A stretch of DNA of 64,000 bases from the NCBI GenBank assembly GCA_002205965.3, contig NADL03000535.1:1-64000 (forward strand). The letters are read 5' to 3'. Position numbers and translations under genes: made by a program. Below the pieces are notes generated by a model. It had not been told where the DNA came from and ran no database searches. It saw only the letters and a list, made by a program, of their open reading frames with translations. The stretch's first letter is position 1. Each line of letters opens with the position of its first letter. Of this stretch, positions 1-64,000 are shown one piece after another. Source of the DNA: Kappaphycus alvarezii (taxonomy: Eukaryota; Rhodophyta; Florideophyceae; Gigartinales; Solieriaceae).

Positions 1-83
1 AATGGTCCTCCCCTCATTTAATACAGGAAATGGTCCTCCCTTCACGTAAGACAGGAAATGGTCCTCCCCTCGTGTAATCCAGC
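1..83 (+). repeat. Three ~28-bp tandem repeats at the LTR start
   Basis: Three imperfect copies begin at about 1, 28 and 56. Each has the core AATGGTCCTCCC followed by a variable TCA/TCG-TAA-AC/CC-CAG tail. The same triple occurs at the start of the 3' LTR (7539-7621). Short tandem repeats at the start of U3 often bind transcription factors; that role here is inference. Confidence 0.75.
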
Positions 84-331
84 AACCTACAACGATCCCG
101 CCCCTAACTTCTCCAACCGTCATTTCCAAATTTACTTCCATTTTATCTAGATATTTTTATACTGTATTTAACCCTCTGAATCGACCCCGAATCAAGTCCC
201 TTTTCCCTTTTAGCTTACCTCCTCCTCCAAATTCGCCTTTTTTTGAGAAGAAGGGCGCAAATGCACTATTGCAAAATCCCTTGCAGATTTATTTTACCTA
301 TTCCTAATCTATAGAACCTGCCCCGGGAGCC

Positions 332-339
332 TATTTAAA
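332..339 (+). promoter_or_regulatory. Upstream TATA-like box (TATTTAAA) in the LTR
   Basis: TATTTAAA lies 22 bases before the first ATG of the LTR ORF (361) and about 110 bases before the second ATG (448). It is conserved in the 3' LTR (at about 7867). Its position suits transcription of the LTR-encoded ORF. No transcript start can be proven from the sequence. Confidence 0.45.
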
Positions 340-360
340 CCCCTTTATTCTAAGTTCCAA

Positions 361-1041
361 ATGCCCCCGATCATTTTACTCATCACCCCTCTCCCCCCAC
401 ACACCCAAAGCACCCACATTGCCTCCTGTTCCCCAACTTCTATCACAATGAGCAACCTTCGCCCCTCTGTCCCTATTTCCAAAAACCGCCCTTCCCGTTC
501 CATCAATGGCCTTCGTCTCGCCGCCTACGGGCCAACCGATGCCGACGACTACATCCGGCGGCAAACAAAGAAGCAAATCATCGAGTTCGTGCGCCGCCTC
601 TTCATAGAAGAAGAAGCGAGGGAGGTAAGTCCGGGAGAGGCTGAGAAGGTCGAGGAGGAGAGCGGGGAGTCCTTCGAGGAATGGTTAGCCCCTGAGCTAG
701 TGTACGAGGATCAGGAGGAGGAGGAGGAGGATGAGGAGGATGAGGAGGATGAGGAGGATGAGGAGGAGAAGAGGAGGAGGAGAGGAGGAGGAGGAGGAGA
801 GAGAGGAGAGGATGAGGCAACAGGGGGCATGGAAAGTGTTGGACCGGTGGGGCCTGGAATAGAGAGTATGGATCAAGTTGTGCCCACGATGGAACCGGAT
901 GGAGATATCTTTAGTAGTCTAGATATCTCCCAGGGGGAAATAGAGAGTTGTGAGCCATTCGCAGATATTTGTGGGGACTGCTTGGACAGCATGGATATTT
1001 TAGAGGAGTTGTTTGGATCTGATTTAGAGAATGGGAAATAA
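361..1041 (+). CDS. LTR-encoded acidic protein ORF, 226 codons
   Basis: An uninterrupted frame lies entirely inside the 5' LTR. The second ATG (448, MSNLRPSV) may be the real start: it follows CACA, and the preceding peptide is Pro/His/Ser-rich and poorly kept in the other LTR. After a basic N-terminus comes a helix-like stretch (TKKQIIEFVRRLFIEEEARE). Next is a Glu/Asp run at about residues 119-137, then an Arg/Gly tract, then an acidic C-terminus rich in D, E, S and C. No family is recognised. The 3' LTR copy is broken by at least three lesions, including a one-base loss near 8064 and a stop in the Glu run. It could act like accessory genes carried in U3 of other LTR elements, or be chance coding in GA-rich repeats. 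Confidence 0.5.
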   Translation: MPPIILLITPLPPHTQSTHIASCSPTSITMSNLRPSVPISKNRPSRSINGLRLAAYGPTDADDYIRRQTKKQIIEFVRRLFIEEEAREVSPGEAEKVEEESGESFEEWLAPELVYEDQEEEEEDEEDEEDEEDEEEKRRRRGGGGGERGEDEATGGMESVGPVGPGIESMDQVVPTMEPDGDIFSSLDISQGEIESCEPFADICGDCLDSMDILEELFGSDLENGK

Positions 1042-1169
1042 GAGGACCAAATTAATTGTTAGTTTCTTAAGTATCTTTTGCTTAGAGTATATTGTCCACA
1101 CAAAGTATTTTTATGCATTTCTTAGTATCTTCTGTAGTTTTGTTCGGACTTTAGGGGTAGCCAAAAGTC

Positions 1170-1177
1170 TATATAAG
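1170..1177 (+). promoter_or_regulatory. Downstream TATA box (TATATAAG) of the LTR
   Basis: TATATAAG lies about 310 bases before the LTR end and is kept in the 3' LTR (about 8719). It is a better consensus match than the box at 332 and is placed to start the genomic RNA that serves gag-pol, leaving about 280 bases of R-U5. The assignment rests on position and motif only. Confidence 0.5.
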
Positions 1178-1482
1178 CTGAGTAAACTGCTTCCTCATGG
1201 AGAGGTCAAGCAAGTTGGCAGACAACTTCAAGCCAAGTCCCGAGTAGTAGGAAGTTGAGAGTCAACTTCAGACCCAAGAAAACTTTTTCTTACGCTGGTC
1301 GCAGAGCGTCAGTGGTAGACCCTGCCCCTTTTATACTTGCTTGTAGCTTCTCAACTCTCTTCTATATACACTCCCTTTTGTTCGTTCAACAATACCACGG
1401 CAGCACTTTTGTCGCTCGCAACACCTCCTTCTCAGGGTAATTGGTTCTGAGGATCTTCCCCCGCCGATTTACCCCTATCATT

Positions 1483-1496
1483 TGGTACTCTTGTGG
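1483..1496 (+). other. Probable primer-binding site
   Basis: TGGTACTCTTGTGG starts two bases after the CA end of the LTR. A TGG start complements the CCA tail of a tRNA, as in most gypsy elements. The matching tRNA could not be named from sequence alone. Confidence 0.6.
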
Positions 1497-1569
1497 AGGG
1501 GGTTGCACCCGAGGTATTCGAGTTGAGCAGTAGTAAGGAACACTTCGGGGGGATTTCTTTTCTGTAATC

Positions 1570-3242
1570 ATGGATCTCAATGCTGCTCGTATAACGTTCA
1601 CAGGGGCAAGACTGAAGACGTTGAGGAGTTTCTTTACACATATGTCAACGTTGTGATGCGAGAGAAGGGCGATGAAGAGAAGGCCGCAAGTATCTTCGCC
1701 TATCTTCATGGTGACGCAAAGCACAAATATAAGTCCAAGTTTATCGACGGGTGGTCTCTTAACGGGAATGGGCGTAACTTCGGTGAGGTATGTGAGTGGC
1801 TTGTGAAAGAGTATGCTAAGGAGGTAGAACCAGATGAGATGATTCGTACCGCCATAGAGGCCCGGCTCAACTTCGACGATTTGTTAAGCTCATTGGTGTA
1901 CTTGTGTGATCTTTATGAAAAGGCTGGGTTCAACGCCCAAGCCAAGTACGGAATGCTGCGTAAGGCGGCTATGGGGGATAAGCGGCTCTCCGATTTCCTC
2001 CTCATCAAGGGCCCTCACACTTTTGATGAACTGAAGGGTACCATAGTAGAATTTGTCAAAAATTCGGAGACGTTTCAGTCACTGAGTGAGGTACCGAGGG
2101 AAACCCGCACATCGATGTCTATCGTACATCCTGAAAAGAATTATCAAAGGCCGGCTACTAGTGCAGCGGCATTAGAATCTGTCAGGAGCGATGTCAAAAA
2201 CTTGGAAGAAAGGTTGGAAACCCGATTCGATAATCGACTTGACATGATAACCTCGCAGTTGGAAAGCCTTACTCTTACCATTAAGAAGAACCAGTCTGGG
2301 GCCCCTAAGGCCGCAGAAGTCTGTTCTTACTGTCACAAGCCTGGACACTTTGCAAACAGGTGTCCTGATAATCCACATAGAAACACTCGTTGTGCAAAGT
2401 GCGGTCGATATGGGCATCATGAAAGTAACTGCTGGTCTAAAGACAACAGAAGAGCAAATTTATCGGAAGCAAGGAGTGAGTCAGGACCAGAGGTGAAAAT
2501 CTTACAAAATAGAAGGGATCAAAGGTTGACGGATGCCGGTAACGTATCCATCGCTGAAGAGATTAGTCAAGTCAATGTGACAAAAAGGGATGGGGAAGGG
2601 AACATTTTATCGAAGAAACCTAGGCTAGAGTATGGAATGCTGGAGCATATCCCAGCACCTGTACCTCCTCGAACCAAGAGGTCTGATCAAGTTGTTCCAG
2701 GAGTGGGAGTCACTCCGGCCAAGAAGACGAAAAAGAGTAAGAAAGTTAAGAGTATCTCTAAGGACGTACTAGAGTATGTGAAGAGGTACAATTTGGTGGC
2801 TGAGCTTGCATCGGCCCCAACTGGGATAACGTTTGGTCAACTTTTGAGGGGCGACGCAGAGGATGCGAGAAAAGAACTCAAAAAAATTATCAGGTCTAAT
2901 AAGTCCGCTAAGGGTAAGAAACTGTTTCTTCAATCGGCCTCGACAGCACCAAGACGTCTTAAGCTGGTACCAGTCAAAGTATTGGGTATGAAAACCCAAG
3001 CTCTCTTCGATTCGGGTGCTGTTCCAAACCTCATTTCAGAAACTTTGGTGACAGATCTAGGTCTCGAAATTACTCCAACGACTCGAAAAATAACTGTAGC
3101 GGATGGAACCGTCTCAAAATGCATGGGCACTGTTGACAAGGTTTCCGTGTTCTTTGGGGACTCTAAAGTTGATGTAGACTTTCTTGTCATGCCGGATCTC
3201 CCTTTCGATGCAATCATTGGCTGCCCACAATGGAAAGACTAG
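1570..3242 (+). pseudogene. gag-pro: Gypsy gag-protease with one early frameshift
   Basis: A start at 1570 (MDLNAARI) runs into a TGA after about 27 codons. The gag reading is in another frame, open from before 1653 to the TAG at 3240, so one indel lies near 1600-1610. The open part (529 codons from 1653) has an alpha-helical capsid-like region, a charged coiled-coil-like stretch near residues 175-215, two CX2CX4HX4C zinc knuckles (2322-2363 and 2391-2432), a Lys-rich linker, and a protease with a D-S-G-A active site at 3009-3020. The product would package RNA and cleave the polyprotein. The protease is in frame with gag, whereas in many gypsy elements it belongs to pol. RT continues in another frame that overlaps this end. 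Confidence 0.85.
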
Positions 3243-4945
3243 GACATGCATTGACTTGGGCAACCAAATGGTTTCAGTTAATATTGACGGCAGAACCGTG
3301 AAGATGCCCCTGGATTTCGACAAAAGCACGCATCCTGAAGATTTAAAAGAAACGGACAGTGAAGATTTCACTTCTAGCTATGACAGCGAAGATTCGGAAC
3401 CAACTAACACTTTCAGAAGTGGAAAAGGGTACCCTCGGGGGTTAATGAACATGGCATGGGACGATTATGATTCCGGGTTTGAAACAGATGACGACTGGGA
3501 TTCTAGGATAAGTTTGAAACCCGAATGTGTTTCTTTTTGCGATGATATCGAATCAAAGGACAGAATTCGGAGCATGAAAGAAGATTACCTTTGCAAAGAA
3601 AATAAGAATACGGCGAACTCCATATATGAAGATGTGAGCACGACGGAAGAGGTCCTTCAAAATATTGAGGTTGGGGATCAAGAAGAAAAAGGGCGCCAAA
3701 TGGCAGAAATCCAAGGAAAAGTGCAGCACCTTCCCGCCCCCGCCTCACTGAAAATATCCGACATGTTAACATCTTCCGAAGTAATTGCATGGAGCGTTTC
3801 AGATTTGAGACAAGCAAGTGTACCGGTTACTCACTCGTTCGAACTTACCGACACTCAACCGATTTACCACAAGCCTAGACGTCAACCGCCAAAATATGAC
3901 CAATTTATCTCAGAAAATGTTACAAGTATGCTGAAAAATGATATTATTCGACCAGTTTCATCCCCATGGTCGTTTCCAGTTGTGGTCGCACCAAAGAAGG
4001 ATGGAAAGCTGCGTTTTTGCGTCGATTACCGACAACTGAACCAGAGAATGATACCCGATCGATTTCCGATTCCGAACATGGAGGAGATCCTCGAGGACCT
4101 GAAGGACGGGAGATATTTCACCTCAATTGACCTTTACACTGGCTATTGGCAGATTCCATTGGATGAAAAATGTAAGGAAAAAACAACCTTTACCAGCAAA
4201 GCCGGTACGTTCAGGTTCGAAGTGATGCCTTTTGGTCTCATGAATGCACCAGCTACATTCCAAAGAATGATGAACGAGGTTTTGAAAGGACTTCCATTCG
4301 CAAGAGTCTTATCGATTATGTCGTCATATTCTCAGAAACATTGGATCAGCACATCTCGCACGTCAATAAAGACAGTTGTGGAGAGGATATCGGAGTATAG
4401 CTTGAAAATTAAGTTGAGCAAATGCTTCTTTGCGAAAACTTCTATCCATTACTCGCATATCGTCGACCAAGAGGAATTAGAGTGGATCCAGAGAAAACGA
4501 AAAAAATAAAGTTGGCACCAAGGCCCGCTTCAAAGACGGAGGTCCGAAGCTTCTTAGGACTGGCCTCATATTACAGAAGATATATCAAAGATTTCGCCAG
4601 ACTGCAGCACCGTACATGCCAGCACTACGAAGAACGGAAAATTTTACTGGAACAAGGAAATGGAAACTGCATTTCAGGAGCTTAAAGATAAGCTATGTGT
4701 CCCCAGTTCTCATGTACCCAGATTTCAAGAGACCATTCGTTGTGGAGACAGATGCCTCAGAACGGTCTTTGGGTGCCGTTTGTCCCAAAAAGATGAAACG
4801 AAGACTATACCCTGTTCAATTCGCAAGCCGAACTCTGAATGATGCGGAAAAGAGATACTCAGTCTGCGAGAAAGAAGCGCTAGCTGTCGTCTTCGCGCTT
4901 AAAAAGTTTCGCGTATACTTTTATCACTCGAGAAATTTGTCTTGA
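3184..4945 (+). pseudogene. pol: Gypsy reverse transcriptase and RNase H, broken
   Basis: The 3184-4509 frame overlaps the gag-protease end by about 59 bases in a different frame. After an acidic spacer it shows RT motifs: a PVSSPWSFPVV segment, KLRFCVDYRQLN, SIDLYTGYWQIPL (first catalytic Asp near 4129) and MPFGLMNAPATFQ. At 4306-4320 the catalytic box does not read Y-I-D-D in any frame: indels shift the frame just before and after it, and the closest reading is L-I-D-Y. RT then runs to 4509, and RNase H continues in two further frames to about 4945, with VETDAS near 4745 and EKEALAVVFALKKFR. The enzyme would copy element RNA into DNA and remove the RNA. This copy cannot encode an active form. 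Confidence 0.88.
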
Positions 4946-5216
4946 TAACTGATCACCAGGCACTTAAAACAGCATTCCAAAAGAAGGATGTACATCACCG
5001 CTTGGCCCGATGGCTCGACATTTCGCAGAATATCGGTTTGAAATTGTGTATAGACCCGGACGCAATAATCAGCCTGCCGATTACCTATCCCGCTTGAGGA
5101 CGCACTGATTAAAATGAAAAGCTTCGGAGGACATCGTCGGAGTCGCCGAGTTGCAGTTGCCGAACGATAACGAGTACGAAGCTAATATTCACGGACTGAT
5201 CAAATTCCTCGATGGA

Positions 5217-6400
5217 CTAGAAATGAGAAAGGTTGATCTTGAACACCGAAATTGGGTACGCAGGAATCAAAAGGCTTTTACATTGTGGAATGGGAAACTT
5301 TTCCGGCACACTAAAGCCGGTCCCGACTAGTGGCCCTTTGAAAGAAAGAATGAAGATCTTGAGGACTTTCCATGATGAGCTAGGGCATTGGGATCTCGAA
5401 ACAACCAAACATTCGTAACTGAGAGATTCTGGTGGCCGGTATCCATAAGGACGTCTATAATTCGTGAAAAGCTGCGACAACTGCCAAAATTCACTCCAAT
5501 ACGGAAGTATAAGACAACTCTAAGTTTTCCAGTTTCCGGTCTCTTTGAAACCTTCTCAATTGACTTCGCGGCCCGTTCAAGGAAACTTCTTCCGGAAACA
5601 AATATCTCCTTATAGGGGTGGAACATCTTACTGGATGGCCAATAGCAGTTGCAGTCGAGGAGGCAAATGCTGAGGTGGTACTGAGATTCATCGAAAAAGA
5701 AATAATTGAACGTTTGGTCTTCCAAAAAGGATCATCTCGGATAACGCCCTTTGTTTTACTGCAACTTCACTGCTTCGTTTTTTGGAAGAGAAAGGGATTC
5801 AGCTGAAGACCGTTCTCGCATACGCTCCTATGTCCAACGGGAAAGCGGAGAGGATGATTGGAACCATCAAACGAGCAATATCGAAAACTATGTTGGAGAA
5901 TGAAATCCAGTGGAAGATGCCTTACAAAAGTGTTATACGGCTACGTCGAAGAAGAGGAAGAAATGGACGCTCACCATTCGAGCTAATGTACGGAAGGGCT
6001 CCTAGAATGTTACAGAGAGACATGGAAACAAATATTATCGATGAAGAGAGTAGGGAAGTTGAACTACTGGCCACCGAAGGCTGGAGATCACACCGCGCGC
6101 TAACACAGACAAGAATAAGGATGCAGAACCTGCAGTCAGAACCTTTTCAGTTGGCTCTAAAGTACTTGTAGTACATGGAAAAGCAATGCAGCAGGCTGTG
6201 AAGTGGCCGGCCTTCCAAACCAAGTACTCGAACCCTTGCATCGTCACGGAGGAAAGACACCCGCACTATCAGCTCTGTTCAAGCTCAGGGAAATCAAGGA
6301 GGGCCATCCATGCACGTCGTCTGGTCCCTTACCATCAGAGGCCTGAAGAATTCCTTCTCACAGGACTATGCGCAACCACGGGGCATACTCATCTTTAACT
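5217..6400 (+). pseudogene. int: Gypsy integrase, broken into several frames
   Basis: An HHCC-type zinc region is visible in pieces: HDELGH near 5371 and CDNC near 5473. Catalytic core pieces follow: SIDFAA near 5557, a second Asp region near 5740, and NGKAERMIGTIK near 5836 with the Glu codon at 5848. A chromatin-end segment rich in RPF/YGRAP-type residues then runs to about 6400. At least four frame changes separate these pieces. The family joins element DNA to the chromosome in the nucleus; this copy is inactive. Bases 4946-5216 carry the end of RNase H and the connection region in shifted frames. Confidence 0.82.
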
Positions 6401-6503
6401 ATAGAATGATTCCTATGGGAGGAAAAAGGGCCTGGGAATGGATCATCTCGGTTACGCGGGACTACTACGAACTCCACGTAATCATCCATTTCTACATTAA
6501 TAT

Positions 6504-7490
6504 ATGCCTATGTTTCGTACGTTGAACGGACCATTGCTACCTGAAGAAGATTTCCGACTATTAATAAGAGTTCTATTTTCATTCCAAAACGGAAGGTTCA
6601 CGGAAGCAGGTCCAGAGTTTGTGGAGGTAATATATCATTACTCTATAGGAAGATATGGAATGGTAGCTGCTGGAGACTTGTCGCAAACGTATCTGAATAT
6701 TATCCGTCCAATTTACGTATTTCTCAAGAACAACCAAGATGTGCGACTGAGAGGTTACGCCTTACCCCGGATATGGAATACAGGCTGGTCCCGTATCCTC
6801 TATGGGAACCTTACGTTTCTCCGCCACAAATTGGGAACGTTGGAGGCGGCGAGGATCCTCCTGAAGCAGTGATGATGACCAGAGGAGGACCTTCAGGAGA
6901 CAACAACCCGCCCAGAAGAGGTTCCGGTCGTCCCCGAGAGGACCTCGTGCAGGTCCCAGTACGTCAGGAGCTGGTCGCGGCCATTCATCGGGATCGTCCC
7001 CACAACTTCATCTCTAGCTCTCCTTCACAACCATGCACAGCATACAGTCGGAAGAAGAAGATTATCTTTTTGGCTGCGCAATATCTCGAGGATGCGAACG
7101 ATGCGCAGGTCATTTCTTATTTCATGATAAGCATCTGTTTATTTTTAGGCGCTACATGGACCGCACTTATCTTACGAAGATTCGTTCTTGATGATGCGCG
7201 TCTTCTTTTCTTATCGACATCCATTCCTCCGGCATCTTCCAAAGAGTTTGCATATCACATATATTTTTTCACTCCTGGAAGATTCGGAAGAGTCACGGAA
7301 GAAGAATTTATTCAACCCCACCTCGATGTTATCAAACACTATATAAGGCTATGCTAAAAGTGAGGTACCAGTAATGCGAACCTACTTTTTAGAGCATCAT
7401 ATTGGTAATCAGTTGCATCCGTATCCGTTTGAGAGACCATACATTTTATCAATAAGACAGCGAACACTAACGGAAGCAGAAGAAGAGCAG
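6504..7490 (+). pseudogene. Third reading region downstream of integrase, with an internal repeat
   Basis: Open stretches at 6504-6872 and 6773-7357, with a continuation in another frame to the TGA near 7490, appear to derive from one protein. They join by frame changes near 6745 and 7355. I do not recognise the family. The two halves resemble each other. Unit 1 has YHYSIGRYGMV, then QTYLNIIRPIY and EYRLVPYPLWEPYV. Unit 2 has YHIYFFTPGRFGRV, then QPHLDVIKHYI and NQLHPYPFERPYI. A Gly/Pro/Arg-rich spacer near 6870-6990 lies between them. One hydrophobic stretch (ISICLFLGATWTALIL) precedes unit 2. The position matches that of env-like or accessory genes in some gypsy elements, but no envelope hallmark is seen, so function is unknown. 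Confidence 0.5.
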
Positions 7491-7511
7491 TGACGACCCG
7501 GTACGTTCGCC

Positions 7512-7524
7512 TTGAGGAAGGGGG
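7512..7524 (+). other. Polypurine tract of the gypsy element
   Basis: TTGAGGAAGGGG ends directly at the TGTGTAATAC start of the 3' LTR. It is the expected primer site for plus-strand synthesis, and it fixes the LTR start at 7525 (or 7527 if TGTAATAC is the true end). Confidence 0.75.
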
Positions 7525-9033
7525 TGTGTAATACAAAAAATGGTCCTCCCCTCATTTAATACAGGAAATGGTCCTCCCTTCACGTAATACAAGAAATGGT
7601 CCTCCCCTCGTGTAATCCAGCAACCTACAACGATCTCGCCCCTAACTTCTCCCACCGTCATTTCCAAATTTACTTCCATTTTATCTAGATATTTTATACT
7701 GTATTTAATCCTCTGAATCGACCCGAATCAAGTCCCTTTTCCCTTTTAGCTTACCTCCTCCTCCAAATTCGCCTTTTTGTGAAGAAGGGCGCAAATGCAC
7801 TACTGCAAAATCTCTTGCAGATTTATTTTACCTATTCCTAATCTATAGAACCTGCCCCGGGAGCCTATTTAAACCCCTTTATTCTAAGTTCCAAATGCCC
7901 CCGATCATTTACTCATCACCCCTCTCCCCCACACACCCAAAACACCCTACATTGCATCCCGTTCCCCAACGTCTATCAAAATGAACAACCTTCGCCCCTG
8001 TGCCCCTATTTCCAAAAACCGCCCCTCCGGTCCCATCAATGGCCTTCGTCTCGCCGCCTACGGCCAACCGATGCCGACGACTACATCCGGCGGCAAACAA
8101 AGAAGCAAATCATCGAGTTCGTTCGCCGCCTCTTCATAGAAGAAGAAGCGAGGGAGGTAAGTCCTGGAGAGGCTGAGAAGGTCGAGGAGGAGAGCGGGGA
8201 GTCCTTCGAGGAATGGTTAGCCCCTGAGCTAGTGTACGAGGCTCAGGAGGAGGAGGAGGAAGAGGAGTAAGAGGAAGAGGATGAGGAGGAGGAAGAGGAT
8301 GAGGAGGAGGAAGAGGAGGAGGACGAGGAGGATGGGGAGGAGGACGAGGACGAGGACGAGGAGGATGAGAGAACAGGGGGCATGGAAAGTGTTGGACTGG
8401 TGGGGCCTGGAATGGAGAGTATGGATCAAGTTGTGCCCGCGATGGAACCGGATGGAGATATCTTTAGTAGTCTAGATATCTCCCAGGGGAAATAGAGAGC
8501 TGTGAGCCATTCGCAGATATTTGTGGGGACTGCTTGGACAGCATGGATATTTTAGAGGAGTTGTTTGGATCTGATTTAGAGAATGGGAAATAAGAGGACC
8601 AAATTAATGTTAGTTTCTTAAGTATCTTTTGCTTAGAGTATATTGTCCACACAAAGTATTTTTATGCATTTCTTGGTATCTTCTGTAGTTTTGTTCGGAC
8701 TTTAGGGTAGCCAAAAGTCTATATAAGCTGAGTGAACTGCTTCCTCATGGAGAAGTCAAGCAATTTGGCAGACAACTTCAAGTCAAGTCCCAAATAGTTA
8801 GGAAGTTGAGAGTCAACTTCAGACCCAAGAAAACTTTTTCTTACGCTAGTCGCAGAGCGTCTGTGGTAGACCCTGCCCCTTTTATACTTGCTTGTAGCTT
8901 TCTCAACTCTCTTCTATATACACTCCCTTTTGTTCGTTCAACAATACCACGGTAGCACTTTTGTCGCTCGCAACACCTCCTTCTCAGGGTAATTGGTTCT
9001 GAAGATTTCTTCCCCGCCGATTTACCCCTATCA
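7525..9033 (+). repeat. 3' LTR of the gypsy element
   Basis: This matches the 5' LTR from its TG start after the polypurine tract to the CCCCTATCA end. Its copy of the acidic ORF (from about 7893 or 7981) is disrupted: one G fewer in the GCCTACGG tract, a TAA inside the Glu-coding repeat near 8268, and one G fewer before the AAATAGAG stretch near 8488. Sequence after 9033 (CATGG...) is unrelated to the primer site, which confirms the boundary. Confidence 0.9.
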
Positions 9034-9265
9034 CATGGCACACCAAATTTACATCTTGAAGAGGCTTTTTAAATGGAGCAAGACGATCAAATTTTCAATG
9101 GTATCTGCTAAGGAAGCCAAAAGGACGGATGTACCTGATATGATGAGATCACTCTCCAAACTTGATTCAATACGGAATACCCTTCATTGCTGAATGACGA
9201 ACGATGTTCCTGGCCTGCACTACATGCTCAACAACCACAGGCTAGTACTTCACAGGTAGTTTCTC

Positions 9266-9841
9266 CTAAAACAGAGATGTGAGTGCAAGTGATAATATTA
9301 TCCCATTTCTGCGCTCAGCCAATCCACTAGAGAATGATGTGTAAGGTTTGGTAGTTCCGACAATCACGCTTTCATCATTAAGTGAGATCATTTCTTTCTG
9401 AAACTCACCACCACCATCAAAATGGCGTGATTTGACAGTGTTTCCAGAGTGACATTCAATCAGGCGCACTGCAGAAAGTATAAATCGGCAAACACCTCCT
9501 TTCGCTTTTAACGACGAGTCCATGACGAGACGAGACCTTTCAACCGTGAGGGCAACAAATGATCCATGAATTGAATGAGAATCCGGATTGATATTTCCCT
9601 TGACGTCTACATGTAGATGAACTGGCTTTAATGCTTTAGTAAGCGAACCACTAAACATATTTTGATACTTTCTGGTGAGTAGGTGCTCGCATGAGGTTTT
9701 TCGACACTTCAACTGCGGTATTTCACCATAAGAAATCAGTTGTAGAATAATTTCCTGCGTTCCAGCATGAGCAGGTCGATTGTGCCATGCTAAAATATAT
9801 CGATCATGGATCATTCCTTTAGATCCATCACTATGTTGCAT
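9266..9841 (-). pseudogene. Ty1/copia-type integrase fragment
   Basis: The frame of 191 codons reads as the integrase part of a copia polyprotein: WHNRPAHAG and a C-x4-C pair resembling the zinc-binding GAG-pre-integrase region, then HVDVKG (first Asp), HFDGGGEF (second Asp) and GLAERRNG (catalytic Glu). The spacing between second Asp and Glu is about two residues shorter than the usual D-x35-E. The fragment is cut off on the gypsy side; 9034-9265 shows no continuation I can assign. The protein would integrate element DNA; this piece is a relic. Confidence 0.78.
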
Positions 9842-9849
9842 AGAGTGAA

Positions 9850-10300
9850 CAAGTTGTTATCTTTTTCCTCAGTATTTCGGGCACAATTTAATACAGATTC
9901 TGTTAAGTCAGATTCTTTGGACAGCGCGTTAATTACCTTTATCTGTTTCAGCACTTTAATTGCACTCCGTTTCGAAATTCAGATCAGCGTCCGAGCTCAT
10001 TTTGCTTACAGTAACACCATAATCATCATCGTCCTTTTCAGTTCGATTAGATGAGCTAGTGGCAGCAGTACCATCATCACTACTGGAATCAACCTCAACA
10101 TTGCCACTTTTATCACTGATTTTTTCAATTAAGACTGATCGGACAACATTCATCATTGGATGGTCAGTGCTTGAGCATTCGTTGTTGACAAAAGCATTCC
10201 AAATACTTCCTTGTCTATCTTAAATGTAATAAAGATCATCAGTTCCTCCCAGGACATATCTAATTACGCGATATTCGTCCTCAACATCAATTAAAAAGCC
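9850..10300 (-). pseudogene. Minus-strand copia-type remnant, likely post-integrase linker
   Basis: Read on the minus strand, 10300 to 9956 gives GFLIDVEDEYRVIR, a stop, and then an acidic Ser/Asp-rich stretch (66 codons, 10156-9956). That resembles the segment that follows integrase in copia polyproteins. It lies on the wrong side of the integrase fragment at 9266-9841, so either two partial copies abut or a rearrangement occurred. The assignment is tentative. Confidence 0.35.
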
Positions 10301-10739
10301 CTCTTTGGGCCAAAAAAGGTGCAAATACCTTTTAAATCATGAGCAGAAATTTGGAAAAGACTCAATGGGGCTAGTCTATGAGTTGCTTACAGACACATCA
10401 GTGATGCCTCCGTCGCCTGACCATGATGCCTTCCTGGTTTCTCGACAATCTCCAGGGACCTTAGGGTCATCACCGAGCAGAATAGGGATCTTAAATTCCT
10501 GCAGCCCATGAACGACCTCGAAATCAGGATCATACGCGATTTAATTACAGAATCCAGCATCATTACGTCGTAAATTGAAGTTTTAGATTTTTCAGCACAT
10601 GAGCTGATACTTGCATTCCCAGATATAGCACTTAAATTGCAGATTGATTCTTTTTTTCCGGATTTCCTTCATTTTACGTTTTAGTCAGAGCTATGCTATA
10701 CATTGCTGTCCTTCGGCCTTCCGGGAGAGTACTTTAGTC
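10301..10739. other. Unassigned 0.4 kb between two copia remnants
   Basis: A 68-codon open stretch at 10305-10511 matches nothing I recognise. The segment may be further minus-strand copia debris. The missing 5' LTR of the next element is not found here. Confidence 0.3.
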
Positions 10740-11460
10740 AATAGCTAGCAAGAACAGAAGCTGCACTTGAGTCCAAAAAGTTGCTAAAGGTTGTAACCAC
10801 AAACGTTGTCGGAGGACCATCAGAGCTCACTGCTGAGCAGAAGCAAGAAGTAGCCCTGGCCCGTGCAGTGATAATCCAAGGCCTCGGAGGCAAGCCTTTA
10901 CGTATGTGTCTTAGTGACAAGAATAACCCATACAAAATGTGGTAAAGACTAAAGGACCACTATGCCGTGAAGAACATTGTGACTAGAGTACAACTTCAAA
11001 CGAAGTTATCTAGGTTTGCGTACATAGGTCAGCCCATGTCAGACTACATTGATTAGTCTGAAGATGTGTTCAACAGACTCGATTTGATGGACTCCGCAGT
11101 CTCGGAAGACCTTCAGGTAGCCATGCTATTGGCGTCTTTCGGTGACAAAAGTACGTCTCCCTATGGACATGTAGTATCTTTTTTGCAGATGAAAGAGGGG
11201 AATACTATATGGGAGCCGGTACCATCCAGGTTGCTTCACGAGTACTAAAAGAAGCTTTGGGCTTCCGGGAAAGCAGTCACAGGTGTCCAAAAACATTATT
11301 CTGCATGTAGTGCTGCTTTGGCTGCAAAATAGATCAGCAACGTGCAGCGCTTTACCCATAGAAAGGCAAGTATTGCAAGAGGCAAACAAAAGTGCTACAG
11401 ATGTGTAAGTATAGAAAATCTCATCAGAGAATGCCTTGTCAAGGAGGACAGGCCCAACAA
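10740..11460 (+). pseudogene. Copia gag remnant
   Basis: The frame from about 10765 reads a copia gag: NPYKMW, a stop, then RLKDHYAVKN, LQTKLSRFAY, MSDYID, a stop, then VFNRLDLMDSAV and LQVAMLLASFG. The nucleocapsid knuckle at about 11393-11433 reads CYRCVSIENLIREC, so the zinc-binding His is replaced by Asn. Stops at about 10945, 11054 and 11246 break the frame. Confidence 0.8.
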
Positions 11461-11549
11461 GAGCCAGACCAATTCCGCCGCAGTGTCATCAACTAATTAC
11501 GCAGTTATGCTGACGGCAACTACTCGTCCCTCTGCTGATGATAAGCATC

Positions 11550-12900
11550 AGACTGTAGAGCGACACACTTAGCAGTTCTTACTAGATTCAGGCGTCTCAG
11601 ACCACATGGCCAGGTCAGCAGATATGCTACAAACTGTACGTAGTATTCAACCTCCTCGGTAGGTTGTGCTCTGAAATGGTTTTGTGGTGCTTTCTCGCAG
11701 GCGCGGTGCTGGAACGGTACTGCACTTGGAATACATGCTGCATCACATGAAGGTCAACTTCATGGTGTTCTAGTGGTGCCATATTTAAGGACGAATCTGA
11801 TATCTTGCTCAGCTGTATGCAGGTCTGGATACGCAGTTCAAATAAGCAGTGATATATGTGAGGTCCTTAAGGGTGGTATTCCAGTGCTAAGTGCATATCC
11901 GCAAAACGGGGTATACCGCGCTGAGGTTGAAGTCTGTAGTAGATCTTCGGCTATGGTAGGAATGTCTGAAACTAAAATCATTTGGAATAATCGTCTGGGA
12001 CACGCAAGTTTGAATCGAATTAGTTAATTATCGCGCCGAAGTGCAATCATTGGTCTGAATCTCTCAGAACAGCTAAGTAACACTAATAAATGTGAAATAT
12101 GTATCAAGGGCGAGCACCACAGGCTACCACTGAAGTCCAAGAAAATCAGACTATGCAAAGCAGGTAACATCGTTCACAGCGATGTTTGTGGGCCGATGTC
12201 TGTGAAATCCCTCGTAGGCTCGCGTTACTTTGTATTGTTAATTGAAGAGTTTAGTGGCTATATAACTGTCGAGCCAATTTCTCAAAGGAGCGATATAGCT
12301 GTTGTTTTTGAGCGATTTCATGTTTGGTTTGAAAAAAGTTCGCATGTGTTGTGAAACGTCTGCATTCAGATGGTGGATGAGAGTACAGAGCTCTCAAAGG
12401 TTATCTTGAGGAGAAGGTAATTGAATGGGAAACCATACCTTCGTATACCCCCGAGCTAAATGGTATGGCTGAAAAAGCCAATAGGACATTGGTTGAGTCT
12501 GCTCGTTCAATGCTCAAGCATGCCAAGATGACCACTCAGTTCTAGGCCGAGGCAATCGCACATGCTGCAGATTTGTGCAATCGGTTTATAGCACCTCATA
12601 ATCTGAGTACGACGGCCTATGAGATTATGACCGGGAAGAAGCCCCGCGTTGACCACATTCGGGTTTTTTGCAGTACTATTTGGACCCATGTCCCGAAAGA
12701 GAAGCGTAAGAAGCTCGACAGGAAGAGCCTGCAGGGAGTCCTTGTTTTGTGCTTTGAGAACAGCATATACAAAATTTGGATCAAAGATTCCAAAGAGGCT
12801 GTTTTATCTCGACATGTTGATATATTCGAGGACAAATTTCCCTCTCTCGAGTGGTACCAACTGGAAACTCAGGGGCCACTAGAGGTGCTTCTGAAGAAGA
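11550..12900 (+). pseudogene. Copia protease and integrase remnant
   Basis: The protease box D-S-G-V-S-D-H-M starts at 11585. An intact stretch at 11773-12027 leads to WNNRLGHAS (11983; the first zinc His is changed to Asn), CEICIKG (near 12095) and HSDVCGPM (first Asp, near 12178). The second catalytic region shows LHSDGG followed by a TGA. The Glu region reads PELNGMAEKANRT. At 12544 a TAG replaces what is normally a Trp codon in QFWAEA-type motifs. An open stretch at 12573-12914 covers the integrase end (MTGKKPRVDHIRVF) and linker. Confidence 0.82.
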
Positions 12901-13234
12901 GGACTCTACTATAGAAGAAAATTCTGCTGTACAACCATCGCCTCGCAGAATCGAAAACTCAAACAATTCTCCAAGTAGCCCTGCAGTACCAAACACCGAT
13001 GTTCTTACATATGTGTCACCTTCACAGTCCACACGTGATGTTTATAACGATGATAATAGTCATACTGGGCCAAAGAGGGTGGGAGAAGAGAGTAATCAGT
13101 AAGAGACAACTTACAATGCTGGTGAAACACCAATATTCCCGGAAACAGTCTCTCGCTATCCCAGGAGGGTTAGGAAGCAAGTAAGCTTTTATAACCCGAG
13201 CTCTGCACATGTCACTCTTACTCCACACGAGAAG

Positions 13235-14060
13235 ATGCCGATTGAAGATGCACTTTCTCCTCCATTTGCAGCACAATGGCAGAAGGGCATTGATGAAGAA
13301 CTTTACTCCTTGGCTAGTCACTGGACCAGGAAGACGGCGACTCTTCCAGATGGGGTTAAACAATTAGCCACCAGGTTTATATTCAGAATCAAACATAATC
13401 CCCATCGATCAGTTGCACGCTACAAGGCTCGTCTTGTAGCCAAGGAATTCATAAAGGGCATGTAAGTGGGACTTACAGTCCAGTTGTGGATTTCAACAAA
13501 GTTCGTAACAACAAAGTTCGTACTGCCCTGGTAGTCGCTTCGCTGTCCAGTGTGATTATTTCATACATCAGCTAGATGCCAGGACGGCTATCCTGCATGG
13601 TGACATTGACAGTAATGCAGATGTTTCACCACCGCCGGGTTGTGAAAATTTGAAGCTCCTTAAGGGCAAGGCTTTAAAATTAAGGAAAAGTTTATACGGC
13701 TTGAAGCAAGCGCCTCGCCTATGGATAGAGAAATAGAACAGATTTGTTTGCAAATTTGGATTTTTAAGAAGGGTAGATCTGATCAATGCTTGTATAGCAA
13801 GGGGAAAATATGGATGCTATTATACGTTGATGACGTTATTGTAATGGTTACATGCATTTCAAGCATCAATCAACTGAAGAGGGAACGTACAGCTCATACG
13901 GGGCTCAACGATCTTTGGGAGCTACAGATCTTCCTTGGTGTTCAGTTTATTCGCGATTACAGAAGCATATTTCTGTTACAAAGCCCTTATGTAAATTCAA
14001 GTGCTGCACCGCGTTGGAATGGGCGACAGCAATCCGGTTGCTTCACCACTCAGCAATATT
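13235..14060 (+). pseudogene. Copia reverse transcriptase remnant
   Basis: Readable motifs include AAQWQKGIDEELYSL, YKARLVAKEF (near 13420), LRKSLYGLKQAPRLW (near 13682, across a frame) and an intact catalytic box Y-V-D-D at 13823-13834. Frame changes near 13465 and 13700-13740 and an indel near 13490 break it. The stretch 12915-13234 is the Ser/Asn-rich linker normal between copia integrase and RT. Confidence 0.85.
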
Positions 14061-14790
14061 GAGAATCCTACGCAAGCAGAAGGTGAGATTGACGTCACTT
14101 TGTATGAGGAAATGTTTGGATCTCTTTTATTCCTCTCTACGAGGACACACCCAGACATTGCTTTAGCTGTTAACAACTTAACACGTTACACATCTAATCC
14201 TACAGCTGCGAGTCTATTGACTGTGCAACGAGTTTTTCGCTACCTTCGCGTGACATTGGCACAAGATTTGAGACTTGCAAAGTCTACGGGGCCTTTAACT
14301 GCATACTACAACGCAGACTGGGCTGGAGATAAAAAGACCGGAAGTCTTTGTCTGGCGTCGTTTTACATTACGCCAGTAGCACTGTGATTAGGAAATGTTG
14401 CAAACAATCTGTTGTTGCACTATCTACAACAGAAGCTGAATGGTTTGCACTGATAGAAGCAGCGAAGTCATTCGTTGTATTCGAACTTTGCTCCATGAGC
14501 TGGATGTTGAGATCATTGGTCCTACAAATGTCCAAGAAGGCCATAGTGGAGCCGTTATATGGGAGAAAGAAGGAATTCGTAATACTAAGCACGTATCAAT
14601 ACGCTACAACTTTGTGAAGGATCTGGTTGATCGAGGGTTCTTAAAACTTCTTCATTGTTCGTAAGAACTGATGGTTGCTGATATACTGAACAAGCCTCTG
14701 CTGCCTGTTAATTTCAATTACCATCGTGATGCATTTGGACTAGGAGAAGGTATTAAGTGTGGTAATGATCTTGAGGTCAAGAGGGGGAGC
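14001..14790 (+). pseudogene. Copia RNase H and polyprotein C-terminus remnant
   Basis: The sequence reads SLLFLSTRTHPDIALAVN, VQRVFRYLRVTL, YYNADWAGDKKTG, VALSTTEAEWFAL, then IRNTKHVSIRYNFVKDLV and ADILNKPL, the conserved end of copia polyproteins. The parts are in three frames. The tract TCAAGAGGGGGAGC at 14777-14790 is the polypurine tract next to the LTR. Confidence 0.85.
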
Positions 14791-15190
14791 TGAGGATATG
14801 CCTTCAAATCTCAAGAAGCAATTCGCTTTGTTTCCGTGTTTTTTATGTGTGATACTGGAACGATGATGATTTTATTAGTCCAGGCTTATGATATATTGCA
14901 TGACTCGCATAACTCGACTGGTATCGAAGTGAATATGGCACAAGAGAATAATTACGTATAGTTACGTAACTCTATCTCGAGATTCGGTATATGCAATTGG
15001 ATGGATCTCCATTTAGGTAGTATGCTTTTTAGGTTTAGTGATATTTTTAAGTTTGCAATTGCATCAGCACCTGCTGGAACTTGGCTGGTGTCATGGAGTG
15101 TTAATTCATGGTTTGGTAAGTTTACGGGAATTCTGTATTATAAAAGAATACCTTTGGTAGGAGAATAAAGGTGACGACGGGTAACAAGAG
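14791..15190 (+). repeat. 3' LTR of the copia element (right end approximate)
   Basis: The LTR starts TGAGGATATGCC directly after the polypurine tract. It contains a TATAAAAG box at 15139 and an AATAAA poly(A) signal at 15164, in the order expected for U3-R. The right end cannot be fixed because no 5' LTR is available for comparison. Bases 15191-15513 hold nothing I can identify. Confidence 0.65.
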
Positions 15191-15513
15191 AACTATTTAC
15201 TCAAGGATCAGCTCAGTTCTTACAAGTTAGTGCATCCTTAGTCATTAAAGATTTCTTCCGGGAGGGGCAGTAAACAAACCCTTCACCACCCTGGTAGTCA
15301 TAGAAGCACGAAACAGCTGCCCCTTCGGGAGGAATCACTTCTTGTACCTATAGTTTGCATGCGTCAATGCCTTTTGCGATGGTGCTCCTGTGAGCAAATT
15401 AAAATGGGCACGATAGTCGTCAACGGCAAGCAAGATGTTGATTAGCTCCGATGAGCGTCTGCAGCCGCCCCGTATGCTCCCAGTTTCTTAATAGAAGCTG
15501 ACAGAAATATCGT

Positions 15514-15813
15514 TCACATCTTGTTAAAATGTGAACTAGAAGCGAAGTATGCCGCAGGCCCAATGTTCTTCGCGACTGTCAGTCCTGTTCCAGGAAACGA
15601 CTGTTTTACGTCATTGGGTTTGACAATTAGCTGGAGCTGCCGGAATATCTCAGCGTCCAGTACTCCCCCTGCTAATATTCGGGTATAGTACTTTCTCATC
15701 CGGTCGAAACCTTCCGCACCTCCTTCGGTGCAGAATGGCGTCATTACTCGCGACAGATAGCCTATTTTGCAGACGCCGAAATAGTTACTATGTCGCTGAA
15801 ACGCCAGTTTCAT
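15514..15813 (-). pseudogene. Non-LTR reverse transcriptase fragment (after the catalytic core)
   Basis: The 99-codon stretch reads FGVCKIGYLSRV, a spacer with FDRMRKYYTRILAGGVLD, then FRQLQLIVK and PGTGLTVAKNIGPAAYFAS. It matches the fragment at 58524-59110 (LGVCKIGNLLRV; ALDGEVFQEIQVPVK). It also matches the general pattern after the RT core of LINE-like proteins (KI-YLLR, GGLGL, IA-AAYLAS). It is short and isolated, hence a relic. Confidence 0.65.
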
Positions 15814-15840
15814 ATTCTCAGTACTTACCCCACAGTAGAG

Positions 15841-15945
15841 GGAAAAGGTTGGGTGTTTTACTCTTGGAAGATATATCCGATCTATCCCATGGTTTTCCAG
15901 ACAACCACAATCGACTCAAAAAGGGTATACCGACACAGTATTGGG
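15841..15945 (-). repeat. 3'-end motif of the non-LTR family, copy A
   Basis: On the plus strand this reads GGAAAAGGTTGGGTGTTTTA, then CTCTTGGAAGATATATCCGA, then a tail including TTTTCCAGACAACCACAATC and a GACTCAAAAAGGG segment. The same tail occurs at 28347-28400 and 59340-59390, next to coding remnants on the minus strand. Read on the minus strand it is therefore the 3' terminal part of the element, ending in CCTTTTCC. Confidence 0.6.
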
Positions 15946-16140
15946 GAAGGAACTAGAGGAGCTTCAGACCTCCAGATAGTGCAATTCGGCAGCGAAAAGT
16001 ACAATCCTCGGCTTTTAGCAACGTTTTGGTTGATCGACGGCGAACCGTATCGGTACTAAATCGGTTGCTTGTTTCGGATTTCGAGAGTTTTGGATCCCAT
16101 TCTCTCAGTCATTATAGGTATCAGTTGGAAACAGAGCGTA

Positions 16141-16345
16141 CTAGGGGAAATCTGGGTGTCTCTAATCCATGAAAAATGAGGTCAGCTGTTCAGCGGTAAG
16201 GGGAAAGATTTGGGTGTTTTACTCTTTGAAGGGGAAAAGGTTTGGGTGTTATACTCTTGGAAGATATATACAATCTATCTCTAATCAGTAAAGTGGGGAA
16301 AATGGGGGGTTGATTTACTGTGGTAGATATGTGGGTTGGTACAGT
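16141..16345 (-). repeat. Cluster of non-LTR 3'-end motifs
   Basis: Four end motifs sit together: a GGGGAAATCTGGGTGTC type with a CCATGAAAAATGAGGT tail (16144), two copies of the GGGTGTT-ACTCTT type (16201-16230 and 16231-16278), and a second end type, GGGGAAAATGGGGGGTTGAT (16297) with a GTGGGTTGGTAC tail. The 16144 type recurs at 39138, and the last type recurs inverted at 33925-33980. Confidence 0.55.
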
Positions 16346-17580
16346 AAGGTACCCCTAATTCCCGCCTTTTCAAGCAAACTTGATTGAACGGAGGAGGAAG
16401 GTTAAGTGTATTGTCGTCAGTAGGCGCGATTGAGGAATTCCCGAAAAGCTCCAAGTGATTACTTGGGATTATGAGTAAACGTAACTAGAGCCAGTCTATT
16501 TACCAATGTATTGAGGCTTAAATGCATAGAGGGTCAGTGGCCTTCGTGCGCACTTCTCTAACCATAGATCAGGCGCAACCGGGACAAATTGTAGGATGTT
16601 TTGCTCAGGCCATCACGATTATGTGATGTCGCCTACAGAAAGGTCATGGGCAAACCGTACTTTGGAGGAATGAAAGTGTGACTTACATTGGCTTTGCAGA
16701 ACATTATTGTATTATCGAGGATGACATTAGTTGTGCTACCGGACTACGAATACCGCGCAAGCAAGCTTGTACATACAGAGCACAGTTTCACTGACTCATT
16801 GTGGCCGAGCCAAACTACACTCCTTTGAGAGGCTGTCGGAATCTTAATACCATACCGTTCTGTTTGTTCACTCCGTGGAGAGGTAGATGCATGGAAACAT
16901 GTTTGAATAGATGTCACCCGTCCATAACTTATGATGGCTCTGACAGCAAACCAATTATTGTTGCGGCTATGGCAGCTAGCGCCCATTTTCGTGGTGTAGA
17001 CTTCAGTTAGCAGAACAAATTTATTCTGCTGTATACCTAAATTGGTAGCTTCGATGTTGCCAACTTAGACTGCGTGCACTGCATGACTCTACTTTTGTTC
17101 TTTATATGTCATGTTTTTCAGACTAGGGCCATGTATTTAATTGTACAGCATGCTGCCATAATAGGTGACAACGCAGAAGCAGAAAAGGCGATGTGCCGGG
17201 CGTTACAATTCGCAGTTCCATACTGGATGTTTGAGATGCCGGTCGTCTACATGCAGGCTTTAATAATGAATGTCTCACTTCAATTGATGGGTCCTTTTTG
17301 GAAACAAAGTATCACGTTGCTGAAGCACCCTCCGTTTTGGATGCCACCGTTTTCGTCTCACTCACAGAGTCCTGAAATGGAAAATTGTTAGAAGGCTGCA
17401 CTTTCATTGAGGTTCTATCTGCGCTGTTTACTTTGTCGAACGCATAACATGTAGCAAAAATTCCGATTTCTCTCAGTTGGTTATCCATAATGAGTTTACA
17501 TAGTATCTAGCCCACCAAACGGGATACAGACTCAGTTTACTGCACAAAGAACTGTCGACGTGAGGGTTACCTACATGTTG
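16346..17580. other. Unassigned 1.2 kb upstream of the first poly-Asp gene
   Basis: Open stretches at 16801-17010 (69 codons) and 17074-17391 (105 codons, with a hydrophobic MTLLLFFICHVF start) are the longest. Neither shows a recognisable domain or a paralogue in the window. They may be non-coding or parts of an unknown gene. Confidence 0.25.
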
Positions 17581-17587
17581 TATATAA
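17581..17587 (+). promoter_or_regulatory. TATA box of the first poly-Asp/Cys gene
   Basis: TATATAA lies 105 bases before the ATG at 17686. The paralogue has ATATAAA 102 bases before its ATG. Both leaders are pyrimidine- and CA-rich with short CTCTC or CCTCC runs. Confidence 0.6.
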
Positions 17588-17685
17588 CACATCCCCGCCC
17601 CTCCTGGTACACCAAACACTCTCTCTCCCAAATCTCAGTTCATCTCTGACTCGCATTCTCACCGCAGCACGAAAAGACTTCAAGG

Positions 17686-18288
17686 ATGTCTCGCTTGTTC
17701 TTCTTCGCTCTCGCCCTTATGGCGTTGCTTCTCACAACCTCCGCTGAGATTCCCACATCAACCAACACTATTCGAGCTGCAGACGCCCAGCTTGCCAAGC
17801 CTCTGTCCCTTGGTAACATCGTTCGCTCCGGTGATGATGACGACGATGACGACGATGACGACAACGGTGGCAGTAATGGTGGAGGAAAGACCATTTCTAG
17901 GACAGTTTTCTTCTGTGATGCTATTCGGGGCCTAGGGTTCCTCCGTCGCTGCCGCTTGTGTGTCAGGAGTTGCCTCCGCCGTTTTGGCGTCACTATTGAA
18001 AAGAAGATTCCTATTGGCAGCGGTGGCAGTGATGACGACGATGACGACGACGACGACGACGATTGCGATGATGACGATGATGATGATGATGATGACTACA
18101 GTGGTGGTTGTAGAGGGAAAACGAAATTCATAACGCGCACTAGAAGGGTTTGTGGTAGAGGTAATCGTCGCTGTTTCTGGTGCTCTCGTAGATGCCGTTT
18201 CCGTTTTGGTGCTGCTAGAGTGGTGGTTACTGGGGTCGGTGGCAATAGCGGCGGAGATGACGATGATGATGATGATGACAGGCGTTGA
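17686..18288 (+). CDS. Secreted poly-Asp/Arg-Cys modular protein, copy 1
   Basis: This is an intact single-exon frame of 200 codons. Residues 1-20 are a signal peptide (cleavage likely after TSA). Residues 21-49 form a spacer with RAADAQLAKPLS. Asp blocks lie at 50-59, 116-126, 128-137 and 191-198, the middle pair interrupted by one Cys at 127. Between them sit two Arg-rich modules: C77-x11-C-x2-C-x3-C96 followed by LRRFGV, and C156-x6-C-x2-C-x3-C170 followed by RFRFG. Each module is preceded by an S/T-R-T motif. There are ten cysteines and the end is Arg-Arg. The paralogue at 31953 keeps length, Cys count and Cys spacing. The protein is probably extracellular and disulfide-bonded. Cationic modules shielded by acidic spacers could be an antimicrobial precursor, a metal or calcium binder, or a wall-matrix protein; these are inferences. 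No known family is recognised. Confidence 0.88.
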   Translation: MSRLFFFALALMALLLTTSAEIPTSTNTIRAADAQLAKPLSLGNIVRSGDDDDDDDDDDNGGSNGGGKTISRTVFFCDAIRGLGFLRRCRLCVRSCLRRFGVTIEKKIPIGSGGSDDDDDDDDDDDCDDDDDDDDDDYSGGCRGKTKFITRTRRVCGRGNRRCFWCSRRCRFRFGAARVVVTGVGGNSGGDDDDDDDDRR

Positions 18289-21200
18289 AGAAACCGTAGC
18301 AGAAGTCCTGGGGCGGAAGCAGGAATGTGAGCTCTCGGTAGATGATTAATGACACCGATAGACAAAGTTTTGTATTAGTCTTAACGGAGAGCCCCATTTA
18401 TGTTTCGTCTCATGCCATCCAGTAAACACTGATTCCATTTTCATCCAAGGGATCCACATCATTTGCTTCTGATTAAGTAATCTATCCAAGCAAGTTCATG
18501 AAAGCATACTATCGGTACAAGGATACGTTTGTTTCTGTTACAACAACATTAATGGCGTAAACATTTTTCGTGGCGTATTCCTATGCCCTGTTCTGATTTC
18601 GGATAAACTCTGCACGCTTTATCCAACATTAAGTATTTCATGGTTTCCAACCCGGCTACAAAATTTTCAGAGCGAGTTTGGAGATAGAGGAACACGAGGG
18701 GTTCATTTAATGTGACGGATATGCTGGCTGAAACCGATTCAACTTTTATGATAGTGTAAACATCGAGACAGAGATGCCCATTGTTAGTATTTATAGGGAC
18801 GCGCTTTGACAAAAAGAAAGTTGGTGTGATCAGAAAGCAAGTCAATACCGGATTAAATCAGTGCTACATTGTAAGAAAAGTGTAATGAGCGACCATAAGC
18901 GAGCAGAAATAGTGTGATTAGAAGCTCTCACTCCCGCGACTATCTGTTTCTACGTTTTCTATGATCTCTCAAGGTAAATATCTACTGAGGAAGACCATTT
19001 GAATGCAGAAGAAGACATTGCCACGCTTACCTGGAACAATTATCTGGAAGGCATATGGATTTTGCAATGTTCTGGCAGTATAATCGTGTACATTATTACT
19101 ACCGACCTTTTAAATAGTTCAAATCGGAGTCCTGCCGTGACGCCCCTGAGTGATAGCTAATTTATGGAATGATTGACAGATATCCTTGCACGGAAAGAGC
19201 TGGAGGACTGAGAGGCAAGTTCGACCAGGTATTGCAAACCGTCAAAAAAGAGGTTTTCGCATTAGAACTTTGACACATACTACTCGACCATTTAAGATTA
19301 TTAGAAAGTGGTTTGTGAGTCTTCCAATATTACTCCTGTGTAGGGAACCACCGAATGGTCCCGGTCTTTTCAAAAATCTTTCTGAATGAATAGCATGGAG
19401 AGGCCCAGTGTGGTTTTGTTGTTGTTGTAGGTGAGTTGCATAACCTTCAAAGACAAACGAATGGCTTTTCTGATTGGATCTCATCGTAATTATTATTTAG
19501 ACTGCTAACTACTGTCAAACAATACCGATACTTTCTCTCACTTGTTATTGAAAGCATTGGTGTTACCGTATTTTACTTTACGGCACCCTCAATCGGTTTT
19601 TTAACAAATAAAGACATTGAATCCTGTTAGTATTAATACTTGTCACAAAGGCAGTTATTATTGGGTAGCTTGCACATATTCGAATTCATCTACGGTATTA
19701 TGTTGACTAAATCAACTTTACTTTCAATTGCTAGTAGGGCTACCGCTTGGATTCAACAGCCGCTCTTTTGTCGTATTTAACCCCGCCTCTAAAATTCCGG
19801 TCTAAATAATCCTTCTGTCTGGACTTACAACTCTCTAGATTTTTTCTCAGCTTTATTCGCTTAAGAATTATCGATTAGCTCTCTTGCAACTACTGTTAAG
19901 AATTTTGTAGTAGTTACAGTACTTTTGATTGAGGTAATTTCTCACACGCTACTCTGTCCTTCTATTGTCATTAATTTTCGGTAAAAATATAATAGCGATA
20001 TAATGTTTCAACCCTCGGGTCCTATGTATTAATCTTCTGTATTCTCAAGAGAGGACAAGTTTACAAAGTTATCAGAAAATTGTAGTTTATTGCATTGTAT
20101 CATTTATATCCACGTAATTTTTTCTACATTTAAATTCTCTATCTGAGTATGTGGTTCCGTTAACTGTTTTAGTACTGCATGAAAGTCACAAAACATGGCT
20201 CAATTTGAAGCCCTTGTCTCTTTTATATATCCACTTCGAAGTCTTTCTTTTCTAAAAGTAAATTTATTCTCTCTCGACAAAAAGGGGCGCTTCTTCTGCA
20301 GGACAGGTAATACTTTTCTATCTTTTAGTAGGTGTAGATACTGTGTCATACTTCTGAAATAAATGGAATATTTTCGGACCAGTAATGGCTACCTTTACTC
20401 ATATATTTCATGAGACTCATACACTTCAATTCTCTGCACAGATGAACGTTGAAGTTTTGCTGCTACGATATTGGGCTCAGGCAAAAATATTTGCCATATA
20501 TTCTATTCTTTGAGCTCATTCAGAACCAACGTAATCACAGTTCGCGAGGAACTTCCATGGGAAATTCTTTCGTTATATTTTTTAATGAAATTTTGTGAGA
20601 ATTTATTTTGTGATGTTCTTCATTCATTGCAATACCAATTCACATAAATAATTACTACTCTACTAAGTTACTTCTATTGAACATGTGTAACTATACAGTT
20701 CGAAACTCTAAATATCCTTCTAGCCCAAATGTATGACATTTTCATTCTCATTCAAAATGCTCGTAAATGGGTCAGTTTTTCATTTGCACTATCTTTATAT
20801 ATTTATGAATTCTAATATCTAAAATTAGATTGTTAAAACGTTACACTTATTATTTGCCCTATAATTTTTCCAAGCATTGTTTATGAAATTCGGTTTCCGG
20901 GGTTTCAAAGGCATCATGAATATCTGTACCTGGTGGAAGGCGAGGGTTTCTACAATGTGTGGATCGTAGTAAAGATGAAAGTTTCCACTCAAATTCACAT
21001 CATAAATGGTGTTAGCCAATACATAACAAATCTCTCCTTCCAATGATACGAATATACACCGCTTTAGAATAGAATTTTACACACAATTAAGGGAATAAAT
21101 CATAAACCAGCATCATATATAGAATTTCGCTAGCAACGAAGAATGAAATATATTTTCAGGACTGAATAGACTCTTCAAAAGGGTATGTACATTTTTGTTG

Positions 21201-24200
21201 CCTCTGACTCTATTTGTTATATTCAAACATTCATGAAATGCACATCTTCATACCTTTTTCCACTTCTTGTATGGTATTTTCTGTGCAGAACATATCTAAT
21301 TTAATATAAACTCATAATAACTCCTTTGTTTATCAAATATAACCATTCGTTGCAAATTTCGTAACAGCAAAGAAGTCACAATAAAAGACTTTTTTTTAAA
21401 TACTTTCGTTAAAGTAGCAGATCCATACTAACCAAATGATCCACAATACTGAAGAGACTAATTACAGTTACCTTGCTGCAAATTAATGTTTTTGTGTAAA
21501 TTTCTCAGTGAAAGTGAAACTTTCTTCAAACTTCTGACCGTTTAAAATTTGATATATTTTTTGCTTTTTTAGATTCTGAGGAGTCAAGGACTCTTTTTAG
21601 ATCTTTCGTATCTTCAATGACTCAGTTTATCGAAAAGAATAAGTGTCAATCTTGAAAGGATCGTTGAACAAAATCTATAAATTTCAAATTTTAGATAGAT
21701 AGTTTAATCTATTTTTTCGTCGTTATGTTTAAAACAAGAAGAGAGATAAGATCGTTTAACATGGGAATATCATCAAATTGAATTTACTTCTGCTCCCGTC
21801 AGGAGATATGCCAACTTTTCTGTATAAATGATTTAGCCATTAGCACGCGTGAAAATATGTTGACCAACTCCGATTTATATAATTTACTGCATAAAAACAT
21901 GAACAATAGGTAACGTCAAAAAATAATTTTCAACTGATTTTGAGCCTAAGATATTTCCTTCAAGCTCAAGATTATGAAATTTCTACATTATAATGATAGT
22001 CCTGTTTTACTACTCTCTTAATCCCAATAATATGAACTTTTTCATTAGTACAATTTTCAGCTTTGTGCACACTTTAATAATCTCAGATGAGCTTAGTTCG
22101 TTCAATATGTAATAAAGTAATTATTACTTCCTCATTACTAATCTGATCTAGTCCCCTCAAATTATTAAAAAAATGTAATCCTTGAAACTCATTTGAAAAT
22201 ATTGTCGTCGGTATTTAGCATAACTGAAACAAAAAATGCAGTTTCATTTTCTTTCGGAGGTTTAAAAAATTGCGCTCCTGGCTACATCATCGAAATAGCC
22301 AGGGGCAATTTACCCCCACTATTTTTGGTATTCATTCTAATGCTTAAGAGTATTAAAAGTCAACAGCAAAAAAATCCCATTTCTGAGTGAAAAGGAAACA
22401 TTGAGTTGGAAAACATTAGAACTACCTAAAGAGGTCCTTATTTTAGGGTGACGTTGAAATGATACTAGCCTCATACTCTGTAGGGTCAAACTCACTCACT
22501 TCAATTCTCAACGAAACATGTAGCCTCACTTCAGAAAATGATATTTCTTTCCAAAAAATAAATCAACCAAATTTCTCCTGAAGAGAATTAATTTTTCTAT
22601 TTAATCTCTTCAAGATTGCCGAGAAATTTTTAAACTATACTTAATTGTTTTAGAATTAAGCCCTCAATATAGCAAGTATATCCTCGAAATACCTGCGGTC
22701 TCTTCAAGATTGTGGTGAACTTTTTAAATGAATTTGTTTTGTGTAGATGGAACTTAGCGAGTTTTTTTCTCCATGAAATCATATCTCTTTTTGTTCTATT
22801 CCAACTAATTACAATTTAAATTAATCTAAAATACCTGGCTGAATATTTAATTCACCGTGATCAAGTATAAATGTTTCTAACTTTTTATTATTGTGGTGCG
22901 GTTGGAGTAATTGAATATATCCTGACTGAGATATATACCATACAGATTACACTTCATCGTTCCTCTTACTAATAATTCATAACGTTCAACTCCTGAACTA
23001 CACAAAAAGTTATTACTGCAAAACAAAGCGGAAAAATTACTTCTTTTACTAGGAGTGATATTTTTAGAAAAGATCATCAAAATATACGTATTTTCTATAA
23101 ACAATGTTAATTATTGAAAATGATGATTGTATTTAAATATTTTAAGTACATTAGTCTGAGATTCTTTATCGTTTCAAAAATATGTTTAAGATCGCTTTCT
23201 TATTTCTTATCTACCTTATATTTGTTTTGGAAAGGGAAATTAAATGAAACCATACCATTTAATCAATAGAATATTGGCAACTTTTTCGTTCCATAAATTA
23301 GGATTGTTCTAAATGAATTGAAAGAATTGGATAGGAAAGATGAGGGGGAAAGATGTGAGAAGACAGTCCAACATAAATCGAATAAAAAACTAAAAGCATA
23401 TTCGGATATGCTATGCCCTTATTCTATTAAACTTAAATATATAAATATAGAGAAACTATATGGAGCGAATAAGTTGCTGAGACTTTAGGACTGGATTCAA
23501 TTTTGCAAGGAACCGAAAATACCTGTAGTTAAACGTTTCAAACACATCCTGATTCGCAGAGAGTGAGGCTGAAGTATTTTTTTTCACTTTTACTAGTTAC
23601 TCTCAACTATTATAACCCGGAAAATATTCCTTTTTTTACTGACTCCTTGGAATTTACTGTATCATTGTTTTATCTTGTCCCTGTAACATTTCTTTCATGA
23701 CTTCAATCCATTTCTTATTTCCATGTAGCACTGGCTTTACACCGGCAAGAATTTGGGTGTACCGAGGCAACATTTAGGTCCTTCTCCATCGATCTGTACC
23801 CATTGTAGTATTAAGTGAATGGAATTTGATGTTGCATAGTATGCTTTGGCCGAGTTGAGTGTCGATAAGTGACATAAGGATAAAAGAGTAAAATACATAT
23901 GTGTGTCTATAAGCAGTTATTTGAAATTAGTCAAACGAAATAGGTCAAACTGTTGCAAACAGAGCAATAATTTTGAGTTTAATCTTGAATTGAACAGAAA
24001 AATCTTCATTTAATGAAACTATTGTAATCCCTTTAGTTTCTATCACATAACATGTAGTCGGTTTTGCGAATTTTTCTATCTGTATTTATTTCCGCCTAAA
24101 CCTTACCGGGAATTTCATTCTTTGTAGTATGACGAAACTTTCACGATTTTCAGTTCCGTTATTAGGCTTTTAAACATTCAGAATAAATGCGAACTAATAA

Positions 24201-24839
24201 ACAATTGTTAGCGTAGATTAACTTGTACGGCATAAATGAATTTGAGAAAATCAAATAAAATAGCCACATGCTCAGCGACGAAATTGCTCAGGGAAAGAAC
24301 GGAGTTGGTTTGCGAGGAGTGTTGCAAAAGGAGAGAATTCTATGAACTTGCATCCAAACTATTTTCCAAGATTTTTAGTACAGGAAACTTGGCATTTAAC
24401 TCAACTGAAAAGCAATTTGTACCTAACTCAGTAAACAGTAATATTGGGAAAGTTCTAGGTGAGACATGAAGACTGACAAAATAGTTCCAGATACGGCTCA
24501 AAGTTCTAACAGAAATTCTAATTTGGGAGACGGGTATTTCTCCCCTATTTTCTTTTTTTGCAACTGGAGAGATTTATTAGTACTGCTCCAGTATAGTGCG
24601 CAGTGGTTACTGTACATGATGCTTTTTGTAATTGATTCCTACGAAGTGTCTAGCTAAATCCCACTCCATTCAAATTTATCAAATATTTCATTCAAAAAAG
24701 TGCCTAGTTCCCTTGCTACTATCTTAGATTGTTTTATCCTGGATCCAACTTGAAAGGATTGGAGATATTGGTATACTTTTGCCTCACAAATGGCAGGTAA
24801 ATGTAAATTGGAGCATTGTGAAAATTGAAAAAAAATTTT
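18289..24839. other. Gene-poor, increasingly AT-rich stretch
   Basis: No frame longer than about 98 codons and no recognisable domain is present. From about 19500 onward the sequence is visibly AT-rich with many homopolymer runs. The longest open stretches (18549-18845 minus, 24236-24469 plus) look like chance frames. No RNA gene, array or tandem repeat was noticed. Confidence 0.5.
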
Positions 24840-25390
24840 ATTCTCTATCCCGGTGTCCTACAGTGATGCTGAATTGTGAGGCAATATTTTTTATTGGGGC
24901 CCACAATTTTTATTTATTCTGAATCATCAAGCAGTAATTTGTTCCATTTTAAACTGACCGTATTTTATGTTGAATTCAGTGTGAAATAATTTTTATGTCC
25001 TACAGTTCGCTTTTCGTATTTGACAGGCTATATTATTGCATTTCCGCTCCCAACAAATAATTATCTGGATGAGTGCTAACCTCGAAAATACTGCAATAAT
25101 TATTGCTAAGCCTGAACAATGTCTACCAAAATTATTGTAAGGCTTACCTGATTTTTGTAGCAGGTTCACCCTAGTTTAGAGCATAAGTAGTCCTAGGTTT
25201 TTAGAAATACTTTTTTATATCCTTGGGCCATCGAAATATTCCCCTCAATCACCTATCATTAAATTTGGTTTTCTATTCATTATCCATTTTAAGTCCAAAT
25301 ATGGCATTTATTTAGTTATTCAAAATATAATTATTTACTTCTTGGATCTAACTTTCCCAATTATTTTGCATTGATGGGCCCAGGATGCAT
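24840..25390 (+). repeat. LTR plus leader of a copia-like element, left inverted arm
   Basis: 24840-25196 and 25292-25385 are the reverse complement of 26838-27284 with only scattered differences. The shared leader ends in ATGGGCCCAG, the gag start, so this arm is LTR plus leader in plus orientation. The plus-strand gag stops after a few codons. About 95 bases at 25197-25291 have no counterpart in the right arm. Confidence 0.75.
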
Positions 25391-25399
25391 GTTTTGATG

Positions 25400-26850
25400 T
25401 ATTGATATTGTTGGAACAAATGTTCCTATAGAAATGAGTTTTAATAGGGTCAAATGACTGCATATATATTTCTGGGTACATAACAATGATGACCGTGATC
25501 AATCAATGTTGTAGAATCGATTAGATAAGTTGCGGACTTGAACGCGATGCGGTTGCCCGTCATATGAACAATATTTGATTTTCTTGTGATATTTCTTCCA
25601 AATAACACACTGTTATGATCCACTGATTATTACATGCTTCATTTTAACCTGATTTCCATTGTCTGAAACAGCTGATAAAAACATTGAACGGATCCCTCTT
25701 CTTTTTTCGCTTGAGTGGGCGCCATTTCCGTATTTCCAGAAGGGTGTGTCCTTGATACAATCAGGAAGTTCATCAATAATTCCATTTCATTCCGGTAAAA
25801 TAAAATTCGAAAGTGCTCGTAATTCAACAATCCCCATTTTACTCTACCGTGCTCCATCATCAAGTAACAGAACTGGTAAAAAATCATTTGACAGAGAATC
25901 AAGCACCGGTTTTACCATATGAAATGTTACAAAACCAGAATCATTTTTGTCTTTGACATTTTCTGCGTTTTCCATTTTAGATGATGAGTCTTTGTGATAT
26001 TTTTTCCTACCCTTACATTTATCGTTTTCATAGGCCCAATGTCCAATTTTTCCACACCGGTCACAATTTTTCTTTGCCTTGAGAGCAGCAAAGTCTTCAG
26101 GAGATAATCTTTGCTTATTATTTTTCTTGAAATTTTTCTTTTCTCCGTATGAAATATTTGATTGACTCGAAAAGGTATATTTTTTGAGAATTTCCATACA
26201 TTTGATTTCTATTTTTGTTTTATCACATGCACGAATAATAGATGTTTTTTCTGAATATTTGATTAATTCCAGGATTTTCCTTTTCCAAATCGTCTTCTTC
26301 TTCATGCTTCGGAGAAGCAGCAGCCAAAATTTATACTCGCTGGTTTGAATCAATTTTGGAATTAGCCAGAAGTAAAAAAGATATCAGTGCTTCAGGTAAT
26401 TTCAAAGTACCAGTAGATGAATGAAATCGGGCAATATGAGCATCAAACCGTGATTCAAAAATTTTGAAAGACTCATTATTACCACAATTAGTGTGCAATA
26501 GATGTAAGAATTTTTGGAAATGTATATGATATAGAGGGTAGAGGATCCACCTTATGAATATCGTTAGCAATCGCTAATGCACCATTTTCAGACTGAATTT
26601 CTTTGTCTCGATATTTCTTACAAATATCAAGAGCTCCTCCAAATAATTGTGATTGTAGGAAAAGACCATTTACTGCCTTAGAAACCTTACTAGAATTTGA
26701 TACTAGTATTAAATCGTGGACAGCTTTCCATTTGTAAGCAGCATCAAAAAATCTTTCTTGAGGTCCTTTACCATCCGTCCAAGAAGCCGTGCGAATATCC
26801 CATGAGAATTTCGGCCTTGAAGGAATTTCGGGACGATCTGGGCCCATATC
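25400..26850 (-). pseudogene. Copia-like gag and protease, minus strand, frameshifted
   Basis: From 26847 leftwards the protein starts MGPDRPEIPSRPKFSW and reads a gag of the copia class (GALDICKKYRD; FLHLLHTNCGNNESF), with frame changes near 26500 and 26340. A zinc knuckle near 26080-26020 reads CDRCGKIGHWAYENDKC, with six rather than four residues between His and last Cys. A protease site reads LLLDDGAR (near 25860), where most copia proteases have D-S-G-A. A further stretch includes ATYLIDSTTLIDHGHHCYV near 25500. Sequence beyond about 25400 is lost. The protein would form the element's particle; the copy is dead. Confidence 0.75.
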
Positions 26851-27290
26851 TGAAAAATAACTGGGATAGTTAGATCCAAGAAGTAAATAATTACAACTTG
26901 AATAACTAAATAAATTCCATATTTGGACGTACTACTTATGCTCTACACTAGGGTGAACCTGCTACAAAAATCAGGTAAGCCTTACAATAGTTTTGGTAGA
27001 CATTGTTCAGGCACAGCAATAATTATTGCAGTATTTTCGAGGTTAGCACTCATCCAGATATTAATTTGTTGGGAGCAGAAATGCAATAATATAGCCTGTA
27101 TAATACGAAAAGCGAACTGTAGGACATAAAAATTATTTCACACTGAATTCAACATAAAATACGGTCAGTTTAAAATGGAACAAATTACTGCTTGATGATT
27201 CAGAATAAATAAAAATTGTGGGCCCCAATAAAAAATATTGTTCCACAATTCAGCATCACTGTAGGACACTGGGATAGAGATTAAAAAAGT
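26838..27290 (-). repeat. LTR plus leader of the minus-strand copia-like element, right inverted arm
   Basis: This segment directly precedes the minus-strand gag start, so it is that element's 5' LTR and leader. It is the inverted counterpart of 24840-25385. A more diverged third copy of part of the LTR lies at about 50840-50940. Confidence 0.75.
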
Positions 27291-27310
27291 TGGTCAATAT
27301 TTACATCCAC

Positions 27311-27690
27311 GGCCTATAAAGTGCAGGCTCTTTTTTAAGTAAGCACTTTTTTGTTAAAAGTTGTGACGACGAATGGTCCCATAGACGAACAATTTTGACG
27401 AGTGCCATGTCGTCCGGCTTCACAACGCCGCTCCAACAGCAACACCATCCCTGTGCGCCATTAAGTGGCAAGGGGTTACGGTAATATCGACAACGGAATC
27501 GATGAGATCATTGCAGCGAGAGCATACCGGTCGCGACATGTCGATCTGCAGGAGAAGCAAGCTAGATGAGGGGAACTGGTCGCGTCCGCATCCGACAACA
27601 CGTCGCACGGGGCGCAGGCCGGGAACAGCAAAAAATAGAGAGCTTCGAAGGAGTTGAGTTGGGCTCGGAGAAAAGTATAAAGAAGGGAAT
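27311..27690. repeat. ~370-bp dispersed repeat, copy 1
   Basis: The segment matches 34575-34945 in the same orientation. Shared blocks include CGACATGTCGATCTGCAG, GCAACACCATC and TTTTGACGAG. It begins within about 25 bases of the copia-like LTR end, suggesting that element inserted at or next to it. GC content is higher than in its surroundings. In one plus-strand frame both copies can encode NGIDEI and RHVDLQ, so it may be a fragment of a coding sequence. Confidence 0.6.
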
Positions 27691-28290
27691 GGCATGTTAA
27701 GTCCTGTACACCGCTCTTTGATCATATTACTAATGCATAGTATTGTTTGAATCGAATCTTGGGCTACATTCAGTGGTAATCTCATGACAGTAAAGATTGC
27801 TGGACTCCTAGCTACTAGCAGGAATGGCTCTTTTCGTGTTTGTATCGCTTACAGTAGGGGCTACTCTCTGGAAATACTGCTAAGAAAATATTCTGGTCTT
27901 TGCCCTTGTCGAGCTTGCCTCTTTTTACGTTGCATAGCTTCCGATCTCGGAGAAAAAAGAGGAGAGCCAGCCATAAGAAATATTACCTTGGAAGTACATG
28001 AACAGCCCCCAGAGTATTTCATTACATTAACACTAGCCTCACTTGACTTAAAGATTCGCTGCCTAGGACAAAATCCGAAATGCATCGGGAAAGAAGAAAA
28101 AATATTCAAATATGCTGCCGTGGTCATTGCCGCATTGTAGGAAAGGGAAGATATTACCAATCGAAGTTCATCAAAAATGATGATTGTCTGGGTAAGGGCA
28201 AACTTTCTTGGAACCTATCCTTTGCATGATAAAATATAACAGTTCACCCTATGCTCCACTGGCAATAGACTAGCGCAAACGTTCCCCCGG
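27691..28290. other. Unassigned 0.6 kb
   Basis: An open stretch of 118 codons (27784-28140, plus) starts MTVKIAGLLATSRN and contains a Cys/Arg-rich patch. No domain is recognised and there is no paralogue. It may be chance coding or an unknown small gene. Confidence 0.25.
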
Positions 28291-28291
28291 T

Positions 28292-28475
28292 AAGAGAAAA
28301 AATATTTGGGTGTTTTACTTTTGGAAGATATGTTCGATCAATCCTAAAGTTTTGCAGACTACCGCAAGCGACTCAAAAGGGCATGTTGACACAGTAGGGG
28401 GAGAAACGACGCTCCCTAAGAGTCCACCGTAAGCCAGCCATCAAGCAGGCCGTATTAGACATTGCTTAGAGAAGC
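28292..28475 (-). pseudogene. Non-LTR element 3' end, copy C
   Basis: The plus strand carries the end motif (AATATTTGGGTGTTTTACTT then TTGGAAGATATG at 28311-28342), a degraded TTTTGCAGACTACCGCAAGC tail, and then GCCAGCCATCAAGCAGGCCG. The last part is the minus-strand C-terminal coding remnant also seen at 59420 and 54790. The orientation fits an element running leftwards and ending at about 28292. Confidence 0.55.
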
Positions 28476-31400
28476 TTCGTGTATCAAAAAGTAATGCAGT
28501 GCTTGATGCGCGATGGTATTGAAAAGGTGTACTAGTTTCGCCGTTGGCGTGAAAACAAGATTAAACACGGAACGCTGACTTGTGAAAATTAGGGCAAGAC
28601 TACCAGGTAGGCGGACATTTCACAGTTGAGACAGTAGGTATCAGTTGCGTAGGTAGGACGCGGTAACGGATTGATTTTGAAAGAACTCTCAACAGCTGCA
28701 ACTGGTATCGCCACCAAATTGGAGATTGCAAGCCAATAAAATTGCTCTAAAGATTTTTGACGAGAGTGAACCACTTGATTTCCTCAGTTACTGGGTGACG
28801 TGTCCATGTTTTCCTGGCAAGGCGGCAGGAGCTGGTGCCTTCCAGAATTAGAAAGTATTGGATATTGACTTTTTAATACCGCACAGTACAGTATATCGTT
28901 AGATTGCACGTTTCCTGTCGAACCTTGACTTGTATCTCTACGAAACCGAAATTCTCATTTTCATCGCGCTGACACTGACGTACGTAACAGCTTCTGTGGT
29001 TCTGCCATCACTCGATGCAACGGTTGTAGTCCCCTGGTGCTTTTGCAGTTTTCGCTTGCCAAACTGCGGGCCTCTGATATTCATTCAGCGTATTTCTCTG
29101 CAGGATTTCTACCCGGTATTAAGAAATGCAGTACATGATCAAGATTTCGCCATCGTCCATAATTCATAATACAAGTCTTGATATTGCAGAGTGGAGCCCA
29201 GATATTACGAATAGGTTACTTTGTGAACCGGGGGGGGAGGGGGATGATAGAGTAGTTTACATCGTCGTCTGACACTTCTAGAGGTGGGAATCTAAACGGA
29301 GTGGATCCAATTGTCAGTTGTTGTCTTAAGTACTGAACCTCCCACTAGAAGACGATTCATAATGTTGCCCACGCCGAAAAGGTACGCAAGGACCAGAGAT
29401 TCGTTGACCAGGTTGTAATAACGGGCAGGACCAGGACCGTGAGCCTTCAAACCGGTAAGCTCGCAGTGTGGCACCCCATGATACTCTCCCTAATCACGTA
29501 CTCATCTATGAGACGCGGTTAATCGCTAACCTGAGTATAGATTAGTTTTCAAAGTGGCAGGCTATTCCCTTTCCAAGACACATCAGGTTTCTAGTATCGT
29601 CGTAACCAGCTTGCTTGTTGATTAAGCTACTAGCTTCTTTGTAGTAGAATTAAGGGAAGCATACGAGAGAATCTACTCAGGGGCTTTCTGGGTTAGACTT
29701 CGACACTTGGCGAAGGATGCTTTGGTGTGATGTACACTATATCAAGTGACACTGGTGTTCTAGGCATTCGCATCTGCTCATAATCTATAGATAGAGGGAT
29801 GGATTCGAGTATATACCTTCAAAGGGTAAAATATCGAAAGCTTTCCCCCACCTATAGACTCTGACAACTGTAAGGGCCTTCTAATGCCCCTCGAAAGTAC
29901 GTAGGAATAGCCCCGTTCTCTCTACCCTTTGGTTTTTCTTTACTAAAATCTTAAAACATTACGGTTACCTGGACGTTTCTTGCTGCCTTTAGTGCCTCGG
30001 ATCGGATATATCTTCCAAGAGTAAAACACCCAAACGTTCCCCTTTAGTGCCTTAAACAGCGGCGATCGAGGCCTAGTTTCTCACTATAATCTTAATCAGG
30101 CGTAAGGAAAGGTGTAATCATTTGAATACAAACGACATGGAGAACGAAAGTGACGTTAGCATCACAGCATTGTGCAAATGCCTGAGTTCTGTAAGTGTTA
30201 CGAATGGGCGGCCGTGCAAGGGTCACACACGTAGGTGTTATTTTGTAATCGTATGAGAAAACGTGATATCCTGAATCGCAGAAAAGGTCCCTTGAGAGCA
30301 TGGGGTTCAGGTAGGGCTGCCAGTTATAGAAAAGAATTGCTTGGACGTAGAAACGTGAATTGGGATGAATGTATGTCATACCACAGGAAAAGGTTGAGAC
30401 TATCCGATTCAAATTTAGCGCAACAATTCTTGTATGTGGCATAGTGCGTCAATATTCGTGGACTGCTGTGAGACATGGCCTGATTCAGAGATAGCCCTGC
30501 ATCCGAAATCTCATATTGAAGATTGATATTTCTAATTTGAGTACCGCGCTGAACCTTGTTGAATAGCTACAGTTTGAGTCGTGCCCCAGATCTGATAAGC
30601 AATAAAAAATGACCTACTGTAACAGCAGTTTCTCATTTGACTTTTCGCAACCCACGAATTGGTTTCGAATCATTTGCAAAAATGAAACCCAGAAGAACCG
30701 TATTAACTTTGCGAATAATTATTTGTGGGATGCCACTCATTATTCTATATTGTGGTCTAGTCTAGATACGACCCTCCGCACTAGTTGCTACACTACTGTA
30801 CATTACCACCCAGAAAGCTATCTTGCAGTTAAAGTCGACGACCAACGATGATATTCTGAATTTATTTGTACTTTTCTAGTTGTCAGGAAAGAATGGATCT
30901 TTACTCAACTATAGATGGACTCTGTAAGGGACAGACCCAAAAGACGAAACCCTAGCAGTTTGGACGAGTACTGTCGAGTATTAGGTCTTGTTTGGGACGT
31001 ATTGCACTCCTTCCTCCAATTACAGTTTGCCTTAGTCAATCAAAACATTTCTTTGAAAAGCGTCGTGCATATAACGACCTCATACTCTTTTATTAAAAAT
31101 AGGGTTATCATGCGCCGTGAAATTTTATGACATAGCAGAGGCTCGTATTACTTGACGTGTAAATAAGACCCAAGCTCATGTCCAATTCACGAGTGAGGGT
31201 CTGGTCGTTTGCTGCTTTAAGATCTCCAGGGTTGTGCTCAAAATATCTGGTTGGGACTGTTTGAAATGCTTGCGAGAAACCCTGTTGTGCTCTTTGTTTC
31301 CGGTGTTGCAGTGACTGCAGTGTTCACTATGCCTTACCCAAACCGACAATTCAAATCTAAGAGCCCACGAAATCTCAATCCCAAGAGTAACAGTAGTCCA

Positions 31401-31850
31401 TTTCAAATTGCTTGAATCAAAAGTGGATACCACGCAATTCTGGGTTCGGGTAAATCACCCAGTACACCGATTTTCTCGTAGATGCTGAGGATTCCTGGAT
31501 CAAACCGGTTCAGTCTCTACATTGATGCAGCTACTCCTTTCGGTCAGCACAGGATAGCTAGCTCTGAATTGTAACCTATAGAGCCTCGCTGTGTGTTCTT
31601 TCCTTCGAAAGGGCTCATGTTTGCTACTGAGACGCATTAATGCTGAAATCACACCAAGCACACATATTCACAAGCTGGCCATCCTTAGCCTTTTAGCGGC
31701 ACCGATATGCTTTACATACCATAGATATCACCATCATAAAAACAATGAATTTCTCAAGGAAAGAGTAACCCAGAGAAATCCAGGCATATCGAAGAAAGAT
31801 TTGTGCCTGGAAATGGACTTTTCTTGGGTAGGGAATAGTCGATGTTCTCG
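28476..31850. other. Unassigned region with two isolated non-LTR end motifs
   Basis: At 30001-30044 the end motif occurs in the opposite orientation, and a weaker copy lies at 29812-29855 (TATATACCTTCAAAGGGTAA then GCTTTCCCCC). A G-rich run sits at 29230-29243. The open stretches (28930-29169 plus; 30092-30442 minus, 116 codons) show no domain. No gene can be supported. Confidence 0.35.
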
Positions 31851-31857
31851 ATATAAA
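31851..31857 (+). promoter_or_regulatory. TATA box of the second poly-Asp/Cys gene
   Basis: ATATAAA lies 102 bases before the ATG at 31953, the same spacing as in the paralogue. An in-frame ATG at 31857 overlaps this box, so it should lie upstream of the transcript. This supports 31953 as the real start. Confidence 0.6.
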
Positions 31858-31952
31858 TGAGTGACTTTTCCTCCTCGGTTTCATCCTCCTCCTTTGACCC
31901 ATCACCTCCTTCTCATATCACATCAAGCCCAACCGAACACTACCCAGCCAGA

Positions 31953-32555
31953 ATGTTTCGTTTCCTGTTCTTCGCTCTTGCGCTGCTTGCGCTAGTTCTC
32001 AGCACTTCAGCAGCCTCTGTCGAATCCGACGTTACTCTCCGCGCTGCAGATACCCAACAATTGAAGCCCCTCTCTGCTGACAACGTAATCCGTACTGGCC
32101 GTGGTGGTGACGATGACGACGATGACGACGACGACGACGATGATGACAGCGGAAGGGGTGGCAGAACTATCACCAGGACGGTGCTAGCATGCGATCGCAG
32201 TCGAGGTGTCAGGATTTTCAGACGTTGTCGCACGTGTGTGCGCACTTGCCTTAATAGGTTCGGGGTCACTGTTACAGAAAGGGTCCGTGTTGGTGGCGGC
32301 AGAGGTGATGACGATGACGATGATGACGATGATGACGACTGTGATGATGATGACGATGATGATGATGATGACGATGGGGGATGCAAGAAGAGGTTCATCA
32401 TTCGTACAAGGAGAATCTGTGGTCGTGGAAACCGCCAGTGTCTCCGGTGTACGCGTGGCTGCCGCAGTCGCTTCGGGGTTCGCAGGGTTGTTACAACGGT
32501 TGTGGGAGGTGGCAGGGGTGACGATGATGATGATGACGATGACGACAGGCGCTAA
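31953..32555 (+). CDS. Secreted poly-Asp/Arg-Cys modular protein, copy 2
   Basis: This is an intact single-exon frame of 200 codons, the same length as copy 1. The start at 31953 gives a signal peptide (MFRFLFFALALLALVLSTSA) aligned with copy 1. The 32 extra upstream codons (from 31857) would bury that signal. The spacer has RAADTQQLKPLS. Asp blocks lie at 53-65, 119-129, 131-141 and 190-198. Module 1 is C80-x11-C-x2-C-x3-C99 then LNRFGV; module 2 is C156-x6-C-x2-C-x3-C170 then RSRFGV. A single Cys at 130 splits the central Asp block, another lies at 144, and the end is Arg-Arg. Ten cysteines and both spacings equal copy 1, while many other residues differ. That suggests constraint on fold and charge pattern. 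Function is unknown; the candidate roles are those listed for copy 1. Confidence 0.9.
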   Translation: MFRFLFFALALLALVLSTSAASVESDVTLRAADTQQLKPLSADNVIRTGRGGDDDDDDDDDDDDDSGRGGRTITRTVLACDRSRGVRIFRRCRTCVRTCLNRFGVTVTERVRVGGGRGDDDDDDDDDDDCDDDDDDDDDDDGGCKKRFIIRTRRICGRGNRQCLRCTRGCRSRFGVRRVVTTVVGGGRGDDDDDDDDDRR

Positions 32556-33029
32556 ATAGATTAGTCGTCGATGTCAGTAACGGTGCAGTGATGTTGAAGT
32601 CGCGATCTGATCGACTAATTCTTTCTGCTCCCTTTCATCCTTCAGCCTATAGTAACGGACCGAAGTCCTCTGTCCCCGAATATAGGAAGTCCCATTATCT
32701 CTTTAAAAGCTATTCATGAAATGACCATCTGCCTTTTGCAGTTACGAGTAAACTAATGTTTAAGCCGAATCATTTTGAAAACTACACTTTAGCAACTGCC
32801 CATTAAGCCACTACAGGAAAAGAAGTCGACATTGGGAATCGGCCTCTCGTCCGCGCGAGACGTCGCTGCCGCTTCGTTTCCTGCGTGAAGCGCCGCGACG
32901 CAACAGTTATGCGAGAAAACTTTGCCGTCCTGTGTTCAAGACCTGACGCAGTACGAGGATGCCACAGCCGCCTTTACCACATAGAGCGCCTCTTGTCGAC
33001 CCTCAGAACGAATTCCGTTTAGCAATTTC
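32556..33029. other. Downstream flank of copy 2
   Basis: No gene is seen. From about 32830 the base composition becomes GC-rich, probably the beginning of the non-LTR fragment that is readable from 33040. Confidence 0.4.
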
Positions 33030-33039
33030 TGCTCTTCCA

Positions 33040-33985
33040 ACCCACCATCGCAGAGGAAGCTAACAGATGCAATTCATGGGGCTGCGCAAGAGGCCTTGCT
33101 GCTCGGAAACATCCGCACCCGCGCCTTCCGCGCTAGTATGTCCCTCCCCGGTGCCAAGGGCTGGGTCTACTGTGCATCTTGCCCTGGATTGAGGACGCAC
33201 ATCAAGAGCAAAGACATCTCCGTATGGTTCCAGCACTTTTTGCCAAACCCCTTTATACACCCCAGGTACCCCTTGCCCAAAAGCAGGATATACTGAAATG
33301 CTTGATATCTACGGGGACCACTTGCTGCGTTGTCGCTTTGGCTGCGAGTGGAATACTCGCCACAACAACCAGGTGACTTTACTGGGGAACGATCACGCAA
33401 GAGCCGCCCAAAGTCCAGTCATTGGGCCTCGTTTACGATACCAAAACGGGACAAGGCCGGATATCAGGGCAATGGGAGCCGTTGGTGGCACAGATTATTT
33501 TGACGTAACCTTTGTCAACCCGCTCGCTCCCTCCCACGCAAGAGCCAGGGCTTTCAACCCACTCACAAGCCTCAACTCAGCTCACGCAGAGAAGCAGCGG
33601 AAATACCAACGGTTCCTTGCTGAGCTGCCTGGGAGAAACAGGCTAGTTCCTGTTCCCATCTGGAGGATGGCATCCGGCGGCGTTCTCCGTCGTCAAGGAA
33701 CTCGCGAGAACTGTTGCCACTCGCGCAATGGAACGGTTTTCGAAGGTTAGAGGCATTCTTTTACAGCGGCACTCCGCATTGACAGTAACCTCCAATGCGG
33801 CTTGTTTGCTGACTGGCCTCCCTTCCACCTTGTGGTTGGAGTGCCATCTACAGTTTTCGACGCATTGTACGGTTTCACAATTGTCTTGGCCATGATACGG
33901 TATCTACGCTCCGCTATAAATTTACTGGGTACCAACCCACATATGAACCACAGTAAATTAACCCCCCATTTTCCCCCTTAGAAAA
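33040..33985 (+). pseudogene. Non-LTR retroelement C-terminal region with nuclease-like motif and 3' end
   Basis: The reading starts RKLTDAIHGAAQEALLL and IRTRAFRASMSLPGAKGW, changes frame near 33290, and continues GDHLLRCRFGCEWNTRHN, a C-x-H-type pattern typical of the region after RT in some non-LTR proteins. Next come RPDIRAM, 11 residues on TDYFDVTFVNPLAP, and AEKQRKYQRF, resembling PD-(D/E)xK-type nuclease ends. A Cys-rich tail (SNAACLLTGLP) follows after another frame change near 33660. The 3' flank holds the second end type inverted at 33925-33980 (ACAGTAAATTAACCCCCCAT). The family copies its RNA at a nicked target. This piece lacks the RT core and is a relic. Confidence 0.7.
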
Positions 33986-34574
33986 AAATCTGCTCCCTTG
34001 AGTACGATCGAACTACTTTTCCAAATTACTGGTATCACAGGTAATAAACTTGTTTCTGCACCGACATACAATTGGTTGAACACGAAAGAGATAAGATTTG
34101 GGTTCTGTAATGGTTGGAAGATAAAATCAGGCAGAGATCTGAAGGAAGTGCACGATTACATCACGAACTACGAATGTCGGGAAACAACACCAACTGCGCT
34201 TCCTGCCTGTCCGTGAACAGCTCCGCTAGCCTTGTGACGACGCACAATACGGTACCTAGACAAGTCCATCTAGCGAGCGCGCACCCACCGTCCCGTTAAG
34301 TCCCAGCTAAAATGAACCAATTTTCTTCTGTGTAGCCGTAACAGCCCCACTCTCGCGCCATGACGCCTGCACATAGATGGCTTTCGGTTTTTTGTAAGTA
34401 TCGGCGGCTTCCAGGTATAAGTCGGAAGATTGCAATTGCGCGTCAAGTTGCGACAGTGACATGAGCGTGGTTTTCGGTACCACAGAGGAGGACGGAGGTC
34501 TCGATGGCTGGACGAAGGACAAGTAAAACGAAGGGAAGGAGGGCCAGAAAATTGCACCGAAGATACCATATAGG
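33986..34574. other. Unassigned 0.6 kb
   Basis: Only short frames without domains are present (for example 34504-34713, basic N-terminus). Nothing else is identified. Confidence 0.3.
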
Positions 34575-34945
34575 ACAGAGCATCTACGGCTTTAAAACTG
34601 CAGGATCCTTAGATAAGCACTTTTTTTGTGAAGAGATGCGACGACGACGAACTGTACCAAAGGCGACCAACTTTGACGAGAACCATTCAGTGCTGTTTTA
34701 CAAAGCTGTTTGAAAAGCAACACCATCTCTGCACGCCATTAGGGGGCAACGGGTGACGGTACTGTTGAAAACGGTATCGACGAAATCGGTGCAGCGAGAT
34801 GGCAGCGGTTGCGACATGTCGATCTGCAGGGGGTAGATAAAGGGAGGCAGCTGCATCCGCATCCGGCAACAGGTTGCACAGGGCGGGCACCGGAGCAGAA
34901 AAAAATTAGGGAGCCTCGAATGAGATGAGTTGAGCTGGATGGAGG
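34575..34945. repeat. ~370-bp dispersed repeat, copy 2
   Basis: Direct repeat of 27311-27690, about 7.26 kb away, with moderate divergence and small indels. Both copies keep TAAGCACTTTTTT, the CGACATGTCGATCTGCAG block and GCATCCG-CAACA. No LTR hallmarks (TG...CA ends, primer site) were found at the edges. Confidence 0.6.
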
Positions 34946-37900
34946 TCGCATTCAGTATGATAGGTTTTCCTGTGACGGTGGAAATGAGGTTCTGTAAGTC
35001 GCAAGTTACCAGGAACTAATAGGTATTTTTTACTAGGAATTTACCACACGGATAATACCGCAGTTGCTTCAAATTGGCTCCGTACTGCCATGGAGTCCAA
35101 CTTACATGGAAACTGAGAGAGAAAAGGGAAAGGAATTATAGATCAGCTGGCACTGCTCGGAATGCTGTCGGTTATGGCCCGCTGAAAAGATGCCTTGCTA
35201 CACGGCTGAGCTCGCTACCTCACAGTGCAACTTGGTTTTAATGCCAGGCAATTCGTTAAAACTGACTTGATAGTGTTAGTACTCTCAATAAGAATGGAAA
35301 CGGTGGCCGCTTTAGTATCAGTAGGCGTAACCGGCAATTTCGCGAATTGGTTCAAAACACTGTATAAATGGGCTCTCTGCTTTGTATTTATTCGAGACTG
35401 AGATTTAATGTAGTCATATTATACATTCAATAGCTGCCATTGTTTTCTTCGGGCTGTATGTGGGATACTAATGGGGAATTTACTATCATAGATTAATGGT
35501 ACAATATGTGGGTTTGCATGTGGATTTAATTAAATAGAATGGTTTACTTAATTTGCATGAAGGGTAGAACTTACTTGTGGGTGTTTACTTGAAAGGGTTG
35601 GTATGTGAGGTTGTTACATTTTGCTCATCACAGAGTACCACTTATGTTGAAATGCCACTGCCGCAGAAAAAGGCCAGAGTAAATATTTGAAGGAGAGCAT
35701 ATTGTTAAAAGTGACAGATAAAAAGGGCTTAACCAAGCCCTGTCGCTCCAATATTAACATCTCTTTCTTGTGTAGATCTTTCCCCCAAAATCGCAAAATA
35801 TTTTAATAATTATTTTTAATTCTTATCCACTGCCAAAAAAGATACTGTGAAGTCAAAGGTTTGCTCCCGGTATCAACTCTAGGATTTAATCGATCCTTGT
35901 TCCCGGATAGAAACCTGGATTTAATGGGCTGCAAGTAATATTTTTCATCCCCATACTGCTAATAAATCCAGTTGTACTAGTTTGTAACCTGTGAAATTCC
36001 CTGTAGTCGCAGCCTGGTAGAGCGTCCAAACTTATATTTAATATTAATCGTCAATTGTCTGCTGGAGCTAGTTTTTTAATGTCCAACTTATCTACTTTTC
36101 ATAAATATAAAACCCAAAGTCATTGTAGACTACTAAGTTTTCGTTAAGAAATTCTGAAACAGTTATTCTGAAGATGGAAGGCTCAGAATCGGAAGTTCTA
36201 CATATTGAAAAGGTTAATTTCCCAACAGTTGAAGATAAATGATTTTGTAACATGTTTTTCAACAGATCCGTATATTTCTCTCGTAAGTATTCAATCAAAC
36301 GCCCAATATAAACTGATAACGAAGGTCTATAAAATCCAGATGCGTCATCATCATTGGTTCAATTCAAGGAAATTTCTTCAATAGTTTGGTATTTGGATTT
36401 CCTGTGAGTTTATTTTTTTTCCGGTTAAAATTGAAACCTGAAAAATAAACCTTCACATCTGAGCAAATATAGGCCTATCAAGCAATATGCTTTTACTGCA
36501 GAACATTTACAGAATATGAGCGGCAGAAGTATCTGCAGCCTTATTTTTGTGCTTTATTGACCACTCACCGAAGAACCCTGAATTGCAGTAATACATTGTG
36601 ATATTAATAATAAAGTCACTGATATGTAAATAATAGGAATCCAATGTGCTAAACTAAATTTTAGTGTGTTTCAAGCTAGTTGATACGATCAGTTGAATCC
36701 CCGAGCCTAATATGATTTCATGCTCTGAACTGGTTATCAAATGAAGTCAACTCTCTGAGAAGTGAAGCCTTTTAGAGTCAATTCTGTGTAATTATTTCAT
36801 TTAATCGACAAACTAATCCAAAAACTAGCCGTAAAACATGTTCTTATTTGAAGGAAATGTTCCGACTGACATTTTATTTTTGATAAAAATCATTATGGTA
36901 ATTATCGAATTTATGAAAATTTCGTTTCCTCATTCCTGTAAGAATTATTTTCCTGTATTCCAAACAGAAAAAAGAAGAACTTCTAGGGGTTTAAAATGTT
37001 TTGGCCAATGTAAAGCAAGTGTAATAATTTTACCCTTGTATAGATTGAATTTTAATCTTTCCCCATGCTGCTGTCCAATAGAAAAACATCTTTCTTTCGC
37101 ATCTTGTGTCTAGTTTTGAGTCTGACTACAATCTTCAGAAATGTCCTAATTTAAATATCTTTATTTGATTCCTTGTACTTATTTTAATCCCCTTCTGACC
37201 AAGTTTGATATTATTAAATAAAAAACTTTCTGGGATACGAATGCATTGCATTATGACATCTGAATCCCCACAGAGCGTTTTAAAGAAAAAGAAGCAAGGG
37301 ATAGTGACTGTATTAGTTCTACTTACGAGTTGGAAAAAATGGAGAACAGATGGAGGATTGTGATTAAGAATTTGAATAAAGGCATGAGCAAGGACTCAGG
37401 CGACTACATTATATATATTATTGATGTATAATTTCTAACAGCTTTTTGGCAGAAAAAAGAACAGGAAGCAGCTTTGTACAGGTTGTTAAGTTTCAAATCT
37501 TAAATTTTGGACACACAAAGTTGTAGGAACTTTGCTTTAAAAATACTTTTTTTCCACATCATAACTAACCGATTGAATAATCCCTGTAAAAGTTTTTTGA
37601 CTTTCAATAAAAATACTAAAGTTAAGAAGATTAATAGAAACTAAAATGATACAGGAATCTATTTCGTGGACTTTGAATAATAGAAAAGTAAATTTCTCTG
37701 AACAATCTCAGGAAGAACATTTGTAGCTCTAAATGTTTACCTCTACGTTAAATTGCGATTTGAAATACTGGAGAGTTACTTAAGCGAGAACTAAAATGGG
37801 ATAAATAACTAATTAAGATTTCGAAAATTTCATCTGCATTATGTTTTCGCTAAAAATATATAAACTGCCGATTACAGCTTTAACAGATAAAAATTTCCGA

Positions 37901-40900
37901 TCTAAACAAAATTTCACATGAAAGGTTACAGATTTGGACTACAGAAGCTGGTACTTTTTAGGTTCGCTTAAATGTGCTGTAAAGGGATTTTTCTTACACG
38001 CCATATCCCATATTTAGTACGCTTATGATAGAGAATAATTAAAAAGCAACAGGTTCAACATTGAATCGACTCTTTGTGGGTACGGTCAGATTCTGTACTA
38101 AGAAAGGATATAGAGCAAGACTATAATTTCATTTTTTAACTGTGTTGTTTTCGATAGCCTCACACGTACGCGATTAAAAAACATAAAAAGTACCTATTAT
38201 TATGTATGCTCGGTAGAAAGTTAAAGGACAGTTTTTTGCATTTTCAAGAAAAATAAGAAAGTGGAAATAAATCGCCCATGGTATGTTTTGGCAGAAATTA
38301 TGATTGAAATTGATTCAGGAAAACCAAAGTGGGTCATACAATTCCTTTTTCTATTGAAGAAAAAGGTTTGGAAATTTCCGAAAACTCCCACACCTGTATT
38401 GCAAAGTATTTCAAAAAAATTACTATAAAACTATAAGATTAGTCCAATGAGGAATAATCATTTCTGTTTGCTTGTCGGAGAAAAGTAGAGCTGTTCGAAT
38501 TTTATGGTATTCCCAGGTACTGATGAGTTCTTGTATGTCATTTGTAAATTATAAGTCATCATATATGCTGTACTTATGAGTATTACTGAGTACTAGTTAC
38601 ATGATTTCAGCTCGGAAACAGAGCTACGGCAAATAGAAGAGGACCATCACAAATAGTATATGCGTCAAATTTTGGATTTTCGTAATACTAAATTACTTAA
38701 TCGAAACATTCAAAAAGTTATAATTGCGACGAAAAAATATTAGAGGATATTATTCTGCAAATTTTGAACCTTCTCCTCAAAATAATATATGTTTCATGTT
38801 CGATATTTGAAACTAAGACCAACATACCTTGTCTATGTTTTCAGGGCATATTTTGTTGCACACTTCCAACGTATAAAAAATAATTCATGTTCGGTTTTAC
38901 AGCATCAAGTTCTTGTTAGGACGACATCTTTGTTTTGATTTCTTTTCTTCCGGAGCGTCTCTTAGTTCATGAATTACAATATACGCTCATAAAAACTTGT
39001 TTTTGAAAATTGTCACGATTCTTGTTACAAAAAACAAGCCCAAAGGGGTTAAGACTTATTTTTGAAGATATTTAGGTTAAAAAATTAAAACCGTTTACCC
39101 TATTTTAATTCTGCACAAAATTTGTTGCTTTCAAATAAGGGGGAAATTTGGGGTGTTCCTAGTCCATGAAAAATGAGGTTTGCTGTTCCCTGGGGGATGT
39201 CGTTATATGAGTTAAAGCTTACAATTTAAACGATTGGCGGGAAGCCGTCAGAACGCTAGAAAAACTGACTGGAGGCCGGCCAACAGGCACGCGGCACTGG
39301 AAATATTTGAAACGATGTATTCCGTTATTATTCATTCTCGTCAAAGAACTCAATTATACGAACTTTATGTACTTTTTCCATTTTATGAAGAGAAATTGGG
39401 TCAAAATGAAATCATTTCTAGTTAAAAGCATCAAAGTCTGCAATATACGAAAAAAAGAAACTATGAGGGAATGTTTACATTAAATGGATATAAATAACTC
39501 ATTTTTTACTTTTGAAAAGTTTTAGTCTACATTTCAGTACTAAAATTTCGTTGATTCCTTTTTCAAATTTATGTAAAGAAAATGGCTATGTATATGAAAT
39601 GCTTCATTTTCGCATTAATGGTTATATACTTTTTGCTCAGGCACCATGTATTCTAATCCAGTTTAAATGTTTTACTTTTGCTTAAAATATCTTCGATTTT
39701 CGAGAACAAGACTTTTCCTGAATCAATTTTTAAACATGAAATCGTATTTAAGGGTTCACTGCTCCAATATTATACAGATAAGACCTCTACAATCACTGTC
39801 AAGTACTTTGAAGATTTCAATTTTGATGAAAGGCAAATATTTTATCGAAATTCTACGTAGCAAGTCAATTTTCCCCATATGGAGCTTCAAATGTATCTTA
39901 AAGTATCTCATTAAATCCTAACTTCGTGCCGCTACCTACTTTGTTTCAATAGCTTCAGTCACTCCTCGATTTTTTAATAGATTCCACTGAAATCATTTAC
40001 TACTTTTTTCGGGAAGCAAGAAGTGACGTGATTTCTTTAGGTCCTGTTACACTGAATTTATATACTATAATTCGCAACCAGCTTTGTGTTATATGAGATG
40101 AATCAAATAATGCATTAATTTTTACTTCTAAAAAGGTTCTACGCTTTAATTTACTTAATATTTTCGGCCCAAGTTCTCTTTTCAAAATTTTTGATTTCAT
40201 TATTTATTACTATTTAATTAAAGTTGGAAATAGATATTCAGAACCCTTCAGAGGAAACACTTTGATGCATTTTAAAAAAATTATGAGTAGAAATTATATC
40301 TTCGCAAATTCTCTCTTTTTACAGTAATATTTCTATCATTTATTACATTCAAAATGAATGTATTTTTTAATTGATCTGATTTAATCATATATTTCCAATT
40401 TAGTACAAAAAACATCAAGCAGTATGTTAAGCATGTAAAATTTACGGTTAAATATTTTTTGTACTGAAAAATGTATCTACAGGAGCCAAAATTTGAACCC
40501 CTTCAGAATATTCGCAGTTTGAAGAGTAAACTTTGGGCTTAGAAAAGAGTCGTTTAGTTTCTTGAAGATTGAGTAAATACTAAACAATATTTTCTGTTCT
40601 GAACTTATTTTACAATATTTTCGATTGAAAGTTTAATTTTTATTTGTTTCAGAGATCCCCCATTCTTTTACTCAACCACATTGACATTTGAAGATACAAA
40701 ACACCATGGATTACAAATACAGCTTTCAATCATGTCGAAAGAGTTTACATAGATCCAGGGAAATTTTTTTGTGTTAGTTTATAATGGAAAACGTGCTATT
40801 TTTGTGCTTAAACAGACACTTCGATTCACAAGAAGAGTGAAAAAACCTTTTTAAGTAGTACTAGGCTGCTAATTTTTTTTTTGTAGCTCTTTTCTTCCAT

Positions 40901-43900
40901 TTTATAATGTAATTGATTCTCATATGCTCTTTTTCGCAATTTTGCAGACATTGATCAATATTTCCATACAGAAAATAAGTTCTCTTCGTAAAAATGGTGA
41001 ATACATAAAATTATGACAATACGGAGTACGTGTAGCAATAATACCAAAATATACGTCCTCAAAATCAATTAACTTGAAATTTTCCTGCCTGTATGTATCT
41101 CAAATAATGGAATGAAAACAGAGAAAATTTCTGAATCTAAAACATTTTTTTCAATACCAAACTTATTTCACAGAAATACAATCTTTTCCACTTGCCCTTA
41201 ATACATGCAAGATTAATTTATTTCCCTACAAACCTTAGTGTCCATTTGAACCTTTTCTTCCGCAAAGTCTATCCACGAAATATTAGATGTTGAAGTTGTT
41301 TTTTCGTTTCACACTTTCTTTTATGGCATCAAATAATCGTTTCCAATTTCCAAAATAATGTTCCGTTAATTTTTACTTTTGTTAAACGTTCTAAATTTAT
41401 ATTTAAAATACAAACCTCATATCAACTGATATTTAGGAATAAAGTCTTATGAAAACAATTAATGAGATCATGAAATAATATATGTACCCTGATCTTCTTA
41501 ATAATTGTTCTTTAATTCTTCAAATGCTCTTTATATTGGCATGGAAGCTGGCCACTTCTTTGAAATTGTTGATTTTACAGTTCAAATTGTCGAAAATATT
41601 TTTGTGGGAGCAGTTAGGGAAAATGACCCTTTTTTACAGAAATTAAAACACTCAAAATCTTTGTTACCTAAAAGTGGAATCGGGTTTTTTTGATTGTATA
41701 ATCATTTTTTACAGTACACAATCATGATATGAAAATAAAAAGTACTTAATTGCCTATTTTTCAAAGTTGATGACCTTTATTATTTTTAATTCTCATTTTG
41801 GAGTACATTCATCACTTTACTCTGAAGGGATGCTTTTACTGGGAAAAGTTGACGTAGTAATTGTATAATACAACTCATTTGCAGAACATTCTTATCCATA
41901 TCATAGAGATGGGGAGTGCGTAATAGTTTACTTGAAATGGAAAACAATATCGTCAAACAAATATCTGCTACACAGATGAGTTGAATGCCTCTCTAGATTT
42001 GCCTCAAATCCTAAATTAATCGAGATCAAAATGAATTGAAAAATGTATAATGCACCAGCTAATTGATATAGATATGGAAATCATAGTTGTTCATGTGACC
42101 GTAACGAACAGAGTTTTAAAGGTTTGTTAGTATGACAGTGGGTAGAAATAATAGATTAATGAATACTATAACTGTTTTCAGGAACAAATTTATACTTTAT
42201 ACAAATTTGAGTGATCCTTACCAGTTCTGACATTAATATTTTGGTGTATAAAATGGAAGTTTTGCTGAAAAAAGTTTTGCTATTATTTTAATTCATTTTT
42301 AGTACTGATGATCAAATACATAATGCGAAAACGCGACTGCATTTTTCATTAGCTACGTACAAAATCTTTAATCAAATATTTACACATGGACGGTTAAATA
42401 CAACATCTACGGGGTTTCGGCTAATTGCAGAGTACCGAAAATATCAAAGATATATTTTCTAACGGAGAAAAATGTTAAAACAACTTATTATTCCTCCTTA
42501 TACAGAATTTATCGACTAGCAAGTATAAAATTTTTTGTTGTTGCAAACATTAGTCAGTAGCTTTGGGAAGTATTCAAAGGATTAAATCTATTTGAATAAT
42601 TTCATAATTTAAAAATTTTCCAACGCAGATGGTCATTTTTTATTGCCTCCGCGAGAATGATCAATTAAATACGGACTATTTTCGAATGAAAAAGAACTCC
42701 CAAGCAAAAACCCATATTATAGCGTAACATTTGTACTTGTCCATAGCAGTGAGAAATAGATAATTTTCTCATCAAACGAGCCAATTGTTATAAAAGTTGT
42801 TCTTTAAACAGAAAAAATTCCACATGATAAAAGAAAAATAGAAAAACTTATATGAAAATGCCGCTGCTTACATAAATGTAAAGAAATATATAGAAAGCAA
42901 AATTTATTCTTACGATAACTGAAGCACAAAGTTAAAATTAATTAATATGCAACATTTTTTACTTTTCGTGTATGTGTATGTGAGAAAAAATATAATTTCT
43001 GGTAGTTCAATATTTTTATGCGCAAACAAGTAGTCTATAATTTATTTGTGTGCAAGGCGTGAATAAAATTGCATAGATTTTGAATGCGCTAATGAATATT
43101 AATTACTTCAATTTATCAAATCATGAATGAAATGTTAGCTACACCTTAAAAGCATTCTTCATAAAATTCAATTTCTATAATTAGACCCAATTAACAAAAT
43201 ATTTTTACCTCAAAAATTGATTATTAATATAACTATTGTATGGCTTCTGGAATCAACAGCCATACGATACTTCTACAATATTTTCAATGCAACAGAGTTA
43301 TAATGATATTAGTTTATCTCTAAAGAATCATTAGAATCACTAGAATTATAATATCATTTCATTGAATCTTCCTTTCAGGATTTATTATCATTCTTAGTTC
43401 ATAGGAGTACGAAATGGCGATAAGTGTACTACCGAATTACATTTGGAGCTTTTCATAGCTCCATATACATCCAAAAGTTGATCGTGAGCTTTCTTCAAAT
43501 GGAAACTAGAAGTGTAAGATAATTTTAAATACAGATCCTTATGTTCCTCTTTCTGCTAAAAAGAAACTACTTTGAATAAATCACAGGGATAAATTACATT
43601 CGTAAACTAAGCACGCAGTAAAAACAGAGCGCTCCCTTCTTTTTGGAAGACAGAAAAGGAAGGCCAAGAGAATATTTTTAATGAATGTAGTTCTTAAAGA
43701 TAAAAAAGAAATTTGCGAAAAGTTTGAGCTCGTTTTGATATAAAATTTTAAAGTCGCTCTTTTTTTGCAAAGTTTTACTTGAAAAGTTTTCAATTCGAAT
43801 AGAAAAATGAAAAAAAGAAACCTCGAGAGTATTTCGGAGTCATGGACTGGATCGGAGCCAGAAGGAGCTGAATTAATTTCTTTTTCTCCGTGGGAATATT

Positions 43901-46900
43901 ACGAGCTTATTGATTGTACGCTTAAAGCTTATTTTAGCTTACTTTATATTTGCTGTAGGGACTGCAATAGTCTTGTTCTTTCCCATTTGGCGTTCATAAG
44001 GATTAGACTGTATAAACATTATTCCTTTATACTCATTCGCGTTCTTTCGGAGACATTATTAATCGATCAAATTTCTGAGAGTGTCGTTATAATTTTGTAG
44101 TAAGAATTACAGTAGTTCATCACGATTTTGTACCATTTTGTGAGCTCTTAATGTCAATTGACATAAGGCGCAGAAATAACTCAACTTTTAATTCGGACAT
44201 CAGGTTCTTTATAGAATACTTTCGCTTTACGGTAAGAACCAGTGATAAGCTCTGTCCGCGATTCAATATTACCAAGAAAAATTGAGAAGATTTCGTAAGA
44301 AAAAACATTTTATACTTAGACTACTACGTAAAATATTTCGGTGATTACTCCAAAGACTTTTGTTCAGCTTCGATTACCGCGAATTGTTAATTTAAAGTGC
44401 AAATATTCTTATGTGTCCATTCATAAAGTTTCAATATAATTCAAAGAGTGACATATCATCTTTTAATTTATCCCACGAGAAATAGGCTTGATTAATTCGA
44501 TAAAAAGTTGCAGGTAATTACTTGGCTTCTGTTGAATTTCAATAAATCTCTTTCTTTTAAAATACACCAGAAAAGGCAATCATGATTTCTCAAAGAGACC
44601 TTATGACTTAAAAACTCACCACTGGGCCCATTTATTGTACTCAAATAGTTTGAACATGAAATTTGATATTGCCAGTGTACGGTTGAAATAATATGTATCA
44701 TACAGATGCAGAATACAAAGAAGCAGTGACAAATGGAATGCACAGTTTATCTAGGGAGTCATTCTGGATTTAGGTGTGGCTCACCTACTCCATTTGCCAG
44801 CATCACTGATTTAGTTCTACTCATTGAATAAATGCGATATTTAAATTCATATATTCAGGAATAAGGTAGGCAGTTGAAATTATTCTCATTAAAATATATA
44901 ACAACTTTTAAGTTTTATTGTTCAAGCTATGTAAAGAGATCTGTATAGTTAAAATTTATGTAAAATGCGTAAATGGGATGTAGAAATGTTAATTATATTT
45001 AAATAGAAATGTTTTGGATTTCATTTCTTAGCAACAATCAGAAGTAATGGTTCGATAACTTGCATTAATTTATACAATGAATGCAACAGAATTGTAGACT
45101 TTTTTTTAAACATCTGATATGCTCATTACAATTGAATCTGTCCAATGGATTTGTTTATAAGGTTCACTCGCCATACTTGTTTCAAGACCTTATTGAAGAA
45201 AACTATTTTCGTGTCCTTTTTTAAGTATAATTCCATAAAAATCGTCTGTTTTCAAAGAACGATTGTTTTTGTAATTTCTTGAACTTCGGATTTGATGTAT
45301 TTTTTACCGTTACTCCTTCAATTACTACATGTCAATCACTCAAATACTCTTTTTCAATTAATAGCTTCTTACAGAGTTTTTCATCGCACTTTCCCATATA
45401 GATACGATTCCGATCCACGGAAGGGAGGATACAGGTAGGTTTATTTATGGAGTGCAAAAAAAACGGTTATGGTTATTCATTTTTTCAGTGTCTAAATTTA
45501 GTATATGCCCTATACATGAAGTGATGCTGTCGTTTAATTTATCTCATTTTGCATATCAAGGGAGCTCTGAGATAGACAGAGAATTAATTGAAATAATTTT
45601 GAAAACGTCCATAGTACACCATTTTGGAGCGTACTTTTTCAGCTGCTGGTGATTGAGCACTTAAAATTCTGTACGTCAGCTATAGGGGGATTTTTCAGGG
45701 GTTTAGATACAATTTTAATCGCAACAGATTTTCTGAACCACGGTCGGTCACAATTTCAGCTCAAATTTTACATTGATATTTAAATTTACTTTTCTTTATT
45801 GAATGTGTAATATTCATATCGTTCTCCTAAGGTAACTTCTTTTTTCTCACCGAATCAATTTTTTTTGAGAGAGCTACGTAACCTCTGATTCAAATGAATT
45901 ATGATTGGCCTTAAAGTGGACTTCTTTGGGACGCTGTTTCTCCCTTATTACTTTGCCTTATTTCTTCTTCAGTCAACCCCGGATCTTTAAAAATGTTTAG
46001 GACAAATATATTATATATTCCCACAATAAACACCCTTACTTTTCTTGTATACACAGTTGTACGTAAACGTCTCACTCGAAGCTTTTAAATAACCCATTTT
46101 CATGCTTTCGTGATATCCAGGAACTTTCTATGCGCTTAGCTTCCTTCGTATCCCCGCACGCCTCTTTTTTGAATTGTTCAATGACTTTTGGCAAATGGTT
46201 TTTCAGTAGTCAAATATCTTTCTTTAGAAAAATTTAGATGTACATATATATATCGAAACCCATTGGGTGGAAATCCATATCGTGCTCATTACTCAAAACG
46301 CTACATGGACTGTTAATAAACGCATCAGATTTGGACAAAAGGGGGGAATTATGGACTTTGAAGCATTGATGAGGGTTGAGACAATCCTTTAAAGCCTTAG
46401 GGTTGAGGAGCTCATTGGAGCTCATCGTCAAAGAGGTGAATGAGGCAAAATAAAGAAGGTGGCAGATGGATGTCTTTTGAAAATTCCCATATTCAAACAG
46501 GACGAAAAGAAAATGAGAGATCAGTAAGCTTGAAAATATTGATATCAACGTAACATACTCTGAGAGTAAAAGGAGCCTTCTTTAGAGGGACAGAATATGG
46601 CTTGATGTGTAAGGATTTAAAGGAAAAGCGACTTTAAGCAATAAAAGCTGAGGCAGGAATGTTTTTGGCGTCAGGAAATTATGGGCATATGGGTTGAAAA
46701 GAATTAAATCTTTTCTGTGAAGCACAAGTTCTCTGGTACCTTTCCCCTAGAATAGATGCGAGACTACATGACACAACAAAAATACATAGAAACACTAATT
46801 AGAATTTTCCTGCCATATTTTATGTACTTTTAAGCGATCATTAAACGCAGTAAAAATAAGGCAAAAAATCTTATATCTCATCCTGCTTTGGAGTAGAAGC

Positions 46901-48639
46901 TTAAAATGTACATCACTAGCAGCAGTAATGTTCTGAAGAAAGGCCGTTTTTGAGTCATCCGTAAATTTTTTTCACCAAAATAAAAGTCCATGGATGACAA
47001 AATCATTGGAGCGGTGGGTGGACAGGTGACTTGGGAATTTGTTTAAATTAAGAAGGGATAGTGTCAAGCACTTCACTTTTTTCGTTAAATTAAGACGTTT
47101 CGAATTCCCTTCGTGGAAGGCTAATTTAAACTGTCATTTCTTTGACTTTTAGAATGATATTAGGCCATTTCACAGTAGTCACCTTTGATAAATCGGTGAA
47201 ATTTTACTTATTTCATTTCAAAAAGGATTCATATTTTACCTGTTAAGTTGGGTCTAACATTTCTTCAAGTACCGAGCTGTGAATTTATCACCTGCAGAAA
47301 TTTTAATAACAAGAAGCTCCTTTTACCATCTGCACGCGTTTGAAAACAGACAATCTCCTCTATTTAGTAACACACCGTATCGGATTGTTACAGGTTGTTG
47401 CCTAATATGTAATTTCGCATTTCTATGGAAGTACATTCTAAGGTATTTTTCACATAGAAGCTCAGTTGTTGATATCTAGAAAAAAAGAACATATTTAGAG
47501 TCTTACAGTTATTTCGATAGTATTTTGAGACGCATAAACCCAATCACATGTATTAGATTTTCGGATCAATTAATTTGGCTGGTCCATTTATAAACTCGGA
47601 TATTATATTTTTATCAGCTCTACTGGTCATGCCCTGTAATAATCAAACTCAAAGGCCCGGTTCCAGGCCGGTTATATATCTGAGCAACACATCCAAACAG
47701 TTGTGTTGCAGATTACACACCCAAAACATTTAGTATATCTTATCTAGCCATCCACCAATCCCTTACTCTTTGTTGTTTTCTCTGAAACATTTTTGTCGGC
47801 TAGAGTACTTTTGCCTGCTATCATGTTTGAGGAAAAGTACTGAGTGCCCTTTTGGATGCAACTCTTTATCTCGCAAAAATATTTTCTACGAGCAAACGAC
47901 AAAGAAATGTCGATGAAGACTTCAGTTGATTCAAATTTTTCCAATCTACAGGACATAAATGCAGTCCCTAGAATCAGGTGTTGCGTGATCGAACGGCTTC
48001 GAAACTCTGGGGAATAAGCCAGCATTAATATGAAATTTTTTGTCATAAATTGAGAAGAAAAGTGTACTGTTTTAATGTATATCGGATGTTTTTTTGTAGC
48101 TTTACAAGTCATTAGACCTACTAAGAAATCATAGGATGAAGCTATTGGTGAAGTATTTGTCACAGAAGAAGTGATTTGGAAGGTTCCAGGTCCGAAATAT
48201 ATTGCGAAACGAGGCAATAACAGCACCGATTCTTTTTAAAACTGCACACCCTGCAGACATAGGGCTTGTACAGAGGCCTGTTAGTGCCATAACTCACAGA
48301 GCAGTGCGTAAATTGAAGAAATCTATTATTTTATGTCCTAAAGGATGGAAGAACCGGAGGCAGAAATCTTTTGAAGAGGGAGAGAACCTGAAATAGAAGA
48401 AAAGAGTGAGAAGTCAATACTCGTAATCCCGCTAAAAGAATTGAAAGATCTTTGTCGCCCAAATACCTGTTATGGAAAACCATCCGAACATGGGAACTCG
48501 TCAAATTGGCTATTATTTTCTAGATGTACCTCGCATATGTATAAGGATAGTGGGAACTTTTCTTGCACTAATAGTCATGAAATTTCTGTGAAAGATTGGC
48601 ACAAATAATTAATCGACACGATTGGGTTTCGCACTATAA
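34946..48639. other. Long AT-rich, gene-free stretch
   Basis: By eye this is strongly AT-rich from about 35400 on. No conserved domain was found. The longest frames are 47744-48226 minus (160 codons), 46234-46548 minus (104) and 43807-44100 plus (97). None has recognisable motifs, and frames of this size can arise by chance in 13 kb. One non-LTR end motif lies at 39138-39310. No RNA gene or tandem array was seen. Confidence 0.5.
39138..39310 (-). repeat. Non-LTR 3' end, copy E
   Basis: GGGGGAAATTTGGGGTGTTC and the tail AGTCCATGAAAAATGAGGTT repeat the 16144 copy closely. About 100 bases later the minus strand encodes AACLLAGLQ, matching AACLLTGLP (33800) and AACLLAGIEP (54800). The element ran leftwards and is cut off beyond about 39310. 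Confidence 0.55.
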
Positions 48640-49430
48640 CCACTACAGATGTATTCGAGGGTAGGCGTGAGAGGATTATTTTTAGTGACGTCCTATGCCC
48701 TCCTGTTCTTAGGCCCCATTTACAACCAGTCCCTAAGATTCGAAAAGATTCTATCTAGTTGTATTTTATGGGGTGAAAATTGGTTCCCTTGGGCTGTAAA
48801 AAGTTATTGGAAAGTCCAGGGAAGAAGGAATCCTTGTTACAAAAGGAAACAGACTCGAATTGTATGAAGTTCCGAAGCAAGTTGTTGTCAATAATGACCC
48901 CGCGCTGTTTTGGTCGTGTCTAGGAAAACCAATGTTCATTTGTTGCATACGCGCCTTGAAAACATGAGTTATGAAACTTCGAGGAAGTGTTGTGAAATTA
49001 AAAAGGCATCTGCATACAGGGCGGAGTTCAGACAAGTACAGACTTCCGGAACTGAATTATGTGGAAATTCCACAGAAGCACCGAAGACTGATTAAAAGTA
49101 GAGGTAGCACTACCAAGTCGCTGGATGGAGTCTACTCTGATGTCTGATGACCAGTGGAGGTTTAGTCGTTCTTTAGCTCGAAATATGTCATTACTTTGAT
49201 CGGCGAAGATAGCGGATTGGTAATGGTCAGATTCATGCAAAGCAATAATCTGGCAGTCTATACCTTCAAAGAAATGGTTCTAGAAATGGAGAACCTATCC
49301 GATAGATATATTTCGCATTTTACAATATTGATTCGCAAGAGGGTGAGGTGGGCTCGTTCGGATGGTTCAAGTGCTTACGTATATCGAATATTCCCTGCGT
49401 TTTTTCGGCACCTTTGCATTGTAGACTAGC
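48640..49430 (+). pseudogene. Ty1/copia protease-integrase remnant
   Basis: The reading shows VIGKVQGEG-like sequence (48800), TKGNRLELYEVPKQVV (frame near 48836), LHTRLENMSYETSRK (48938; pre-integrase HHCC region), then TKSLDGVYSDV, two stops, PVEV, SSKYVITLIGEDSGLVMVRF and YTFKEMVLEME. The last part is the conserved start of the copia integrase core. Stops and frame changes occur throughout. It is in line with the RNase H remnant at 50075. Confidence 0.7.
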
Positions 49431-50074
49431 TCACTTTTGCATATTCGTCTTAATAGAATGGTCGTGCAGAGAAACTGTACCATACCCTCTTTTATATTTC
49501 TCCTTTTATACTACGTAATGTACTTAATCGAGAACTAAACTAGACAGAAGAGATTAAATACGCAAAATAATAATTTTATAGTTTGTAAACTTCTAGTTGC
49601 GCGATATAAAATCCTCCATTCGAAGTACTGCATTGAATAAAGCTAACTTTGTGCATGTAAGAGCACTCGGTTTTAAGGCCTTTTTCATATGTTCTCAATA
49701 AAAAATGCAATGAAATTTTTGCAACTCGAGCTGAATAGATCATCATGAAAATCAACAACTGCGGAAATACTGAAAGGATTTTTCATCCCTTCTCAGAAAA
49801 TATTGTCATTTCTCAAAGTGTTGAGTTTTTTTATTGTGTGAAACACTTCATTTTTCGGCAGCCTCTAGACCAACGGGTCAAATCGACATGAAAGACTCGG
49901 TACCTTATAAAAAAGCTCAAATGTGGATGAAAAGACCTTTCAGTGAGTCCCACTCGCTACTGTGGAAAAATATATGTCATATCCACCAACATTTGAGCAA
50001 TTTCTCTTTCATAATCTTAGACATACTAAGAGGTCCAATGAAGGTAAAATAGCTTATTACCTCCATATCAGAAA

Positions 50075-50640
50075 AGTTTGTAGTTTCGTACGCGGTCAAA
50101 CATCTTTCCGTTTTACATAGAGCCCCAAATCTGTCAAATTGTTCGGCGCTACCTAAAGGGTAAAATGGAACTTGGTTTCGAATAACAACGAATTGAAACT
50201 GTCAAGAGGGTCGACATAACTTGGCTCGTCCAGGATTACTGCGATTGTGGTTTTGCTCAGGGGAAACCACACCGTAAGTCAGTCAGTGGCTACGTACACA
50301 AATTAGACGGTGGTACTATAAGCTGTAGTAGTAGAAAGCAGTTCTGTTTAGCCCTAAGCTCTCCTGAAGCCGAATCAATTGCCTGATAATTTAATATCAA
50401 GGAGGCGCTATAGATCCAGAAGTGTCAGTCATCTATATATTCGCACATACTTTCTGGCTCTATGATAACTAAAGAAGATATCCAAGGCCGTATCACCGTC
50501 GCTCAGGTCAGAATGGTGAATGAGTGGTCCAAACATTCAGATGCTAAGTACCAATGGATTGTCAGCAATTTTATGAAAGGAATCATCTCTTCACAGTTGT
50601 TTCCTTGCTTAGATAGGTAGATATAAGTATAAAAAGCTCT
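50075..50640 (+). pseudogene. Ty1/copia RNase H remnant
   Basis: One frame reads VRRYLKGKMELGFE, a stop, then QDYCDCGFAQGKPHRKSVSGY, KLDGGTISCSSRKQ and LALSSPEAESIA. This is the conserved copia RNase H segment (SGYVFKLGG; ALSSTEAEY). A further piece reads MVNEWSKHSDAKYQWIV near 50512, matching the H-S-K-H-I-D-x-Y motif before the C-terminus. It belongs with 48640-49430 as one old element whose RT core between them is unreadable. Confidence 0.72.
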
Positions 50641-50829
50641 AACTTGAATAATATTTATTGCCTGAAAGGGCTAAAACAAAAAAATGAATAAGAAACCATT
50701 TAGGTAAATGATCGATGGAGATAGTTCGGTGGACCTAGCAAAGAAAAGTACTTCTAGTAACCTCGGAATATATACTATAGACTGGAGTAAGTATGATACT
50801 GATGTTTAGGTAACAGTTTAGTAGTTTAT

Positions 50830-53800
50830 GTAGTCATAATTCAGATTCGGCAACAATTATAGCGGTATTTTCCTGGTAGGGATTCGTTCAGATCATAATT
50901 TTGTTGACAATGGAAATGCAATAGTTACATTAAGTAAATCATAAACTATAGACTAATGGATATAAAAAACATTTTGTACTGCGCACAGTGAAAAACAAGA
51001 CCAAAAAACCTCACTCATTTACAGTAAATATGAACTGTGAGCTTCGAACAAATATTAAACCACAATTTACTATCACTATATAAAAAAAGGATGGAGGTCT
51101 AAGAATTAGCTTAATTTTTTCATATCTTTTCCTTTGAATCTGTAATCAATTGTACCCTGTAGAGCGAGATGAGTTACGAGATAAAATATTGGCAAAGTAC
51201 ATAGGTGTAGATCCATCAACTAAGTGGAACTTGAGCGTTTCACATATAGGACTGTCCTTATTTTGTAATCGGGCTGGATGGATTCATTGAGCCAGATATC
51301 CAAAGGGTTCCCTTGATTTCGTTGGGTTTAAAATTTCATCTAATTAATTAAAAACATGTTCTAATTGATTTTTCTTCCTGCACACGAAAAGTAGATAGGG
51401 ATGTGAGTAAATATTTAGAGCCAACAGCAGCAAGCAGAAGTTAGTAGTATTAAATATTGAAATGTATTTTGGCGGTATATTTTTTCCTTTTTCGATAACT
51501 TCACCAGCACTCATATTTCACAAGGTGCAGTAGATTTTACAGTACATCTTGATAATTATGAGATTAAATATACTATATGAAATATAAAATTTCAAAATGA
51601 AGGCCCAATTAGCAATCCAGCAACAGATCCAAGTTGCGCATGTGTCGAGTTGTCTGGTTTTACTGAATAAGAAAGAGAAAAATTGATAAACTAAGAGAGT
51701 TTTTCGGAAGACGATATGTACTGATTGGTTTAAAGCATTTTTATTTTTTTTGTCAGTGAAGGAAGAATTGGTATGTCACGAACCAAAAAATTAGAATTTC
51801 TTTTGTTGTAAATATCTTCCTGTAAATGCATATACAGGAGAGGCAACTATGCCTAAATATACAATCGAGATATTCAAAGAATAAAAAGAGCTCATTTCGA
51901 AAGAATTTATTTCTTCATTTGACTATTTCCGGTGAGTTATTGACATGAAGTGATATTGAAGCTATTTTAAATTTGTGTAAGCTGATACATTAATTTTTTA
52001 ATATCCAAACTGTATAATTTTAACACCACTGAACCTTCAAACCCCAGATATGCATACTATTATTCCAAGCTTACGTAATTTTTCAAGACTGTGAATAAAT
52101 TTTGTCTTAATTTGGCCTGTCCAGTAACAAAAATTTCATGGCGCAATTTCACCTCAAGTAGTTCCAATAATTCTTCTGAAGATGTGAAACATCACTGAGG
52201 TAGATGAAAGACTTACTTCAAACCAAGATCAGAAAATGCACTATCCGAATGTATTTTCCATTTTCCATTGTAGTTAAAAAGACCATATGAGGCAGATAAT
52301 AAAGACAGTGACAGGTTTTTTCTGTGATTTACCGATTAGTTCTTAGATAAACAGATTTGAGGGCGATCTATATCGTAAAATGCATAATTGACGTCAATAC
52401 TTGATAAATTCGACTTGAAACATTGTAGCAATCGATAACATGGTTTTAGTTGATATAGGAGCACAGATTTTCGAGTCTGTCTATAAATTCTTTTACTGGT
52501 TTTTCTCACTTGCATGTAGAGACATCCGATCTATGCAATAATCTTTAAAGTCATGTAGACGTTTTCAGATTATATATTTGAGTAAGAGAGGATTTTGAAA
52601 CATGAATGTTCTAACAGTTATTTGCAAAATCATTTTTTATTTCGCATGCATTTAAAAGAATATGAGAAGGAAGTCAAGATGCTTGATTAATTTAAAAAAT
52701 ATTTCAATCCTAACCTCTTATGGTAAGAGTCGAGATTTTTTTGTTCAGAGTATTTCAATTCTGTTCCAGGTAATGACTCATTTCCTGAGTATTTATTCCT
52801 TTACTTTCGCTCAATGGAATAGGAATGAGATTTTGAGTCTGAAGCCAAAATTTTCCTGGTTCAATAGGTACATTCTCAAGATAAAATGCGTTTAAATAAT
52901 CAGATAAATTTGTGCTGATTTTTGTACATCATCAACTGCCTCCAGGTGATTGAAATCAAAACCATCATAATATTCATCAATACTGCTATTATATAAGTTC
53001 TTAATCTCATCAATATTTCAATCCTCACATGTTTCTGAAATTTCTTCAGCTGAAATCTCTATAGACTCATGAAAAAGTCATTCTCTTTTTGTATTCGATA
53101 CGCAAGTTCATTTAATGATAGTGATTTAAGTACATCTTCAATTGCTAAATTAATAAATTTCCCATTTTGGCCAGGCTCCTCGAAAATTAACGACTTTTTT
53201 GTCTAAATTTAAAATTGTTTTAGGAGGTGACTACGGTTCTTTTTTCTGGGTATTGATGAGTAGATAGTTCCAAAATATAGCCAAAAACAATTGAAATATC
53301 GACCACAAACTTCAATTTCAGGATGAGATTTATTTTTCCTTGGCAATTACCTCATATTTGGCTTCTTTCAAATTAACCGATATGCTTCAAGAATTAGAAA
53401 TATCGATGAGTCGAGTGTAAACAGTGGAATGTTCACATAGAGAAAAGGCACCATTTCCATAGAAATCATTTGATACTTGAAAAAGTCGAGCAATTCGAAC
53501 AATTTCACTTCCAGATGAAATAGTGTTAAACATATGTAGACGTCTCTTCATATTTTATGTTTCGATTCAGTAGAATTATTCTTTGCCAGCGGGAACCAAT
53601 AGAACAAAGTGTTGTTCTTTTCCCCCCAAGATCGATATTAAAAAAATCATTGCTAACTTCCCGATCTCCAAGTATACAAAAAATTCCAAAAAGGTGTCAG
53701 CCTGAGGTTCTATAAAACATTTTCACAGGTTTTACATTTGAGGAGGGCATTAATGCAAAAGTTGAATACCTGGTAACTGAGTCCATACTGTAAAAAACAA

Positions 53801-54420
53801 GTTTTCCACAAAAAAGTGATCTTTACAAACCAAGTCATACATACCACGAGATATCAAATTCTCTGTAATAGTAATCTCATGTCATGATAATTTGAGTGAC
53901 CAATGACATTGTCGTTTACCTCACTGATAAGGTTGGAACAAATTGTAGATAAAAATGAGTTTTAAGTAGGGTCAGAGGATTTTAAACAAATATATATTTC
54001 CTGGTGTGTAACGGTGATTAATATGATCCGCCATTGTTGTAGAATCGACTAAACTATTTGCAGACTTTAACTCAGTGCCATTTCCATCATATGAATAGTT
54101 ATTCGACTTTCTTGTAATGTTTATTCCAATTATCCATTTCGACTATCCGCTAATAGCTAGCCAAGAATAAGGTATCTACCTTGTTTTGACCTGACTATCA
54201 TTATTTAAGAGAGCTAATAGAAACAAAGAGCCGATATTTTTTCCGCTGGAGAAAGCACCATCTCCGTGTTTCCCGAAGGTATTTTTTTTGAAAAGTTCGA
54301 GAAGACTATCCAGCATTACATTTGAATTCAGTATAATAAAATTTGAAAATGCCCGTAATTCAACAATTTACTGTATTTTCACGAGAGTCAAAACTGATAA
54401 TAAAAAGTACAGCAGTAAGA
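50830..54420 (-). mobile_element. Highly degraded minus-strand copia-like element
   Basis: 53932-54400 aligns with 25408-25860 (protease-side region of the minus-strand copia-like element) with clear but diverged matches, such as TTGTTGTAGAATCGA and ATGAGTTTTAA. 50840-50940 resembles 27020-27110 of its LTR (CAACAATTATAGCGGTATTTT; GGAAATGCAATAG). Both are in the minus orientation and the distance suits an element body. Between them only fragments can be read, for example EEISETCED near 53030. The internal domains are not confirmed. Confidence 0.5.
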
Positions 54421-54654
54421 GAGTATGAGTAAATAGGGGCCGTACTAGACCGATATATGTAATAGAATTAAGAGACCGTAGGTCGATCATGTACTTGAAC
54501 GACAGATGCAAATAACTTTGCAACATGGACGATAACTAGATAGGGATCTAGAGCTAGAAAATGACCCAAAAAAGTTTCGCACTTCACTGCTCCCTCTCGA
54601 AACGCCAGATAGTTTTATGCTTCATTACCATATATCGAATTGTGCGATCATCAT

Positions 54655-55021
54655 AAAGGGGAAATTTTTGGGTTATTTTAATGCATGGAAGATGTGGTCG
54701 GTAATACCCACGAGGCTAATACGTTATGCGGGATAAGTCCTCGCTGATCGGTAACACTACAGTAAATGACCTTGCTTACAGAGGCGGCTCAATGCCGGCG
54801 AGCAGGCATGCCGCGTTGGACATGACGGCCGCAGCAGCGTGCCTTTGAAAAAGCACCGCTCTAACCATCCCATAGGTCTCCATCGCCCGAACGGCCACGT
54901 TCCGGGCGACCTGCGTTGCAATTATGACAAGAACGGCCTTGTCCACCAACAGAACCATGACCTCTCTATTATTGACACCAGCATCAACCTGGCCTTGTTT
55001 ACCTTTCCTTTCAATGGCCAT
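54655..55021 (-). pseudogene. Non-LTR element C-terminus and 3' end, copy F
   Basis: The minus strand reads QVARNVAVRAMETYGMVRAVLFQRH and NAACLLAGIEPPL (about 54925-54780), matching 33700-33820 and 59400-59560. The end motif GGGGAAATTTTTGGGTTATT follows at 54658, in the orientation expected of a 3' terminus. Confidence 0.65.
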
Positions 55022-55139
55022 TTACGAAAGGACTATAACAGCCTCTACTCGGTCAGTCTCTGTATCTGTGTACCTCACTTGAGTGTTGCACATTTAATCC
55101 CATATTGATTTTTGCATCACTAGTCTTCCCGGTACTGAT

Positions 55140-55357
55140 TCGCTCAGTCTCTACGAATAACTGAGCGTTTCAGTGAACTGAAAAGTAGCTGGAAGCGCAG
55201 TCAAAAAGCACACTACGTTGAATGTGACCGCCAACCTTGCCTGTCGCTGGACGAGAATGGCCCCCATTTGGGAGTATTGCCCATGGCTCGGCTGATCACT
55301 CATCGCGTCACCTCTGTAATTACAGAAAACGCATCGGAAAGAGAAACCTTTGAGCAC
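55140..55357 (-). pseudogene. Non-LTR element C-terminal fragment
   Basis: ILVQRQARLAVTFNVVCFLTALPATF repeats the ILLQRHSALTVTSNAACLLTGLP pattern of the 33.0-34.0 kb copy. It is a second partial copy directly upstream (in element direction) of copy F. 54421-54654 between the older copia relic and copy F shows nothing else. Confidence 0.55.
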
Positions 55358-55903
55358 TGATAATGCATTCTCTATTTACGCGCAATACCTTGGACTGGTG
55401 ACAGCTTAATTCGCTACGTTCTCAGCTGCTCTTGTCCAATTTCGTAACTTTCGCAGTATCACATGGAGAACATGGAGGGCATTTTCGATCACAGAAGAAA
55501 AAATAGGAGAATTTGCGGGTATTTATAGTTTGAAGAGTAAACTCAGCTGTTTCCCAGCACGTGCTCGCACCGACCATCGAACTTACATTAAAGTAAGGTC
55601 TTGCTATTCATCGACACCTGTACTCAATAAAAAGAATTTGATGTTTTGAATTGGAAATGAACCTGCGGGGTGGGTTCAATGAAAGTCACCTCGACAGAAA
55701 ATCATTAATATGCTAATCAGGAGCACGTTTTGCCATATTACACAAGAACGGATCAGTTTGCATGACAACAGTTTAGGCGCTTTGATGTAGTTTAACCCGA
55801 AGTAGTCTTCCCAGGAAAGCCCTATCAGGGGCATACAGTTCGAAACAACACACTGGAGCAACTTGATTGACTCCACAAAACGCCGCATGAACTACATTTC
55901 CAC
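55358..55903. other. Flank between non-LTR debris and the protease gene
   Basis: No coding feature was recognised. It holds the 3' flank of the protease gene; no clear AATAAA on the minus strand was fixed. Confidence 0.3.
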
Positions 55904-57285
55904 TTAGGGAATATTAGCTTCGGACTCTCCTGCGTTATTTTGAACATCAACTTCAGATTGCAGCGTTTGACTTCTCGCACGTCTGACTGATACCACTATA
56001 ACCGAGAAGATACCCATAAGAAGAAGTGCTGCAGCAAGTGCCCCCACCGCCGCTATGATGACAGTTGGAATATCACCAGAAGTTATCCCAGCGGAGAAGG
56101 ATTGATTATCGTCACCGTCACCATCTTCGTCTGGAGGTGGACTAGTTTGCGGCATAATGGTTTGAGTATCAACGGGAGGTTTTGGGCTGGGCTCCGTCGG
56201 TCCTGTACCCGCGCCGTAAACTGGTACTACATCCCGATCCTTTGTGTACTTCGCGTTGATTTTATCCAACCAAGCCTCATATCCCGATGTGCGCACATAA
56301 ACTCCCGGAAAACCGGGTCGCGCGCATTCAAATCCAAACGAGGTAATACCTACCATAACTGGCTCATTATTGGCATTGTATTGAATGATTGGTCCACCAC
56401 TATCTCCTTGGCTGATTTGACATGGCAAACGGAGTTATTGGGATAAATTCCAATTTGTTAGTACGCGCTGTAGTTTAACGCTTCTCGCCGGGATCTGCAA
56501 TTGGGAAATTTAAATTCAGATTTGAAGAAAGTTTTTCGTGACATACCAAGAATCGCATCCACCACCCCTGTACCCAGCACAAGTGTGGATATCATAATCG
56601 ATCACTCCTACGATATTATCATATGCGTCCTGACACTCCTCCTCGGAAGTGACGGGAACGTCAACTTGCCGAAGAAAACCAGCCTCTTCAGGTGATTCCC
56701 TCGCGGGATCATTCTCGGTTGTACCATATCCAACTGCTCTTACAAAGCTTTCGACTGCAGGATTCAACGGGTTGACATTAATTTTCATAAATTTGACTGG
56801 GCTCTGAACCCTTTCGGATAGAGTTCCAACAGCAATATCATCGTTGATGCCATTTCCGGTGGAATAGCCTGGGTGTACCTCCATTTTTGCGACAAGAATA
56901 CGTTCTTGGTCTGGGTCGTAACCCAAACTGCGAGGGTAACCAATAGAGGCATAAATAACGGCTCCGGGATCGTAACAGTGCGCCGCGGTAACAAATTGAG
57001 TGGCAGATATCATGGTTCCAGTGCAGAGATAAAAGAACCCTTCAGATGGTGTGATAAGGACGGACACTAGATATTCTTGGAGAGACTGTGAAGCAAGATC
57101 CCCATTGATAATTCTATTGGGGAAGTGGTAGGAATGTTGAATGAGTTAAAGGAATCAGAGTGCTCAGATGGGGGGTCTTGAGGAAGAATTACTGGGCAGG
57201 TTAACGAACGCGACGTTTCTGCATGAACCTGCGCAGTAAGAAGAAGTGGGGAAAGAAGAAGAAAAAGTGACCCCAAATTGAACAT
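55904..57285 (-). CDS. Membrane-anchored trypsin-like serine protease (S1A), with a one-base N-terminal frame problem
   Basis: A signal peptide (MFNLGSLFLLLSPLLLTAQVHA) starts at 57285. A Ser/Pro-rich propeptide leads to the zymogen site NRIINGDLA (57112). The catalytic triad is complete: H in VTAAHCYD, D in INDDIAVG, S in CQGDSGGP. Asp six residues before that Ser predicts cleavage after Arg/Lys. An intron of 135 bases (56546-56412, GTATGT...TCAG) joins GGGCDS and CQGDSGGP in frame. After PGVYVRTS comes a Pro/Thr/Asp-rich stalk, a membrane segment (VIIAAVGALAAALLLMGIFS) and a short basic cytoplasmic tail. The propeptide frame and the protease frame differ by one base before 57115. That means a one-base loss in the CCCC run there, or a second small intron without a convincing donor. 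Cleavage at the cell surface is inferred. Confidence 0.85.
56412..56546 (-). other. Intron of the trypsin-like gene
   Basis: The donor reads TTG|GTATGT and the acceptor ATCAG|CCAAGG on the minus strand, length 135. Removal makes the reading D-S-C-Q-G-D-S-G-G-P continuous. That is exactly the conserved active-site block, which is strong proof of the junction. Confidence 0.92.
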
Positions 57286-58059
57286 TTTAGAGGTTGGGTT
57301 GGGTTCGATAGGGGAGATAAATGTCTAAGCGCTCCCACGATAGAGAGGCTTTGGAGAAAAAAAGGGTGAACCACTTTGTTGGAACCCCTTTTCTGTACAC
57401 AGGACCAACCTTCAAACCTCGAGAAGAGGTGAGGACTCAAGCGAATATTGCCTTTCCTATTAGGTTACCCGTTCGGATCGAATTGCTCACTTCCTGTTGG
57501 TAGTACTTCATGTGGAAAAAGTAGATTGGTCCCAAAACGGTTTAAGGAGTTACTCTCACTGTTCATTTACAATCTAACTCTTTCCCAACTTCCGTGTATG
57601 GTACCGCATAGGTGAATTACCTGCTTTTTCCTGGGTCCCAATAATGTTGCAAATTGCATGAGTTTCCAACGTTTACTTTCTTTCTTGTGTCCTGCTGGCC
57701 ATAGGTACCAACCGAAAACCTGCAGCGGTAGTACCTCGATTAATTTGTTTAGCAATTGGGCTTCCATTGTCCCGAAAGGAAAGCTGGTACAGATTCTTTT
57801 TACTAAAAGATCCATTTTGGCCTCTCGAGTAGTTCTCATGGGAACAGCACAACGTGCAGTACGATAACGTGCACATTATTCGGTACCAGAAAAAGGCAGG
57901 AACCAATTTCCAAAAACCTATACTAAACAGTACTTTATGAATTTAGAAATTATGAACGATATTCTTTTGCTAGTGCCCTTCTTAATTTGTCCAAAGCCTT
58001 TAGTGACAATTTGTGCCCGTAAATCTCATACTGACTTCAACCAAAAATTGTGATGCACT
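57286..58059. other. Upstream flank of the protease gene
   Basis: This probably includes the protease promoter, but no clear TATA box was found on the minus strand. The open stretches (57567-57839 minus, 57658-57867 plus) overlap each other and show no domain. Confidence 0.3.
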
Positions 58060-58165
58060 TCAGGGTATATCTTCCAAGAGCTGGAACAGCTTTGACACTT
58101 AATTAATTTAGAGGCAGTGGCGGTTCTAAAAGTAAAACTCCCAAACCTATCCCCCTGAAGGTATC
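58060..58165 (+). repeat. Non-LTR end motif, copy G, split by about 50 bp
   Basis: GGGTATATCTTCCAAGAG (58063) and AAAGTAAAACTCCCAAACCT then ATCCCCC (about 58129-58162) are the two halves of the inverted end motif. The intact copy at 30001-30044 has them adjacent. Here about 50 extra bases (58081-58128) lie between them. Confidence 0.5.
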
Positions 58166-58523
58166 GCATTGATGCAACCTTCTGCGCTAAATCGCAGTTT
58201 CAGAAATGCAAATACTGCTCTATGGATTCATGGCTGCGTATAAGCCGTCATCGCATGTTTTTTATTACCAGAATTCCGTAATAACTAAATACTGTAGTGT
58301 TGATGCACTACGGAGGAGATATTATATCACTCACTATCAAAAAGGCGAAACTCACTTTTTCAGAAACGGCAACTAACACTTCAATGAGCTTTCGAAGGAG
58401 ACAAGTTACTGTAACTGAAGGGAGGCAGTGTTTGATTTTTCTGCTATGATTATTTGGAAACTTCAAATTTTATATTATACTATAATTTAATACAACATTT
58501 TTAGTCTGGCACTGCTGTATCAA

Positions 58524-59110
58524 GTGCGAGGAAGCCTTATATCCCAAATGATTTTACCGTATTTACTGCCCACATTAGTGCAGTATCCTCAATGCACCGA
58601 CAGGCCACCACCCCGTCAAGTTAACGCCCTGATAGGCTCCACAGCATTCATGCAACTAGACTTCTACGAGCACATCGAGTCCCTTAAGATCTTCTTGGAA
58701 ATAATTGCGGACCTCGACACCCAAGTGGCGCTTCAACTCATTCGAAATTGCCTCGGCGTCTGCAAGATTGGCAACTTATTACGTGTCCTTCACCCTTCAA
58801 ATGCCGCGAAAGGCGCCAGGTGCTGCGGAGAGATGATCGAGAAATGCGTCGCAACTCTGGCCACAGGCGCCCTCGACGGTGAAGTCTTTCAAGAAATCCA
58901 GGTCCCAGTGAAACTTCTAGACATCAAGGAACCATCGTCGGGCATAGGCCATAGGCCTCACGATGGCGCTCGACATCGCCCCTTTCCAGACCTCTTGCGC
59001 TGCTGGTGATATCTTCGGTCGCTCCTCCTTACTGGCTTCAGTACAAGTGTTCAAAACATGCAACGGTGCAGTTGACGCATATAGGCTTCGGTCTGCTCAT
59101 GTCCTCTTTT
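58524..59110 (+). pseudogene. Non-LTR reverse transcriptase fragment (after the catalytic core)
   Basis: An open frame of 161 codons reads LIGSTAFMQLDFYEHIESL, then ADLDTQVALQLIRNCLGVCK, IGNLLRVLHPS and ALDGEVFQEIQVPVKLLDI. It then changes frame to ALDIAPF and, near 59060, DAYRLRSA. This is the segment after the RT palm in LINE-like proteins (GSxxF, QxALxLLRxC, KIxxLLR). It matches the minus-strand fragment at 15514-15813. No catalytic core remains. Bases 58166-58523 upstream hold nothing recognisable. Confidence 0.68.
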
Positions 59111-59235
59111 GACAGAAGTTTCATTCAGCGCATTTTTCTCTGGCAACCTACCCTCGCAAAAGAAAATTGGAAGATGTTTTTGAGTGATATAGTCTTGGGA
59201 GATGTATTCGAGCTATCTTATCTATCCTACGAAAC

Positions 59236-60007
59236 GGGGGAAGGCTTTGGGTGTTTTAACTATTGGAAGTTATATACGATTTATGAAGAAGAAGCTTAAT
59301 GCATTCAGTATCTACCTAGGACTGCGCGCGTCCTAACTATCCCATAGTTTTCCAGAAATTACAATCGACTCGAAAGGGTGTGCCGACACGCTCCCTAAAA
59401 GGCCGCCTTTAGGCCACCCATCAAGAAGGCCGCATTGGACATAACGTCTGCTGCAGCGTGCCTTTGCATTAAAACACCCCCTAACCTTTCCGTACGTTTC
59501 AATTGCTCTCACGACCACGTTCCTTGCCACGTCATTTAGCACTGCACATGCATCCGGGTGCCACCCTCCACAAGTGGAGATCGGAACAGGCACGAGCCTA
59601 TCTCTGGTGGACGTCGCGTTAAAGGATTGATATCTTCTCTGCTTTGCATTTCGCGCCGCATTCAGGGAAGACATCAGGTTGAAGGCCCTCACTCTCCTGT
59701 TGGAGGGAGTGAAGGGATTCACGAAGGTATTATCAAAAAATTTGGTCCCTCCGCTACTTTCCATTGCTAGGATGTCCGGTTTCTAGCGGTGCAGACAATA
59801 GTGTGGCTCTACGACAGGATGATGAGCAGCTCTTGCAGGGTCTTTTGCGAGAAGGATGACGTGGCGATCATGTCGTTTGATCCTGTGGGCTCCCTGCAAA
59901 CAGTACATGAGATGATCGCCAAGTAATTCGAGTGTTTCCGGACAATTCCTTCTCCAGCATGGCGCGACAGGGTGAAATGTGGGACTTTCCAGTAGTATTA
60001 AAGCCAC
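59236..60007 (-). pseudogene. Non-LTR element C-terminal region with 3' terminus, copy H
   Basis: From 60007 leftwards: ELLGDHLMYCLQGAHRIKRHD (zinc-like C/H region), ILLAKDPARAAHHPVVEP, then in another frame FFDNTFVNPFTPSNRRVRAF, KQRRYQSF, VARNVVVRAIETYGKVRG and a short tail. The order and motifs are those of 33290-33830. After the coding part, the tail TTTTCCAGAAATTACAATCG and the end motif GGGGGAAGGCTTTGGGTGTT (59236) complete the 3' end. The nuclease-like Pro-Asp pair seen at 33460 is not kept. Confidence 0.7.
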
Positions 60008-60009
60008 AC

Positions 60010-60330
60010 TAACAATTCGCGAGGGTCAATGCTTGTCTGGAGTTTGGGGCACGGGGATAGTATACCCATTCCTTAGCTCCCGACAGGGCCATAGATGCGC
60101 GAAACGCCTGTCTTCTGCGAAACCGAAGGATGCAATTCACGACTTGACTGAAGAAGGCTTACTACCTTTCGACACCAGGACACAAGCTTTCCGCTTGTCA
60201 ATGGGCCTCCACAGTGTTAAACTTTGGATACACTCGTTGCATGTTACTATCAGCGCCGAATGTCGCTTCAAAAGAAGAAGAGGAGAAGGCTTCTGTGTCT
60301 TACTCTTGGAAGATATTAAAGAATCTGAGA
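60010..60330 (+). pseudogene. Chimeric non-LTR fragment with an internal inversion
   Basis: The plus strand at 60100-60235 reads SSAKPKDAIHDLTEEGLLPF and TQAFRLSMGLHSVKLW, matching 33050-33150. Directly after it, at 60245-60280, the minus strand reads LLLLKRHSALIVTCNE, matching 33755-33800. Two parts of the same element thus meet in opposite orientation near 60235-60245. A degraded end motif (CTTCTGTGTCTTACTCTTGG) follows at 60287. Confidence 0.55.
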
Positions 60331-60404
60331 AGCTAGACTTCAATAGACGTAATGAATCCGAATGCAAACTGGTCTACCGACAATCAGAATTCCTTAGATG
60401 GTAA

Positions 60405-61552
60405 GGGCATGGAACGGGGATCTGGGAAGAACAGAGGCGTAACTTGAGCTGTGAACAGGAATCGGTAAATCGAAATGGATGAGAACTGATGAACTCACTC
60501 AGCTTGATTTACTTGTATTACCGACTCTTATATCACTAAGGCAGGTCGGGTGAGTAACTTGGTTCTGCACAATCAACCAACCAACATCAACAATAACCAA
60601 AGCAGGTGACAACCATAACGAGTAACAAAGTCAGCATGGGTAGCAGTTGCCTGATACAGCTATCATTTAGGCTGTTCTGCAACCCATGACAGCGTGCTGA
60701 ATACATTCACAGGAATAGCCACCCTTTCAGTTGTAGGTAAATCTATCAATTATCATCACGTACGTATCAAAAACGAAAATAATTAAAGGACCTGATACGG
60801 CGAGATCTATAGATATACTCGAACCTTCGGAAACCGTTCCAAAGCGCTATTGCCCACGTTTCTAGCTAGCTCTATGACAGTAAAGTACGCCTCCGGATGC
60901 TAAACGCCTAACGTGGAGATGGACGCAAAATCTGGCCTGCTTCCTTCCAGTAAAATCAGCAAGCAAACCTTGGTACTGTTATTGTTACTAATTTCTGTTG
61001 ACTCTGGTGACAACTTACAGCTAGCAAAGAGGCATACAGACGCCTCTTACTATAGTTTACTATACATCTTAGAGCTTGACCGTTACGCTGATGCACTCAT
61101 AAGTACTGTAAGCTTGAGCTGATCATTTTTAGATCAGCTTAGGCAGGTTTAGGGTTAGCCTCCCATCATCGTGTACATGGCTTCTGTGAATTTTTTCCGA
61201 TTGTCTGGAGGCACTAGTCGACTCGCCTCGAGGTCTATGTAAGCCCCGGCCTCCCTCTATGTCCTGTATCTTTAAAGTCCCCCACCACTCTCTCTCCTGT
61301 CAAGTCTCCCCCTTGGTTGCTCACTCCTCTCTGTCATTCTTCTTCTCTCGATCCTGATTCTCCCTCTCCTTCGCTCCATCTCCTCCTTCCCTCTATCAGG
61401 ATATGGGTGCAGGCCATTAACGCAGTTCAACGACCTACCGCTTCGGCTTCACTCTACTCGTCGGCAACCACCTGGAAGCTACCCTACACTACTTTCAGAA
61501 AGAAAGGAACACCCTTCGCGCAGGTTAAGGACTAAAAATAATAATTTAATTA
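60405..61552. other. Unassigned 1.1 kb with a pyrimidine-rich tract
   Basis: No gene was identified. A short inverted repeat (GAGCTGATCATTTTTAGATC) lies at 61116. 61230-61400 is rich in C/T with CTCTCTCC runs and could be a promoter or leader of the next ORF. Confidence 0.3.
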
Positions 61553-62242
61553 ATGCTGTTATTGGTTTGGGCAGACCTTTACGTCGTCTCTGTATTATAT
61601 AGTCTTATTTCTTTCTTGTGGCCAGGCTTACCTTTTTCGTTTCTGCGCTACCTACCTTGGTTGGGCTTGCGGCCCTTCTTCGCTCTACACCTCTGCACCA
61701 CAGAACACAGTTTACCATGCGGCCCGACTTCTTCTCGTTACTACCTCTATCGTCTTTGTGGTGCATATCAAGGTCTGTTTAATGACCAGCCGCTCGTTTT
61801 AACAGTAGTTTCAAAAAATTTAGCACGCTCTCTTCCTATATATACCCAAAATACTACCTTAAGCCCCAAATATCCTCGCAGCTTCCTACCTGCAGTGTTC
61901 ATCTGTCTTTTCGTCTTTCGTTGTGGAATAGAGATCACCCGTGACAATCCAATCGTTCGCAAACTTTGCTTCGACTCCCAAGTATACCATCTCCCCAAGT
62001 GTAGCTTCATCGAAGACTCAGCCATCGCGTCGGACTGCGACGGTAGCTCCGTCCCTTCTACCGCTACTACACCAAACGTAGTTGTCATCTATCCTTCTTC
62101 TCCTTCAAAGAAAGGGTTCATTCGGCATATCCTTTCCGTTCGAAAGAGGAAGGCTGCTTCCAGAGAGTCGTTGAGGAAGCTCATCAAGCTTCGCTCGAAG
62201 CTCCCTGTTGTCTCATCTACTCGCATCAAGAAGGCCGACTAA
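61553..62242 (+). CDS. Hypothetical protein, 229 codons
   Basis: This is an open frame of 229 codons with no recognised family. The N-terminal 45 residues are hydrophobic (LLLVWADLYVVSVLYSLISF then WPGLPF), possibly one or two membrane segments. A Ser/Thr-rich middle follows, then a strongly basic C-terminus (SVRKRKAASRESLRKLIKLR). Upstream lies a pyrimidine-rich tract. Further open frames rich in Ser and Leu follow at 62245-62551. Composition differs from the AT-rich stretches. It could be a host gene or part of an unrecognised element; a chance frame is also possible. Confidence 0.35.
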   Translation: MLLLVWADLYVVSVLYSLISFLWPGLPFSFLRYLPWLGLRPFFALHLCTTEHSLPCGPTSSRYYLYRLCGAYQGLFNDQPLVLTVVSKNLARSLPIYTQNTTLSPKYPRSFLPAVFICLFVFRCGIEITRDNPIVRKLCFDSQVYHLPKCSFIEDSAIASDCDGSSVPSTATTPNVVVIYPSSPSKKGFIRHILSVRKRKAASRESLRKLIKLRSKLPVVSSTRIKKAD

Positions 62243-63149
62243 GGTTGTCGGGACACCAAGCCGGCTGCTTTTTTGAAAGTCGATTCTTTGCATTATTTGT
62301 CTCTCGAAGCTGCTCTTTCAAATCGAGTTCAGCTCACTACGTCTCCGGGTACTCTTTCTCAGTCTCCTCTGTCGCCCACTGTCCCCATTCTTTCATCTTC
62401 TTCTCCACTACAAGGGTTTCGACTCCTCTCTTCATCGATCCTCTCTCTCCGATTGGAGCTCTTCTCATCGCTCCCATTTATCGATCTCCATTCCTTGCCT
62501 TTGCATCCAAGCCTAAACATCTCTCTCTTGTTAGCGATTTTTGAAAGCTGAAGGTGTCCATACCATAGCAACTTGAGCAGAATTGAGGAGGTAAGAAATG
62601 ACGGAAACGTGCAGAGAGTACGACATCCATTACCTACTGTGTCTACTGCAATCTACTGTTCCATATAAGAAATGACTGCGACAGAGACATCAAGCATATA
62701 AATAAGTAAGCAGCATCTGGGATCACTTCGTATCTTCTTTGCTCAATCACAGTTCCCAATCATTGTATTGCATGAAATCGTGGATTCCTCTGTACTTCAT
62801 ATCGACAGTCTCGAAAAGCCCCGTGGTGACAACTTCCACTTCTGTAAGTCCCGAATGCAGAAGTTGAAAAACACCTCACAGAAGATCTTTCGGAGACTTC
62901 TTCAACAGAAAGATCCGCATGAAAGAAGGCAGACTAAAAGTCACGCACCTTTATTGGGCTGACTCTCTCTGATACACATCTAGAGCAGATACAGGATGCC
63001 AGCACTGCTGAAGGCATATTATCTCGCACTTATGACATCTTTGAAAACAATATCTTTTAAATAAGTTAGCTGCAAGGCGTCGCTTTTACACTGCAACGAT
63101 GGAAAATTCCAGTCTTAGTTCCGTTGGGGGCTAGGGCTCGTCAGCTTGC
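62243..63149. other. Unassigned 0.9 kb
   Basis: Two overlapping Ser/Leu-rich frames (62245-62544 and 62273-62551) suggest C/T-rich composition rather than coding. A 64-codon frame at 62768 has no domain. It may be the 5' part of the copia relic that follows. Confidence 0.3.
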
Positions 63150-63535
63150 AGGTACTCTGAAGTGAATGTACGAAACCGTCGAGGATAGTGAGATGACCAT
63201 GGCCTTTCTAAATGAACTCCTAATCGCTTTGATAGTTTCATATCTGCACTCGATGCTTCTCAAATTGATGACGACATACTCACGTTCGAGTTCGTCCAGT
63301 GTCGATACCATCAAAAAGAACAACTTCACGTTCAACGTGCTCATCATTTACTCAAAGTTTCTGAGTCTACAGCATTTGTAGACAAATAAACTCCGACATC
63401 CAAGCGAGATCCCTCTACAGATATTTGTGTACACTGCGGAAAACATCGCGACAGCAGTCGCTCTTTCAAAAAGGACCCCCACTTCGATATTGTTGTCTAT
63501 CCTGCTAAACCCTATCTAGACAAGGCCCTCGTTGG
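63150..63535 (+). pseudogene. Copia-type gag remnant
   Basis: One frame reads FISALDASQIDDDILTFEFV, then RYHQKEQLHVQRAHHLLKVS, a stop, and CVHCGKHRDSSRSFKKDP. It resembles the end of copia gag proteins followed by a CX2CX4HX4C knuckle, here degraded (the last Cys reads Ser). It probably continues beyond this point in shifted frames; 63536-64000 has no readable domain. Confidence 0.5.
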
Positions 63536-64000
63536 CTAAAAGGGATTTTTAGTCTCTCAGGAAAGTAGAATTTAAGAAGAATCCAAGGAACTTGTATGTC
63601 TACTGAGCAAGCCTGAGCCATGTTCCTAATTTGGCTCACTCGAATAGTTCTAGTTACGTTAAAGCAGGAACTATTCCCGATGACATTGGTATCGAGAGTT
63701 CAAGGTGCCCGCTCAATCTTTCCGAACAGAAGAATGGTGCACTACATACCATTCTAACATCAAATCCCACTTTATAAAGATTGGGTTATTGATTAGGGAT
63801 GCTCTTGGCATGTAACGCATGATCGCTCAGTTTCACTACGTAAAGTACCTCTTCATTCCCAGAAACACTGCATCTGGGAGCTGACTCCTCAGCATCCATC
63901 GAAGGATCTATACATGTAATTCCAACTCTTCGATAGAGTGGAGCGATAGTCAAATGTATGATGAAGAATATTCTGCACGTCCCGCGCTTGAGCTATCAAT

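Follow-up and report, generated by a model that had tools for sequence, protein, structure and literature searches.

Acidic pro-pieces keep defensins inactive until proteolysis, and defensin-type precursors share a signal peptide, an acidic part and a cationic Cys-rich part with the two genes described here. Few red-seaweed proteins of the extracellular matrix have a known sequence. The window analysed, a stretch of 64,000 nucleotides, holds two genes whose products alternate pure Asp blocks with cationic four-Cys modules. As far as sequence comparison can tell, this family has no match to anything described in the libraries searched, and the original prediction had likewise recognised no family. 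Against Pfam, the best score for gene 1 and gene 2 was 15.7 bits (curated cut-off 27.4), and neither the outside relative P0001 nor a second pair of proteins (L059 and L062, see below) gave a match above cut-off. The first module alone (module A) gave one weak Pfam match (E 0.38) in one of three members and the second (module B) none in three. In PHROGs, where gene 1 and L059 hit nothing, gene 2 reached E 0.019 at best, and in NCBIfam the best E was 0.09, well below cut-off; neither library gave a convincing match. The same was true of solved structures (PDB chains, threshold E <= 0.001), where the best values were E 0.13 for gene 2, 0.084 for a profile with shortened Asp blocks and 0.42 for L059. 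Both predicted structure models were poor (mean pLDDT 46 and 44), and a Foldseek search with the first, low-confidence model matched no chain. A few terms searched against titles and abstract openings of the open-licence literature returned no such protein; passages of PMC8554166 contain 'aspart' 0 times and 'cysteine' once, as a reagent.

Gene 1 (17686..18288) and gene 2 (31953..32555) both lie on the + strand, as do all features given below, and each is an intact, intron-free open frame of 200 codons plus stop. In gene 1, a signal peptide (residues 1-20, 17686..17745), with cleavage expected after TSA, precedes a first block of 10 Asp (17833..17862). This is followed by module A (17863..18030; C-x11-C-x2-C-x3-C, net +9), Asp blocks 2 and 3 around Cys127 (18031..18096; D11-C-D10), module B (18097..18255; a leading Y-S-G-G-C, then C-x6-C-x2-C-x3-C, net +14) and a fourth block of 8 Asp with a terminal R-R (18256..18285). 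Gene 2 has the same order: signal peptide (residues 1-20, 31953..32012), 13 Asp (32109..32147), module A (32148..32306; C-x11-C-x2-C-x3-C, net +12), Asp blocks 2 and 3 around Cys130 (32307..32375; D11-C-D11), module B (32376..32519; a leading G-G-C, then C-x6-C-x2-C-x3-C, net +15) and 9 Asp with a terminal R-R (32520..32552). The signal peptides were judged by eye, both N termini reading as signal-like. Counted in order, the Asp blocks are 10/11/10/8 and 13/11/11/9 residues long, and the proteins contain 41 and 48 Asp respectively against 2 Glu each. Gly-rich stretches connect the blocks with the modules, as would fit a multidomain protein. Both proteins have ten Cys, share the spacings x11-x2-x3 and x6-x2-x3 and carry R-F-G after each module. 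On frame, length, signal peptide, block size (8-13 Asp), Cys number and spacing, the original prediction was thus borne out. Searched in all six frames, the rest of the window has no Asp run of 6 or more. The opposite strand carries Ser-rich ORFs, which arise as the complement of these Asp codons.

A TATA box starts 105 bases before the ATG of gene 1 (TATATAA, 17581..17587) and 101 bases before the ATG of gene 2 at 31953 (TATAAAT, 31852..31858). This spacing of 101-105 bases was found in all four genes checked, and a TATAWAW starts at -105..-101 for 8 of the 2283 ATGs of the window. The frame of gene 2 stays open in the 5' direction as far as an in-frame ATG at 31857. As that ATG overlaps the TATA box (31852-31858), the start giving 200 codons is the likelier one.

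The modules are 48-56 residues long with net charges of +9 to +16. Profiles of modules A and B (three rows each) matched one another with P 2e-6 and a probability of 89.5%. Shuffling all residues never gave a score as high as the one observed (0/2000 for each of three proteins); with the Cys held fixed, that score was reached in 1/2000 cases for gene 1, 0/2000 for gene 2 and 11/2000 for P0001. Judged by this likeness, the two modules are an internal duplication, as had been proposed.

The original prediction also spoke of a paralogous pair and suggested a search for further copies. Paralogy holds, gene 2 being 66% identical to gene 1, but the family is more than a pair, since the 336 Mb genome, probably that of a red alga, contains it at 12 places, 8 intact and 4 broken. 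Six further near-identical intact copies of gene 1 were found on C873 and C877 (seven with gene 1 itself), part of which may be haplotype or assembly redundancy; seven such copies are what would be expected if dosage matters. Asp run length differs from copy to copy. The pattern D4-C-D4 occurs at nine genomic places (control 0), every one of them within the family; two of the nine are broken copies on C88. Other poly-Asp places of the genome lie on C866, C56, C678, C645, C226, C608, C488, C826, C13 and C662. The segment around gene 1 (15954..21696) is found again, complete or in part and in either orientation, on C873, C877 and C88, as pieces of 0.3-5.8 kb with 80-97% identity (pieces under 250 bases left out). 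Four copies share an end near 21696, the opposite end differs in reach among copies, and no terminal repeats were seen by eye in the ends inspected. Segmental duplication is therefore preferred to carriage of gene 1 as mobile cargo.

Outside the Asp blocks, gene 1 and gene 2 have reached synonymous saturation (pS 0.79) with a dN of 0.32, which points to purifying selection between them. Within the Asp columns there are 17.5 synonymous differences over 17.7 sites and a nonsynonymous change of 0.08, and the Asp codons of both genes are a mixture of GAC and GAT. A simple microsatellite or shadow ORF was rejected on the grounds of the mixed codons and the selection.

Masking the Asp blocks, another check raised by the original prediction, was approached with a profile in which each block was shortened to three residues; P0001 was the sole match found, and the modules alone retrieved nothing of note from Pfam. 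By BLASTP, P0001 is 51% identical across 54% of gene 2 (53% in alignment). It shares with gene 1 and gene 2 the four Asp blocks (runs of 7-13 across the three proteins), a Cys within the central Asp stretch, the G-G-C, the Gly-rich linkers, the x11-x2-x3 spacing of module A and a terminal D7-R-R. It differs in module B (C-x5-C, hence x5-x2-x3), in having R-L-G for R-F-G, Lys in place of some Arg and Glu adjoining the central Cys, and in an additional Cys near the signal peptide. Scans of viral contigs and genome contigs, with the module A profile as well as the full one, gave no confirmed relative. The full-profile scans are a weak test, as they used mostly Asp-run patterns, and the module scans are fairer. 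A viral or prokaryotic origin was not adopted, no relative being confirmed in viral contigs or genome contigs.

A genome-wide search for the ending D5-R-R-stop gave 13 places (0 for the reversed control), of which 11 belong to this family and two to L059 and L062, a near-identical pair of another, putatively secreted protein. These are richer in Cys and show the same alternation of Asp and cationic parts with the same D(n)-R-R end. Kinship with the family was not supported, the layout being all that is shared: BLASTP of L059 against gene 2 gave no alignment at E <= 100, and the likeness of the pro-regions was not above shuffles (411, 1068 and 1902 of 3000). The pro-region of P0001 fared similarly, shuffles being as good in 1704/3000 cases for gene 1 and 368/3000 for gene 2. 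The D(n)-R-R end offers a handle for finding further proteins of such design.

We tentatively favour a secreted block polyampholyte in which Asp would mask the cationic modules until a calcium-rich, sulfated wall is reached. Each protein has two cationic modules, with pure Asp segments between them and on either side. The module fold is probably strand-helix-strand with three of the four Cys on one helix, and the second central Asp segment, lying between two Cys (C-D10-YSGG-C in gene 1, C-D11-GG-C in gene 2), is a candidate disulfide-closed acidic loop. During passage through the secretory pathway, pairing between Asp blocks and Arg-rich modules would keep the protein soluble and harmless; outside the cell, sea-water calcium and magnesium would titrate the blocks and free the modules. 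These may then bind the sulfated wall galactans, giving an ionic, disulfide-pinned matrix protein. Calcium and galactan binding are putative and grounded in chemistry, not homology. Counting in favour are the saturated synonymous sites beside low nonsynonymous change, the layout kept in P0001, the seven near-identical gene 1 copies, the TATA boxes at nearly equal distance, the Gly-rich joints and the second, putatively secreted protein, which has the same alternation and end without detectable kinship. Counting against are the poor structure models, the charge ratio and, in gene 2, P0001 and the second family, dibasic sites close enough to Asp blocks (within six residues) to permit cutting. 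The predicted alternation of acidic blocks and cationic modules was confirmed, but the neutralisation also predicted is not exact: the ratio is not conserved across five proteins, net charge running from -12 (gene 1) and -14 (gene 2) through -3 (P0001, counted from its residue 36) to +8 in both L059 and L062.

Almost as likely is a precursor of cationic disulfide peptides, in which two antimicrobial modules inactivated by the Asp blocks are freed by proteolysis. A signal peptide and Arg-rich, Cys-rich modules with acidic blocks on either side fit this, as do the Cys/Arg modules of the second family. Leaving the terminal R-R aside, gene 2 has one dibasic site no more than 6 residues away from an Asp block, P0001 has three, and L059 and L062 have two each, which peptide release might use; but gene 1 has none, so a cut is not conserved. 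Moreover, many of the dibasic pairs (7 in gene 1, 6 in gene 2, 13 in P0001) lie within the modules, module dN (0.315) is not above that of the N-terminal part (0.343) and so gives no sign of fast diversification, and neither a Pfam family nor a PDB chain was matched. A calcium or metal binder, its Asp blocks (one maybe a Cys-closed loop) buffering divalent ions or controlling mineral formation and its modules serving as scaffolds or wall anchors, seems rather unlikely. Asp has been retained with hardly any Glu and with saturated synonymous change in the Asp columns, and Asp-rich shell proteins bind calcium, but the conserved cationic modules would be left unexplained, the presumed alga is not known to be calcified, and positive charge exceeds negative in the second family. 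We consider a vacuolar reserve of nitrogen and sulfur (Asp, Arg, Cys), sorted by its pro-region, improbable. The composition would suit it, by eye the pro-regions of both genes, of P0001 and of the second family end similarly, and N-x-[IV]-R ahead of the first Asp block resembles the plant NPIR signal; however, shuffles do as well as these pro-region likenesses, and a reserve needs no strict Cys spacing. Least credible by far is a low-complexity accident, that is, simple-repeat ORFs or decaying, functionless genes. Run lengths do vary among copies and 4/12 places are broken, but purifying selection, the GAC/GAT mixture, the same layout for P0001 in other data and TATA boxes at near-fixed distance all speak against it.

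The family offers defined, conserved, multicopy candidates for holding or defending the sulfated galactan wall and possibly a natural block polyampholyte with charge switching encoded in sequence. More speculatively, red algae might have a general design for handling secreted proteins of strong positive charge where the wall is polyanionic. Modules of different ancestry would sit between pure Asp blocks, the D(n)-R-R C terminus would mask charge and act as a sorting or assembly signal, and the Cys-closed Asp loop would be an ion-triggered switch.

Compared with defensin-type precursors, gene 1 and gene 2 have four pure Asp blocks, Gly-rich linkers and no Pfam match, and their x11-x2-x3 Cys spacing differs from the familiar defensin spacings. 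The Asp-rich mineral matrix proteins Aspein and Asprich are secreted, as is predicted here, and carry long Asp runs, but are not known to have alternating cationic four-Cys modules. The coacervating cement proteins of tube worms are secreted and have oppositely charged blocks, but their charges lie largely on separate proteins, the negative ones as phosphoserine, whereas in gene 1 and gene 2 a single chain holds both.

The two intact genes of 200 codons plus stop put forward in the original prediction were confirmed on the plus strand, gene 1 at 17686-18288 and gene 2 at 31953-32555. Both encode a signal peptide (by reading), a pro-region ending in I-V-R-S-G or V-I-R-T-G-R-G-G, an Asp block, a first cationic four-Cys module (module A), an Asp block, a central Cys, a further Asp block, G-G-C, a second such module (module B), a last Asp block and R-R before the stop. 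As predicted, Cys spacing is the same in both paralogues (11-2-3 and 6-2-3). The modules carry net charges of +9 (A) and +14 (B) in gene 1 and +12 and +15 in gene 2. The Asp codons are interspersed GAC and GAT (19 and 22 in gene 1, 22 and 26 in gene 2). A 232-residue reading of gene 2 from an upstream ATG was considered unlikely because the TATA box of the gene overlaps that ATG.

The proposed internal duplication is upheld by alignment of the module A profile with that of module B (47 columns, P 2e-6, probability 89.5%). The common unit runs from a strand-like stretch and a Cys through C-x2-C-x3-C and R-[FL]-G to another strand-like stretch, followed by a linker rich in Gly and then an Asp block. 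Two AlphaFold2 models, from 9 and 6 rows, are of low confidence (mean pLDDT 46 and 44), and both put a helix across C-x2-C-x3-C in module A and in module B; strand-helix-strand appears twice in the second model. The models support this fold without demonstrating it.

The original prediction called for a search for further paralogues, and protein and DNA searches of the genome (336,021,096 bases, 884 contigs) located at least 12 family gene places: two in the window, which lies on contig C531, three each on contigs C873, C877 and C88, and one on C492. This count excludes the weakest match (C754, E 0.02) and 13 short poly-Asp DNA matches elsewhere. Eight of the 12 are intact (the window pair and all those on C873 and C877), whilst the four on C88 and C492 are broken by stops and frame shifts. 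The gene 1 segment, at about 15954-21696, recurs on C873, C877 and C88 in both orientations, and some of the C873 and C877 copies could be haplotypes. C88 holds relatives of both genes, in pieces 80-91% like the window, and appears to be an older duplication of this locus, with all three of its copies decayed. Asp-codon runs resembling the gene 1 blocks also occur at C866:46706, C56:455614 and C678:387514 and 358775, and on C645, C226, C608, C488, C826, C13 and C662.

Gene 1 and gene 2 have diverged under long-lasting purifying selection. Outside the Asp columns there are 95.2 synonymous differences on 120 sites, which is beyond correction, and 85.8 nonsynonymous differences on 327 sites (dN 0.32). 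The N-terminal part gives dS 1.53 and dN 0.343; in the modules dS is saturated and dN is 0.315. Seven near-identical gene-1 copies differ outside the blocks by 0-2 synonymous and 0-4 nonsynonymous changes, too few for inference.

Other features accompany these genes. An LTR retrotransposon occupies 1-9033 of the window; its direct repeats (1-1480 and 7539-9033, 95%) enclose protease and reverse-transcriptase frames, and a 97% relative of 1139-6962 adjoins a gene-1 copy on C877. An inverted repeat at 24817-27305 (375-base arms, 94%) encloses a frame with a zinc-knuckle match slightly below the Pfam cut-off; sequence resembling its arms is found again close to gene-1 copies on both C873 and C877. 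At 55904-57145, on the minus strand, two frames, probably split by a short intron, match the first and last parts of the Pfam domain of a trypsin-like protease with a hydrophobic, membrane-anchor-like C-terminal stretch. Elsewhere in the genome, the Pfam Phycobilisome family exceeds its cut-off at three places on nuclear-looking contigs (C74:183737-184090, C669:240962-241318, C837:1087743-1087970), a piece of one matching allophycocyanin and phycocyanin chains in PDB (best E 4e-13). These matches indicate that the genome is that of a red alga.

Among about 5.8 billion proteins, the only relative found was P0001, which keeps the layout with small changes at 51-53% identity (modules A +16, B +14). 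It was recovered by gene 2 alone (2174 candidates), by a nine-sequence profile and, again as the sole hit, by a profile with shortened Asp blocks; the profile searches scored the 7984 and 7991 candidates with most shared words, so distant relatives could escape. Searches of Pfam, NCBIfam, PHROGs and PDB gave no convincing match, in agreement with the original prediction, which recognised no described family, and module-A scans gave 35 pattern places each in prokaryotic and viral contigs, none of which was confirmed.

A whole-genome search for D5-R-R-stop returned 13 matches (reversed control, 0), 11 within the gene 1/gene 2 family, including three in the broken C88 copies. The other two define a second, Cys-richer pair, L059 (C482:139753-140322, plus strand) and L062 (C610:929697-930260, minus strand), for which no further places were found. 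Both are intact, at 190 and 188 codons, and 95% identical. They run from a signal-like N terminus through a pro-region, D5, an Arg/Cys module of 36 residues, D10-11 and a Cys module, Lys-rich in its tail, to D7-R-R. In L059 the central Asp block lies between cysteines (C-M-D11-C), as in the first family. L059 and gene 2 gave no alignment, and the likeness of the L059/L062 pro-region to the first family is no better than shuffles. It is this layout, common to two families without detectable kinship, that is unusual; it may reflect either convergence or ancestry with replaced modules.

A TATA box starts 105, 101, 104 and 105 bases upstream of the ATG in gene 1, gene 2, L059 and L062, respectively, amounting to about three independent cases rather than four because the latter two are near copies. 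TATAWAW starting at -105 to -101 precedes 8 of 2283 window ATGs on both strands, gene 1 and gene 2 among them. No TATA box was found in the ~250 bases upstream of the broken C492 copy.

What stays constant over both families is that charge alternates, cysteines flank an Asp segment, the cationic modules are rich in Cys and the chain ends in D(n)-R-R; strict Cys spacing and linkers rich in Gly characterise the first. The best fit, held tentatively, is a secreted polyampholyte that, once unmasked by ions, would bind the wall of sulfated galactan, with calcium perhaps switching the Asp blocks and the cysteines possibly pairing as disulfides. Almost level with it is the possibility of a precursor of cationic peptides: dibasic, potentially cleavable sites lie within 6 residues of an Asp block once in gene 2, three times in P0001 and twice each in L059 and L062 (terminal R-R excluded), but gene 1 has none and the set is not conserved. 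Simple neutralisation of the modules by the Asp blocks, as put forward in the original prediction, is unlikely to be the whole story because the balance is not strict, net protein charge being -12 in gene 1, -14 in gene 2, -3 in P0001 and +8 in both L059 and L062. In kind, the family is a new variation on secreted proteins that are rich in Asp or cationic and rich in Cys.
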